NCBI RefSeq assembly: GCF_011075055.1
Contig: NC_058154.1
Location: 10,176,475 to 10,240,474, forward strand
Length of the DNA: 64,000 bases
Source: Mangifera indica
Taxonomy: Eukaryota; Streptophyta; Magnoliopsida; Sapindales; Anacardiaceae
Direction: 5' to 3'
In this document: piece by piece, positions 1 through 64,000 of the stretch
Layout: every line of letters starts with the position of its first letter
Position numbering within the stretch: the first letter of the stretch is position 1
Made by a program: the position numbers and the translations under genes
The notes under the pieces: model-generated
Database searches by the model: none
The model's input: the letters and a program-made list of their open reading frames with translations, nothing else
What the model was told of the DNA's origin: nothing

Positions 1-1763
1 GCTATATTGAAGAACAGGTGTTTGAATAAAGAAAAGGTAAGTTTTTGGTTAGAATGGAAGGTAGCTTTTGGCATAGGGTACTTTCATTGAACACCACACA
101 AGTGGGGAAGAGAATTTAAGATGGCTCTCTAGTTTTATGTCAGATTGTTTTGGGGCTAGGCTCTAGTTTGAAGACTCAAAATGTCCAAACAGATTTTTCC
201 AATGGGAATTCCTTTAAAGTTGGTATGTTTTTAATGAAAGCTACAATGAGGGAACCAAATGTTTCCATATATGTACTAGAATGTGAAAGTTCATCACAAC
301 TACAATTTTGACTGGACATTATAAAATCTGTCTTGAAGAAGAATTAAAAATCATGTGACTGATGAAAATGGAGCCTTATTATTAACATGTAATTGCAGAA
401 ACTGAACTGTTCACTACGATATTGTAATGTTTTAATGACCAAATCAGGCCTTACCCCAATCAAGGTCCTGCTCTAGTTTAGTGTCAGTCCAACCAGTCCA
501 ATCAACGGTTAAACCAGTGAAATCATATCAAAAAGTGAAAAACCCAAATCTTCATCTTTTCAATCTGATCCCCAATTCTTCACAACCAAACTCTCATCTC
601 CACACTCAACAAAACCTAACCCTCACTCCTTCATTAACAACACCCATGATTATGGTTTCCTCTTCAACAAGTTTCTTCTAGTCATAGCGGCAAAGTCCTC
701 CAATTCAATGATGCATCTTTGCTATCACCGCTTCCTCTCAAATTTCATTATCTTGAGTTTTACTCTTTCTTCTCTGATGATTGCAATAGTGTGAAGTTGA
801 TTTTTGGAAGAAAAGAAGAGGTAAAAGGTAAATGTTGAATAAGTCAAAAGGAGAAGGAGTTAGAATTCATGTGTGTTATCAAATGGTTGTGGAACAAAGG
901 AGAGAACCATTGAGTAATTTGAACTCTAGGAACACGGGAGTGTAGTGGCTATTATTTAATGTCGAGATTCCAACGAGGAATCAAAAATTTGTCACAATGG
1001 ATTCAAATTTTTGATAGTAGTCAAAGTTAAAAATGTGTTATGTCGATCGATTCAATCGCTTTGACTTGTGTTTGAATAGGGAACTGACACAACTCGGCCG
1101 GTTCAAGCATAGATCAAAACTATTCAAACACTAAAGACAATTTTTTGCTAATATAGAATTGCCAAAGGCCTCAGATCTTTATCGAACAAGTTCAATTGGC
1201 CCGTCTCATCTGAGTTTACCATGCTACATTGTACACAAAGAATACAAAAATACCGAAGATCTTGATATATTTGTAAGTTGAAGTTGAAATGTAAGGAATA
1301 TTAGCTCAAGTGAAACCATATGTTGGCTTCTTATAATGCAATTTGGAACATTTTATAGGAAATGCTTTAGATGACTACCTATAGTGAATCAGTGCCGTCC
1401 ATGACTATTTTATTGAGCTACACGACATTTTCTAAAAGCAATTGGAACTCCAGATCATAACTTTGATTTTTTATCGCTGCCCCATACGCCACAGCAAATA
1501 TATAAACATATATATATATAGGCAAATGGGTTGAATGCATGGTCTTAGTTAACAGTTGTTGGGAATGAGAAATTGATGCATACCAACCTGAAATTTGCCT
1601 TCTATGTCATCATCAACTACTCCCACAAAAGATAATGTTATCTCTTTTACTTTTGCCAAGTCCACTTTGAAGTTCATTCTTTGTTCAGACTTTTATTATT
1701 ATTGACATCTTGATCAAAGATTAGACTGACCTACAATCTTGTGTGGTGAGAAATAGAAATAGA
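1..1763. other. 5' intergenic region, no gene recognised
   Basis: I see no convincing coding exon. The only open frame (481-681) is short and low-complexity. A short TA run lies near 1508. From about 1590 the sequence probably includes the promoter and leader of the DUF599 gene that starts at 1764. Confidence 0.5.
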
Positions 1764-2652
1764 ATGGTTTGGAGGAAGGAATACCTGGATGTAGCCTTAG
1801 TCCCAAGTGGATTACTGATCATGGTTTGTTATCATCTCTACCTTCTCTACAGATGCCTGAAATTTCCTGAGAAGACAGTTATTGGTTATGAGAATCACTG
1901 CAGAAAAGCTTGGGTTGAAAAAATGGTACAGGTAGATATTCCCCCTTTTCATATAACTTTACTAAAATCATATAAAATTTGGCTTAACCATTCTATACAA
2001 TCAAATCTGTTTTTCGCAGATTGAGGCTACGGATAGAGGTTTTGCACTAGGAGTCATCAATGGTACAATTTCAGCATCAACTTTCCTGGCCTCGACATCT
2101 CTCGCTCTGAGCTCTCTGATTGGAGCATGGAACGGCAGCTCTTCAAATAACATCTTCACAAATATTCTTATCTATGGCGACACAAGCTCATCCATTGTTA
2201 CTATCAAATATATCAGCCTTAATATTTGCTTCTTGTTGGCTTTCGTTTGTTTTCTTCAATGTGTAAGATGCTTTGTCCATGCAAATTTCCTTATCAGCAT
2301 GCCAAACACAGATATTCCTGTGACGTATGCACAGAAGGCAGTGATAAGAGGAAGCATTTTCTGGTCAATTGGATTGCGAGCAATCTACTTTGCCACTACT
2401 TCGCTAATGTGGATTTTTGGTCCAATACCAATGTTGGCAGCTTCTGTAATTATGGTGATTGTTCTGCACATTCTTGACTCAAATTCTAATCCATTGCACC
2501 CGTTTGAACCTGCCAAGAATCCTAACCCATTCAAGAGGATTGGTGAGGAAGTTACTACAGTTGCAAGGGTTCTTGAACTCCATGAGATGGTGCCAGGTAA
2601 TGGAAGCAACACTCCGGATATGATCAGCAATAATAATCACCTTCAAGAATGA
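1764..2652 (+). CDS. DUF599 family membrane protein (two exons)
   Basis: The coding exons are 1764-1931 and 2020-2652. They are joined in phase 0 across an 88-bp intron (GTAGATATT at the donor, TTTTTCGCAG at the acceptor). The product is 266 residues. I chose the ATG at 1764 because the first residues, MVWRKEYLDVALVP, match the usual start of DUF599 proteins; the open frame reaches further upstream only through GTG codons. Four hydrophobic segments are visible: one near residues 10-30, one just after the exon junction, and two in the second half (the CFLLAFVCFLQC segment and the IYFATTSLMWIFGPIPMLAA segment). The hydrophilic C-terminus is about 60 residues. The family is a plant membrane-protein family of unknown biochemical role, so no function is assigned. 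The frame has no breaks. Confidence 0.85.
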
Positions 2653-2779
2653 CCAAAGATACAAAGAGTTGGAATTTTAACATCTTGAGAGTTCCAAAAG
2701 CAAGAAAACTAGACGAGAAAAAAAAGCATGTAGAAAATAGCTAATTCCCAGAAATGGGTTAAAATTCAGATGCACTCAC

Positions 2780-2928
2780 CAGTTTTCTGCTCAGATTCTC
2801 TGCAAATTCCCTGGTCCTTCATATACAATTTTGCAGCCAACAGGTTATCAGTTGACAATGTGTCTAAATGAACCGTGCTAGGAATGTATGAACTAAACTC
2901 CTTGAGCACCCAGTCAATTACATGATAT
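2780..2928 (-). other. Orphan exon-like open segment
   Basis: On the minus strand a 149-bp open stretch is bounded by an acceptor (TTCCAG before 2928) and a strong donor (G|GTGAGTGC after 2780). It translates without a stop to a globular-looking peptide that includes YHVIDWVLKEFSSYIP and LLAAKLYMKDQGI. I do not recognise the family. No partner exon with matching phase was found nearby. It may be a remnant exon of a lost gene or part of an unannotated transcript downstream of the DUF3082-type gene. Confidence 0.3.
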
Positions 2929-3215
2929 CTGGAAGATGTATCTCAATTTTTTTTAAATATTTTCCCAGGTTAAGCAGTTTTAGCCAAGCCAATATTATTC
3001 AAAGTTGTCTCCAGGTCATATCATGCTATAAACCAACCCATTTTCTACAATTATATGCTAACAACTGCATAAAGGATGAAGTGCAATGAGATCGACAGAA
3101 AAGTTCATATATGAAATGCAATACAACGAAAAATAATAATTTCATTCATTTTTTCTTCTGTACAAATGAGCACATAAAAATCTTTCCTCCACACTGCTTT
3201 TGGTTTTACCATCCT

Positions 3216-3980
3216 TTATTGTGTATTACCTGAACTTTGATTCTCCTTGCTGCTATTTAATTCTGTGGGACTCTCAGCTGTCGAATTCAGAGAGCCTGAT
3301 ATATGTTCACCTTTATTCTCAGTATCTTTGCCACCAGAATCTTCTGTGAAGGAATTAATGGTAAGCTGGAGGCTACAAAGGAGTACACCAATAGAGTTGA
3401 TGCTGAAAACAAATGTCAAAAGGTAGCACAATCCATTTATGATTGTCCTAAAATTATGATACAAGATTAGTAATTGTATGAAGAAAAGGATTCATGACTT
3501 CATTAGATGCGATTATAGTTAGGTGTTTAGAAGGATACTAGTAATAAAAGCTACCTTATGGTTATTGTTATCTGCCACACCTGAAAAGAAAAAATACAAA
3601 TTTAGTGAAATCGATGATGCTATCTGAAAGACTTCTGATGATGCATCAAGCTCAAAGTTTTGATAAAACAGGAAGGCAACAAAACAAGCTGAAAACAAAC
3701 ACCACTAATGGTTGAAGAAATTATTCCAAAGAAGTATGAAAGAGAATTTTGAAGGACAAACCGAGATATTATCTGAAATTGTCTGGTGATTGAGAGCTGC
3801 CTCAATAATTGTGGTGTACTCATAAAGAATGAGGGAAATAACACCAGCTGTTAATCCACCCAACAATGCCTGGGCAGGTGAAGGTGGGGACTTAGCTTCA
3901 ACTGAAGCTGATCCCAATACTTTCAAGTTATCTAATGCCTCCTCCTTCAATGATTTCTTTGCCCCAGAAGACCTCAATTT
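3216..3980 (-). CDS. DUF3082-type protein, 5' end unresolved
   Basis: Three exons join cleanly on the minus strand: 3762-3980 (73 codons), 3555-3580 (26 bp) and 3216-3447 (ending in TAA). All junctions are GT-AG and the phases agree. The peptide contains EEALDNLKVLGSASVEAKSP, SPAQALLGGLTAGVISLILY and TIINGLCYLLTFVFSINSIG. I recognise this as the DUF3082 domain of plastid and cyanobacterial membrane proteins; two hydrophobic segments are visible. A further exon ending at 4502 (reading RRRAKRAKEL, in phase) probably precedes it. It has no in-frame ATG, but an acceptor-like site (TTCTTCTTAG) lies just upstream of it. A transit-peptide exon was not found. Several residues at positions I expect to be conserved look altered, for example Trp before QITITI. 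It could be a diverging gene or a 5'-truncated copy. Function unknown. Confidence 0.5.
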
Positions 3981-4740
3981 CTAGACCAGAAAATCCCTTC
4001 TGTCAAAATCCAAATCAAGTAATACTAACACATAATGAGTAGTGAAAAAGAGCAATTGAAACTTTTCACTCAAACTATGAATTAAGTTATGATCGAACAT
4101 GATGATTGATGCATGTAGCATTCAACAAAGAAGTAAAATCAATAAACATAAAACACCAGAAAATGATTCACTAAGCTGTAGCAAAACAACAGATAAAAAT
4201 GTAAAATTAGGCAAGAATATTTAAATATGGAGAAAAGAACAAATGTTATGAATTCATCAATCCGACAATCTCCGCACCCGATTAAACAAAACAAAGTTTC
4301 TCATATAAAGCATATAATACACAAAATATCCTAAACTAATAAACAGAAATCAATTCATCAACTATCATTACAGAGCATATTTATAATTCAGAGTAACACT
4401 AAATAAATTCATCACATTGTAATCAAATTATGACAACAACTGAATGCTAAAAAGAAATTAAGGCAGAAATAACTGAAGTTTACAAAGTTAATGAGCAAAA
4501 CCAGTTCTTTAGCACGCTTAGCTCGGCGTCTAAGAGAGCGACAGAGGAGGACATGATCCGATTCTGGGTCTGGGTTTGGGCAGCACTAAGAAGAAAAATG
4601 ATGGGTTTGAAGAGACAGTCTGGCTTTTGAGGAAGGCGACTGGGCAAGAAAGGAAAGGACGAAGTAACGAAATAATACTCTGTTTATTATCTTGTTTTGT
4701 TTTTGTTGCCATGACTACAATGAACGTTTGATTCAATAAG

Positions 4741-5165
4741 AATGAAAGCTATTTTTTAGTTTTTATATTATTTTATTTAATTTATAAATAATAAAATATT
4801 TATTAATTATGATATGATAAATAATATAAGAAATAATCTAATTATTATTTTTATTTTAGATATTAAAAATTATTAAAGTAATTTTTATTTATTAATTTTT
4901 TTAAGACAAAAATAATAACATTTTCAATTATTATAACAAATCATATAAAAATATTTTAAAATAATTATATCTAAAGATATTTAAATAAAATAATATATAA
5001 ATATTTTTTTATTATATTTAACTAAATACAATAATTATTTATATCTACATAATTTTATCAAATATAATAATAATTTATATAAAATAATCATTAAAATAAT
5101 TTATTTTTAAAATAATCTTTTAACTTTAATAATAAATTATTTTTTAAATCAAACACCTCTTTAAG
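4741..5165. repeat. AT-rich dispersed repeat, copy 1
   Basis: This almost pure A/T block ends with TTAAATCAAACACCTCTTTAA. The same string of words (TTATTAATTTTTTAAGAC, then ATAACAAATCATATAAAAAT, then TCAAACAC) recurs in the same orientation near 24175-24475, 48225-48735 and 53160-53580. That marks an interspersed, probably MITE-like family rather than random AT-rich DNA. It lies directly upstream of the DUF3082-type gene. Confidence 0.55.
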
Positions 5166-5274
5166 ACTTTATCTTTATTCTTTTTATGTGATGAACGAAG
5201 GATTTAAGAGATAAAAAACACTTGAATAGGAATAAATTGCACAGGGTAATTTGAAATTAATGATATTTTGGATC

Positions 5275-5282
5275 ATCCCCCT
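5275..5282. repeat. Left target-site duplication of hAT element
   Basis: ATCCCCCT, identical to 8447-8454. Eight bases is the diagnostic hAT duplication length. Confidence 0.85.
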
Positions 5283-8200
5283 TAGATTTAGCCACGGGCC
5301 GATTTGGCCTATAAATCGGACCGAAACCAGCCTGGATAAAATTGGAACCGGAACCGGCAAACCCAAAACCAGACTGAACCAGAATCGAAACTGAATTTTA
5401 ACGATTCGGTTCTGGTTTACATAAATTTGAACCGTGAAACCATCGGTTCACATCCGATTTATGAACCAACATGTAAACTGGTGGTTTATTATGTTGAACC
5501 GAAAAATTTTGAATTTTTTTTGAATTTTTTGAATTTTTTTAAATTTATTTAAACAGCCAACGGTTCCCTACTCAGGGAATCGTTGGCTTGCTGAAGCCTG
5601 AAGGAGAAATTGTAGGGGACCGTTGGTCCCCTGCAATTTTTAAAATAGCAATTCACCCCCCTATTTTTTAATTTTTTTCAAAAAAAAATTTTCCTATATA
5701 TACCCATTCAAATTTCATTCTCTCAAATTTCAATCTCCTCACTCTCTCACTCAATCTTTCAAACTCTCATTCTCATTCTTTCAACTCTTAATACTCTCTC
5801 AATATTTCAATTCAATCAAATTCTCTTAAATTTAATTAAATTCTTTTTTAATTTTTTATTAATTTCAATTTCTATTTTTATTATACAATTCATAATTAAT
5901 TATAGAATTTATTTTATTTATTATTTATTTATTATCTTTTATAATTAATCATATAATTTATTTATATAATTAATTTTATTTATTATAAAAAAATGACAAG
6001 TAGTAGAAATTCTTTCGATAATAGAAGATTTGATCAATATTCACATATATCAAATGTGAATGAAAATTAATTTATAGATGATTTTTCAACACAAGAAAGT
6101 GAAAGTCAATATGAAGAGGTGAATCAACAACAACAACAGATAGAGATGGAACAACACTCTCAAAAAATTCCTACATCCGATATTTTCAAGATTCATTTCA
6201 AGAAAATACAAAAAGAAGATGGTAATTTCAATGTTGCTTGCAATTATTGTAGGCAAATTTATAAATTCAAATAAGGAGGTAGATACGAGACATTCAAAAG
6301 GCACTTGGAGTCAAAGCATCAGAAAAAAATGGGGTAAAGCCGAGGCCAAACACAAATAACTAGGTATGGTTTTACACACAAATCTTTATTTATGTATAGT
6401 GATCATAAAAGTAAAGAAGAATTTACAAAAATGGTAGCAATAGATCATTTAGCATTTAGTTTTGGTGAAAATTTAGGTTTTAATAATTATTGTAAAACTG
6501 CATTAAATCCTGCATATAAAACTATTCCAAGAAATACATTAAAAAGAACATTATTTAGTTTATACAAAAAACAAAAAAAGAATTAATTCAATTTTTTACA
6601 AATTTTAGTGGGCGTGTATCTATATGTAGTGATATTTGAAGTGACCATTGACAAGTTCACTCTTATATGGATATAACTTGTCATTGGATAGATGACAATT
6701 TTCTATTACAAAAAAGAATTTTATCATTTAGGGTGTTTGATGAACGACATACGACCGATAATATTTATAAAATAATTAAAGGAATATTAAAAGAAGATAA
6801 ATTACTTTATAAAATTTTTTCAATTTCATTTGATAATACATGTTTAAATACTGCCCCAATAAATGATTTAATTAATTTTTGCAAACCTAATTTAGGTCAT
6901 AGATTTTTTCATATTAGATGTGCATGTCATGTATTAAATTTATGTGTACAAGATGGTTTACACTGTCGTAATAATTTTCTTAGTCCAATAAAAACAACAA
7001 TTTCATTTTTATGGACACATCCCCAAACTATGAAAGAATGGGGTAAATTTTGTAAACAACATAATAACAGACCAAAAAGATTTTTTAAAGACATACCGAC
7101 TCGTTGGAATTCAACATATGAATTACTCAACGAGTCTTTTGATTATAGGGATTTATTATGCTCATTTATTTCGTAATATATGCCACAAGTTACATTATAT
7201 CCCCAACATTGGGATATTTGTAAAAAAAATTTAAATGTATTAAGAAATTTTAATAATACAACATATACTTTAAGTGAGGTTTATTATCTCACTTCTCATT
7301 TATTTTTAAATGAAGCTGTTAATATTATCGGAGTTTTACAAGAAGCCAAACAAGATATTATTCTACAAGAAGCTATTTTTTTAATGAAAACAAAATGGTT
7401 AAGTTACTATAAAACAATTCCAAAACTTTTTCTTGTTGCATGTTTTTTTGATCATAGATTTAAATTAGATGGTGGCACAGATTATTTGACATTATATTAT
7501 GAATATTTGCAATTAGATGAAGTTAATATTCCATTAACTATAACTAATATTATGAATTTAATTAAAGAAATTTATGCTGAATATTCATTAATTTATGGTG
7601 GTTCTTCTTCCTCTCTACCACTTATTGCCCCATTATCAACCCAAAATACGAGTTATGGTAATCGTATTATGATGCAAAGGGGCAAAAAACCAAGAGAAAC
7701 ATTAGGCTCCACCTCGGAGCTTGATATTTATTTAACTATTATTTTTTAGTTTGATGACAGTAATATAGGTAAAGACTTTCCAGTTTTAAAATGGTGGAGT
7801 CGACATGCATCAACTTTTCCTACATTAGCAGCTATTGCTAAACAAGTTCTGGCAGCACCAGTATCAACTGTAGCAGTAGAACAAGCTTTTAGTCAAGGAG
7901 GTAATATATTGGATGAGAGACGATCAAGTTTGGCTCCCGAATCTATTGAAACCCAAGTATGCGTAAACGATTGGACAAGAGCTGAATTACGCCAACAAGA
8001 AATAAAAGTGGACTTCAATGAAGAATCGTTTCATTTAACTACGAATAGTTCGATGACGGAAAATAATACTCAAGATAGTGAAGGTGAATGATAAGGTAAG
8101 GGAGTACTGTCAACTATTAGATATGCAAAGGTAAAAGAACTACGTAGACTTTGATTCTTCTAAACCCCAAGAAGATACGTAGAAAGCTTAATTGAAAAAT

Positions 8201-8446
8201 TAAGTCCAAGCCTTTCTTTTAATTTTCAATTATTGTAATTAATAATTTAAAAATTAAATCAAGATCATGTATTAAAATTGACGGTTCAATGTCAGTTTCG
8301 AATTGAAACCGTTGGTTCTGAACTGGGGCCATGAACCGAAAACGTCGATTCTGAACCGTGGATGAACCATCCTATTACGGTTTCGGTTTAGGGTCCTTAT
8401 TTTTTCAAACCGTGAACCGTCGGTTCATGAACCGTGGCCAGGTCTA
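5283..8446 (+). mobile_element. hAT superfamily DNA transposon, complete ends, decayed transposase
   Basis: The element is 3164 bp and is flanked by a perfect 8-bp duplication (ATCCCCCT at 5275-5282 and 8447-8454). Its ends are imperfect terminal inverted repeats: TAGATTTAGCCACGGGCC on the left, and TAGACCTGGCCACGGTTC when the right end is read inward (13 of 18 match). Both subterminal regions are loaded with GAACCGT/ACGGTTC words, a common hAT trait. The interior encodes a broken transposase in the same orientation, described separately. A second, partial copy of the right end starts at 54730. Confidence 0.9.
5993..8091 (+). pseudogene. hAT transposase pseudogene (BED finger and hAT dimerisation region)
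   Basis: Starting from ATG 5993, the reading frame carries a BED-type zinc finger (CNYC, then HLESKH). It then carries the transposase core (DITCHWIDD, HIRCACHVLNLCVQDGL, DIPTRWNSTYELL) and the C-terminal dimerisation block (APVSTVAVEQAFSQGG, then RRSSLAPESIETQVCV). In-frame stops occur at 6068, 6272, 6335 and 6584. A frame change occurs before 6667, and further stops lie at 7174 and 7747. The protein resembles plant RICESLEEPER-like hAT proteins. It cannot make a full transposase as it stands, so the element would need help from elsewhere to move. Confidence 0.9.
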
Positions 8447-8454
8447 ATCCCCCT
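8447..8454. repeat. Right target-site duplication of hAT element
   Basis: ATCCCCCT, identical to 5275-5282. Confidence 0.85.
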
Positions 8455-8596
8455 CCTTGGGAAAGAATAACAATGGTAGTGTATTTTTCAAAATGTGATT
8501 GCTTAAGTTTTGCTTTGTCAAGTTGCGAAATAGGCCTCTTTGTTTGCCTCGTGTATATATGCGCATTGTTGAACACCACATGCCACATTTTCGAAA

Positions 8597-9286
8597 GGTC
8601 AAAGGACTATTTCCCACCCAAAGTATGCTATTATCTTAAAGTTTCCTCCATTAACTTTGAAAATCTCATTTACCTACTCATGAATGGTTAAAATTAACGA
8701 AGTCGTAACCCTTTAAAATTTTATTTCTTTCTCTCCCCCTCAACCCTTAAAACTAACCATTTTTCCTTAAGCCAAGTTTTATTCCCTAGGGTTTAGCTTT
8801 CAATCTCCGATGCCAAATCCCAGAAGAAGACGTCTAGGAAGACGAGGCCATCGTTTTCGTCTGGGAAGATGAAGAGCTTCATCTCCCGACAAAGCTTTTC
8901 AACTTTCCAGACCAGATTTTGATCTACCAGCATTTCAGAGGAGAAAAGAGAAACCGTTAGAGCATGATGATGCCTCTGGAAAGCTTCGTCATTTGCGATG
9001 GCATCGAATTTGGCACCGGGGATTGAAAGCTAAACCTTAAGGGGGGGGGGGGGGAGAATATTATTTTTTAAAACTTGGCCTAGGGGGAAATGGTTAGTTT
9101 TTAGGGGTTGGAGGGAAAACCTAGATTAAATTTTAATTTATTTTTAATATTATAGATAAAATGAAGATTTTGCTTTTTTAAACCGTTAATTTTAATAGCT
9201 CATGGGTGGGTAAATGAGATTTTCATAATTAACGGGTGAAAAGTTGAGATTACAACATACTTTGGGTGGGAAATAGTCCTTTGGCC
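8597..9286. mobile_element. Mutator-like non-autonomous element with long inverted repeats
   Basis: The left end GGTCAAAGGACTATTTCCCA is mirrored at the right end near 9267-9286. The inverted similarity runs well over 100 bp inward and resumes around GGTTTAGCTTTCAATC. Flanking 9-bp sequences TTTTCGAAA (8588-8596) and TTTTAGAAA (9287-9295) differ at one base, which fits a Mutator-type 9-bp target duplication. The GC-richer centre (about 8820-9010) has no coding frame I recognise. A run of 14 or more G lies near 9040. The second copy is at 55231-55916. Confidence 0.75.
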
Positions 9287-9475
9287 TTTTAGAAAATATT
9301 TTACACGTTATGGTTAGAATATTACGAGTATGAGTTATCACCGGATATTGTAAATACATAAGAATTATCTTGTCCCTAAAGCCAGTCTAGACTCATTAGT
9401 ACATAGGGATGCTACACCCTTAAGACATAGATGGGGTTTCAAAATGCCTAACATACTTGCGGTGAGGAGTGTTTC
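9287..9475. other. Short spacer between two mobile elements
   Basis: No gene is seen. It could be leftover internal sequence of the LTR element that follows, but there is no clear polypurine tract to support that. Confidence 0.3.
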
Positions 9476-11073
9476 TGTTAGTGTATGTCCTAGAAATTAT
9501 TTGCGTTGTTAGTTGTAGGTACTTTATTTGAATAATTTATTAATAAAAAATAATTATTTTTTTTATATACATAAACTGTTTTCTTTATTTTGCAATAATA
9601 TGAAGTATATGTATGAATTGTCTGAATGACTCATTTAATATAAATTGAATTATTGAATTATTCCCTATAGATATGATATAACTAAGATAATTATATCACA
9701 TAGTAGACATATTAAATATCTCCGTTGAATGTCATGGATGATATTAGTGCGGATGATCATGATGGTCATGTCATTAGGGTGTTAGTATGGATTAACAGTT
9801 AGAGAATCATTTTTCGAATATGACTAATAACGATAAATCACATGCTCATTAAATCATAGTCAATGACTTATCGTAAGATCGCAGTAGTGTACAAAGTAAT
9901 CTTTTGACCTAAGACATTATGATCAGATCTGATACGAATATATATATGTAGAGAGAGAGAGAGAGAGAGAGAGATTAACCACATTTCGTAAGACAAACCA
10001 TACTGGTCATGTGTTATTTGTATGTAGAGAAAAATGATGGTCAAGATGAAATCCATTAACTAGGAAAGTATTAGGTTCTAAATATTCGTTGATTCGATTC
10101 GGATCTGAGTTTTGAAGTGAACATTGATAAATATTAGAAATCAAATCTTTAGCCGAAGTATAATATAAGTCATATAAATGATGTTCATTATGACACATTC
10201 TAAATATTTAAATCGATAATTTGTAAAAAGTTAAAATTAGGATTTTGACAATCCATGAGTCTGAAATCGATCTAGATTGAATAACAGAATGAATATTATC
10301 TACATGGAACATACGATTGGAGATTTTAGGTTCGATGAAGTATTTATTTATCATGGTTTAAATGTTATGACACACTGTTAGATGTTTACCATAGTCATTG
10401 AGTTTTTAGATACACTTTTGAATTGTCTAAAAAGGGACTCACGACTATACTATGAAACCCACCCTAAAGGATCATACCGATAAATCAAGCTTACGAGAGG
10501 AAAAATTAATTATCCAAGGTTGGTTAGCACATTTCGAAGGATAATAAGAATAATATAAAATATTATATGTGTGTAAAGATAACATCTTACAAGTTAATGT
10601 GTTAGTGAGATGAAATTAATATGGTTAAAATATACATATATATGTGTGTGTGTATGTGTGTGTGTGACAAATCTTAACATTTTGGTACGTCAAAAATAAA
10701 ATTTTAGAAAACTATAACTTTCAACCATTATAAAAGAATGAAGTTAATTTATTATAAAAAAGGAGTTATCCATTTTAAACTAAAATTTTCCTACTAAAAT
10801 TGTAAAACTCTCTCCTCTCTCTTTATCTCATAACAATGGATAATCTTTTGACTTGGTGATGAACTTTCTTTGGAACTCTTGTAAGTGAGAGACTCATTTT
10901 ATTATCTTATATCCATATAAGAGACAAAAGAATAGATAAAATTCATACCATTTCTTCCTTTTTGTAAATACATATTTTGAGTCTTTCTCTCTTGACACAT
11001 TTATTTTACATCTATTTTTTTCACCCAATCTTTTAATATCATACCTCGAATATCAATCATTAATCTCCTAACA
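9476..11073. mobile_element. Probable solo LTR (Copia-like)
   Basis: This 1598-bp block starts with TGTTAGTGTATGTCCTAGAA and ends with CTCCTAACA, so the ends form the inverted pair TGTTAG/CTAACA. The opening words resemble plant Copia LTRs. There is no internal gag-pol and no second LTR. The 5-bp flanks (GTTTC and TGGGT) do not match, so a target duplication is not shown. It contains a GA microsatellite at about 9950-9974 and a GT-rich run near 10640. The second copy is at 56106-57697. Confidence 0.5.
9950..9974. repeat. (GA)n microsatellite
   Basis: A pure GA run preceded by a short TATATATG stretch. In the second copy (about 56580-56604) the run is interrupted by an extra A. Confidence 0.8.
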
Positions 11074-11606
11074 TGGGTTACACTTTTTGCATAAAGGCGA
11101 ATGATATCAACCTGGTGTCAATTAAGACTTGAACATCAAACTCCAATTATCTTGACCACTTAGGTGAAGCATTAAATATGAACGTAACGAACCATTTGCG
11201 CCAGACACTGTATGACGAGACTTTCAAGTAGTCTACATGTCAGCAATTTCATTGCATTCGATAGACTCTTTGATAAGGGGCTTGAATGGGGAACTTAGTG
11301 GAAATACATTCCAGAAATTCTGAATTATTTTGAACATCGCCTCTTGTACAAGCAAATCCATTTAGATAGATTAACAACAGTGGAAATTCTGCTTCTAAAC
11401 GTTTAACCCCAAAAGAATAATATAAGCATTTCAGCCATTTGAAATAGAGATTGATAATATGATCCTTATATACAGAGGTAACAAGAACATTAAACAATTC
11501 TCCATCTATAAAGCAATAACCTCAAAAAGATACTTACATAGTGCAGGTTAGTGCCTTTCCAGAAAGGGTCAAAACTTCGAGAAAAAATCTCGGAAAACTA
11601 ACAAAA
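11074..11606. other. 3' flank of the AAA-ATPase gene
   Basis: This lies downstream of the stop codon at 11607-11609 on the minus strand. An 82-codon open frame (11249-11497, minus) has no recognisable domain and is probably 3' UTR or spacer. Confidence 0.4.
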
Positions 11607-14600
11607 TCAATCCCCCGGCTGCCTCATCGTTACTATCGACTTCATAAGTGAACAAAGGCACAATTTCTCAAATGTGCAGTGAAAAGAAACATCAGGGTTA
11701 GAATCTGAAGGAACCAGGACACCTTCTCTGAATACAAATTTTGGATCAAACCTGTGTTGGGTATTTGCTTCAGTTATACTTTCACCTCCAGAGTGACAAC
11801 TGCATTCCATTGCTGCAACTAAATTATTTCCTGAACTCTCACAATGACATCTATTCAGTGCTGGATATTCCGAAAAATTTTCAGGATTTCCTTGCCTCAG
11901 GTTGTCATAGAGAGCATTATCACTACTGTCGGTAACTTTTCTAACTAATGAAAGAAGATCCACAGATAATGATGCAACAACATCATGAACATCCTCTACA
12001 GTCCATTTGCTCCCATTCGATCCCAATGTATGAATAAGGATTTTCTGCATCAAATCATGTAGTGCGTGTAGGCATTCAAAGCAAACATGATATGAACACA
12101 TGATCCCAGAGTGCACAGCGAGACTGGGTGTTTCACTGGAACATAAGTCGACGCTGATGGTATGTTCACTAGTACCAGGCTTACCATCATCAGATGTGGT
12201 TTTGATCTCTGTCTCAGACAAGCCACTAACGTGATCACTAGGTTTCTGGGAATAAGATAAATTGGTAACACCCAACTCACCAGAACAGTTGGGACCATTC
12301 TCTGAAAGGATAACGGGTTCTTTGAAAGCAAATCCATTGGAATGTCTCAAAGACTCAGAATCCATATCAATAACTGCATGATTCAAAGTTCCTTCTGACT
12401 CACATGGTCCAAGTTTACTTCCATTCTGTTCATTTAACATTTTATCAACTGATTGATCAACAACAGAATCATGAAGATTTGTATTCAAGGAAGTATCAGG
12501 AAGAACAATATGCTCTGCAGAACCCTGTTCCAAAATCCCAGTGCTGCCAGCAGGATCAGGATGTGTAGAATCATTATGTCCATTGTTCAAGCTAAGAGAA
12601 TCAATGTGTTCAACCTCAAACCCCAGAGACCTAACTTCAGTGACTTCTGGTTCATGTGAGCTTTTATTAGAAACATTTAGCTTACATTCGTCACTTTGAA
12701 TAGAATTATCCACACGGGCGTGACTTTTATCTGGACAACCCCCAATTTCAAGCCTAGGGTTTGCCACTTTTATCTGAGCATCCGATTCTAAACTGAAAAA
12801 TTTTAAATGCTTATTGTTAGAGACATGAATTAGCAAACAAAAATGGAATCACAAACATATAATGATAATAGCAAATAATACCTCTGCAAGGAATATGCCC
12901 AGCTATTAACCACATCTTCCAGATAAGCCACTTGTGATAAAAGACGAACATATCGATACCTATCTTTCCCAGCTTGAACTTTTGCATTAATCTCTCCAAC
13001 TATGAGTTCAAGAACCCTCCGCACATCTGAGCAAACTTCTGTAAGTGATGCATATACTCCTCTATATGCCATTAAACCAACAGCTATGAGGCCCCTTACC
13101 AAACCAGAATTATCTTTCCTATTGATATTGCTGGAGCCAGAAGCAACAGTGACTGTTTCCACTGAATCATTAGGACGAATAATACAGGAATTGAATGGCC
13201 ATCCCTTCCAAGGTCCATTTATGTCTGCACAAGGACCGTCTTTTAACTTTGATGTGAACCAACAAAGCTCAGCAAAATGAGGATACCGCAGAATTTGATA
13301 GCCAAAAGTAGATATAGCTACCAGCAAGCTTGACCTTCCCTTCAAAATTTTATTGTTGGGTGGTGGCACTTTCACAGAAGAATTGTCAGGAAATTCTGTT
13401 CTATCCTTGTGTTCATTGGCTAAACCATGATCTGTACTGTGAAGTTCTGTATCTGTACAGACTTCTGTGAAACCATGAGTTTTGTGCTCTTTGCAATAAT
13501 TTATATGGGTATGAGTTCTTTGATGAACCAACTGAACAACCAGTTGAATTATATCCCTTGATAACTCTGTTGCAGATAGATTGATAACAGTATCAGATTT
13601 GAAATTCTCACCAAGCTCTACAGAAAACCCGCGTACTGAGTGCTCCAAGGGAATTGGAAGATTATGATTTGATGAATGACTCCCAAAAAACTGCCTCACT
13701 CTTGGTGGGAGTGAAGTACATGGAATTTCTGAAGTAGCCTGTTGATACAAAAAGGAATTCTAATTTGAGCAACCAGAGTTAAGAACATAAGACACTGCAA
13801 TAGGGAAAAGTTTGAAAAATAATCAACATGTTAATCATAAGATCATAGCTAAAAGGAGACTTAGTACTGCCAATATAGTGCAACTTATGTCTTGGTTATG
13901 AGATTATAGTCAAATAAGGTAGCATCATTGTCCAAACAGTTCACTTTTCTTTTTTCCCTTTTTGCTTTACTAAGAAATAGTCAAATCAAGCCACAGGTTA
14001 ACACTTTCTAATCAGTCAGATAATAGACAGATGAACACTTCATGCACATGCTCCCAATACATTTTATTTCTCAATTTCTAAGCAGTATTGCAAAAGAGCT
14101 AAATAACCAAAATAATAGTGGTCATTTAACCTACCAAACAATCCTTTCTTTTCATGCAAACCCAGAAATATTTTCATAATTCAATATTTCCATTGTAAAG
14201 AGAGTTATCTTATATATTATTGTGAATAGAACTATATGAAACAGATAATTGGATTAAAAAAAACATATGAAAGTTGATGCATTATACCAAAAATTATGGT
14301 CATACAGATTACGTAGCGTCCAAATGATTGCTTTTTTAACATAATTTGATGCATCAAGAACTAAATTTTAGTCGTAATATTTACATTTGCACCAGCAATT
14401 GTCAAAAATATTGGTGGAAAGAACCCAATAGGCTTAATCATTCCCCAAATATACATGTATAATAACAAGGAAAATATCATAAAGGATAGACAAGGAATAA
14501 ATTGCACTTGTACCAGAATCATCACAGTCGTAGTCACACTTAAAGATTCCACCTGCTCAACAAATGAGCTCCAGGCATGAGAGGGACCCTGAAAATCCAT

Positions 14601-17600
14601 GCTCTCCGCTAAAGAAGATTCATTGCTCGAAGAAGGTGGACTGTTTGTCAAAGAAGAATCAATCCCATTTACTTGCTGAAGCGTCTCTATAGCCCACAAA
14701 TCAATTCTGGGCATGAATACTAAGCATGACCCCACACTAGAACATTTCACTGCCACAAAAATACATAAAATGAGAATTTTAAACCAATCAAACACGAGCA
14801 CTATATTTACAGCACATTATTTGATTAGTAGTGAAGCTTTAAGCTTAAACACGTGTAATTTACAAAGAACATACTGCTTATGCACACATCGGGATTAATT
14901 AAAATATCGTACTGAAGGGATTAACTACAATATCCATACTCTTTGCTCAAGCCAAGTTGAAATTTCAGAAAGTATACATTGAACAGCAATTAGGATCGAA
15001 AAGGCTAATAGCATTAGGTCATAAACATCAACAAATCAAGCAAGTCTGGAAAGGGCAGCAAAGCAAAAGGTAATCTCTAGCATTCATTCAAATGTAGACC
15101 AAAACATCACCTTTATAGATTTTTTCAATTATTTGTTATAAATTTTGAGAAACATTTGCTACTATTGGCAGTAGTTTTCAAACCTCCCATACATCATATG
15201 AACCATAGTAGCTTGATTCTAGAACCAAGGCCTTGAAGAATAAAGGTGATACCACATATATGTCTGTAATATGAGAACTCTAGCAAAGTATGAGAACCAT
15301 GTACATGCAAACCTCAAGTATTGTGTGTAGCGTGTACTTGCTTTAATGATTGCAAACTGAATAAATGCATTTCTCCGATTATCCTTGTCAGTGCACCCTA
15401 ACCTAGGTTTATCTGTGGCCTAAAAAAAAATCAGCCACCTCTGACGATTACATATCTTTTTTTTCATTTTTTTTATTACTTTAAAAGATTCATAACTACA
15501 CACAACCGTAACTTAACGTAACCTAGTCCCCACCCTCAGGGACACCCAGAGAGTTAACAATATATTACCCAGTATTGAAAAATTCTAGAAAAGATTCTTG
15601 GTATGAGATCAAAAAAACCCTAGAAAGATTTGATGAGGTAATCACAAGACCAGGAAGAAAACTGTAATCGATCCTCAAAAAGTAAATAATCTTGAATACC
15701 ATGTCTCTGAAACACTAAAGCATGATCATCAACAAAACAGCGATAGATAAAACAGAAGTTAAAGAAAGGGAACTATACTTAATAGCCGTGTTAAACCCTG
15801 CACCAAATCATCATGTCCTTCTTGACAAATTGTAGCCAAATCAACCTTCTGAATTTCCACATTTCCAACAAAACAATGAAGAAGACATGCAGCAAGGTGC
15901 CTCTGGCCAGATCTTGGACTTCCAGAGATCAAGATCCGAAATCCAGATTTCTTCTTTGACGCAAAAGATATATTTCTAAAAAAACTTGTGTGCTTACCGC
16001 AACCATGCATTATAGCAGGTTCGTAATTAGCATCGCCATTGCTTGTATCACCAGCACAAGCATCAAAACCAGCAAATGTAACCGCTCCAGTTACAACACC
16101 GGCCTGTGAGAGACTTCTCTCTACATCCTTTGCTACATCTGCTTCTTGAAGAAAATCATCAACAAACGACCACCAATGATCACTTGGAATATTTTTCTTA
16201 TCCAAAGCTGAAACAATTGAACTTTTAACCATTGTTGCAGCTTTAGTAAGAGGAGAAGGCAGCCACAGCCGCTCATCTAGATAAAGTGAAACAAGCAAGG
16301 TGGATAATGGTTGCAACAGACAAGGAATTAGGTGGGTGGAAAGAGGAGAGGATACTAAATCATAAGCAGCAATTCCTGCTTCTCTACGTGAGCATGGTGG
16401 CGGGGAACATGACAAAGCTTCCAACCAATCCCTCTCCTCCACGGCAAAGGAAGGAAGAGGAACACGTTTAGCACCAGAACCTTTATCTGCGGCAGCAGAC
16501 AATATTTCTTGGAGAGGGAAATTCCTTTTCAAAGCAACAATAGCTGCTTGAGTACAAAGAGCCTGCAAATCTGCACCAGCAAAGCCGGTAGTTCTACTGG
16601 CAATCCACTTAAGCAATGATCCAGCGATTGGTTTAGGCCACCTTTGTGTGTGAAGTGCAAGAATAGCAGCACGGTCCTTCATTGATGGCAGCGGAAAATA
16701 AATCTCCCTATCAAATCTACCAGGCCTCCTTAATGCTGGATCAATAGCTTCAGGACGATTTGTTGCACCTATCACTACCACTGAACCTCGAGATTTTAAA
16801 CCATCCATTAAAGCAAGCAATGTGGACACAACCGAACTATGAGTCTGATCCTGCTGCCTTGTTCGCTGAGGTGCCAATCCATCTATTTCATCAAAGAATA
16901 TTATAGAAGGCTGACATTTCTCAGCAACTTGAAACAAAAGTCTTAGCTGACGCTCAGCATCACCAACATATTTTCCTAAGCAATCTGCACCCTTCCGGGC
17001 AAAATATGCTATCCGTTTATCACCACGAGCACATGAGCCAATCAATGCCCGTACCACCAGGGTTTTACCTGTTCCAGGGTAACCATGCAAAAGAATGCCT
17101 CTAGGAGGAGTAAGCCCCAGATTATCAAAGAACTCAGGATATAAAAGAGGCAAAATGACAACTTCCTTCATACAACGAATGACATCTTGAAGCCCAGCAA
17201 CAGATTCCCAACCCTCATATAGTTTTCCACCGTCAGAGTCTGGACCACCAATATAGACAGGTGCAATTCTTAACAAATCTCGATGGAGTCTCTTGCTCTC
17301 ACGCTTTAAGAACTCTTCATCCTCGCCACAGTTCTCCAACCATTTTTCTTCCGCTTCAACATCTTTTCGCCAGGCATCATTTGACAACTTCCTTATTTCC
17401 AACTTCATTTTTCTAGCTTTCAATTTTTTTATCCTGGCTAAATATTTATTACCATGAGGTTGAAAGAGATGCCGATGATCTGTACAGGCTATGAGAAATT
17501 TCCGATGATCAAAGATGCAACCATTAGCTCGTGCACAGGGCTGTCCAATTATAAAATGTCAAAAGCAAGAAAATGAAGCTAAAAAGTCAAAAGAGCAAAT

Positions 17601-20549
17601 CAAACACCAACCAAGTGGTAAGTTTTTGGACACCGATCAACACGACATCCAATAGTTGCACCAGGCCTCCCACAGCGGGTGCATTTTAGGGCTCTTCCCC
17701 TGCAGAGAGCAGCCCTTACATTTTTTAAGCATCCCAGACCAGCAAAATAGACCTGCAAATATGAATCAACATGCATGGAAACTTACTGAGTGAAAGTGAT
17801 TGTTGACTTCTGGCAATAAATCTAAAAAGCCATCTTAGCAAAATCAAAATAAATGGAAAAAATTTTGGCATGTGAGTAAAATAAATTTTATTTGGCAATC
17901 AAGTGCTAAAGATTGTTGCTTACTTCCAACACATATGTTCCAACACACAGCAAGACTAGAGTGGTGTAATGTGGAGCCCTAATGATGTTATAAACACATA
18001 AAATTGGTACACATACACACAGGAGATAATCACAGAGATCACCTAGAGCAGAAACCTAGCAATTTTAAACCAGACAATGTATATTACTTCCATTAATTAA
18101 GAGCAGACAACTGTATAAATACAACTAGCTAAATTGTAAACAATGTTACAAGTTCACGAAATGTTCATCCAAAGAAAACAAAGTACATGGAACTAGTCCC
18201 TTCTATGCAGAAGCAAAAACTGCCACGACCATCAACTTTTTATGATCCTGCTAATGTTTTTGATGTCCCTCAACTTCATCCAAACAGGAGTGCAGAAATA
18301 AAACAGTTGAGAAGTTGAAGGAAAACCTCCAGTTCCTACCCATGATCCTAGTATAAGTGAAAGATTTTTCATTATAACCGTGATGTAAATGGCATGGGAT
18401 TAAGTATGAAAGCTAAAAAGATGGGATGAACAAAACATTAATCCAAACCCCTGAATGATAATTCAGGCAAAAGCTTTTAGGCTGCACTTCAGCATTTTGA
18501 TCTGAAATTGCTTTGTTTAATCAAAATGAAATTTGGAAGATAACTAATTGAGAAATTTCAGTGCTCTTTCATAATTTCTTTTTGCAAGACCAAGCCAAAG
18601 TTCTATTGTTTATAATAAGATAGTTAATGCCTATGACTGGTTAAAAATGATGAAATCATGCAATTTGTGCAACACATTGATAGGGTTGCTTAAAGTTCCA
18701 AACTGAGTTAAGTCCAAATATCTTTCTAGGATGCCAATGAGTGCTCAGATATGAACTTTCTTAAATATTAAACACACACTACATTTCCATACACAAACAA
18801 TAGAAAGAATTACCATCATCAAAAGATAAAGCATTTTCAATGTCAAGCAAGCTCAAACGCCATAATTCTTTACAGATATAACAAAACTAGTATATGGTTA
18901 ATCTGTACAAGCAATAGGCGCTTGCATAATACAATGCATCAGAGAAGACTTCCAACAAGTATTTATGTAAATCATATCCTTGAACTCAGCAGAATTGAAA
19001 AGAAGAAAAGAGAAGTACGAATGTAAAAATGCACAGATATTTAGTTTTTTCCGCGTGCTGGGCAGACAGCCAAAGATTAATCTCTAAAATAAGCAGATAT
19101 ATATAATACTCATCCAAGCAAAACATAAAAGAATAAAAGAATAAAAAATAAACTTGATCAAAAAGGCTGCACCTCTGGACTCCAAACAGCACAGTGTTGA
19201 TGAACCCAGATTCCAGCAATACCATAACGATCATTTATAGGGCCCAAGAGACGGCCAAGCCACCCAGGTTCATCACCAAATCCATCCCATAAATCATAGT
19301 TAGGCTCCTCTGAAGCTGAAGACCCACTGTAGGCCTCATTTTCACTCTCACCCACATCTTGTATCAACCTCTTTGGAGGCTTACCATCATTCCCACAACC
19401 ACATAAACCACACCGTCTCCCCTGTTTAATGCGTGGCCTGCCAAGTGTAACGTTTGAACCACAGTTGATCTTATCCACCATTGCTGCATTCACACCTTCA
19501 GAAGGCTTTTCCTCAAGACTCACAGGACAGCCATCCTTTTGATCATCACTCCTTCCATCTTCCACGTCATTTTTTATATTTCCAACATCTTCTCCAGCAT
19601 CTTGCTGATCTTCTCCTTCTTCTCCACCATCCATATGCTTCCCTTCCTTATTACTCTGCCTCATTGCTTCCACTACATCCTCTTGTTCAACATTAATGCA
19701 ATCCTCTTTTAATTCCTTGTCACTCAATACTTCCCTCTCCTCTTTCTCAAAAACTTCTTCAGCATTACCCTCCACTCTTTCCATCTCATCTTCACCAACC
19801 ATTCCACTCTCCAAAGCTGGCATACTCTCCTCACCCTTGTTGCTCACCACTTCCACTTCCTCATCCCTTCCACTCTCCTCTTTCATCCCGCTTGTCTCTG
19901 TCTCTGTCTCTGTCTCCTTCTCAGGCATTTCTTCTTCCTTTTCACTCTTTTCCTCTTCCTTCTCACTCATTTCGACTTCATCCCGTAAACTACTCTCCCC
20001 CAAGTTGCCTCTCCTCTTATATACCATCAACAAGTCCTCATTTTCCACTTCTTTATGCATACTCACTCCACTCACCACAGCCTCCTCAGCCATTTCCCCA
20101 AAGTGTTCCCTTTGGCCACTCAGCTCACCACTTTCCTTATTCCTCACTCCAAACCTCACATTCTTCCCTCTTGACCTCAACCTTGTCCCCCAAACCCCTG
20201 GTATCACCAATTTCTCAGTCTCCTCTTTACCCCTCCTTAAACTACTATCTAACCTCTTATTAACACTTGGACTAACATTTCTATCAACTCTACGCCTCTT
20301 TTTAACAGGTGGGGGCGACAAATCAAGCAATACTGGAGCCCGTCTCACCCGAGAGCTTCTACGAGGCTCCAAATTGAGCACGGACGTTCCAGGCGCCTCC
20401 TCTTCATCATCACCTTCATTTGATTCAATATGATTCCTATTATACTCCTTTTCACATATTGCGTCCAGCCTCTTGTGCTTCTTACGAAGCCGAGGCCCAG
20501 ACAGATTACTATCCCTTCTCTTCGAAACAGACGCCGGTGATAATTGCAT
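11607..20549 (-). CDS. BRP1: AAA-ATPase with extended PHD finger, BRP1-like (At3g15120 type)
   Basis: Six exons join in consistent phase: 19173-20549, 17612-17752, 15779-17540, 14514-14749, 12882-13738 and 11607-12792, giving about 1852 residues. The start is ATG 20549 (MQLSPASVSKRRDSN). The N-terminus is basic, then strongly acidic (Glu/Asp-rich, with a TETETET run). An extended PHD finger spans about residues 380-530 (CGLC, HQHC, CTRC, HLPC, CTDH) and is split over exons 1-3. The AAA module has Walker A GYPGTGKT near 659-666, Walker B IIFFDEID near 720-726, sensor GATNRPEAID and Arg fingers RRPGRFDRE. A second AAA-like region near residue 1040 has a degenerate P-loop (GSPRSGQRH). No bromodomain is seen. 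The Arabidopsis counterpart partners the bromodomain ATPase BRAT1 in preventing silencing of methylated loci in the nucleus; that role is inferred from homology. The C-terminal third is poorly conserved. Confidence 0.88.
17753..19172 (-). other. Intron 1 of the BRP1-like gene
   Basis: A 1420-bp GT-AG intron that splits the extended PHD finger between SPE and VYFAG in phase 0. No embedded gene or clear element was seen. Confidence 0.7.
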
Positions 20550-21316
20550 CACAAAATATACAGATATTGTTGTGCTTTATATAAATCAATAACAGTATCA
20601 ATGAATTTATCTTTTCTATCTATACACTAATAAGTTTATCTAAAATCTTGAAATCTATGCAACTGGGTATCGATCGATATCGATTGTTGGGCAAATGGGG
20701 GGATGATTACAATACCTGAAAATTAGTCAGACGAGCATTCAAATGAAGATTTGACACGGTGAGTCACCTGTTTGGCAGAGTTGAAGTGGACCTATATGAT
20801 AGTGACATGAAAACCAATATCAAACGAAACGAAACAAAACAAAACCCTAGAAATCGATTGAGTTTTGTGTTTTGAATTTGTTTGTGCTCCAAGATTTTTT
20901 CTGGGTCTTCATGAATCATGAATAATATTTACTCGAAGAGTTTTAGCCAAACTAGGGCTATTACTATACGCTTCGGTTTCCTCTATATATATATTTTTTT
21001 TTCCCTAAACGTCTCTTTTCGGGGTTTAACACCACGCGCATTAGAGAGGGTGTAGATTATAAACAAAATGTTTTAATTTTTTAAAAATTAGAAGACCAGT
21101 TAATTCAAATAACTTTTTTAAATCAATTTTTAATCAGTTAAATACCAGTTCAGGAATATAAATATAAATAATATTTTATATATATTTTTAATATATAATT
21201 TAAATATATAAATGATATATTATAATATGATTAAAGTTTTTTTTATAATTAAAAACTTTTATCAAACTTTATCGGACAAACAAACCTCGAGGTGTAATAG
21301 TTTTTTTTTTAGCAAT
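20550..21316 (-). promoter_or_regulatory. 5' flank and presumed promoter of the BRP1-like gene
   Basis: This is upstream of ATG 20549. A possible leader intron acceptor (AATTTTCAG) lies near 20715-20725 on the minus strand. The motif AAACCCTAG near 20840-20850, reading on the plus strand, is common near plant transcription starts. A TATA-like string (CTCTATATATATAT) lies near 20980. The exact start site cannot be told from sequence. Confidence 0.3.
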
Positions 21317-21483
21317 ACTATGTGTATCTATTTTTGGTACACAATTTATGTACACAGTGATGTGTCATCATGTAATTAGCTGATTTTAAAACATGTATCA
21401 TCATATGATAAAGAAACATCTATCACATAATAACATCTTATCTGTGTATACAAATTATGTACCAAAAATAGGTATACATAGTT
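21317..21483. repeat. Small palindromic MITE
   Basis: Left end ACTATGTGTATCTATTTTTG and right end CAAAAATAGGTATACATAGT (read on the plus strand: ACCAAAAATAGGTATACATA then GT) form inverted repeats of about 40 bp around a roughly 85-bp centre. There is no coding capacity. Related AT-rich pieces appear near 21730-21840, 47410-47520, 51330-51440 and 51820-51925. Confidence 0.65.
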
Positions 21484-22182
21484 TTATTGTTTTTTTTATA
21501 ATCAATTGGAGAATCTTGCCCAATTTTGTTAGACAAGCAAACACTGAGATATAATGATTAAACTCATAACTACTTTACTGAATACATCAAAATTTCGTTT
21601 TATACAATTTTACCATTTGATCCTGAATTAATCATTTCAAGATTTTTTCAAATGAAAAAATTACTCGAACTCTAACCTTTCACAATGGGTTATTTCTCTC
21701 AATCACTCAAGCTAAACCTTAAGATCATATAATTAAATATTATTTTATTTTTAATTAAAAATTATTTAATCATATAATGATATATTATATGTGTATTTAA
21801 ATTATATATTAAAAATATATAAACATAATTTTATTATATAAATATACTATTAACAAATTCAACTTTTATATAATTATAGAATTCAAAACATTCTTTAACT
21901 ATTCACATTTTATAAAGCTTTAGAATTGAGATTGATTGGTGATAATAATAAGAATAATATTAATAATAAATATCAATTAGGCGGGTGAAAGCACGCGCTA
22001 CAGAGGATTTGAGGGAGGGTTTCAATGAAAGCAAATATATATGAATGAATTTGTGAAATTTTCCAAGTTCCATTCCGAATTTCCAACCAAAACGTTGCCG
22101 CCAAATATGTGTTCTGTATCATCAACACCAAAGCCAACGGCTCTTTAATTACAAATGTGGCTGAATCCTACCCTGTTTCGGT
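21484..22182. other. AT-rich intergenic sequence
   Basis: No gene is seen. It contains a degenerate MITE-like block at about 21730-21840 (TAATTAAATATTATTTTATT and mirrored words). Confidence 0.4.
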
Positions 22183-22636
22183 TAGGGGTGGTCAAAATTA
22201 TATGATAACCGAATTAAATTAATTTTTAAATTGAAAACCAAACTAAAAAATAGATTATTCAAAAAATCGATTTGAATATCGGTTCAAAAATATATAAAAA
22301 CTAAATTTTTGGTTTGGTTACCGGTTTACCTAATTTTCAAAATCAGTTAACCGAACCAAACTGGTTTTTAAAAAATCGAATAAAAATTTAATAAAATATT
22401 AATAGAATATTGAATAAATTTTAAAAAATAATAAAATATGATAATTTTTTAAAATTCGGTTCAAAAATCAGTTAACCAAAAATTCGGTTCGATTAATTGA
22501 TATTTTTGGTTTGGTTCAAAATCGGTTAATCTTTAAATCGGTTCGGTTTCGATTCATGATTTTTTTCAAACCAAAATTTCGGTTCGGTTCAAAAAATGGA
22601 CAAAGCAGTTCGGTTAATCGGTTTTGAACACCCCTA
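22183..22636. mobile_element. hAT-like MITE (454 bp)
   Basis: The ends TAGGGGTGGTCAAAA and TTTTGAACACCCCTA form inverted repeats with one mismatch in the first 15 bases. The flanking 8-mers GTTTCGGT (22175-22182) and GTTTTGGT (22637-22644) differ at one base, the length expected of a hAT duplication. The interior is full of CGGTTCGGTT/AACCGAACC words. It has no coding frame. A much older relative lies near 48930-49340. Confidence 0.75.
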
Positions 22637-22769
22637 GTTTTGGTCATGTTACAACATGATTTGAATCAAATTCGTGCGATAATTCGATTTAAATTCAATG
22701 CAAATTATTTTTTAATAATTTTATTAAAGTTAAAAGACTTACTTTCTCTCAAAATTCATTGTATTTTTA

Positions 22770-23368
22770 AATTAATATCTGTTAGGTATTAAAAATCTGA
22801 ATATCCATTGATGACTAATTAAAATTAATAAAACTAGTTAAGTTCCAAAAATAAAATCGTTATTTCATTAATAATATATTAAAAAATAATAAAACATTAT
22901 TTGTTTCCCTTTTAGGTTTAGAAAACAATAATTTTTTTTTAGAATTAAATTTTGAAATATTATATTTTCCTCCCTAAGATTTTCTTATTTTTCTCCCTCC
23001 TTTTTTTGTTGTAATCACTAGTCGACTTCTCTCTCCTTCCCTTTTTCTAGTGTCGATAACCAAACAAAGAATATTCTCCTCACCGGATAAAGACAACTTG
23101 TAGTTGTCCAATGACGAGGACATTCTTCACCAGGTTACCAACATTAGAAAAAGAAAGGAAGGAGAGAGAAACTGACTAATGATAACGATGAAAAAGAGAA
23201 AAAAAAATGAAATTCTAAAAGAAAAAATATAATATTTCAAGGTTTAATCTTGAAAAAAATTATTAGGTTTTTAAATTTAAGAGAAAAATAAATAGCATTA
23301 ACTAGTTTCGTTAATTTTAATACCCACAAATAAATATTTAAATTTTTAATAATTAACATATACTAATT
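22770..23368. mobile_element. Non-autonomous element with about 200-bp inverted repeats
   Basis: The left side (ATCTGTTAGGTATTAAAAAT onward) and the right side, read inward from about 23368, share a long inverted repeat. Shared words include TAAAACTAGTTAA, GAAATATTATATTTT and a pyrimidine-rich strand facing a purine-rich one. The centre near 23090-23110 is itself palindromic (GACAACTTGTAGTTGTC). Size and structure fit a Mutator-like MITE. I did not find a clean target duplication. Confidence 0.55.
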
Positions 23369-24174
23369 TGATAATACAATAAACTTTGAATGGGAATAAA
23401 TCATTTATCCTTTTATTAAACTAATTATTATAAATTTGAATCGAGCTTAAATTACCTAGATATAAACTCCATTCAACTCAAATTTATCCATAATTACAAA
23501 CCCGTGAATTCTTTTTCAATTTTACAATTACTTATTTTTATTTTTATAATATAATTATAAAATTACATTATTCTTGGTATCAGAAATCAAATAAAAATTC
23601 AAAGTGATTAATTGTCATGCCCTACTTCTCATCATGAAGAAGAAATACTAAATTATATACAATTTCAAACTCCAAAATTATTTGATTTTGGCTTAATTAT
23701 AATCTCACTTGAATGTACAAGAAATCAACATATTTTTACATTTAGCAATGGGAGAATTATATTTCAATTTGAATTTTCTATTTAAATATATTTAGCACAA
23801 TTTATTCACAAGACAGAAGTATTTCATTATATAATTCCATTATAGATGAATTCTAGAGTTCAATAATTAATTTTTTTTAATTAAATAAAAATCAAATCTT
23901 AAGGTCATAAAGAAATCCACACAGTCCACAAAAAGAAATAGTCTTCTCCTTATCAATCTTAACTTTTTCTTTGCATAAATTTATAGAACAGTTTATAAAA
24001 AAATAATGAAAAGAACATAGATGAGAGAAATAGAAGCTAAGTTTCTTCATCATCAATCGAGAGATTGCACAACAGATAAATACGAAGATCGGATTTTGTG
24101 TCTTAGAAGTTCTAGTTTATCCCCAAAACACTATACTTAATAAGTAATATAGAGGATAATCTGCTTATCATCAC
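23369..24174. other. AT-rich intergenic sequence
   Basis: No coding exon or element with defined ends was recognised. Confidence 0.4.
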
Positions 24175-24475
24175 CACATTAGATATTTAAATATTATCAA
24201 GGTAATCTTAATTTTATTACAGTTTTACCCTTATTAATTTTTTAAGACTAAAATAACTTTATTTTCAATTAATATAACAAGTAATAGTAAAAATATTTTA
24301 GAATAATTATACTTAAAAATATTTAATTAAAATAATATTTTAATATTATTTTTATTATATCCAACTAAACAAAATAATAATTTATACCTAATAATGTAAG
24401 TTATTTTTGTAATAATATTTTATTTTGATCATAAAATATTACCTTAATCAAACACACTCTGAAAGGTAATAGGAT
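24175..24475. repeat. AT-rich dispersed repeat, copy 2
   Basis: It shares words and order with the block at 4741-5165: TTATTAATTTTTTAAGACTA, TATAACAAGTAATAG, and the end AATCAAACACACTCTGAAAG. Same orientation as the other copies. Confidence 0.55.
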
Positions 24476-24902
24476 ATTGACAAAATACACAACTAAAAAT
24501 CTAATCTAACATAGGAAAAGACTTAGTGCAGCCACAAAAACCAAATAATAACAGTAAACCAACATTGCAACAGAAAAAGGAAAAACCTGACTGAAGATAT
24601 GGGGGGTAAAATATAACTTCAATCTTTACCTATTCTTTTCGCCATGTTCTGTTGCCCTGGCTGCATTTGCAGAGCAGAAAAGGAGAAGCTCATCAAAATG
24701 GGAATAGTTTAAGACTTTGACTAAGTAATTTTTGGAGTTTCCAAAAAACTAAAGCATCAAGATCTGACCTGGAAGAGAAGGATCATGACTGTAGAAATCA
24801 AATAAATACAATGACAAATTATCGTTTCTGCATATTTTAATCTGCAAATACAGGTCTATCCCAAAAATAATGGACTAAGCTTAAGCAACTTCCTTTTTGT
24901 TA

Positions 24903-27900
24903 TCAAATTCGATCCTTGTATAAAAACTCAACTTCTTGAGAACCAGGATTCCTCCATGCGGTAATCTGCATAAGTGCACCATCAGCAAGCATACGTTGCA
25001 AAACTCTGGCTATGTTCTTTGTGTCATCAATCCCCAGATGATGACTTCCAAACACGGGCATTTGGCGGTTTTTCATCATTCCCATCATCCCTGAGGCCTG
25101 TCCTCCATAATTGAGCAAGCATATGAAATAATAAGATAATTTTGCCAATATGCTGAAAAAAATTTACAGAACATTTTAATTGTGTTGATGAAAAACCTGA
25201 CTCAACCTCATCATTGATCAGCTCATTAGTGCTTTAAGTTTGGGTTTGGGATAGATTGAAAAAGTAGACCGAGGTCATGTTGAGAAGTTTGGTGTCAATT
25301 CTTTGACATCAAACTTATTTAAATCTTGGATAAATGCTCAAAATTCTCGGCTTGTTTAATACCATATGTAAACTGTACAAAACCAAATTGATCACTAAGC
25401 CCAAACTGAGTTGCACCCAGAGAAAGTAAACTCCCCACCACCCCACACCCCACCCCCAATAAAAAAGAAAAGATATTGTTAAGCCATAAAATTTTAGTCC
25501 ATGGTTGAACATAAAGGAGGAAATGACAGAGTAAATTCACAAAAATCTGAAAGCTCAATACATGTGTGTGCATACCTCACTTTTTTTAGTCTTGTAAAAG
25601 TTATAAAAGGCATCTTTCAGGTTGATCCACTCCATGAAATATGGAGGAAGCTTAATATTTGAGACTTTGCATTGATCAGGGACCTTTGTCTTCAAATCCC
25701 AATTTCCACTAAAAACCAACAGAGGAAAATTAATTTAGTGAGCCGGACATTTCCAACAAGTAGAGGCTATCTCATGGAGCTCCTTGTGGAAGGAAACTCA
25801 CCAAGTCACAAATGCCGCTCGATGAAGACAACCATCTAGTTCTTTCCCCACAAGTGATGTTGAGTCAACCAAGCTTCAAATTGCTCAAGAACTTCATTAA
25901 ATGGGATAGCTGTGTCATGCCAAACGCTGCAGATATATAGTTGTTAAATAAATTTGCCACCAAAGCGGTAAAGATATATTGGGAAAGGGATATTACAATC
26001 CATGCTGATTTTTCAATTTCAAAAGGCTAGAAGCAGTAGAGAGTGTGCAATCTGTTAGGACTGATGTTTTTGTTACCTGCAGGAGCAAAAATTGAGAAGA
26101 CAGGTGGCAAAACAAGGAAAGGAGCACCACCAAACACAAGGCAAGAAATGGGCAGGCAGTTAAGAAAGCGAGAACATCAAAGAAGTGAGAGAGCAGTGAG
26201 GGGAGGCAAGAAGAAAAATCAGAAAAGAATTGAGAGGGAACTGAAAAAGGGAGGCCTTGGCCTCAGGGAGAACTGAAAAATCAGATTATTTTTCCTTGTT
26301 CTTATTCTATTTCCCTCTGTCTATATTTTTATTCATTTGGTTGTTGTTGGTTGAGTGCACTGTGGATTGAATATATACATGTACACACACACACACATTT
26401 ATTTGAATCTAGCCATTCATGGAATTGTTGCAGAATTGTTTGAGTCTGTTGTTGGATTGTTTGTTAATATTAGGAAGTTCTTGAGTAATATGTGCATGTT
26501 GATAACATGATCAAATAAAAATTAGGAAAATTACAATTTTTAGCCTTATTTTAATCCGTGTATACATATATACCACTCATTTCAAAACTTAAACAAATAT
26601 ATCATAACAGTAATCTACTTCCCCAAAATACACCTTTTGAAATGGCCCATGCAGAGATTCTCTCTTTTTCTCTACAACTTTTTTTCTCTTCTTCCTCATC
26701 TTTCAAGTGATAAAGGAATCATGTAGAGAGATTATCTCTCTTTTTCTCTGCAACTTTGGAATTGTACTATAAAAAATAGATTAAATGTTTCAGAATAGAG
26801 TCAATGTTTCAAAAACAAAAAAAGGAAAGAAAAAACTGAAAAGTGAAACGGATTTCAGATTAAAAATTCTTCGAAGTAAGGATATAAAAAAAAAGAGCAA
26901 TTCACCAAAACTTAACATATCCACTTTATACATGAAAGAAATGAGATCATTTAATAGGATTTAACTTAAAAAAATAAATGATTGGTATTTAACTGGAAAA
27001 AAAATAATACTGAAAAATAAAAAACGGTTAAAAGGGGTTGACGGACGCCAACCCTTCAATTGAAAAGGTTGGCCTCGACCAACCTTTTCAAATAAAAAGG
27101 GTTAGCGTGGGTTGGCCACACGCCAACCCAGTTAAAATTAAAGGGTTGGCGTACTTGAAAAAAAAAGGGTTGGCGTTGACTTGTCGTTAACGTCAAGTCA
27201 ACCCCTTTTTTACTATTATAAATAATTTTTTTGACATGAAATATATTATATTATATTTTCATCAGTCTTAGAATTCTCACAAATAACCATAAAATATATT
27301 ATATCAACATAGAGTTCAACATTTTCATAATTCAAAGAGGTTCAATACCATAACATGTTAATAAATTAACAAATATGCACGAAAATAAATTTGGATATGA
27401 AATTCAATGATTATGACCAACTTCTGAACTATCCTTGGTTTGAGATTTGTACGATTTAAAATATGACATCTTAATAATCAAACGCTCTCCATATTTATAG
27501 GGATTCGATCTCCATCAATCATATTGAAAAAATACATTTTCTCTATCTCTAACAATATTAGGAGTAACTTTATCCAAGATAAAGTTATTATAATGCTTGC
27601 GATAGCCTACATGCTCGCACTTCGTTGATTTGGGAAAATAAAGAGAGATATTGATTTTCTTATATTCATTACAATTCTGCGTTCTTCAGCAAGTTATAAT
27701 TCATCCACACATTATCAATAATTCTTGAATTTCTTATCCCGAACAAGATTAGAAATTATTGAAGTCCAATAATCTAATAATGGTCTTAGTAATTCAGATA
27801 TCCTCTCATTTTTAGTTAGTTTTATGCCCTTGTCTTTTAAATCATAATATCTTTCATGCATGACACCAAGGTGAGTGAAAAAGTTATGCACTAGGTTCAT

Positions 27901-29074
27901 CTTATAGTTCAGATAGTACTCCTTAGTCAACATGTTCACCCTACATATGTCAACAAACAGACAATAATAAATTATACATGCATAACAATATAAATATTTA
28001 CTCTAAACAAAATATATATTTATTTAAATATAAACAAATTAAGTCAAAATAAAAAATTTTGGCTTAATGAAAAATAAAGGGGTTGTCGCCAACCCCTTTT
28101 TAATAAAAGTTAAGGGGTTGGCGTCAACCCTTAAATTTTTTTAAAAACCCAACCCCTTTTTTTTCTCTACACAGTTTTTTTTCTAAATAGGGATTGGCGA
28201 CGCCAACCCTTTTATTTTTAAGAAAGGGGTCGCCAACCCCTTCAATTTACATTAAGGGATTGGAACCCCCTCCCAAAGTAATTTTCCCAGGCAAAACCAG
28301 TTTCTTACATTTTTTTCATTTTTAAAATTACAACAATTGGCTAATTAACAATATTGTTAAAATTGTAATATTTTGATTTACTTAATTGAATTCTGATATA
28401 ATTAAATTAAATTAATTTAAGCAGAATTTAAATTGAATTAATTTTGATACGATACAACACATTTATGCTTCTGTTTTATAAAAAACCCACCTGTTGTCCT
28501 GCCGTTATTTCGCCTCTGCAAATCCAACAAGTTTCGTCAGTCGATTGCTCACTGAATTTTTTTTTGTGCAAAGTATAGATTTCTCTCTCTTTTATGGTAT
28601 GTTTAAGATAAATGTGTTATATATATATATATTGAAGTATTTTTTGCATATTCAACATCAAATACTTCATTCTTTGCATATAAAGTGGTAAAAATGTTTA
28701 GAGTCTACATTTTTTACACTCTAAATATTTTTACCGCTTTATAGGATAGGATGTCTAAATTGCCTTATCTTCAACCTTGAGAAACCAAAACTAAGTTTTC
28801 AGTATTACTTACTTTTAATGCACTGTAGAGAGAAAAAATGTATAGATATTTAGTATCAATATTTAAAACAAGATTTATATTTATGTGTTAAATAAGATCA
28901 AGTGAATTTTAAATTGTTGAGTTTAAATTTTTTATATTAAATGTATAAATATTGTAAACTCAATTGATCTTAACAACCGAAATTTTTAAAGCAGCACATG
29001 AAAGGATAATTCAAGAAACCACCCATGAAAAGCATGCACTGAAGTACTTGGTGTTGAATATGCAAAGAATACAT

Positions 29075-29114
<40 letters not shown>

Positions 29115-32100
29115 GAAGAATCAAAACAAAAATGAATTGCAAAATCTTACAGAAAAAAATTTGCAGAAGCATGAGGGTATAATTTTTATTGCAGAATCTT
29201 GCAGAGAATTATTAGTGCAATAGTATTCACGTGATTCATCTTTAGCACACATATATATATATATAGAGTACATCTATCTTAAACATACCATAAAAGAGAG
29301 AGAGATCTATACTTTGCGCGAAAAAAAATTCAGTGAGCAATCGACGGACGAAACTTGTTGGATTTGCAAAAGCGAAATAACAGCAAGATAACAAGTGAGT
29401 TTTTTATAAAACAGAAGCATAATTGTATTGTATCGTATCAAAATTAATTCAATTTAAATTCTACTTAAATTAATTTAATTTAATTCTATCAGAATTCAAT
29501 TAAGTAAATCAAAATATTGTCAAATATTATAATTTTAACAATATTGTTAATTACTCAATTGTTGTAATTGTAAAAATGAAAAAAATGTTAAGAAACTGAT
29601 TTTGGCTGGAAAAATTACTTTGAGAGGAGAATTTCAATCCTTTGCTGTAAGTTGAAAGAGTTGGCGTTTTTTAAAATATTTTTTAAAAAAAGCCAACCCT
29701 TTTTTTTTTAAATTTAGGGGTTGATGCGAACCCTTTAACTTTTATAAAAAGGGGTTGGCGGCAACCCTTTTATTTTTCATTAAGCCAAAATTTTTTATTT
29801 TGACTTAATTTATTTATATTTTGTTTAGAACAAATATTTATATTATTATGCATATATAATTTATTATTATCTATTTATTAGTCATATATAGAATGAACAT
29901 GTTGACTAAGAACTACTATTTGAACTATAAGATGAATCCAGTGCATAACCTTTTCACTCATCTTGGTGTCATGCATGAAAGATATTATGATTTAAAAGAC
30001 AAGGACATAAAATTAACTAAAAATGAGAGGATCTCTGGATTACTAAAGTCATTACTAGATTATTAGACTTCAATAATTTCTAATCTTATCCGAAATAAGA
30101 AATTCAAGAATTATTGGTAATGTGTAGATGAATTACAGCTCGCTGAAGAACGCAAAATTGTAATGAATATAAAAAAATCAACATCTCTTTCTATTTTCCC
30201 AAATCAATGAAGTGCAATACGTGTAGGCTATCGCACGCATTATAATAACTTTATCTTGAATAAAATTACTCCTAATATCGTTAGAGATAGAGAAAATATT
30301 TTTTCTCAATCTGATTGGTGGAGATCGAATCCCTATAAATATGGAGAGCGTTTGATTATCAAGATGTCTTGTTTTAAATCGTACAAATCTCAACCCAAAG
30401 ATAATTCAGAAGTTGGTCATAGTCATTGAATTTCATATCCAATTTATTTTCGTGCGTATTTATTCATTTATTAATATGTTATGATATTGAACCTTTTTGA
30501 ATTATGAAAATGTTAAACTCTATGTTGATATAATATAATATATTTTATGGATATTTGTGAAAATTCTAAAACTGATGAAAATATAATATAATATATTTCA
30601 TGTCCAAAAAATTATTCATAATAGTAAAAAAATGTTGGCTTAGCGTTAACACCACGCCAACCCTTTTTATTTTAAATTAGCGAGTAAGGGTTGGCATTAG
30701 CGAGTAAGGGTTGGCGTCGCCAACCCTTTAATTTTAACTGGTTTGGCGTGTGACCAACCCACGCCAACCCTTTTTATTTTAAAAGGTTGACCAAGCCAAC
30801 CTTTTTAATTGAAGGGTTAGCTTGGCGTTACGTCAACCCTTTTTAACCTTTTTTTTATTTTTCAGTATTGTTTTTTTTCTAGTTAAATACCAATCCTTTA
30901 TTTTTTTTAGTTAAATCCTACTAAATGATCTTTTTCGATCGTCATTTCTTTCAGGTATAAAGTGAATGTGATTGAATTTTGGTGGGTTGCTCTTTTTTTT
31001 TTATATCTTTACCTCGAAAAATTCTCAATCTGAAATTCGTTTCACTTTTCAGTTATTTCCTTCCTTCTTTTGTTTTTAAAACATTGACTCTATTCTGAAG
31101 TATTTATTATATTTTTTACAATACAGTTCCAAAGTTGCAGAGAAGAAGAGAGAGAATTTCTCTGCATGATTCCTTTATCACTTGAAAGATGAGGAAAGAA
31201 GAGAAAAAAAATTACAGAGAAAAAGAGAGAAAATCTCTGCATGGATCATTTCAAGAGGGATATTTTGGGGAAGTAGATTACTGTTGTGGTATATTTGCTT
31301 AAGTTTTAAAATGAGTGGTATATATGTATACACAGATTAAAATAAAGCTAAAAATTTCAATTTTCCTAAAATTTATAGGTAGAAGAGTATACCAACAGAA
31401 AATTCAGAGACAGTGCAGCATTGCCTAGACTCCATTTAGCATTCCAAAATTGAGACAATAGAGGACATACCATGATAACAGGGACAAGAGATACTAAATA
31501 TAGCATTATAAAATTCAATTTATCCAAATCATATCGAGAACAAAGAACTAGATGCATACCGATCAACTCCAAATTTTCCATATTTCCTTCGATGTATTTG
31601 TTTATATGTTGCTCACTCATTTTTGAGGGCCTCACAAACCTGTTGATCAAAACTTATATTTATTTATTCTCCAAGTATGAAATGTCATAAATCATCTAAA
31701 GCCAATAAAAGAATAAAGGGAAAGGTTAACATACAGAAATGGCAAGCCTGTATGATCATGCTCCTTGGACAGAAATATTAAGGAAGATAACTCTAATTAT
31801 TTTTAAGCCCTACTCAAATCAAAGTGATTATCTCAAATAATAAAACACAGGCAACATAAGAAAAAAATAAACATCTAGACGTCCAAACAAGTCAATTTCT
31901 TTCTAAAAACAAAACAATGATTGCTAGATAAGCTTTATGCTAGTCATGATATATTTTTATGTTCTACGATTATAGATAATCCAAACTGGTCTCATCCCTA
32001 GCTGAAAAAAGTTATTATAGATTCTCACCTTAGAAGCACCTGAATATGCATCCTCTCACAATTGAAAATTCCATATAACTCTAAGGCCATTGACAATGAA

Positions 32101-33724
32101 CAATGGAAAGACAGAATGATACAAGTAAAAGATGCCAGAGAAACATGCGTTGACACAATTAACCAACAAGAGAGTGCAGAAGATAACAACATCCCACAAA
32201 AACATGTCAAGAGGAAAAAGAGAAAAACCTGTGGAAGAAATCTACAAAGCCCATGGTTTTTGCATCTATCATCAGGACAGGAAATTCAAGAATTTCAATT
32301 TTCCCCTCCAAATCAAGCACCAAGAAATAATCTAAATCCTGAGAGCACTTGCATTGAGAGGCAGCAGCTTTTACTTTAAGTTCCCTAGAGATATCATGAT
32401 TAAACTTCTCAAGGTGCGTAGTATCATCCATCTAAAATGCAAAGTAACTCCAGTTATAAACCACATTTTACAATTTAGCATCAAATAAGAGGAAAACAAA
32501 GCTGAAAAACTACTATAGAAACAAGAAAAACAGATGATTGTAAGTTACTAAGGCAAGTTACTATCCTTCACTTCTATAACCCATTGTATTAGAACAATAT
32601 GCAAGTCAAGTATCTTGATGCCAGTGATCGTTGAAGGTTGCCAAAACAGTCTGGTTTGATGAAGTTGAAGAGTTGAGCTGAGGTTGAAGTAAAGAAAGAG
32701 AAAGATTTGCTTTAACAATTCAAATTAGAGAGACACAGAGAGATTCATACATTAGGCAACAAAGACTACTTTTCATTTCTTCTTCCCTGCTTTTAAGCCA
32801 CCTAGACACTGCATAACGGTCACTCAACTTTCACAATTCTATTCCAAAAAAACAACACCATATCAACTCATCTTTTACAATTAAAAGAAATTAAAAATGA
32901 CATCATTCAACTTATTACTTATATAATTCAATTGGAACAACACAACTCTGCAGTTCTTTGGATTAAATGACACAGCTGCACTGCTCATCTTCTTCTAAAA
33001 ATATCAATCCTTCTCGCCACCACATAGTTCAGTCTGTATCATATACAAAATGGCTAGTTTGATTAAATTAAAAATTTAATGGGAAAAAAAAACTAATGAA
33101 GAATTTAAATTAAATTTTTTTTTTCAATACCCAAAAATCCCTCATCCTCCCCTACATGGTTGCTTATAGTTCTAAACTGGGGTTACTTCCAGACACTATA
33201 CCCTTCATAGCCAGAAAACTTATGGGAAATATAGCAAAAAAGACGTGAACGAAGGGATTGGAGCCCTGTCTCTCACTATATATGAAATTCACTGTAAAAC
33301 ATTTTTGTAAATTCATGTATCCAAGAGTGTGAATCTAAGTTGAAACAAAAGCAGGAACAAGGTCCCAAATTTCATTGAAACAATTGATCGAACACGTATC
33401 ATGCACAATAAAAATTCCCAAAACAGTACAAAAGCAACCAGCAAGCCACCAAATTTAGCCTTATCTTCGTTATTATTAAATGTGTGAATGTGAAGATGTT
33501 ACCATGGTACACTTCCCCTGAGTGAAGTACAAACACAGCGGTTTCCATCGGGCGCCTGCTTTCTTCTTCTCAGTTACAAGATGAAGAGACGATGATGTTG
33601 GGACCGAAGAGCACATGTAATTGGCGCAACTGAGAGTACGGACACCGGCTATAGGCAGAGGGAGAAAGCTAGCCAAACGAAGAGGAGAAAGTCCGGTAGA
33701 GTGGAGAACCTTAAGAAACGACAT
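24903..33724 (-). CDS. ERL1: ERI-1-like 3'-5' exonuclease (At3g15140/ERL1 type), frameshifted in this sequence
   Basis: The exons are 33503-33724, 32229-32431, 31560-31639, 25802-25926, 25576-25708 and 24903-25097, all GT-AG. Exon 1 gives a Ser/Leu-rich, transit-like N-terminus and the Cys-rich RWKPLCLYFTQGKC segment. Exon 2 carries the DEDDh exonuclease signature VLDLEG (Asp and Glu metal ligands). Exon 5 has GNWD and exon 6 HHLGIDDTKN (catalytic His and Asp). The expected product is about 319 residues. Exons 3 and 4 are each one base short in A/G-rich runs (GGAAATATGG and GGAAAGAAC). The second break gives an in-frame TAG, so the sequence as shown cannot encode the full enzyme. All splice sites and catalytic residues survive, so assembly error is as likely as true decay. 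Arabidopsis ERL1 is a plastid enzyme of 5S rRNA maturation. Intron 3 (25927-31559) is swollen by a giant foldback element. Confidence 0.75.
26051..26507. mobile_element. Possible short solo LTR
   Basis: The block begins TGTTAGGACTGATG and ends GTTGATAACA, giving TGTTA/TAACA ends 457 bp apart inside intron 3 of the exonuclease gene. It contains a purine-rich half, a CA microsatellite near 26382-26398 and a T/G-rich half. The flanks CAATC and TGATC do not match as a 5-bp duplication. The 77-codon open frame in it is low-complexity (Lys/Arg/Gly) and not convincing. Confidence 0.35.
27362..27939 (-). pseudogene. Unrecognised decayed ORF, left arm of foldback element
   Basis: On the minus strand it opens MNMLTKEYYLNYKMNLVHNF and continues through LGVMHERYYDLKDKGIKL, then ISNLVRDKKFKNY and a stop at 27715. 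In-phase or near-phase similarity to the right-arm copy continues past the stop down to about 27362 (WRSNPYKYGERLIIKMS, then a His-rich end). Both arms keep this frame better than the surrounding sequence. I do not recognise the family. It may be a transposon protein or a captured host fragment. Confidence 0.45.
29078..29112. repeat. (AT)n microsatellite
   Basis: An uninterrupted TA run near the loop of the foldback element. A shorter TA run sits at the mirror position (about 28618-28632). Confidence 0.85.
29894..30429 (+). pseudogene. Unrecognised decayed ORF, right arm of foldback element
   Basis: This is the mirror copy of 27362-27939. It opens MNMLTKNYYLNYKMNPVHNL and has one in-frame stop after LLKSLLDY. 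It then reads TSIISNLIRNKKFKNYW, stops, and after further breaks continues VGYRTHYNNFILNKITPNIV and SDWWRSNPYKYGERLIIKM to a stop near 30427. Most differences from the left copy are substitutions that keep similar residues. No domain recognised. Confidence 0.45.
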
Positions 33725-34245
33725 TGTCGTTTCTAGATTTGAAGTAAACGGCTTCGTCTTTTGGGGTTGAGGGTTTTTTCATAAGCAGGGAATTTCAATT
33801 GTATTTCTTTCTTTTTCTCTCCCCTTTTTTATTTCCCTCTCTTTCAATCAAGATTTAGGTATATTGGATTTGCAGCTGTGTGTTTGAAAAATGTTGATAT
33901 ATATCAATTAAAATGATATTATTTCAATTAATATATATTAAAATGATATTATTTTAATCATTTTTATTCAACTGTAGTACCGAATCAAACTCAAAACTCA
34001 AATTTGAGTTTGAACTCAAACTCGATTCTTCTCAAACAAACTGAACTCCAACACTTTTGATACAGACTCACAAACTCAATCTTGAGCTACACTTAAGTCA
34101 AAACAAACTTAAACTCGATTCAATCTGACTCAAATCCAATCCTACTAGGAATTCAAAAATTATAAAATACCAAAGATTAATACATAATACAATTTCTGAA
34201 TCCAAAACAGAATGTAAGATTACACTTGCACATTAACCACTTTCC
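33725..34245. promoter_or_regulatory. Region between HPY2 3' end and the exonuclease start
   Basis: The part next to 33724 should hold the exonuclease promoter and leader: a pyrimidine-rich stretch near 33800-33850. About 33880-34140 is a repeat made of AAACTCAAACTCGAT-like words, related to 39330-39660. The remainder is the HPY2 3' flank. Confidence 0.35.
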
Positions 34246-37200
34246 TTACGCATTTTCTTCATCATCAAGCCCTGTGCAATCTTCAATCACATTAGGCCTG
34301 GCATTTCTATTGTTCATTGACCGCATTTCTTCTATTTCAACCTGTAACAGAGGGTCACACACAACTTTTGCTGCCTTCAGAATCTTGGGGCACCCTGACA
34401 GGAGAAGAAATTTTCAGTGATAAAAGCTTGCATCGGGTATTAAAAGCTCAATTAAAAACAAACAATATACCTGCTACCGGGCATCGGCCATTTTTATTCT
34501 TGGATTTAATATAGGCCAAGATTGCATCCCTTTCATATATATGCTTGCACTCCACACTGCATCATGATAAGCCACAGACATTGGAAACAAGTCAGACTCT
34601 GTTGTTAAACTAATATGCTGATGAACTCAAACGCCTGGCCAACAATGGAACAAGTTTATCTAGGCTAAATTCTACATGAATAAAACTATGCATATAAACT
34701 GAGATGACAACTTTGTGATTAGATGATATGATTATTAACTTTTTTTTTTACTTCAAAATTACCTAATAAGATGTTATCACATCAATTGGTATAGATAAGT
34801 TTATACAATTTTTTTGTATATATAAAATTACTTATCCTACAATACAGCCATGGCAAAACTAAGAAACCAACCATCGTTCACCTCAAGCTAGGAACACCTT
34901 AAAACGTAGAATAGGCAATTACTTTCATATGCACCGAAACAATGACTCCCATAAACATTAAAACCAGGAACCAATGATTCATCAGTTCTTGTGTCAAAGA
35001 TAACTTTCATTTGCTATTTTCCAAACAATTGCAGACTCGTATAAACCGAAGAAAAACTTGAAAAATAACTAATAATAGGTCACAATGACATAAGACGGTT
35101 TTATTTGACCATGAATGAGATTCTTTTTCACAAATTTAGTTTTTTTCATATATATTTACCAAGTAGGCCCTTGCCAGACCAAATACAAGTTTGATAGGTA
35201 GCTTCCAACACTCCAGTTTAGAGAAGCTTGCTCATTTATAGTTGATATGAACTTCAGGATAATCACATTTCAAAAGCTAACTATTGAAATAAAAGAGCCC
35301 AAAATCATCTAAACCTCATACTAGTTGTTCCATATTTTCTATATAGGATCTAACTCTTATACCTTGAACTTGAGATCCTAACATACCACTACACTCCGCA
35401 GCCCTAACGCCCATAGGGTTAACTATGCACTAGCTCCCTACTAACCTCGAGCAAACACTGCAATACCAACGTCACCATCAGCGCAATACGATTGCAACTG
35501 GGAGATTTCGTGTTGACTTTGATATCAAATTATATAAAACTTAGAAGAACCACACCTCAAAAATTAGCTATTGAAATAGGAGAATCCAAGACCATATAAA
35601 TTTCACACTAGTTGTCATACTTTCCAATGTGAGATTCAGGTCTCATACCTTGCACTTAAGATCGTAACAATAGTTCACCCCGTTTTGTGCTTAAACAATA
35701 TCTTAAAATTACCTTTCCCTTAATGGTAGTGCCCACCAACATAAATTCAGTCATTTTACTGATATAAGAGGAACAGTGAAGCCCCCACCATACAGACAAC
35801 GAACATGACATTAGATCAGCAATCAAGAACAAGTACAGCCATTAGCCAGTCAAAAAAGGCTGAGACATGATTGCTTAAAACCCCCTAGTGTTATCTTGGA
35901 AATGTTAAGGGAAAAGCATGTTCCTGTTAAGCAAATTTTTGCATATAGTATTTCCAGTTATGGTAAGAAAAAAAAAAAAAAAAGCTTACGAGTTTCTAAG
36001 AAGAGAAAAATAACATACAAAAGATCCAACTGACTAAAGAAACACCAAGATATGTTTGAAGTGAGCCTACAGTACCTTCGGACTGGGTCTGCTAACTCAG
36101 TAAGGGGTTTTCCACTCAAAGGACAAGTGAAATTCAAAAGGTTGCACTGGGTACTGGTCATTATAACGTCCTCCTGCTCTTCCCCTGGCATTGGTTCTCC
36201 TGCATGATGAACATTCTGCAGGGAAATAGCAAAACACCACCAAATAGATAATTAAAAGATAAAGTAGCCACAACAACTGATAGAATTTCAAAACAATAAA
36301 TATGGAGATAAAAAACTTGGTGATTGTAACTCTCTTCAAATATGCAGACATTTATATTGATTGCCACAGGGTGTTAAAGTAAGTCAGGCAAGGAATAAAG
36401 GTTTAAATTAGCTATGCTTCACATTAATTTTGAAGTATTAATTTGTCGCAATATATACTACTCAATTCCTACCTTGAAGGTATTATATTACAGTGTTTGA
36501 TTATCAGCCCATTTTTAAGTATTAAACATTGCTGTATAACTTCTTCAGTTTTTACCGCTCAAATATAATTTAAAGTATCTGTTGGTTGCTTGAGAGGTGT
36601 CTAAATTGTACTTTCTCTCCCTCAAACAGACACAAATGCTCCATCCAAAATGCTTTCTTTCCAGAAAATGAAAGGTGTCTCTTTTACAATTGACTGACAT
36701 TCAAGAAAAAATGTTCCACATTTTGTACTAAATGTCTAGAAAAATACCCAGACAGCTTCTCTGAATTGACGCATCAGTGATTCCTTTTGTGGAAAAGATG
36801 ATGAAGCAGTCTTGGACTTCACAAGCTCACCCTCAAGCAACTTCTTAAAATCTGTTAACTACAATTCAAAATTGTACCAACAAAGTTTATAAAAAGAAGT
36901 GTCTGTACAATTAAACCAACACAGTCATTGAACAAAGAAAGCCTATGCATAATAAGATAATCCAGTCACCTCTGTCCCAGGCTCATATAAATTTCCAATT
37001 GATTCAATGGATGATGAATAATGTGTACAGTCTCCATAAGCTTCTGACAGCTGCATAGCAGCATCCTCTAGTTTCTTCACCTGAAATTATTTACAATTAC
37101 CAATTCCAGTAATATACAGAAAGATGCACAGAGTTCCTATCAAATTTTCAACTGTTGTTTAGCAACTGAAACAAAGACACCAGTTTTCAGATTCAAGTAA

Positions 37201-38753
37201 AAGCTAAATTATAGGAACAAAAAATTTAAAACAGAGCCATGACCAAAAGCCAAAAAAAGATTTGTTGTCAAGAAATTAAAACAACACACACACACAGAAA
37301 TTAATTTAAAATGGAGGTATTGGAAGCAAGGAAAGAACCTAAACAACCACATAATACCCTAAATTTTTCTCATCTGAGGGTGCCTTTTCCTCCTTCATTC
37401 ACATATCTTAGAAAACAAATAGAGCATATAGATGTGTTCTTTATCAGGCAACAAGTAGCCAAATACTTAAAGCTCTCAATAAGTTGTAAAAGGCTACTAA
37501 AACAGTAAAATCAGATCCTGGCTTCATCAAAGTTGTCAGGGTTTGGTAGATAGCATAATACTAATCATGGCCCATTAGCTCTAAAAATATGTAAATAAAA
37601 GAATATTTTAACATTAATGCAAACGAAGAGATAATTCTTTCCATAATTGCAAAAAAAAACTCAGAAATCCAAATTTAATGTACTTTGTTTCTTTCAATTT
37701 TCCACATTCTCTGACAACAGAATGCACGTGCAAGTACATAAACAAATAAACAAACATAACATATCATTAAAAATACCATTTGAGATTGATTATCTCTTTC
37801 TAAATCAACTGCAACCTCCTTCATCAAACTCATTGCTTTTCGAATTTCCTGCAATAAACATTGAAAATAAATTATAATAGCATCAGATATAAAACAACAC
37901 ACATATGAAATGAGCTTCTTTGGCAAGCTTCTCAGCATCAGTTTCATCTTTCTTTCACAAACTACATATTGTACTTAATTTTATACAAATAATAACCAAC
38001 TGGAATTTAACTTTAAAAGAAATAAAAAATAACAAGCACTTCCCATAACTCAACTAAATATCAATATCACATTAACTTAATTACTACTGCATTACACTAC
38101 ACCTTCTTTGCCAAGAATTTTCAATCCAGGTGCCCTTCTATAAATTTGGATGAATATATCTTCACTTAGGTATTTTTTTATCATAGAGAGAAATTTTTTT
38201 GGCAAACAGCAGTAAAAACTCTTCCTAACAAAACCAATCACTTGTATAAAAGTTCTAACAAAGTCTTTTGCCAAAAGTATTCCATGTGAGAGCTTTTTTT
38301 TTTTTTGAGTTAGAAAAAACACTTAATGGTTCTTTCTTTAAAAAAAGAATGCATTTTTTACCAAAGAGCACTTCCAATAAACTTATTAGCAATGCATTCT
38401 CAAATCACTTTAGTACAAGTGCTACCATATGAGTTTTCGGCACAGATATCACACCTCTATTGTAAATTTGATCGCTTACCAATAGCAGCCTTTAGGTTCT
38501 GAATACTAGCAACTGAGCCCTAAATTCGCTTCAGTTTTTTATTCTGAGTACATCACAATATTTTTTGGCGTTTTGAAAACGAAAAGTAAAATAAAAAAAA
38601 AAGGAATTATCGGCAGCAAGAGAAACGACTTGAAATTTGTGAGAACAGAAAACCTACACCAAGGAGGGAGTTGTTCTCACTGTATAAAGTTGTGGTGGCG
38701 TTTCGGATTCTTTCGGTTAGACCGTCGTGCCGAGAACCGGAGGTAGATGCCAT
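34246..38753 (-). CDS. HPY2: SUMO E3 ligase HPY2/MMS21 (NSE2 family, SP-RING)
   Basis: Seven exons join in phase: 38658-38753, 37777-37848, 36970-37080, 36748-36858, 36076-36215, 34471-34556 and 34246-34394, giving 254 residues. The start is ATG 38753 (MASTSGSRHDGLTERIRN). The N-terminal half is helical (EIRKAMSLMKEVAVDLERDN) and in the family docks on SMC5. The SP-RING spans about residues 161-207, with TCPLSGKP, ECKH and RCPVAGC supplying the Cys/His zinc ligands, followed by a short acidic tail. All seven expected exons and the zinc ligands are intact, and length fits the Arabidopsis protein (about 250 residues). By family knowledge it attaches SUMO to substrates as part of the SMC5/6 complex and controls meristem cell cycle and DNA repair in the nucleus. 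It is the best-preserved gene in the window. Confidence 0.92.
34670..34850. repeat. Degenerate AT-rich MITE in HPY2 intron 5
   Basis: It shares word order with 50405-50565 (AAAATTACxTAATxA, ATATCA/GTTATCACATCA, AAGTTTATACAATTTTTTTG, then TATAAAATTAC). It is probably an old copy of a small palindromic family. Confidence 0.35.
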
Positions 38754-41116
38754 TAGAGAAGGAGAGACCGATTGGCGAGCGTCTGGCTTTTTGGAGGGAA
38801 TGAAGCTAGATGTGGTAAAGAGGGAAAGCTTGGGCTAGAGTCGGTGGGCCGGCCACCTCTGGCACAGCCCACCATGCCTGTAGGCTGTACTAGGCCAGGG
38901 CCAGTACTGTAGTAAGTCTTGCGGATCAAACTATCCGATCAGCCCATGAGGGCCCTCAGCACAGTTGTAATGTAATGGATCGTATCTATAGGCCCTTTAT
39001 GGATTAGCACATGGGTTTGGTTAGTCGGCCCGGTTTTTAATAATAAATTAATTTTTTAAAAATTAATTATTAAATTTTATTAACTTATATTCACTTTCGA
39101 ATTAATACAATCAAAGACAATACTCCATAAATAGCAGGTTGACCCTTCGAATTATAATTTTTATTTATTTTTAAATGATATAAAATCATCTATTTATTTT
39201 TATTACTTCTATTCGTATTATAATTAAACTTTTTATTTTTATTGGTGACAACGTTTCTAACTTATTTTCTTTAATTATCTTTTTGGTTTACCCTTGCTTG
39301 ATATAATTGTAGCTCATACACTCTACTAACTAGGTTAGATTTAAGTTGAATCAAGCTTGACTCAACTCGATTTGCATATACTAGAGCTCAAGTTTGTGGA
39401 AGCTAAGCTCAAACTCAACTTGAATTTGGCTTGGCTCTTTTCAAGCTCAAATTCTTAACTATTTTATTATTAAAACGACATCGTTTTAATATATATTGAT
39501 CGAAACGATATCGTTTTGTATCAAAATTTTAATTGACAAAATTGACAGTAGCTCGAGCTCGAGCTCGAGCTCGAGCAAGCTTTTATAGGATTAGCTCGTT
39601 TCGAGCTTGTTCAAACGAGCTCGAGCTCGAACAAATTCGATAAACATCAAGAAACTCATGCATATGGTTATCAGATAGTATCACTTTTTACTTTTGTTTT
39701 ATATGTTATTTCACCTTTCAATTAATACCTAACAACTTAGTTTTTATATTATATATATTTTTATATAATACTTTGATAATGAAATGCTTGAAAATATTTT
39801 AAATGAAAATATATTCAAATAATTGAAACGAATTTACTTTGAAGACTTAAATAAGAAGAACTCGGATTAATATAAACACGAAATAAATAAAAGTGAAATT
39901 AACTGTTTTTCTTATATATCATTGCAAAAATACTCTGATTTGATAGATTAACATATAAAGGAAAAGTCAAAAGTGTCCCTCCAAACAATTGAACTCGAGA
40001 TGCCGATGATTGTCTCAAACATTTGACTTCCCATCATAAACAGGGTTTGCTCAATGTTCAAGGGTGTTCTTCTTTGAGTTCAACCACGTTGTTGAACAAT
40101 CGCGTTCTCGTTTGCTCTTCTGATACTTTATCGAATACAACCACAAACTGAAAACAGAAATATGCTTTTGCAAATGGCAACATAATATTGAAAAGCTTAC
40201 TACAGACCAGTTCAGCACAGAAAATTCGTTTTGCAAGAATATTCATCATATGCAACTTTCTTGGGCTTTTGAGTTAACCAAAGCAAAGCTTTTGAACAAG
40301 TTCGTGCGCGAAACAAGATCTACATTGTTTTCGCTTTTATTCATCAACAGCAAGGGCACACAGATAAGCAGCCACAAGCCCTCCTCCGTTGGCCAGCCTC
40401 AGCCTCAGCCTCCTTGGTCAGCTTGTCGTCACTGCACATAGGGAATAGGAAACGTCTGCCTTTCAGGGCCTGCCACCATGTCTACCCAAAGCAGGTCAGA
40501 CTTGTGGGTTTACACCATCTATATGGGTGTTTTTAAGTTTTACAATCCAAAATGAATATCAACAAAAACTCAAAACTGTTTAACCATTTCCTAATGTGAA
40601 ATTTGTTAGAATATTTTCTGACATAGGGCCATATTAATGATGATTTTAATTCAATAAAATCAGATAATTAAATAGTTTAATAACAGTTTATGGATAACAT
40701 AAATGATAAATAAAATAAGTTAAATATACTTACAAATTATGATATGAGTAAACAATATTAGTATGAGTTTTAAAATTTACTAGATCTTTGATGAGATCTA
40801 ATAACCAACTATATATTAGTTAAATCCCTATTCTGAAACTAATTAATATAATTTTACTTATTGAAAGCTTTCATTAAGAGATGTTTTAGAAGCAAAAGTC
40901 TAGTCCTTCAATACAGATAATTTTAGTAGATCTACGAATTCAGATTTAATCTGTATGATGTTTTAATATTTCTATAAACTATAAAATATTTAATTTTATA
41001 TTTTTATTTTATATTTTATATATAGATTTGTGGTATTATGGTTACATGATTATATATTAGTTTATATGAATAAAATCTTATAGGATTTGTCTAAGATGCC
41101 ACAGATGAAGCAAAAC
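38754..41116. other. Intergenic region with repeats, no gene recognised
   Basis: The first about 250 bp are the HPY2 promoter and leader. About 39330-39660 is a low-complexity repeat of CTCAAGCTCAAA/GAGCTCGAGC words. About 40030-40520 is more GC-rich and looks like single-copy sequence, including a short CAGCCT run, but I could not assign a gene to it. About 40600-41060 is AT-rich. Confidence 0.4.
39330..39660. repeat. Dispersed word-repeat element with (GAGCTC)n core
   Basis: CTCGAGCTCGAGCTCGAGCT repeats lie near 39549-39576. They are flanked by AAACGATATCGTTTT-like palindromes and by many degenerate AACTCGA/TCGAGTT words. Related tracts: 33980-34140 and 43513-43915. Confidence 0.5.
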
Positions 41117-42125
41117 TCATAAAAAGGAATAGAGTGATTGAGGATTGTTGTTACCATCTCCAATGACTTGTTCATCCCACTTGATGATCGGCAATAGAGG
41201 AAGTGTGCTTCCAATGTACATCACTTCAGCTGCATTTTTACCTTCCTCGACGGTGAGATTGGCCGTCATGATGCATTTCAACCGTCCTTGCTCGACCAAC
41301 TTGAGCGCCATATCCAAAAGTCTTTCTGCAGTGCAACCTATGAGGATCTTATAAAAATTCGGCAAGACGAGCTCCTTTTCATGGCTGATAAAACCCACAT
41401 TCATATTTGGACCCTGCAATATAACCCTCTTCATCAACCCAAACAGAAGCAAATGCCCCCTCATCTTCAGCCTCCATCTTTGCGAGGACATTTGGAAGAT
41501 AATTCAAATTCTTCGTTGTGGCAAAAAGCGGTGGCTTCATGGGGATGGTGGATGTAATCACTTTAACGCCTTCTTTGCACAGTAAAAAGTCATCGGCAAT
41601 GACTACAGTGTAGAATGCCGACGTTGGACAGCCTGCAGGCGAAAGCAAGAAGTCCCCAGGGTCAGCACTCAGTCAATATCTTAAAAGTTCCCTTCTTGCG
41701 CTGTGAAACAGCTGCAAATTGCACAAGAATGCTTCGAAATGTTGGTGGAGAAAAGGGAGGGAGAAAAAAAAACCTTGCATTTTCAGCTGATATCAGAAAA
41801 CCATGTAGATGGCCACCGAGCTCGTACAGATATCAACAGTGATCAGAAGCAAGCATTATCACAATCAAGCAAACAACAGACTTGCAAACATTTGCTGTTC
41901 AATCTAAATAGAACAGAATTATGCCTACCCATCTAGAATTATTGCAGTGTCAAAACACCCCACGTCCTCGATGAACCATGTGATCGTCAATGGGGATTAC
42001 CATCATAGCAGGATGAAGAATTATTCCACCAAATACGCTGGAATATAAATAGATAGCTGGGTATAGCTTCTTGTCCACTGACTCCTACTTCTCGTGGAGC
42101 TTTTCAAGCAACCGATTCATATAAA
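41117..42125 (-). pseudogene. D-amino-acid transaminase-like (aminotransferase class IV) relic
   Basis: Minus-strand pieces in gene order read NRLLEKLHEK then a stop (about 42110), YSSVFGGIILHPAMMVIPID and HMVHRGRGVFDTAIILDG (about 42050-41930), an intron with a GTAGGC donor, YELGGHLHGF (about 41830), KKGTLRY then a stop (about 41680), and PAGCPTSAFYTVVIADDFLL through FASVWVDEEGYIA (41640-41400). A 2-base deletion follows. The last piece is GPNMNVGFISHEKELVLPNF to NAAEVMYIGSTLPLLPIIKW. This matches the plastid D-amino-acid transaminase/aminodeoxychorismate lyase family (At5g57850 type). The intron argues against a processed retrocopy; it is a decayed gene duplicate or fragment. The 3' end near 41117 is truncated. 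Confidence 0.75.
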
Positions 42126-42680
42126 GCAATAAGCAGCAAGAAAGTTATCAAACAATGCCATTCTCGGAATGTTATACACATTTTTTAATATACAATTAAG
42201 TATATATATATAAAGTATAATCAGATGATTATGTATTATCTTATCTTTAATTCAAAATCATTTTCAATTGTATTCTCCAAAATATACGAATAGTTTTATT
42301 GTTCTCGAAAAAATCCACTTGTTAAAAGAAATGAACTAGAATGACAAAAGCACTGTGAAGATTCTACTCACTCCATAATATTAACCTCTATGGAGGAAAC
42401 TGTCAATGGGGGCGGAATGGCCCATTCTTATCAAATATGCTATTTTCTTGGGCCAAAAGACTTATTCCCACCCTAGGTTTGGTTCAATCCCAATTTGTTA
42501 TCCATAAAATTTCAAAAATTATCTCATTTATTTTTTTTAATTCAAAAAGCTAACAATTTTTTTTTATTAATAGTTTTAAAAAGTTATTCTTTTCTCTTTA
42601 AAGTTTGATTTTTTCCGTCACCACTTTCTGATAAACTTCTCTATCTCCGACTGTATTCTCTCTCCCTTCTGGCTCCTCTC
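42126..42680. other. Intergenic sequence
   Basis: AT-rich with a pyrimidine-rich patch at about 42620-42690. No gene is seen. Confidence 0.4.
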
Positions 42681-43015
42681 TCAATCTTGGGCTAAGGATA
42701 AGCATTCTTTAGCTAGTAATTCTTTCCAAAATTTTGTGTAAGAACACACAACTTCCGCAATTAATGCTAAAACAGACTCTCCTAATGCAATTCCTACCTT
42801 AGAGAGTTTGGTATTGAACCGTTCTAAATAAACCTTCAAGGTTTGATCCTTCTCTTGTGGAATATTTCCTAGATGACTTATTGCGACTGCAAAGCGCTTT
42901 GTCGCTTGGAACTGTAATAAAAATAGAACAGTCAACTGCTTCCATGAAACTGATTGATTCGTATGGTAATTTTTTGAACCATCTTTTTGCCCCTCCTACA
43001 AGTGTGACTGCTAAG
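42681..43015 (-). pseudogene. LTR-retrotransposon gag fragment
   Basis: The minus-strand frame includes GGAKRWFKKLPYESISF and, after a frame change, TVLFLLQFQATKRFAVAISH and QTLKVYLERFNTKLSKVGIA. This pattern (Trp-Phe, then a Phe-rich helix, then an LRxYLxRFN-like stretch) is the retrotransposon gag domain of Ty3-type plant elements. No pol or LTRs were found next to it, so it is an isolated remnant. Confidence 0.65.
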
Positions 43016-43512
43016 CATCAACATCCAACATGATCAAAAACTTGGTGAAGTTCTATCAGGCGAGTAAATACACTTTTGTCGATTTATTGCTGAATTCTAA
43101 GAAAATGAATTCATAATCATAAGAAACTGATTTGTTACATTGAGTTATCGTTTGAGTGGTTGTCTTATCTGTTTCGACAAATCTTTTATGTTATTTTAGT
43201 TTTTTTAAATTAAAATCGTTTCTTTTAAGCCATTAGACACTGAATTATTGTTATTTAAAATAAAATTCAAGGGTTAACCCGAACACGAGTTTTGACTATA
43301 TAATGTTAATTATTAAACAAATGAGTAATATTATATATATAACTTTTATATATAATTTTAAGTACAAATAATATTGTGTCACTTTGTAATTGAATATTTG
43401 AAAATTAAAGATAAATCAATATTAACTCATATAATTGCAAATTATTATTTGTATATAAAGTTTAATTGTAAATAAAATTTTATTTAATTAAATAAGCTAA
43501 TATTCATAAATC
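43016..43512. other. AT-rich intergenic sequence
   Basis: No gene. A degenerate small-MITE-like block lies at about 43320-43480. Confidence 0.35.
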
Positions 43513-43915
43513 TCACCAGTAGGGATGGATACAAACCAAGCCAAGCGCAAACACCCTTTAGATAGAGTTTGACTTAAATTTGTCTAGTTAACATTAAAGG
43601 TGATTCGAGTTCAATTCAAATGAAAATAGTTCGGTTTGATTCAAGTTTAGCACAAATTTATGGCTCAAACTCGTGGTTTGAATTCATAACTTATTAACAA
43701 AATGACATCGTTTAACAATTATTTAATATAATTCGAATCAAGTAACGAGTTAAATTCGAACCAAATTAAGTTATTTGTCTATTTCACGAGTTAAACCGAG
43801 CGAAACTCTATAGCTTAAGTTCAATCGGTTTTAAAACAAATCAAATATTTTAATTTAAAATCAGTTTGTATTCAAAATAAATAAATTCAAATTGAATCAA
43901 TTTTTGAACGAGAAT
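43513..43915. repeat. Dispersed word-repeat element
   Basis: It starts near GTAGGGATGGATACAAACC and contains many degenerate GATTCGAGTT/AACTCGAACC words plus AAAATGACATCGTTT. It resembles 39330-39660 and, in AT-drifted form, 44310-44600. It is probably a hAT-like MITE, but the ends are unclear. Confidence 0.4.
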
Positions 43916-44309
43916 CAGTGCTGTTCAGATCCGGCACTTCTCACCGGTAAAATATGTTTCTGACAGAAGAGCACAGAGGAGCGGCGGGACCAGATAATGG
44001 GTGGAGATCAGAGAGAAGGACAATGACAAAGTAAAAAAGTGAGTAAAAGTGAGGGAGTGGCTAACCTGAGCAGAGGTTAAAGTTAAATACTGAAAAAGCG
44101 GACTCGCACAACTAAGCAAACAAAGAGGACGGAGAGACGAAGGGGGAGGGCGGCGCCGTTTACTTCATCTTTCGTCATCACCTGATCTCTGTCTTTCTCT
44201 CCCTCGCTACCCGAGTTTTCCATTTTTAGATTTTAACGTTACTTTATTTTGAACTTTGTCTGTTTTAAAACCCTATAGTTTGTTTTCTGTTAAAGACACC
44301 CTCATCGTT
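43916..44309. other. GC-richer island, no gene recognised
   Basis: A comparatively GC-rich patch (GGAGGGCGGCGCCGTTTAC near 44145-44165) is followed by a pyrimidine-rich stretch, as in plant leaders. No convincing coding exon follows on either strand. Confidence 0.3.
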
Positions 44310-44600
44310 TTTAAAGTAAGAGTAGATACAAATTGATTTAAGTTTGGATATCTCTTAATTTAAGTTTAATTTGAATAAAAAATAATTTGATTTAAGTTTA
44401 ATTTGAATTTATCAAATCAATATTAAAAATAATTCAAATTTAATTTGAATAAAAATAATTCGATTTGAATTTATAATTTAAATATATAGCTTAAATATGT
44501 TATTCAAATTTATAATTTGAATTTATGATTTATTAATAAAATAATATTATTTAATAATTACTTAACATAATTCTAATACAATTACAAACCAAATCTGAAC
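44310..44600. repeat. AT-drifted relative of the word-repeat element
   Basis: It begins AGTAGATACAAATTGATTTA, parallel to the start of 43513-43915. TTTAAGTTTAATTTGAAT repeats follow. Confidence 0.35.
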
Positions 44601-44819
44601 CTAGCCACACAAATAGTTTATGAATTTCTTAGTTGTGAAGGCAAACTTTAGATTTTCTAATTAATTGGATGCATCGCTCTTTGAACAAATTCCAAAAAAT
44701 TGATTAGAATATTCAAAAATAAACAAATTTAAATTCTATCTAAAACTTTTAGGTAATTATTAAAAAGTAAGAAAACTAAAGTTTTTTCCTCAATATCACA
44801 CTATTATAAAAAAATTTAT

Positions 44820-46410
44820 ACTAATATGTATAAAATATCAATAACCCTCCAAATGTTTAAAATATTTGTACACCCTTAGAATCTTTCATATACTCCCTTA
44901 TGATAAACTTCTCAAAAAACTTGAGATTTCATACCCACATAATATCTCATATTTAAAATCTTGAGGTTTTTATGTATCTTACAGTGAAATTTTTGTTTTG
45001 ACTCTTTTAATTCGTATAATTTTACATACACCCTCAAATTATACTTTCTAGTGCTACCAGGGAAAATTTTTATAAACCCCTTAACATATAAACCATTGTC
45101 TTGATGCCCCCTTTTCTCAAAGTTTAACATCAAACCTTAGGTTTAGGGTTTATACATTAATATAACAAATTTATCGATTAAGTATTTGTGCCTGTCAAGG
45201 GAAATTCTAATAGAATCCCCTAGCTTATATATTAATCAGTTCCTTTCCCCTTTTCTCAAAGTTTGGTGTATACATCGAACCAAATATGTCTATGGGTTGG
45301 GTTAGAGTGGGTTAACTTCAACTCGACTCATCAGACTCATAGGTCAGGCTAAGCCTTAGACCTATACAGTGATAGGCCTTCGGATAGGTCAACCATATAA
45401 TTTTTAAGGTCCAAGGTCTAGTTCTATATATAGGGTTGGGTCGACTCACGAGCCGACTCATTTAAATAAATTTTTTATTTTTAATAAAAATTTTAAACGC
45501 AATTTATTTTTCAACTATTAAAACCAATTACAGTATCTCAAATATTTTATTTATAATTCTTCACTTGTAACGGAGGAATACCGTGATCACATGATGAAAA
45601 ATATTATAAGTTTATAACATAGTATAAATAAATTAATTTACATATTATATAATTATAAACATAAAAATATATATATCATATCATTTATCTACTCATTCTT
45701 AATGTCTAAATTTCTGAATTCATTTGATATTATATTCATTTGTAATATTTTGTAATGATAAAATTGAAATGAAAATAAAATTATTAATAAAAAAATTATT
45801 ATTTATAAATTCAAATAGTTTTCGAAAGAAAGTTGATGAGAGAATTGAGAATATAACGAAATAATTGAGATTAAGAAATTTATAAATAAAATTAAAAACA
45901 TAAAAGATTTGGATTGATTTATATAAAAAAATATAAAACAAATAAAACAACTGCAATACTCATTGAAGGCTTTTGCTTTTACTTGTGGCAAAAGCAACTG
46001 AAGTTTTTGCTATTTTATTTTATTTTCACTTTTTAATTTTTAAATAGTATCGGATCAGACCGACTCATAGGCCTAATATTAAAACTCACAATCTAACTCA
46101 AAAGACCTATGAGTTAGACTCGACATGCTACAATATCAAGCCAACCATGAATTTCAAGCTTTAGACTGGATCGCACCAAACCTTTTTTTTTTTTAAGTTC
46201 AGTGTTAAATCATTGGGTTTTTTGGGTTAAATATTAGTATTAAAATTTCAGTTTGACATCTCAATTAGCTTATAATACATTCACATACACCCCAAGTTGT
46301 ACATTATATATTAGGTGAAAGATCACTATAAAACCCTCTAGCTCATATTTAGATCACTAACCCTCTCGTTTTCAAAGTTTATTGTATAAACTAAACTTTG
46401 ATATGTAGAC
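44820..46410. repeat. Diverged repeat units interrupted by another element
   Basis: Similar phrases recur at about 45012-45140, 45180-45285 and 46264-46410: ACACCCTCAAATTATAC, AAACCCCTTAACATAT, CCTTTTCTCAAAGTTT and mirrored forms. Between the last two lies a block (about 45290-46190) bounded by related GACTCATAGG/CCTATGAGTTAGACTCG words. No gene is seen. Confidence 0.35.
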
Positions 46411-48224
46411 CAAAATTTGACTTAATCCACCAAAAATCCATTCAAATCAATCTACGCAAAACGTAGTCAAAATTTCTTGAATCCTAAACAAATTTACATC
46501 TTAATCATCTAAATAACCACAAAACTATAACTTTCATCCTAAAACACAAACTTTCAAAGATAAACCCGAAATAATCGACATTAGCATAACATAATTTTAG
46601 AAATATGTAAAATGATTAAAAAATTATGTGAAAATTAACCCTTTCAAAACAAGTTTAACAACCATGCCAAAGGGTAACAATGACCGCGTGCAATGGTGGA
46701 GAAAAATAACTGATCAATTTTGTGGTTGTAAAGTCAATTAAAAGTGAGTTTAAATTTTGAAAACGATGAACAATTGACTAAAAATTTTATATATATATAT
46801 ACACACACATACATACACACACGTGCCAGGGGTGTTATCTCTAAAAGTATAGTTATTTTGTTAGTAACATTTATATATTCGATTGTGAATATTAGTAAAA
46901 TTGATAGAATATTAAAATTTTAAAAGAAAAAAGTTAAATTCAACTTTTTGTTATGTTTATAAAATATTGATTTCCCTAATGTAATAATTATAAATCAAAT
47001 TATTATGTCCAAATTTATCAATTTAATCAATACGAGCGAATCTTATCCTTTAGATACTACTAGTTATATCAAGAACAATACAAATTCCTCATTTTTTTAA
47101 TAAATAAATAAATAATTTTCCCGTAATTAATATATTTGTAAATACAATAATATTGAATTTTATTTTTATACCAACCATCTTCACAACTATACGTAACGAC
47201 CAATGATTTAGATGGGCAGAAACTTTCAGTCTTTATTAATTTTGACGTAGGATTATCGTTGAAAATTAAAAAATGGACTTGAATTTAATAACCTAACTTA
47301 CATCAACATGTCTGGTTACATTTAATATATCAGTTGTCTCGAAATGGCTTCGCACTTATGTAATCTATTTAAAGCAAACTACCTTTTTTGTATTTTAGGA
47401 AAGAATAATATTATACATATATATTTTTAATATATAATATAAATATATAAATAATATATTATTATATAATTAAATATTATTTTATATTTATGTATATAAT
47501 ATTACTCATAAATTATATTAAAATAATATTTTTTATATTTTTAAATACATAATTAAATATATAACTTTATACGGTTAAATAATATTAAATTAAAAATAAG
47601 ATAATATTTATTTATATGATTATATGTATTATTTTAATAATACATGTATTTTTATTGATTATTTATTATATTAATTCTTTAATTTTATTATTTTTAAAAG
47701 TGGGTATACCCAATTAAGGAAATTAAAATTTTATTTCTTGAATTTATAAAAAATGAAGAAGTAATTTTGAACAAGAGAATATATAAAAAACTTTTAAAAA
47801 TTAGTAAAATTAATGAAACATTCAAATTTTTTGAAAAAATATATAAATTTAAATTTTTATTATGTTTATAAAATTTTAATTTACTTAATATAATAATTTT
47901 AATTTTAATTTTTATATTTTAAATTTTATTTATTTAATTAATCTCGGACAGAATTTCTCGGTTAAAAAAAAAAAAAATCCTCGAGAATTGGCCGTTCGAC
48001 CGAGGCATTAAAAAAGACAAAAGCTAGGTGAGAGTGGGGGGTGAATGGTCATTAAATTTAAAAGCTGGGATACAGAAAACTATATCCCTAGAATCGAGGA
48101 AGGGGGCCCGGGGGAAGAAAGGTTGAAGCCTGTAGAATCTGAACTAGTTATAGTACCATCCAACAAAATAAAGAGTAATTTATTATTTTTCAGGTGAGGA
48201 TGAGTGAAATTACTCTTCTATCCA
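46411..48224. other. AT-rich intergenic sequence
   Basis: No gene. It holds a TA/CA microsatellite (about 46788-46821), a diverged direct-repeat pair (about 46855-47040 and 47755-47945) and small-MITE words at 47410-47520. A short G-run block (GGGGGCCCGGGGGAAG) lies near 48101-48117. Confidence 0.4.
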
Positions 48225-48735
48225 TTACATTTAATCCTTATAATATTTTACTTAAAATCTAAGAAGCAGTTTATTTTAATAATTTATTTTTTTATTATTT
48301 TATTTAATTTATTATTAATATAAAATTATGATAATTTTATATTATTAATAATAATACGATAAATAATATAGATAATAATTTAATTATTATATTTATCTTA
48401 AGAATTAAAAAATTATTAAGAGAATCTTAATTTTATTATTATATTTTTATTTATTAATTTTTTATGATAAAAATAATTTTATTTCTAATTAATATAATAA
48501 ATAGCATATAAAAAATATTTTAAAATAATTATATTTAAAGATATTTAAGTAAAATAAGTTATTAATATTCTTTTATTATTTTTAATCAAACACAATAATT
48601 ATTTATATTTATCAAATTTTATTAAGTATAATAATCATTTATATTTAATGACTTTTTAAATAATATTTTTTTAAATAATATTTTAATTTTAATAATAAAA
48701 TATTACTTAAATCAAATACTCTTTAAATAAATAAA
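48225..48735. repeat. AT-rich dispersed repeat, copy 3
   Basis: Closest relative of 4741-5165. It shares TTATTAATTTTTTATGATAA, ATATAATAAATAGCATAT, ATAATTATATTTAAAGATAT and the end AAATCAAATACTCTTTAAA. Confidence 0.6.
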
Positions 48736-48929
48736 TAAAATTGCTACTGAAAAAAACCTAAAGTTCAAATGTTAAAAATGTCATTTTAACTTCAAAAATT
48801 TTACAGAAAATAGAAAAGAAAGGTGTAACCCAATTGGAATTACACCGCACAGGTGCAAATAAGTGAGATTAAACTTTTCCTAGCGTTATTATGTCAAAGA
48901 GGCAAATATAAAATTGTGATAAGGAGTAT

Positions 48930-49340
48930 TTAAAATTATTTAATAATCGAATCAAACTAATTTTTAATTAAAAATTAAATAAAAAATTAATTATTTGAAA
49001 AATTAATTTGAATATCAGTTTTAAAATATAAAAAAATTAATTTTTCTGTTTGGTTATGAGTTTGTCTAATTTTTAAAATTGATTGATTGAATCAAATTGA
49101 TTTTAAAAAAATTAAATAACAAATAATAAATTATTGAACATATTTTTAAAAATTGGGAAAAAGTAAAATAGAATAATTTTATTTAATTCGGTTAAAAATC
49201 AGTTAATTAGAAGTTTAGTTTGGTTAATTAGTGTTTTTGATTTAGTCTCAATTTAAATTTATGATTTTCTTTAAATAGAAAATTTAGTTTAATTCAAAAA
49301 AGTAGCAAACCTGTTCGATTAATTGGTTCTTGTCGAATTG
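48930..49340. repeat. Old relative of the 22183-22636 hAT-like MITE
   Basis: The word order follows 22183-22636 (AAAATTATTTAATAATCGAA, TTTGGTTATGAGTTTGTCTA, TCAGTTAATTAGAAGTTTAG, CGATTAATTGGTTCTTGTCG) with many C-to-T style changes. The CGGTTCGGTT words have turned into AT-rich ones, and the terminal repeats are no longer clear. Confidence 0.55.
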
Positions 49341-49488
49341 ATAATATGAGCGTTTACCTTATTGACATTGGGTCAAATCTCTTTTTCTGTTGGCATAGTT
49401 AAGTTTTTGTTAAATTTTGTAGTTTAAATATTCAATTAGTGAGGATTTGTCCTTTCGTCGAACCTTATGGAAAATAGTAATATTTTTA

Positions 49489-50277
49489 GGGAAATTAATT
49501 AAAATAAGTAAAATTTTAAGTGTTTATACGTTTTTAAACTATTCTAGAAAAGTTTTATTAAAATAAGTAAACCGTATTTTTTTTACCCTTATATTAAAAA
49601 ACCAAGTAAAAATATTTTTTCTCAGAATATGAGTCAGTTTATGGTGGTTACAATGGTGGCTAGGGATTTTACAGTGAAATCCTAAATATGTTGAATTATA
49701 TATATGGATGTTTTTGAATGTTTTGAACGCTTAAAATGATGTAGTTTCGATATTAATGGATATCTGGAAGTGTAGCCGTTGAGAGACAAAAGCGCGCAAA
49801 TTTACAGTGTTGCGCAAACTGCGCAAACACTGTTCACATCACATAAACACTGTTTACACTGTTTACACTGCACAAATACTGTTCAAACTGCTTGCAAAAT
49901 CTTGTTTACAGACTATGATATCTACTTTTACGCGATGTGAACAGTGTTTGCGCGACACTGTAAATTTACGCACTTTTGTCTCTCAACGGCTACACTTCCA
50001 GATATCCATTAACATCGAAACTACATCATTTTATACCATTCAAAATATTCAAAAACATTCATATACATAATTCGACATATTTAGGGTTTCACTGTAAAAT
50101 CCCTAGCCACCATCGTAACCACCATAAACCGATGCACATTCTCAAAAAAAAAATTTTTACTTGGTTTTTTAACATAATGGTAAAAAAAATACGGTTTGCT
50201 TATTTTGGTAAAACTTTTCTATGGTGGCCTAAAAACGTATAAACGCTTAAAATTTTGCTTATTTTAATTAATTACCC
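49489..50277. mobile_element. Mutator-like foldback element with perfect 9-bp duplication
   Basis: The ends GGGAAATTAATTAAAATAAG and CTTATTTTAATTAATTACCC are inverted. The inverted repeat runs about 330-380 bp inward from each side, leaving a short loop. Flanking 9-mers are identical: ATATTTTTA at 49480-49488 and 50278-50286. The centre (about 49800-49945) repeats CACTGTTTACACTG-like and GCGCAAACACTG words. Open frames in it are by-products of the palindrome. A non-autonomous Mutator-type element is the best fit. Confidence 0.85.
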
Positions 50278-50286
50278 ATATTTTTA

Positions 50287-53159
50287 TTTAAAATATATTT
50301 TATATATTAATAATTAAACTTCAATTAAAAATAAAAAAATCTAAGAATTTTTGGATCTTAGTGATACCTGCACCATCTATGTTTCCGAAAACTATAAATT
50401 GTATCTATAAATAAATTATATAAATTTATTCATATAAAATAAGGTGATAGTTTGTGATTGTTTACCTTTTATCATTTTAAAATTACTTAATCAAATAATA
50501 TCATATTAAGTTATATAAATAAGTACGTATAATTTTTTTATGTACATAAAATTACCCTTCCAAAAATCTAAAATAAGGGTAGGAGATGGAGCTGACAATA
50601 TTTTAACAGTACCATCAAATGATGGAGATCACCCATGACAACCTAGAGAATTCGAATACTTTATTTGAATTTTTACTATAAAGATATAATATGTAATTAT
50701 AATATGAGTAAAACCTTTAAAATATGTGTATAATCTAACTAATTGAATTAAATTCTTACTACTTAATAATAAATAAAATATTTAAATAAAAATAAATAAT
50801 AACGCGAGTAAATTTAATTATATAAAAATATAATTATATGTAATTTATAAAATTTTAACGATTATTAATATTGTTTTAATACTTTAATAATTTAGCTGAA
50901 GCAAATTTTATTAAAATAATATTTTTTTAAATTATTCGAATCAATTTATATCATATCAGTTTATTTTTATATAAAATTTAATACTATCTAATTTAATTTT
51001 AAATTTTATTAAATTGATTTAAAATAAATTATATATTAAAAATTTAATCTTAATTTAATACTTTTATATCAATTTTTCTTTCTCAATTTTTTTACCCGAA
51101 TGTTAAAAGGGTAACAAGGGAATAGAAGAAAGAGGAAGAAAAATAAGATAGCAGCTATGTCAGCGGTGCAGGGTTAATGGGTTGTATATCAAAATCTGAG
51201 CATGACGCGTCAAAATCCCATTGCGTCAATTTGATTGATTGACAGATGTGATTGATTCACTTGACTAATGCATACGGATAGCAGTTTCTCAGATTTTACA
51301 ATCCCTAGATTATATTATTAATTGGCAATAAAATTACCGATAAAATTTTTATTTATAATTTTATATATAAATAATTATATATTATTATATAATTAAATAT
51401 TAAATATAAATATATTATAATTTATATATAAAAATTATGTATATAAAATTATATATATTTATTTTAGATATACAAATAAAAATATAATTATAAATGTGTT
51501 TTAATATTTAAAAAATCGAATAGATAATTAAATATATTATTTTATTAGTTTATAATTTGATTAGTTTAATTAAAGTATTAACTAATTCATTTTATTATTA
51601 AATCTTTATGTATTTTTTAAATAATATTAAATATTTATCATTTTTCAAATATAAACAAATAAAATTTAATTTTAAATAAATAATACGCAAACCCAGTTTT
51701 ATTGATTTTAAATAGTTTTTTTTATTCAATAAGTTTATTGAGTTTGACCAAATTTCAAATAAGTTAATATTTATATGCAATAAAATTATGCTTGCAATTT
51801 TTGTGCATAAAAAACAATATATCACTATATAATTGAATATTATTTTATTTTTAATTTTTTGACTATCTAATCACATGATAATATATTATTATTTGTGTAT
51901 AAAGTTATACACATAATATTACTGGTTTATATATAGATCGAACCAAATTGTAAAATCAAACCAGATTATAGATTGATTATGGTTTAACGGATTAAATTGA
52001 CTGCGCTAGTCTGGCTTTAAAAATGCTAATATCATTATATGATTAGATAATTTTAAATTAACGATAAAATAATATTCATAAATATGTATCATTTTATATA
52101 TTATGTACATAGGAGTGTTTATTAATTAATGCTTTGTCCCATTTTGAAACCAGTTAAAACCCTTATTTTATCAAATACCCACTTGAAAAATAGTCCCCAG
52201 CTTCAGAAAATGAAGTTTTCAGTGCAAATATGGCAACAAAACAGAAGGAAGGTTACTATCAGAACTTTTTACCTGAGAATATGATGAAACACTAATAGTT
52301 GAAGCTAGATGATGATGATGATGATGATGGTCATCAGAGTGATTTTGCTATTTTGGACATGATATATGAAAGAGATGGGTAATGAGAATTATGCTTTGTT
52401 TGTAATATAAGGAAGGGGTTTTTGATGAGTACAGAAGGGTATTTAACTTCATCAGGCTCAGTCTCAATCAACAATCATACTGGAATCTTTCTTCATTTTG
52501 CATGCAATATCTTCACTCTGCTCAAACATCAATTTAAACAATAGATGATGAATTGATGGTCCCCCTATCTAATAATATTATAGATTCTTAATAATCAAAA
52601 TAGTTAAAAAAAACACATTGCATCATCTCTCGAGACTAAACTAATCATATTAAATAGATTAAACTTTATCGATCATACCAGCTCTGAGTTTAATGACTTG
52701 CCCAACAAATATTACTGGAGGAAATTTAAGCACTTGTTTTATGTTTGAAATTTTTATTATTTGTCGCTTAAACTATCTTTTATAGAGCATTTGATTGGAG
52801 CTATATAATAAGTTTATAGATTCTTAATAATCAAAAAGTAAAAATACACCCCTATACTTATTTGAAGTTGTCAAAGTCACACACCACATTAACTTAACTA
52901 TTCTAAGTTTTGTTGTTATGGGCCAAATCAAATTTTCTTTGGCAAGAAAATTTTACTTAAGTCGATTATCTCTTCAAGGTTGAACAAATCATATTAAACA
53001 GGTTAAATCTTATCGATCATATTAAACAAATGAAAACTCTGCGTTTAGAGATCAACTCAACAAATATTGTAGGAGGAAATTTAAACACTTGCTTTCATGT
53101 TTAGAATCCTTATCATTTATCACTTAAACTACCTTTTAAGAAGTATTTAGTTGGGAGTA
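50287..53159. other. AT-rich intergenic sequence
   Basis: No gene was recognised. It contains degenerate small-MITE blocks (50405-50565, 51330-51440, 51820-51925, 52020-52110) and a GAT trinucleotide run at about 52308-52329. About 52190-52560 and 52600-53160 are less AT-rich, the latter with two similar stretches (AATCATATTAAA then GATTAAACTTTATCGATCAT, repeated near 52990). Confidence 0.4.
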
Positions 53160-53580
53160 TATAAAAATTACACTAATACTTTATTTTTTATTACTTATAT
53201 TATTTTGTTTGGTTTATAAGTAATAAAATATTTTGATAATCTGTTATAACCAATAGTGATGTAAGAGGTAATATATAAAATAATCTTATTATCACATTTA
53301 CCTTAGATATTTATTAATTTTTTAGACAAAATAGTATTTTTTTTAATTAATATAACGAGTAATATAAAAAATATTTTATAATAATTATCTAAGAAAATTT
53401 GACTAAATAATATTTTTAATATCTTTATATTATATCTAACCTAATATAATACTTATCTATATTTACTGATTTTTATAAATTATAATAATAATAATTTATA
53501 CATATTATTTTTGTAAATAATCTATTTTTGTAATTTTTATTTTTTATAATAAAAAAACTGAATTCAATTACTTTTTGTAA
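53160..53580. repeat. AT-rich dispersed repeat, copy 4
   Basis: It shares TTATTAATTTTTTAGACAAA, AATATAACGAGTAATATAA and AAATATTTTATAATAATTAT with the other copies, in the same orientation. Confidence 0.5.
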
Positions 53581-54229
53581 CATTATAACTCATTCCCACC
53601 TAAATGCCCATGAGAGATAAATACAGAGCTGGGCAAGGGGCCATGGAGTGACTGCTGTTAAACCTTTAATAAGCAGTATCCACCATGGAAGAGATAGATA
53701 AATAAAAACAGCTATTAAAAGCTTCACAATAACGCAGCAACAAACAAAACAAAATCATAAAATCTTTGCAATATGGTAAAGCTATTTTGCCACCTGCTTT
53801 TGGCCTCAATCTGTTGGAAATTTCTTTGTCTCTTGTGTCAAAAACTTGCAGAATATATACTTACCCTCTTCTCCTTGGTGTCACCAAAACCCTATCAAAT
53901 GAACAAGAACACCATGCATAAATGAATATTTGCATGGTGTAATTTGAGCAGAAGAAAATTTGAAGGTAGAAAGAGAGACCAGACAAAGAACCCTGAAAGA
54001 TCATCTGGATCGTATTAAAAGAATATTATTTTAATAATTTATTTTTTTATTATTTATATTTTATTATTTAATTTATTATATTTAATAATTAAAAAAATAA
54101 AAATTTAAGTCTGCTAAGATAATATTTATATATCAAATCTTTTAACTTATGGATTAATAATTGTGAACCTTATTACACTTTAGAAGATTGGTTTGACATC
54201 CGAGTCTTGAGAGAAAGAAATATAATAAT
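53581..54229. other. Sequence up to the scaffold gap
   Basis: About 53590-54000 is not repeat-like and has an imperfect hairpin at 53641-53688 (CCATGGAGTGACTGCT facing AGCAGTATCCACCATGG). No gene is seen. About 54015-54115 is a partial copy of the AT-rich repeat. Confidence 0.4.
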
Positions 54230-54729
54230 NNNNNNNNNNNNNNNNNNNNNNNNNNNNNNNNNNNNNNNNNNNNNNNNNNNNNNNNNNNNNNNNNNNNNNN
54301 NNNNNNNNNNNNNNNNNNNNNNNNNNNNNNNNNNNNNNNNNNNNNNNNNNNNNNNNNNNNNNNNNNNNNNNNNNNNNNNNNNNNNNNNNNNNNNNNNNNN
54401 NNNNNNNNNNNNNNNNNNNNNNNNNNNNNNNNNNNNNNNNNNNNNNNNNNNNNNNNNNNNNNNNNNNNNNNNNNNNNNNNNNNNNNNNNNNNNNNNNNNN
54501 NNNNNNNNNNNNNNNNNNNNNNNNNNNNNNNNNNNNNNNNNNNNNNNNNNNNNNNNNNNNNNNNNNNNNNNNNNNNNNNNNNNNNNNNNNNNNNNNNNNN
54601 NNNNNNNNNNNNNNNNNNNNNNNNNNNNNNNNNNNNNNNNNNNNNNNNNNNNNNNNNNNNNNNNNNNNNNNNNNNNNNNNNNNNNNNNNNNNNNNNNNNN
54701 NNNNNNNNNNNNNNNNNNNNNNNNNNNNN
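54230..54729. other. Assembly gap, exactly 500 N
   Basis: A run of 500 N. The round number suggests a placeholder for a join of unknown length. The open frames reported across it are meaningless. Confidence 0.99.
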
Positions 54730-55080
54730 AAGGAAGTACTGTCAACTATTAGATATGCAAAGGTAAAAGAACTACGTAGACTTTAGATTTCTTCTAAACC
54801 CCAAGAAGATACGTAGAAAGCTTAATTGAAAAATTAATTCCAATCCTATTCTTTTAATTTTCAATTATTGTAATTAATAATTAAAAAAAATTAAATCAAG
54901 ATCATGTATTAAAATTGACGGTTCAATGTCATTTCGAATTGAAACCGTTGGTTCTGAACTGGGGCCATGAACCGAAAACGTCGATTCTGAACCGTGGATG
55001 AACCATCCTATTACGGTTTCGTTTAGGGTCCTTATTTTTTCAAACCGTGAACCGTCGGTCATGAACCGTGGCCAGGTCTA
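54730..55080 (+). mobile_element. Right end of the hAT element, second copy (partial)
   Basis: It corresponds to about 8098-8446, including the GAACCGT subterminal words and the terminal GGCCAGGTCTA. ATCCCCCT follows at 55081-55088. The left part is lost in the gap. Several single-base deletions separate it from the first copy. Confidence 0.85.
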
Positions 55081-55230
55081 ATCCCCCTCCTTGGGAAAGA
55101 ATAACAATGGTAGTGTATTTTTCAAAATGTGATTGCTTAAGTTTTGCTTTGTCAAGTTGCGAAATAGGCCTCTTTGTTTGCCTCGTGTATATATGCGCAT
55201 TGTTGAACACCACATGCCACATTTTCGAAA

Positions 55231-55916
55231 GGTCAAAGGACTATTTCCCACCCAAATATGCTATTATCTTAAAGTTTCCTCCATTAACTTTGAAAATCTC
55301 ATTTACCTACTCATGAATGGTTAAAATTAACGAAGTCGTAACCCTTTAAAATTTTATTTCTTCTCTCCCCCTCAACCCTTAAAACTAACCATTTTTCCTT
55401 AAGCCAAGTTTTATTCCCTAGGGTTTAGCTTTCAATCTCCGATGCCAAATCCCATAAGAAGACGTCTAGGAAGACGAGGCCATCGTTTTCGTCTGGGAAG
55501 ATGAAAGAGCTTCATCTCCCGACAAAGCTTTTCAACTTTCCAGACCAGATTTTGATCTACCAGCATTTCAGAGGAGAAAAGAGAAACCGTTAGAGCATGA
55601 TGATGCCTTGGAAAGCTTCGTCATTTGCGATGGCATCGAATTTGGCACCGGGGATTGAAAGCTAAACCTTAAGGGGGGGGGGGGGGAATATTATTTTTTA
55701 AAACTTGGCCTATGGGGAAATGGTTAGTTTTTAGGGGTTGGAGGGAAAACCTAGATTAAATTTTAATTTATTTTTAATATTATAGATAAAATGAAGATTT
55801 TGCCTTTTTTAAACCGTTAATTTTAATAGCTCATGGGTGGGTAAATGAGATTTTCATAATTAACGGTGAAAAGTTGAGATTACAACATACTTTGGGTGGG
55901 AAATAGTCCTTTGGCC
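55231..55916. mobile_element. Mutator-like element, second copy
   Basis: Counterpart of 8597-9286 with the same ends and the same flanking TTTTCGAAA/TTTTAGAAA. It differs by small indels, for example in the G run near 55673-55686. Confidence 0.75.
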
Positions 55917-56105
55917 TTTTAGAAAATATTTTACACGTTATGGTTAGAATATTACGAGTATGAGTTATCACCGGATATTGTAAATACATAAGAATTATCT
56001 TGTCCCTAAAGCCAGTCTAGACTCATTAGTACATAGGGATGCTACACCCTTAAGACATAGATGGGGTTTCAAAATGCCTAACATACTTGCGGTGAGGAGT
56101 GTTTC

Positions 56106-57697
56106 TGTTAGTGTATGTCCTAGAAATTATTTGCGTTGTTAGTTGTAGGTACTTTATTTGAATAATTTATTAATAAAAAATAATTATTTTTTTTATATAC
56201 ATAAACTGTTTTCTTTATTTTGCAATAATATGAAGTATATGTATGAATTGTCTGAATGATTCATTTAATATAAATTGAATCATTGAATTATTCCCTATAG
56301 ATATGATATAACTAAGATAATTATATCACATAGTAGACATATTAAATATCTCCGTTGAATGTCATGGATGATATTAGTGCGGATGATCATGATGGTCATG
56401 TCATTAGGGTGTTAGTATGGATTAACAGTTAGAGAATCATTTTTCGAATATGACTAATAACGATAAATCACATGCTCATTAAATCATAGTCAATGACTTA
56501 TCGTAAGATCGCAGTAGTGTACAAAGTAATCTTTTGACCTAAGACATTATGATCAGATCTGATACGAATATATATATGTAGAGAGAGAGAGAAGAGAGAG
56601 AGAGATTAACCACATTTCGTAAGACAAACCATACTGGTCATGTGTTATTTGTATGTAGAGAAAAATGATGGTCAAGATGAAATCCATTACTAGGAAAGTA
56701 TTAGGTTCTAAATATTCGTTGATTCGATTCGGATCTGAGTTTTGAAGTGAACATTGATAAATATTAGAAATCAAATCTTTAGCCGAAGTATAATATAAGT
56801 CATATAAATGATGTTCATTATGACACATTCTAAATATTTAAATCGATAATTTGTAAAAAGTTAAAATTAGGATTTTGACAATCCATGAGTCTGAAATCGA
56901 TCTAGATTGAATAACAGAATGAATATTATCTACATGGAACATACGATTGGAGATTTTAGGTTCGATGAAGTATTTATTTATCATGGTTTAAATGTTATGA
57001 CACACTGTTAGATGTTTACCATAGTCATTGAGTTTTTAGATACACTTTTGAATTGTCTAAAAAGGGACTCACGACTATACTATGAAACCCACCCTAAAGG
57101 ATCATACCGATAAATCAAGCTTACGAGAGGAAAATTAATTATCCAAGGTTGGTTAGCACATTTCGAAGGATAATAAGAATAATATAAAATATTATATGTG
57201 TGTAAAGATAACATCTTACAAGTTAATGTGTTAGTGAGATGAAATTAATATGGTTAAATATACATATATATGTGTGTGTGTATGTGTGTGTGTGACAAAT
57301 CTTAACATTTTGGTACGTCAAAATAAAATTTTAGAAAACTATAACTTTCAACCATTATAAAAGAATGAAGTTAATTTATTATAAAAAAGGAGTTATCCAT
57401 TTTAAACTAAAATTTTCTACTAAAATTGTAAAACTCTCTCCTCTCTCTTTATCTCATAACAATGGATAATCTTTTGACTTGGTGATGAACTTTCTTTGGA
57501 ACTCTTGTAAGTGAGAGACTCATTTTATTATCTTATATCCATATAAGAGACAAAAGAATAGATAAAATTCATACCATTTCTTCCTTTTGTAAATACATAT
57601 TTTGAGTCTTTCTCTCTTGACACATTTATTTTACATCTATTTTTTCACCCAATCTTTTAATATCATACCTCGAATATCAATCATTAATCTCCTAACA
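56106..57697. mobile_element. Probable solo LTR, second copy
   Basis: Counterpart of 9476-11073. Substitutions include ATGACTCA to ATGATTCA near 56258. The GA run is interrupted. Confidence 0.5.
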
Positions 57698-58230
57698 TGG
57701 GTTACACTTTTTGCATAAAGGCGAATGATATCAACCTGGTGTCAATTAAGACTTGAACATCAAACTCCAATTATCTTGACCACTTAGGTGAAGCATTAAA
57801 TATGAACGTAACGAACCATTTGCGCCAGACACTGTATGACGAGACTTTCAAGTAGTCTACATGTCAGCAATTTCATTGCATTCGATAGACTCTTTGATAA
57901 GGGGCTTGAATGGGGAACTTAGTGGAAATACATTCCAGAAATTCTGAATTATTTTGAACATCGCCTCTTGTACAAGCAAATCCATTTAGATAGATTAACA
58001 ACAGTGGAAATTCTGCTTCTAAACGTTTAACCCCAAAAGAATAATATAAGCATTTCAGCCATTTGAAATAGAGATTGATAATATGATCCTTATATACAGA
58101 GGTAACAAGAACATTAAACAATTCTCCATCTATAAAGCAATAACCTCAAAAAGATACTTACATAGTGCAGGTTAGTGCCTTTCCAGAAAGGGTCAAAACT
58201 TCGAGAAAAAATCTCGGAAAACTAACAAAA

Positions 58231-61200
58231 TCAATCCCCCGGCTGCCTCATCGTTACTATCGACTTCATAAGTGAACAAAGGCACAATTTCTCAAATGTG
58301 CAGTGAAAAGAAACATCAGGGTTAGAATCTGAAGGAACCAGGACACCTTCTCTGAATACAAATTTTGGATCAAACCTGTGTTGGGTATTTGCTTCAGTTA
58401 TACTTTCACCTCCAGAGTGACAACTGCATTCCATTGCTGCAACTAAATTATTTCCTGAACTCTCACAATGACATCTATTCAGTGCTGGATATTCCGAAAA
58501 ATTTTCAGGATTTCCTTGCCTCAGGTTGTCATAGAGAGCATTATCACTACTGTCGGTAACTTTTCTAACTAATGAAAGAAGATCCACAGATAATGATGCA
58601 ACAACATCATGAACATCCTCTACAGTCCATTTGCTCCCATTCGATCCCAATGTATGAATAAGGATTTTCTGCATCAAATCATGTAGTGCGTGTAGGCATT
58701 CAAAGCAAACATGATATGAACACATGATCCCAGAGTGCACAGCGAGACTGGGTGTTTCACTGGAACATAAGTCGACGCTGATGGTATGTTCACTAGTACC
58801 AGGCTTACCATCATCAGATGTGGTTTTGATCTCTGTCTCAGACAAGCCACTAACGTGATCACTAGGTTTCTGGGAATAAGATAAATTGGTAACACCCAAC
58901 TCACCAGAACAGTTGGGACCATTCTCTGAAAGGATAACGGGTTCTTTGAAAGCAAATCCATTGGAATGTCTCAAAGACTCAGAATCCATATCAATAACTG
59001 CATGATTCAAAGTTCCTTCTGACTCACATGGTCCAAGTTTACTTCCATTCTGTTCATTTAACATTTTATCAACTGATTGATCAACAACAGAATCATGAAG
59101 ATTTGTATTCAAGGAAGTATCAGGAAGAACAATATGCTCTGCAGAACCCTGTTCCAAAATCCCAGTGCTGCCAGCAGGATCAGGATGTGTAGAATCATTA
59201 TGTCCATTGTTCAAGCTAAGAGAATCAATGTGTTCAACCTCAAACCCCAGAGACCTAACTTCAGTGACTTCTGGTTCATGTGAGCTTTTATTAGAAACAT
59301 TTAGCTTACATTCGTCACTTTGAATAGAATTATCCACACGGGCGTGACTTTTATCTGGACAACCCCCAATTTCAAGCCTAGGGTTTGCCACTTTTATCTG
59401 AGCATCCGATTCTAAACTGAAAAATTTTAAATGCTTATTGTTAGAGACATGAATTAGCAAACAAAAATGGAATCACAAACATATAATGATAATAGCAAAT
59501 AATACCTCTGCAAGGAATATGCCCAGCTATTAACCACATCTTCCAGATAAGCCACTTGTGATAAAAGACGAACATATCGATACCTATCTTTCCCAGCTTG
59601 AACTTTTGCATTAATCTCTCCAACTATGAGTTCAAGAACCCTCCGCACATCTGAGCAAACTTCTGTAAGTGATGCATATACTCCTCTATATGCCATTAAA
59701 CCAACAGCTATGAGGCCCCTTACCAAACCAGAATTATCTTTCCTATTGATATTGCTGGAGCCAGAAGCAACAGTGACTGTTTCCACTGAATCATTAGGAC
59801 GAATAATACAGGAATTGAATGGCCATCCCTTCCAAGGTCCATTTATGTCTGCACAAGGACCGTCTTTTAACTTTGATGTGAACCAACAAAGCTCAGCAAA
59901 ATGAGGATACCGCAGAATTTGATAGCCAAAAGTAGATATAGCTACCAGCAAGCTTGACCTTCCCTTCAAAATTTTATTGTTGGGTGGTGGCACTTTCACA
60001 GAAGAATTGTCAGGAAATTCTGTTCTATCCTTGTGTTCATTGGCTAAACCATGATCTGTACTGTGAAGTTCTGTATCTGTACAGACTTCTGTGAAACCAT
60101 GAGTTTTGTGCTCTTTGCAATAATTTATATGGGTATGAGTTCTTTGATGAACCAACTGAACAACCAGTTGAATTATATCCCTTGATAACTCTGTTGCAGA
60201 TAGATTGATAACAGTATCAGATTTGAAATTCTCACCAAGCTCTACAGAAAACCCGCGTACTGAGTGCTCCAAGGGAATTGGAAGATTATGATTTGATGAA
60301 TGACTCCCAAAAAACTGCCTCACTCTTGGTGGGAGTGAAGTACATGGAATTTCTGAAGTAGCCTGTTGATACAAAAAGGAATTCTAATTTGAGCAACCAG
60401 AGTTAAGAACATAAGACACTGCAATAGGGAAAAGTTTGAAAAATAATCAACATGTTAATCATAAGATCATAGCTAAAAGGAGACTTAGTACTGCCAATAT
60501 AGTGCAACTTATGTCTTGGTTATGAGATTATAGTCAAATAAGGTAGCATCATTGTCCAAACAGTTCACTTTTCTTTTTTCCCTTTTTGCTTTACTAAGAA
60601 ATAGTCAAATCAAGCCACAGGTTAACACTTTCTAATCAGTCAGATAATAGACAGATGAACACTTCATGCACATGCTCCCAATACATTTTATTTCTCAATT
60701 TCTAAGCAGTATTGCAAAAGAGCTAAATAACCAAAATAATAGTGGTCATTTAACCTACCAAACAATCCTTTCTTTTCATGCAAACCCAGAAATATTTTCA
60801 TAATTCAATATTTCCATTGTAAAGAGAGTTATCTTATATATTATTGTGAATAGAACTATATGAAACAGATAATTGGATTAAAAAAAACATATGAAAGTTG
60901 ATGCATTATACCAAAAATTATGGTCATACAGATTACGTAGCGTCCAAATGATTGCTTTTTTAACATAATTTGATGCATCAAGAACTAAATTTTAGTCGTA
61001 ATATTTACATTTGCACCAGCAATTGTCAAAAATATTGGTGGAAAGAACCCAATAGGCTTAATCGTTCCCCAAATATACATGTATAATAACAAGGAAAATA
61101 TCATAAAGGATAGACAAGGAATAAATTGCACTTGTACCAGAATCATCACAGTCGTAGTCACACTTAAAGATTCCACCTGCTCAACAAATGAGCTCCAGGC

Positions 61201-64000
61201 ATGAGAGGGACCCTGAAAATCCATGCTCTCCGCTAAAGAAGATTCATTGCTCGAAGAAGGTGGACTGTTTGTCAAAGAAGAATCAATCCCATTTACTTGC
61301 TGAAGCGTCTCTATAGCCCACAAATCAATTCTGGGCATGAATACTAAGCATGACCCCACACTAGAACATTTCACTGCCACAAAAATACATAAAATGAGAA
61401 TTTTAAACCAATCAAACACGAGCACTATATTTACAGCACATTATTTGATTAGTAGTGAAGCTTTAAGCTTAAACACGTGTAATTTACAAAGAACATACTG
61501 CTTATGCACACATCGGGATTAATTAAAATATCGTACTGAAGGGATTAACTACAATATCCATACTCTTTGCTCAAGCCAAGTTGAAATTTCAGAAAGTATA
61601 CATTGAACAGCAATTAGGATCGAAAAGGCTAATAGCATTAGGTCATAAACATCAACAAATCAAGCAAGTCTGGAAAGGGCAGCAAAGCAAAAGGTAATCT
61701 CTAGCATTCATTCAAATGTAGACCAAAACATCACCTTTATAGATTTTTTCAATTATTTGTTATAAATTTTGAGAAACATTTGCTACTATTGGCAGTAGTT
61801 TTCAAACCTCCCATACATCATATGAACCATAGTAGCTTGATTCTAGAACCAAGGCCTTGAAGAATAAAGGTGATACCACATATATGTCTGTAATATGAGA
61901 ACTCTAGCAAAGTATGAGAACCATGTACATGCAAACCTCAAGTATTGTGTGTAGCGTGTACTTGCTTTAATGATTGCAAACTGAATAAATGCATTTCTCC
62001 GATTATCCTTGTCAGTGCACCCTAACCTAGGTTTATCTGTGGCCTAAAAAAAAATCAGCCACCTCTGACGATTACATATCTTTTTTTTCATTTTTTTTAT
62101 TACTTTAAAAGATTCATAACTACACACAACCGTAACTTAACGTAACCTAGTCCCCACCCTCAGGGACACCCAGAGAGTTAACAATATATTACCCAGTATT
62201 GAAAAATTCTAGAAAAGATTCTTGGTATGAGATCAAAAAAACCCTAGAAAGATTTGATGAGGTAATCACAAGACCAGGAAGAAAACTGTAATCGATCCTC
62301 AAAAAGTAAATAATCTTGAATACCATGTCTCTGAAACACTAAAGCATGATCATCAACAAAACAGCGATAGATAAAACAGAAGTTAAAGAAAGGGAACTAT
62401 ACTTAATAGCCGTGTTAAACCCTGCACCAAATCATCATGTCCTTCTTGACAAATTGTAGCCAAATCAACCTTCTGAATTTCCACATTTCCAACAAAACAA
62501 TGAAGAAGACATGCAGCAAGGTGCCTCTGGCCAGATCTTGGACTTCCAGAGATCAAGATCCGAAATCCAGATTTCTTCTTTGACGCAAAAGATATATTTC
62601 TAAAAAAACTTGTGTGCTTACCGCAACCATGCATTATAGCAGGTTCGTAATTAGCATCGCCATTGCTTGTATCACCAGCACAAGCATCAAAACCAGCAAA
62701 TGTAACCGCTCCAGTTACAACACCGGCCTGTGAGAGACTTCTCTCTACATCCTTTGCTACATCTGCTTCTTGAAGAAAATCATCAACAAACGACCACCAA
62801 TGATCACTTGGAATATTTTTCTTATCCAAAGCTGAAACAATTGAACTTTTAACCATTGTTGCAGCTTTAGTAAGAGGAGAAGGCAGCCACAGCCGCTCAT
62901 CTAGATAAAGTGAAACAAGCAAGGTGGATAATGGTTGCAACAGACAAGGAATTAGGTGGGTGGAAAGAGGAGAGGATACTAAATCATAAGCAGCAATTCC
63001 TGCTTCTCTACGTGAGCATGGTGGCGGGGAACATGACAAAGCTTCCAACCAATCCCTCTCCTCCACGGCAAAGGAAGGAAGAGGAACACGTTTAGCACCA
63101 GAACCTTTATCTGCGGCAGCAGACAATATTTCTTGGAGAGGGAAATTCCTTTTCAAAGCAACAATAGCTGCTTGAGTACAAAGAGCCTGCAAATCTGCAC
63201 CAGCAAAGCCGGTAGTTCTACTGGCAATCCACTTAAGCAATGATCCAGCGATTGGTTTAGGCCACCTTTGTGTGTGAAGTGCAAGAATAGCAGCACGGTC
63301 CTTCATTGATGGCAGCGGAAAATAAATCTCCCTATCAAATCTACCAGGCCTCCTTAATGCTGGATCAATAGCTTCAGGACGATTTGTTGCACCTATCACT
63401 ACCACTGAACCTCGAGATTTTAAACCATCCATTAAAGCAAGCAATGTGGACACAACCGAACTATGAGTCTGATCCTGCTGCCTTGTTCGCTGAGGTGCCA
63501 ATCCATCTATTTCATCAAAGAATATTATAGAAGGCTGACATTTCTCAGCAACTTGAAACAAAAGTCTTAGCTGACGCTCAGCATCACCAACATATTTTCC
63601 TAAGCAATCTGCACCCTTCCGGGCAAAATATGCTATCCGTTTATCACCACGAGCACATGAGCCAATCAATGCCCGTACCACCAGGGTTTTACCTGTTCCA
63701 GGGTAACCATGCAAAAGAATGCCTCTAGGAGGAGTAAGCCCCAGATTATCAAAGAACTCAGGATATAAAAGAGGCAAAATGACAACTTCCTTCATACAAC
63801 GAATGACATCTTGAAGCCCAGCAACAGATTCCCAACCCTCATATAGTTTTCCACCGTCAGAGTCTGGACCACCAATATAGACAGGTGCAATTCTTAACAA
63901 ATCTCGATGGAGTCTCTTGCTCTCACGCTTTAAGAACTCTTCATCCTCGCCACAGTTCTCCAACCATTTTTCTTCCGCTTCAACATCTTTTCGCCAGGCA
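58231..64000 (-). CDS. BRP1: BRP1-like AAA-ATPase, second copy (5' part beyond window)
   Basis: The exons mirror the first copy at a constant offset of 46624: 58231-59416, 59506-60362, 61138-61373 and 62403 to the window end. Exon 3 is entered after the Walker A, Walker B and Arg-finger region and remains open to 64000. The N-terminal acidic region and the PHD finger would lie beyond the window. Every coding exon present reads the same protein as the first copy. With introns also matching base for base, a separate functional paralogue is unlikely; the simplest reading is the same locus assembled twice (allele or overlapping contig). Confidence 0.85.

What the first reader, a model, noticed from the sequence alone, without database searches (positions are those of the whole stretch)
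26522..31369. 4.85-kb foldback element with 2.2-kb arms carrying a mirrored unknown ORF
Nearly the whole element is an inverted repeat. Each arm has a reading frame starting MNMLTK that keeps its residues (YYDLKDK, LTKNERIS, KKFKNY, WRSNPYKYGERLIIKM) despite stops and frame changes. I do not recognise this protein, and no known transposase motif was seen. It may be the defining protein of an undescribed long-TIR element family, or a captured host fragment amplified by it.
Basis: partly seen in the sequence, partly recalled or inferred. Interest (0 to 1): 0.75.

Follow-up and report, generated by a model that had tools for sequence, protein, structure and literature searches.

The report
Doubled-up jumping gene carrying retrotransposon piece
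This is an old, broken plant jumping gene (probably in mango) made of two mirror-image copies joined tail to tail, and its 'unknown protein' is a piece that the jumping-gene family picked up from a different kind of mobile element, a copia retrotransposon in which a related small protein is often still readable.

Summary
The foldback is real: element 26525-31366, flanked by an imperfect 9-bp target duplication (8/9). It is an inverted dimer of a ~2.5-kb non-autonomous element scattered in the same plant genome (very likely Mangifera indica). Ten elements tested for a 9-bp duplication: 4 at 9/9, 4 at 8/9, 2 at 7/9, the signature of Mutator-like elements (MULEs); no transposase partner was found. 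In the dimer both copies lack roughly the outermost 40-60 bp of the right end and meet around a 13-bp loop. The same insertion also lies on contig C46, so one insertion is seen, not an amplified foldback family. The mirrored ORF is not a transposase. It lies in a ~750-790-bp segment that, outside these elements, sits in the 5' leader of Ty1/copia retrotransposons: 86 of 150 scored ORF matches have a copia gag just downstream on the same strand, none in two control configurations. Copia-linked ORFs span 47-99% identity to a mango gene model; 30 matches with MULE ends nearby are all at 72-83%, suggesting capture by the MULE. In MULE copies the ORF drifts nearly neutrally; in copia it is open in 27 of 86. 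It resembles the C-terminal half of copia Gag weakly (PF14223 in 6 of 11 sequences). That leader ORF is the interesting by-product.

The parts
26516..26524 (.). left copy of the 9-bp target site duplication, TAAAAATTA
   Evidence: 8/9 match to the right copy; 90 mixed pairings of flanks from different elements gave 0 at 9/9 and 6 at 8/9
31367..31375 (.). right copy of the target site duplication, TAAAATTTA
   Evidence: at the same site on C46 (L031), read in the window's direction, the left copy is TAAAAATTA and the right one TAAAAATTT
26525..31366 (.). whole foldback element, an inverted dimer of a ~2.5-kb non-autonomous Mutator-like element
26525..28669 (+). left arm (monomer start to about monomer position 2,061 of 2,445 in L037)
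28680..28704 (+). stub of the left arm's inner end; the sequence between it and 28669 has been lost from this arm
   Evidence: pairs with the right arm around the loop; the longer arm is kept in L031
28705..28717 (.). 13-bp loop at the palindrome centre, shared in position with L031
28718..31366 (-). right arm, an inverted copy of the monomer without roughly its outermost 40-60 bp at the right end
26525..26640 (+). left-type terminal inverted repeat, outer end (begins GGAAAATTACAATTTTTAGC)
31251..31366 (-). left-type terminal inverted repeat at the other end; both ends of the dimer are left ends
27250..27996 (-). segment captured from a copia retrotransposon leader, left arm
   Evidence: L046, L048, L050, L028, L029 carry it upstream of gag; 88-89% identical
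29835..30587 (+). captured copia segment, right arm (ends approximate, read off the arm pairing)
27404..27939 (-). broken leader ORF (178 codons), left arm: 4 stops and a one-base deletion
29893..30429 (+). broken leader ORF (178 codons), right arm: 3 stops
27047..27174 (.). cluster of GTTGGC/GCCAAC motifs beside the captured segment (others at 28088-28237, 29660-29759, 30634-30800)
   Evidence: 20 sites inside the element; GGGTTGGC/GCCAACCC 16 inside, 0 in the rest of the window

Best explanation
The element is a non-autonomous Mutator-like transposon (MULE) that became a foldback by inverted dimerisation. Steps: (1) an ancestral MULE captured ~750-790 bp of the 5' leader of a Ty1/copia retrotransposon, including a 178-codon ORF (shared segment shown; direction inferred from diversity). 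(2) The monomer (~2.5 kb) spread by transposition with 9-bp target duplications (shown). (3) One monomer broke inside its right terminal repeat and was copied back on itself around a 13-bp loop, by snap-back repair synthesis or sister-chromatid fusion, giving two tail-to-tail monomers with a left-type end outside on each side (anatomy shown, process inferred). (4) A transposase supplied in trans treated the two left ends as a pair and inserted the dimer as one unit (8/9 duplication shown, transposase inferred). (5) The dimer then decayed: one arm lost ~0.4-0.5 kb near the centre, and both arms took stop codons (shown), with at most weak selection on the ORF. It probably has no function of its own now; as a near-perfect hairpin it may have been a source of silencing small RNA (inference).
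For: Arms. Of 20 fetched relatives, 16 hold one main copy in a single orientation with matches to the end region, 1 is the other dimer (L031), 3 hold only the captured segment. Duplications: 4 of 10 elements at 9/9, 4 at 8/9, 2 at 7/9, against 0 and 6 of 90 mixed pairs at 9/9 and 8/9 (the ten are those with both ends in view, and window and L031 are one insertion). Dimer junction: both L031 arms reach monomer positions 2,467 and 2,479 of 2,528 and abut; window and L031 share the loop. Copia identity: gag (PF14223 E 1.5e-17, DUF4219 2e-7), reverse transcriptase RVT_2 E 6.3e-35, a zinc-knuckle match just under its cut-off, and the primer-binding motif in 4 of 5 copies with enough sequence. ORF belongs to copia: 86 of 150 scored ORF matches have gag downstream within 3 kb, 82 of them at 298-605 bp, 0 upstream and 0 on the other strand. 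MULE ends lie near 30 of the 64 without gag, and near 0 of 38 checked (of 45) with gag at 70% or more.
Against: No autonomous partner was found: of 150 scored MULE-transposase matches, 2 lie within 10 kb of one of 59 family loci, 0.45 expected; one of the two was looked at in part (2.9 kb) and shows no convincing family end, the other not at all. So 'Mutator-like' rests on duplication length and end anatomy. The window's own duplication is 8/9, in AT-rich DNA (6 of 90 mixed pairs also reach 8/9). The window arms' dN/dS is 0.32, in the lowest 2% of 400 neutral simulations, L031's 0.41 in the lowest 8%; shared changes among the four arms are 8 synonymous of 15. The tree does not root the direction of capture. 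The gag and ORF lists are capped at 150 scored, so a missing gag is not proof of a non-copia context (L028 is a copia copy counted without gag).
Confidence: 0.85

Rival explanations
1. Undescribed long-TIR transposon family whose defining protein is the mirrored ORF.
For: ORF present in both arms and in many copies; no known transposase motif.
Against: The amplified form is a monomer with short ends; the ORF occurs without these ends in copia leaders over a wider identity range; weak match to copia Gag, none to transposases; near-neutral drift in element copies.
Confidence: 0.04
2. In-situ local inverted duplication: a monomer inserted, then was duplicated in reverse at the same spot, without transposition of the dimer.
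For: Only one insertion site carries the dimer; among the matches listed the only opposite-orientation arm pairs are the window, its tandem copy and C46.
Against: Both outer ends stop exactly at a left-type terminus beside nearly matching 9-bp flanks; an in-situ inversion would not be expected to place the second left end precisely at the old right flank.
Confidence: 0.08
3. Capture ran the other way: copia retrotransposons picked the ORF segment up from the MULE.
For: In the unrooted tree of 30 rows the 7 copia rows form one clade (100/95) among MULE rows.
Against: Copia-linked ORF matches span 47-99% identity to the gene model while the 30 with MULE ends nearby are all at 72-83%; majority differences between the two groups are 8 synonymous to 1 non-synonymous, selection expected of a coding source; weak Gag resemblance.
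Confidence: 0.06

Closest known systems
Pack-MULEs and MULEs with extra terminal repeats (Ferguson and Jiang 2012, PMC3310237; abstract and sections 3.1 and 4 read)
   Same: Non-autonomous MULEs with target duplications, some with captured gene pieces, and abnormal numbers of terminal repeats; some are multicopy.
   Different: Theirs have tandem or solo extra terminal repeats; here two whole monomers face tail to tail and the captured piece is from a retrotransposon leader.
Tm1 Mutator/Foldback family of root-knot nematodes (PMC3169594; abstract and passages read)
   Same: Foldback-like inverted repeats with 8-10-bp, mostly 9-bp, target duplications; some members encode a Mutator-type transposase.
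   Different: Tm1 inverted repeats are largely built of 13-15-bp tandem repeats; here the arms are nearly complete monomers and no transposase member was found.
FARE foldback elements of Arabidopsis (title seen in the reference list of PMC3169594, otherwise recalled)
   Same: Plant foldback elements with long inverted arms (recalled).
   Different: Not compared by sequence here.
Ty1/copia retrotransposons with additional ORFs (review PMC12786077, passages read)
   Same: Source of the captured segment: gag, copia-type reverse transcriptase, primer-binding motif; the review says additional ORFs can be found in most LTR-retrotransposon lineages.
   Different: The extra ~178-codon ORF lies upstream of gag; I found no description of it in the searches named below.
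Ty1 p22, a truncated Gag that restrains its own element (PMC4599808; start of abstract in the listing only)
   Different: p22 is identical to part of Gag and comes from an alternative transcript; the leader ORF is a separate, diverged sequence and no function was tested.
Pack-TIR formation by fork stalling and template switching (PMC8277862; passages read)
   Same: A replicative template-switch route by which DNA transposons gain foreign sequence and then transpose.
   Different: Described there for animals; used here only as a parallel for capture and for snap-back copying.

Membership tests
Mutator-like element (MULE) | ~9-bp target site duplication | tested here: met
   4 of 10 elements 9/9, 4 of 10 8/9 (window and L031, one insertion, among these), 2 of 10 7/9; mixed pairs 0 of 90 at 9/9; in all ten, 9 bp scored better than 8 or 10
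Mutator-like element (MULE) | terminal inverted repeats, often long | tested here: met
   about 80 bp alike at the two ends of monomers, beginning GGGAAATT or close to it
Mutator-like element (MULE) | mobilised by a MURA-type transposase of a related autonomous element | tested here: inconclusive
   150 scored MULE-domain matches, 2 within 10 kb of a family locus (0.45 expected), none tied to these ends
Pack-MULE | internal sequence captured from elsewhere in the genome | tested here: met
   the donor is a retrotransposon, whereas Pack-MULEs in the usual sense carry gene fragments
Foldback transposon | most of the element is inverted repeat | tested here: met
Foldback transposon | foldback form amplified as such | tested here: inconclusive
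   the dimers seen (window, its tandem copy, C46) are one insertion site; only 40 of 1,305 candidates were scored, so others may exist
Ty1/copia (donor of the ORF segment) | gag, copia-type reverse transcriptase, primer-binding site | tested here: met
   PF14223 1.5e-17 and RVT_2 6.3e-35 over cut-off; zf-CCHC 19 bits against a cut-off of 20.8; primer-binding motif in 4 of 5 copies with enough sequence (not in L029)
Copia Gag (PF14223) as the ancestry of the leader ORF | match over the curated score | tested here: not met
   best 22.3 bits against a cut-off of 27; E 9.9e-5 to 3e-3 in 6 of 11 sequences scanned, 0.14 in one, none in two without the N-terminal half and none in the window's own two stretches; profile comparison with the element's own gag gave nothing

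The most novel reading that the evidence does not exclude
The mirrored ORF is the fossil of an undescribed accessory protein that a lineage of copia retrotransposons in mango carries in its 5' leader, upstream of gag. It is still open in a good part of the copies, seems to change faster than gag, and may be a truncated-Gag-like regulator of the element's own copy number, in the manner of Ty1 p22, possibly reached by splicing out an intron that spans the primer-binding site.
Probability: 0.33. Interest if true: 0.65.

Novelty: new member of a known kind. Interest (0 to 1): 0.4.

Why it matters
It shows, in one palindrome, how a MULE can turn into a foldback: loss of one terminal repeat tip, tail-to-tail dimerisation, then insertion of the dimer by its two like ends. 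It also uncovers a leader ORF in a copia lineage that can now be tested for a role in controlling the retrotransposon. The foldback itself is otherwise ordinary genomic debris.

Tried and rejected
Transposase reading of the ORF: Pfam scans of ORF stretches and a PDB sequence search (one match at E 0.13) gave no transposase. Structure prediction of the gene-model alignment: mean pLDDT 32, discarded, no fold search made. Profile comparison of the ORF with the downstream gag: nothing, both alignments shallow. Autonomous partner: MULE-domain search, one neighbouring stretch: nothing tied to these ends. 'Foldback amplified as a unit': dropped once the flanks of C46 proved to be the same site. Selection on the ORF in MULE copies: pairwise dN/dS 0.44 on average (171 pairs), window arms 0.32, against a simulated neutral median of 0.64 (5-95% 0.37-1.31); private changes match neutrality (24.5% synonymous, 25.3% expected), shared ones run a little higher (30.6%), the four dimer arms alone 31.6% private and 8 of 15 shared. 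I take this as no good evidence of function in the MULE, with a weak hint left standing. Splicing: donor-like GGGTATGT in 4 of 4 and acceptor-like TATATAG|GGTG in 7 of 7 copia copies examined, but in all four the upstream stretch has a stop in the frame needed, so only a possibility. Papers: nine answered searches; none of the titles and abstract starts listed there describes this mango element or a copia leader ORF of this kind.
Full report
WHAT IS THERE. Inverted repeats cover nearly all of 26515-31376, with arms 87-88% identical by BLAST and 88.7% over 2,075 aligned positions. The element proper is 26525-31366, between 9-mers TAAAAATTA and TAAAATTTA. The apparent spacer is part of the right arm whose partner is missing: the centre is a 13-bp loop at 28705-28717, with a 25-bp stub of the left arm before it and a loss of about 0.4-0.5 kb of left-arm sequence before that stub.

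WHERE ELSE. The window lies in a 391-Mb, 241-contig genome. It is very likely Mangifera indica: the best database relative of the ORF is 'uncharacterized protein LOC123208364 [Mangifera indica]', whose ORF part is found in this genome at 99%, and a mango assembly of 396 Mb with 20 chromosomes of 12.8-29.8 Mb is published (PMC8545804, passages read). One arm gives 129 matching pieces, with 40 of 1,305 candidates scored. Of 20 relatives fetched and mapped, 16 hold one main copy in a single orientation with matches to the end region, 1 is another dimer (L031 on C46) and 3 hold only the middle ~750 bp. Monomers with both ends in view are 2.4-2.7 kb, with about 80 bp alike at the two ends.

TRANSPOSITION SIGNATURE. 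Ten elements with both ends in view were tested for a duplication next to matching ends: 4 show 9/9, 4 show 8/9 (window and L031, one insertion, among them), 2 show 7/9; of 90 mixed pairings of flanks from different elements, 0 reach 9/9 and 6 reach 8/9. In all ten, 9 bp scored better than 8 or 10 when duplication and ends were judged together. The other fetched loci were not tested. A 9-bp duplication with such ends is the mark of Mutator-like elements (established knowledge). A transposase with these ends was not found: 150 MULE-domain matches were scored, 2 lie within 10 kb of one of 59 family loci (0.45 expected), and 2.9 kb at one of these shows no convincing family end.

THE DIMER. L031 consists of two monomers that abut at its midpoint, reaching monomer positions 2,467 and 2,479 of 2,528, so they lack the outer 61 and 49 bp of the right end. 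The window's right arm reaches 2,489. Both share the same loop. Both outer ends are therefore left-type ends. C46 and the window carry the same insertion: flanks are 98.6% and 98.9% identical over 1,985 and 2,895 bases, the element 90.7% over 4,508. Among sites where the four arms split two by two, 32 group the corresponding arms of the two loci, 18 group by locus and 8 cross, so the dimer is probably older than the split of the loci. One founding dimer and one insertion are what the data show; other dimers could lie among unscored candidates. I infer a break in the right end, snap-back copying or sister fusion, then transposition by the two left ends.

THE ORF. The middle segment with the ORF occurs without MULE ends in view in L046, L048, L050, L028, L029, L053 and L054 (L053 and L054 are 1-kb pieces). 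Of five with enough sequence, 4 have the primer-binding motif upstream (not L029) and 5 have the gag start downstream; gag matches PF14223 (E 1.5e-17) and DUF4219 (2e-7), a zinc knuckle is just under its cut-off, and a copia-type reverse transcriptase (RVT_2, E 6.3e-35) is present in L028. So the segment is the leader of a Ty1/copia element. Genome-wide, 150 of 916 candidates for the ORF and 150 of 1,439 for gag were scored: 86 of the 150 ORF matches have a gag match within 3 kb downstream on the same strand, 82 of them at 298-605 bp; none has one upstream and none on the other strand. By identity to the gene model: >=85%, 22 of 23 with gag; 70-84%, 23 of 74; 56-69%, 12 of 19; <56%, 29 of 34. 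MULE-end matches lie within 3.5 kb of 30 of the 64 without gag, all 30 at 72-83% identity, and of 0 of 38 checked (of 45) with gag at 70% or more. The remaining 34 without gag are unassigned; one of them, L028, is a copia copy whose gag was not among the scored. The wide spread in copia and the narrow band with MULE ends point to capture by the MULE, perhaps once; the MULE loci were found with the window's own sequence, so other captures could have been missed. The tree of 30 rows is compatible but unrooted.

SELECTION. In 19 monomers and 4 dimer arms, private changes are 37 synonymous, 105 missense, 9 stop (24.5% synonymous; 25.3% expected from the mutation spectrum), shared ones 48, 95, 14 (30.6%). 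In 6 copia copies private ones are 32, 70, 7 (29.4%), shared 14, 21, 3 (36.8%); in the four dimer arms alone 31.6% and 8 of 15. Pairwise dN/dS is 0.44 in MULE and in copia copies, 0.37 between them, 0.32 and 0.41 for the two arm pairs, against 0.56-0.73 in the other frames and a simulated neutral median of 0.64. Majority differences between copia and MULE groups are 8 synonymous to 1 not (at a stricter threshold only 2 to 0 remain). Taken together: purifying selection somewhere on the copia lineage, near-neutral drift in the MULE, with a weak pairwise hint that I cannot fully explain. ORF matches without stops: 27 of 86 with gag, 7 of 64 without. Two fetched copia copies, 98.4% alike (L053, L054), have the ORF without stops or indels.

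WHAT THE ORF PROTEIN MAY BE. Eleven sequences were scanned against Pfam: 6 match PF14223, the copia Gag family, at E 9.9e-5 to 3e-3, on its C-terminal half and below the curated cut-off; one more is at 0.14; two that lack the N-terminal half and the window's own two stretches do not match. They are close relatives of each other, so this is nearly one observation. A profile comparison with the element's own gag found nothing and the structure model is useless. I rate Gag ancestry as likely but unproven. Several copia-linked ORFs at 47-60% identity to the gene model sit beside gags that are 63-86% identical to the L048 gag, so the leader ORF seems to change faster than gag; but the two reference points differ, for the L048 element against the gene model's own element the two values are alike (79% and 77%), and leader swapping between elements would look the same.

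VERDICT. The foldback is an ordinary, decayed non-autonomous MULE in an unusual shape. The leader ORF of the copia lineage is the lead worth following.

Noticed in passing
window 8098-17376 and 54730-64000: Near-identical direct copies (99.6%) 46.6 kb apart, the second starting right after a 500-N gap (54230-54729); the foldback's left arm recurs 46.6 kb on at C18:10249619 at 100%. Possibly an uncollapsed haplotype or assembly duplication.
   Followed up: partly
window 24517-34273 against L031 (C46:37000-46999): At the same insertion site the foldback has diverged 9.3% while its flanks differ by 1.1-1.4%; private changes in the arms are dominated by C>T/G>A (163 of 282). Heavy methylation of the palindrome could explain part of it.
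   Followed up: partly
C17:7944110, C2:13940619, C2:5878750, C1:19955694, C16:5526218, C8:15048803, C6:9549980 (G000): Divergent (52-54%) copia leader ORFs without stops in the matched stretch, each with a gag just downstream: perhaps a maintained, fast-changing accessory ORF.
   Followed up: partly
L033:3864-8442: Neighbouring ~4.6-kb element with the same kind of ends and an 8/9 duplication, directly beside a monomer; content not identified.
   Followed up: no
window 49489-50277: Another palindrome, ~0.8 kb, 84% identical to its own reverse complement.
   Followed up: no
element, 20 sites between 27047 and 30800; also in the monomers: Clusters of GTTGGC/GCCAAC motifs on both sides of the captured segment, possible transposase-binding or hairpin sites.
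   Followed up: partly
window 6667-7749: Two adjoining ORFs that look to me, by eye only, like a broken hAT-type transposase.
   Followed up: no
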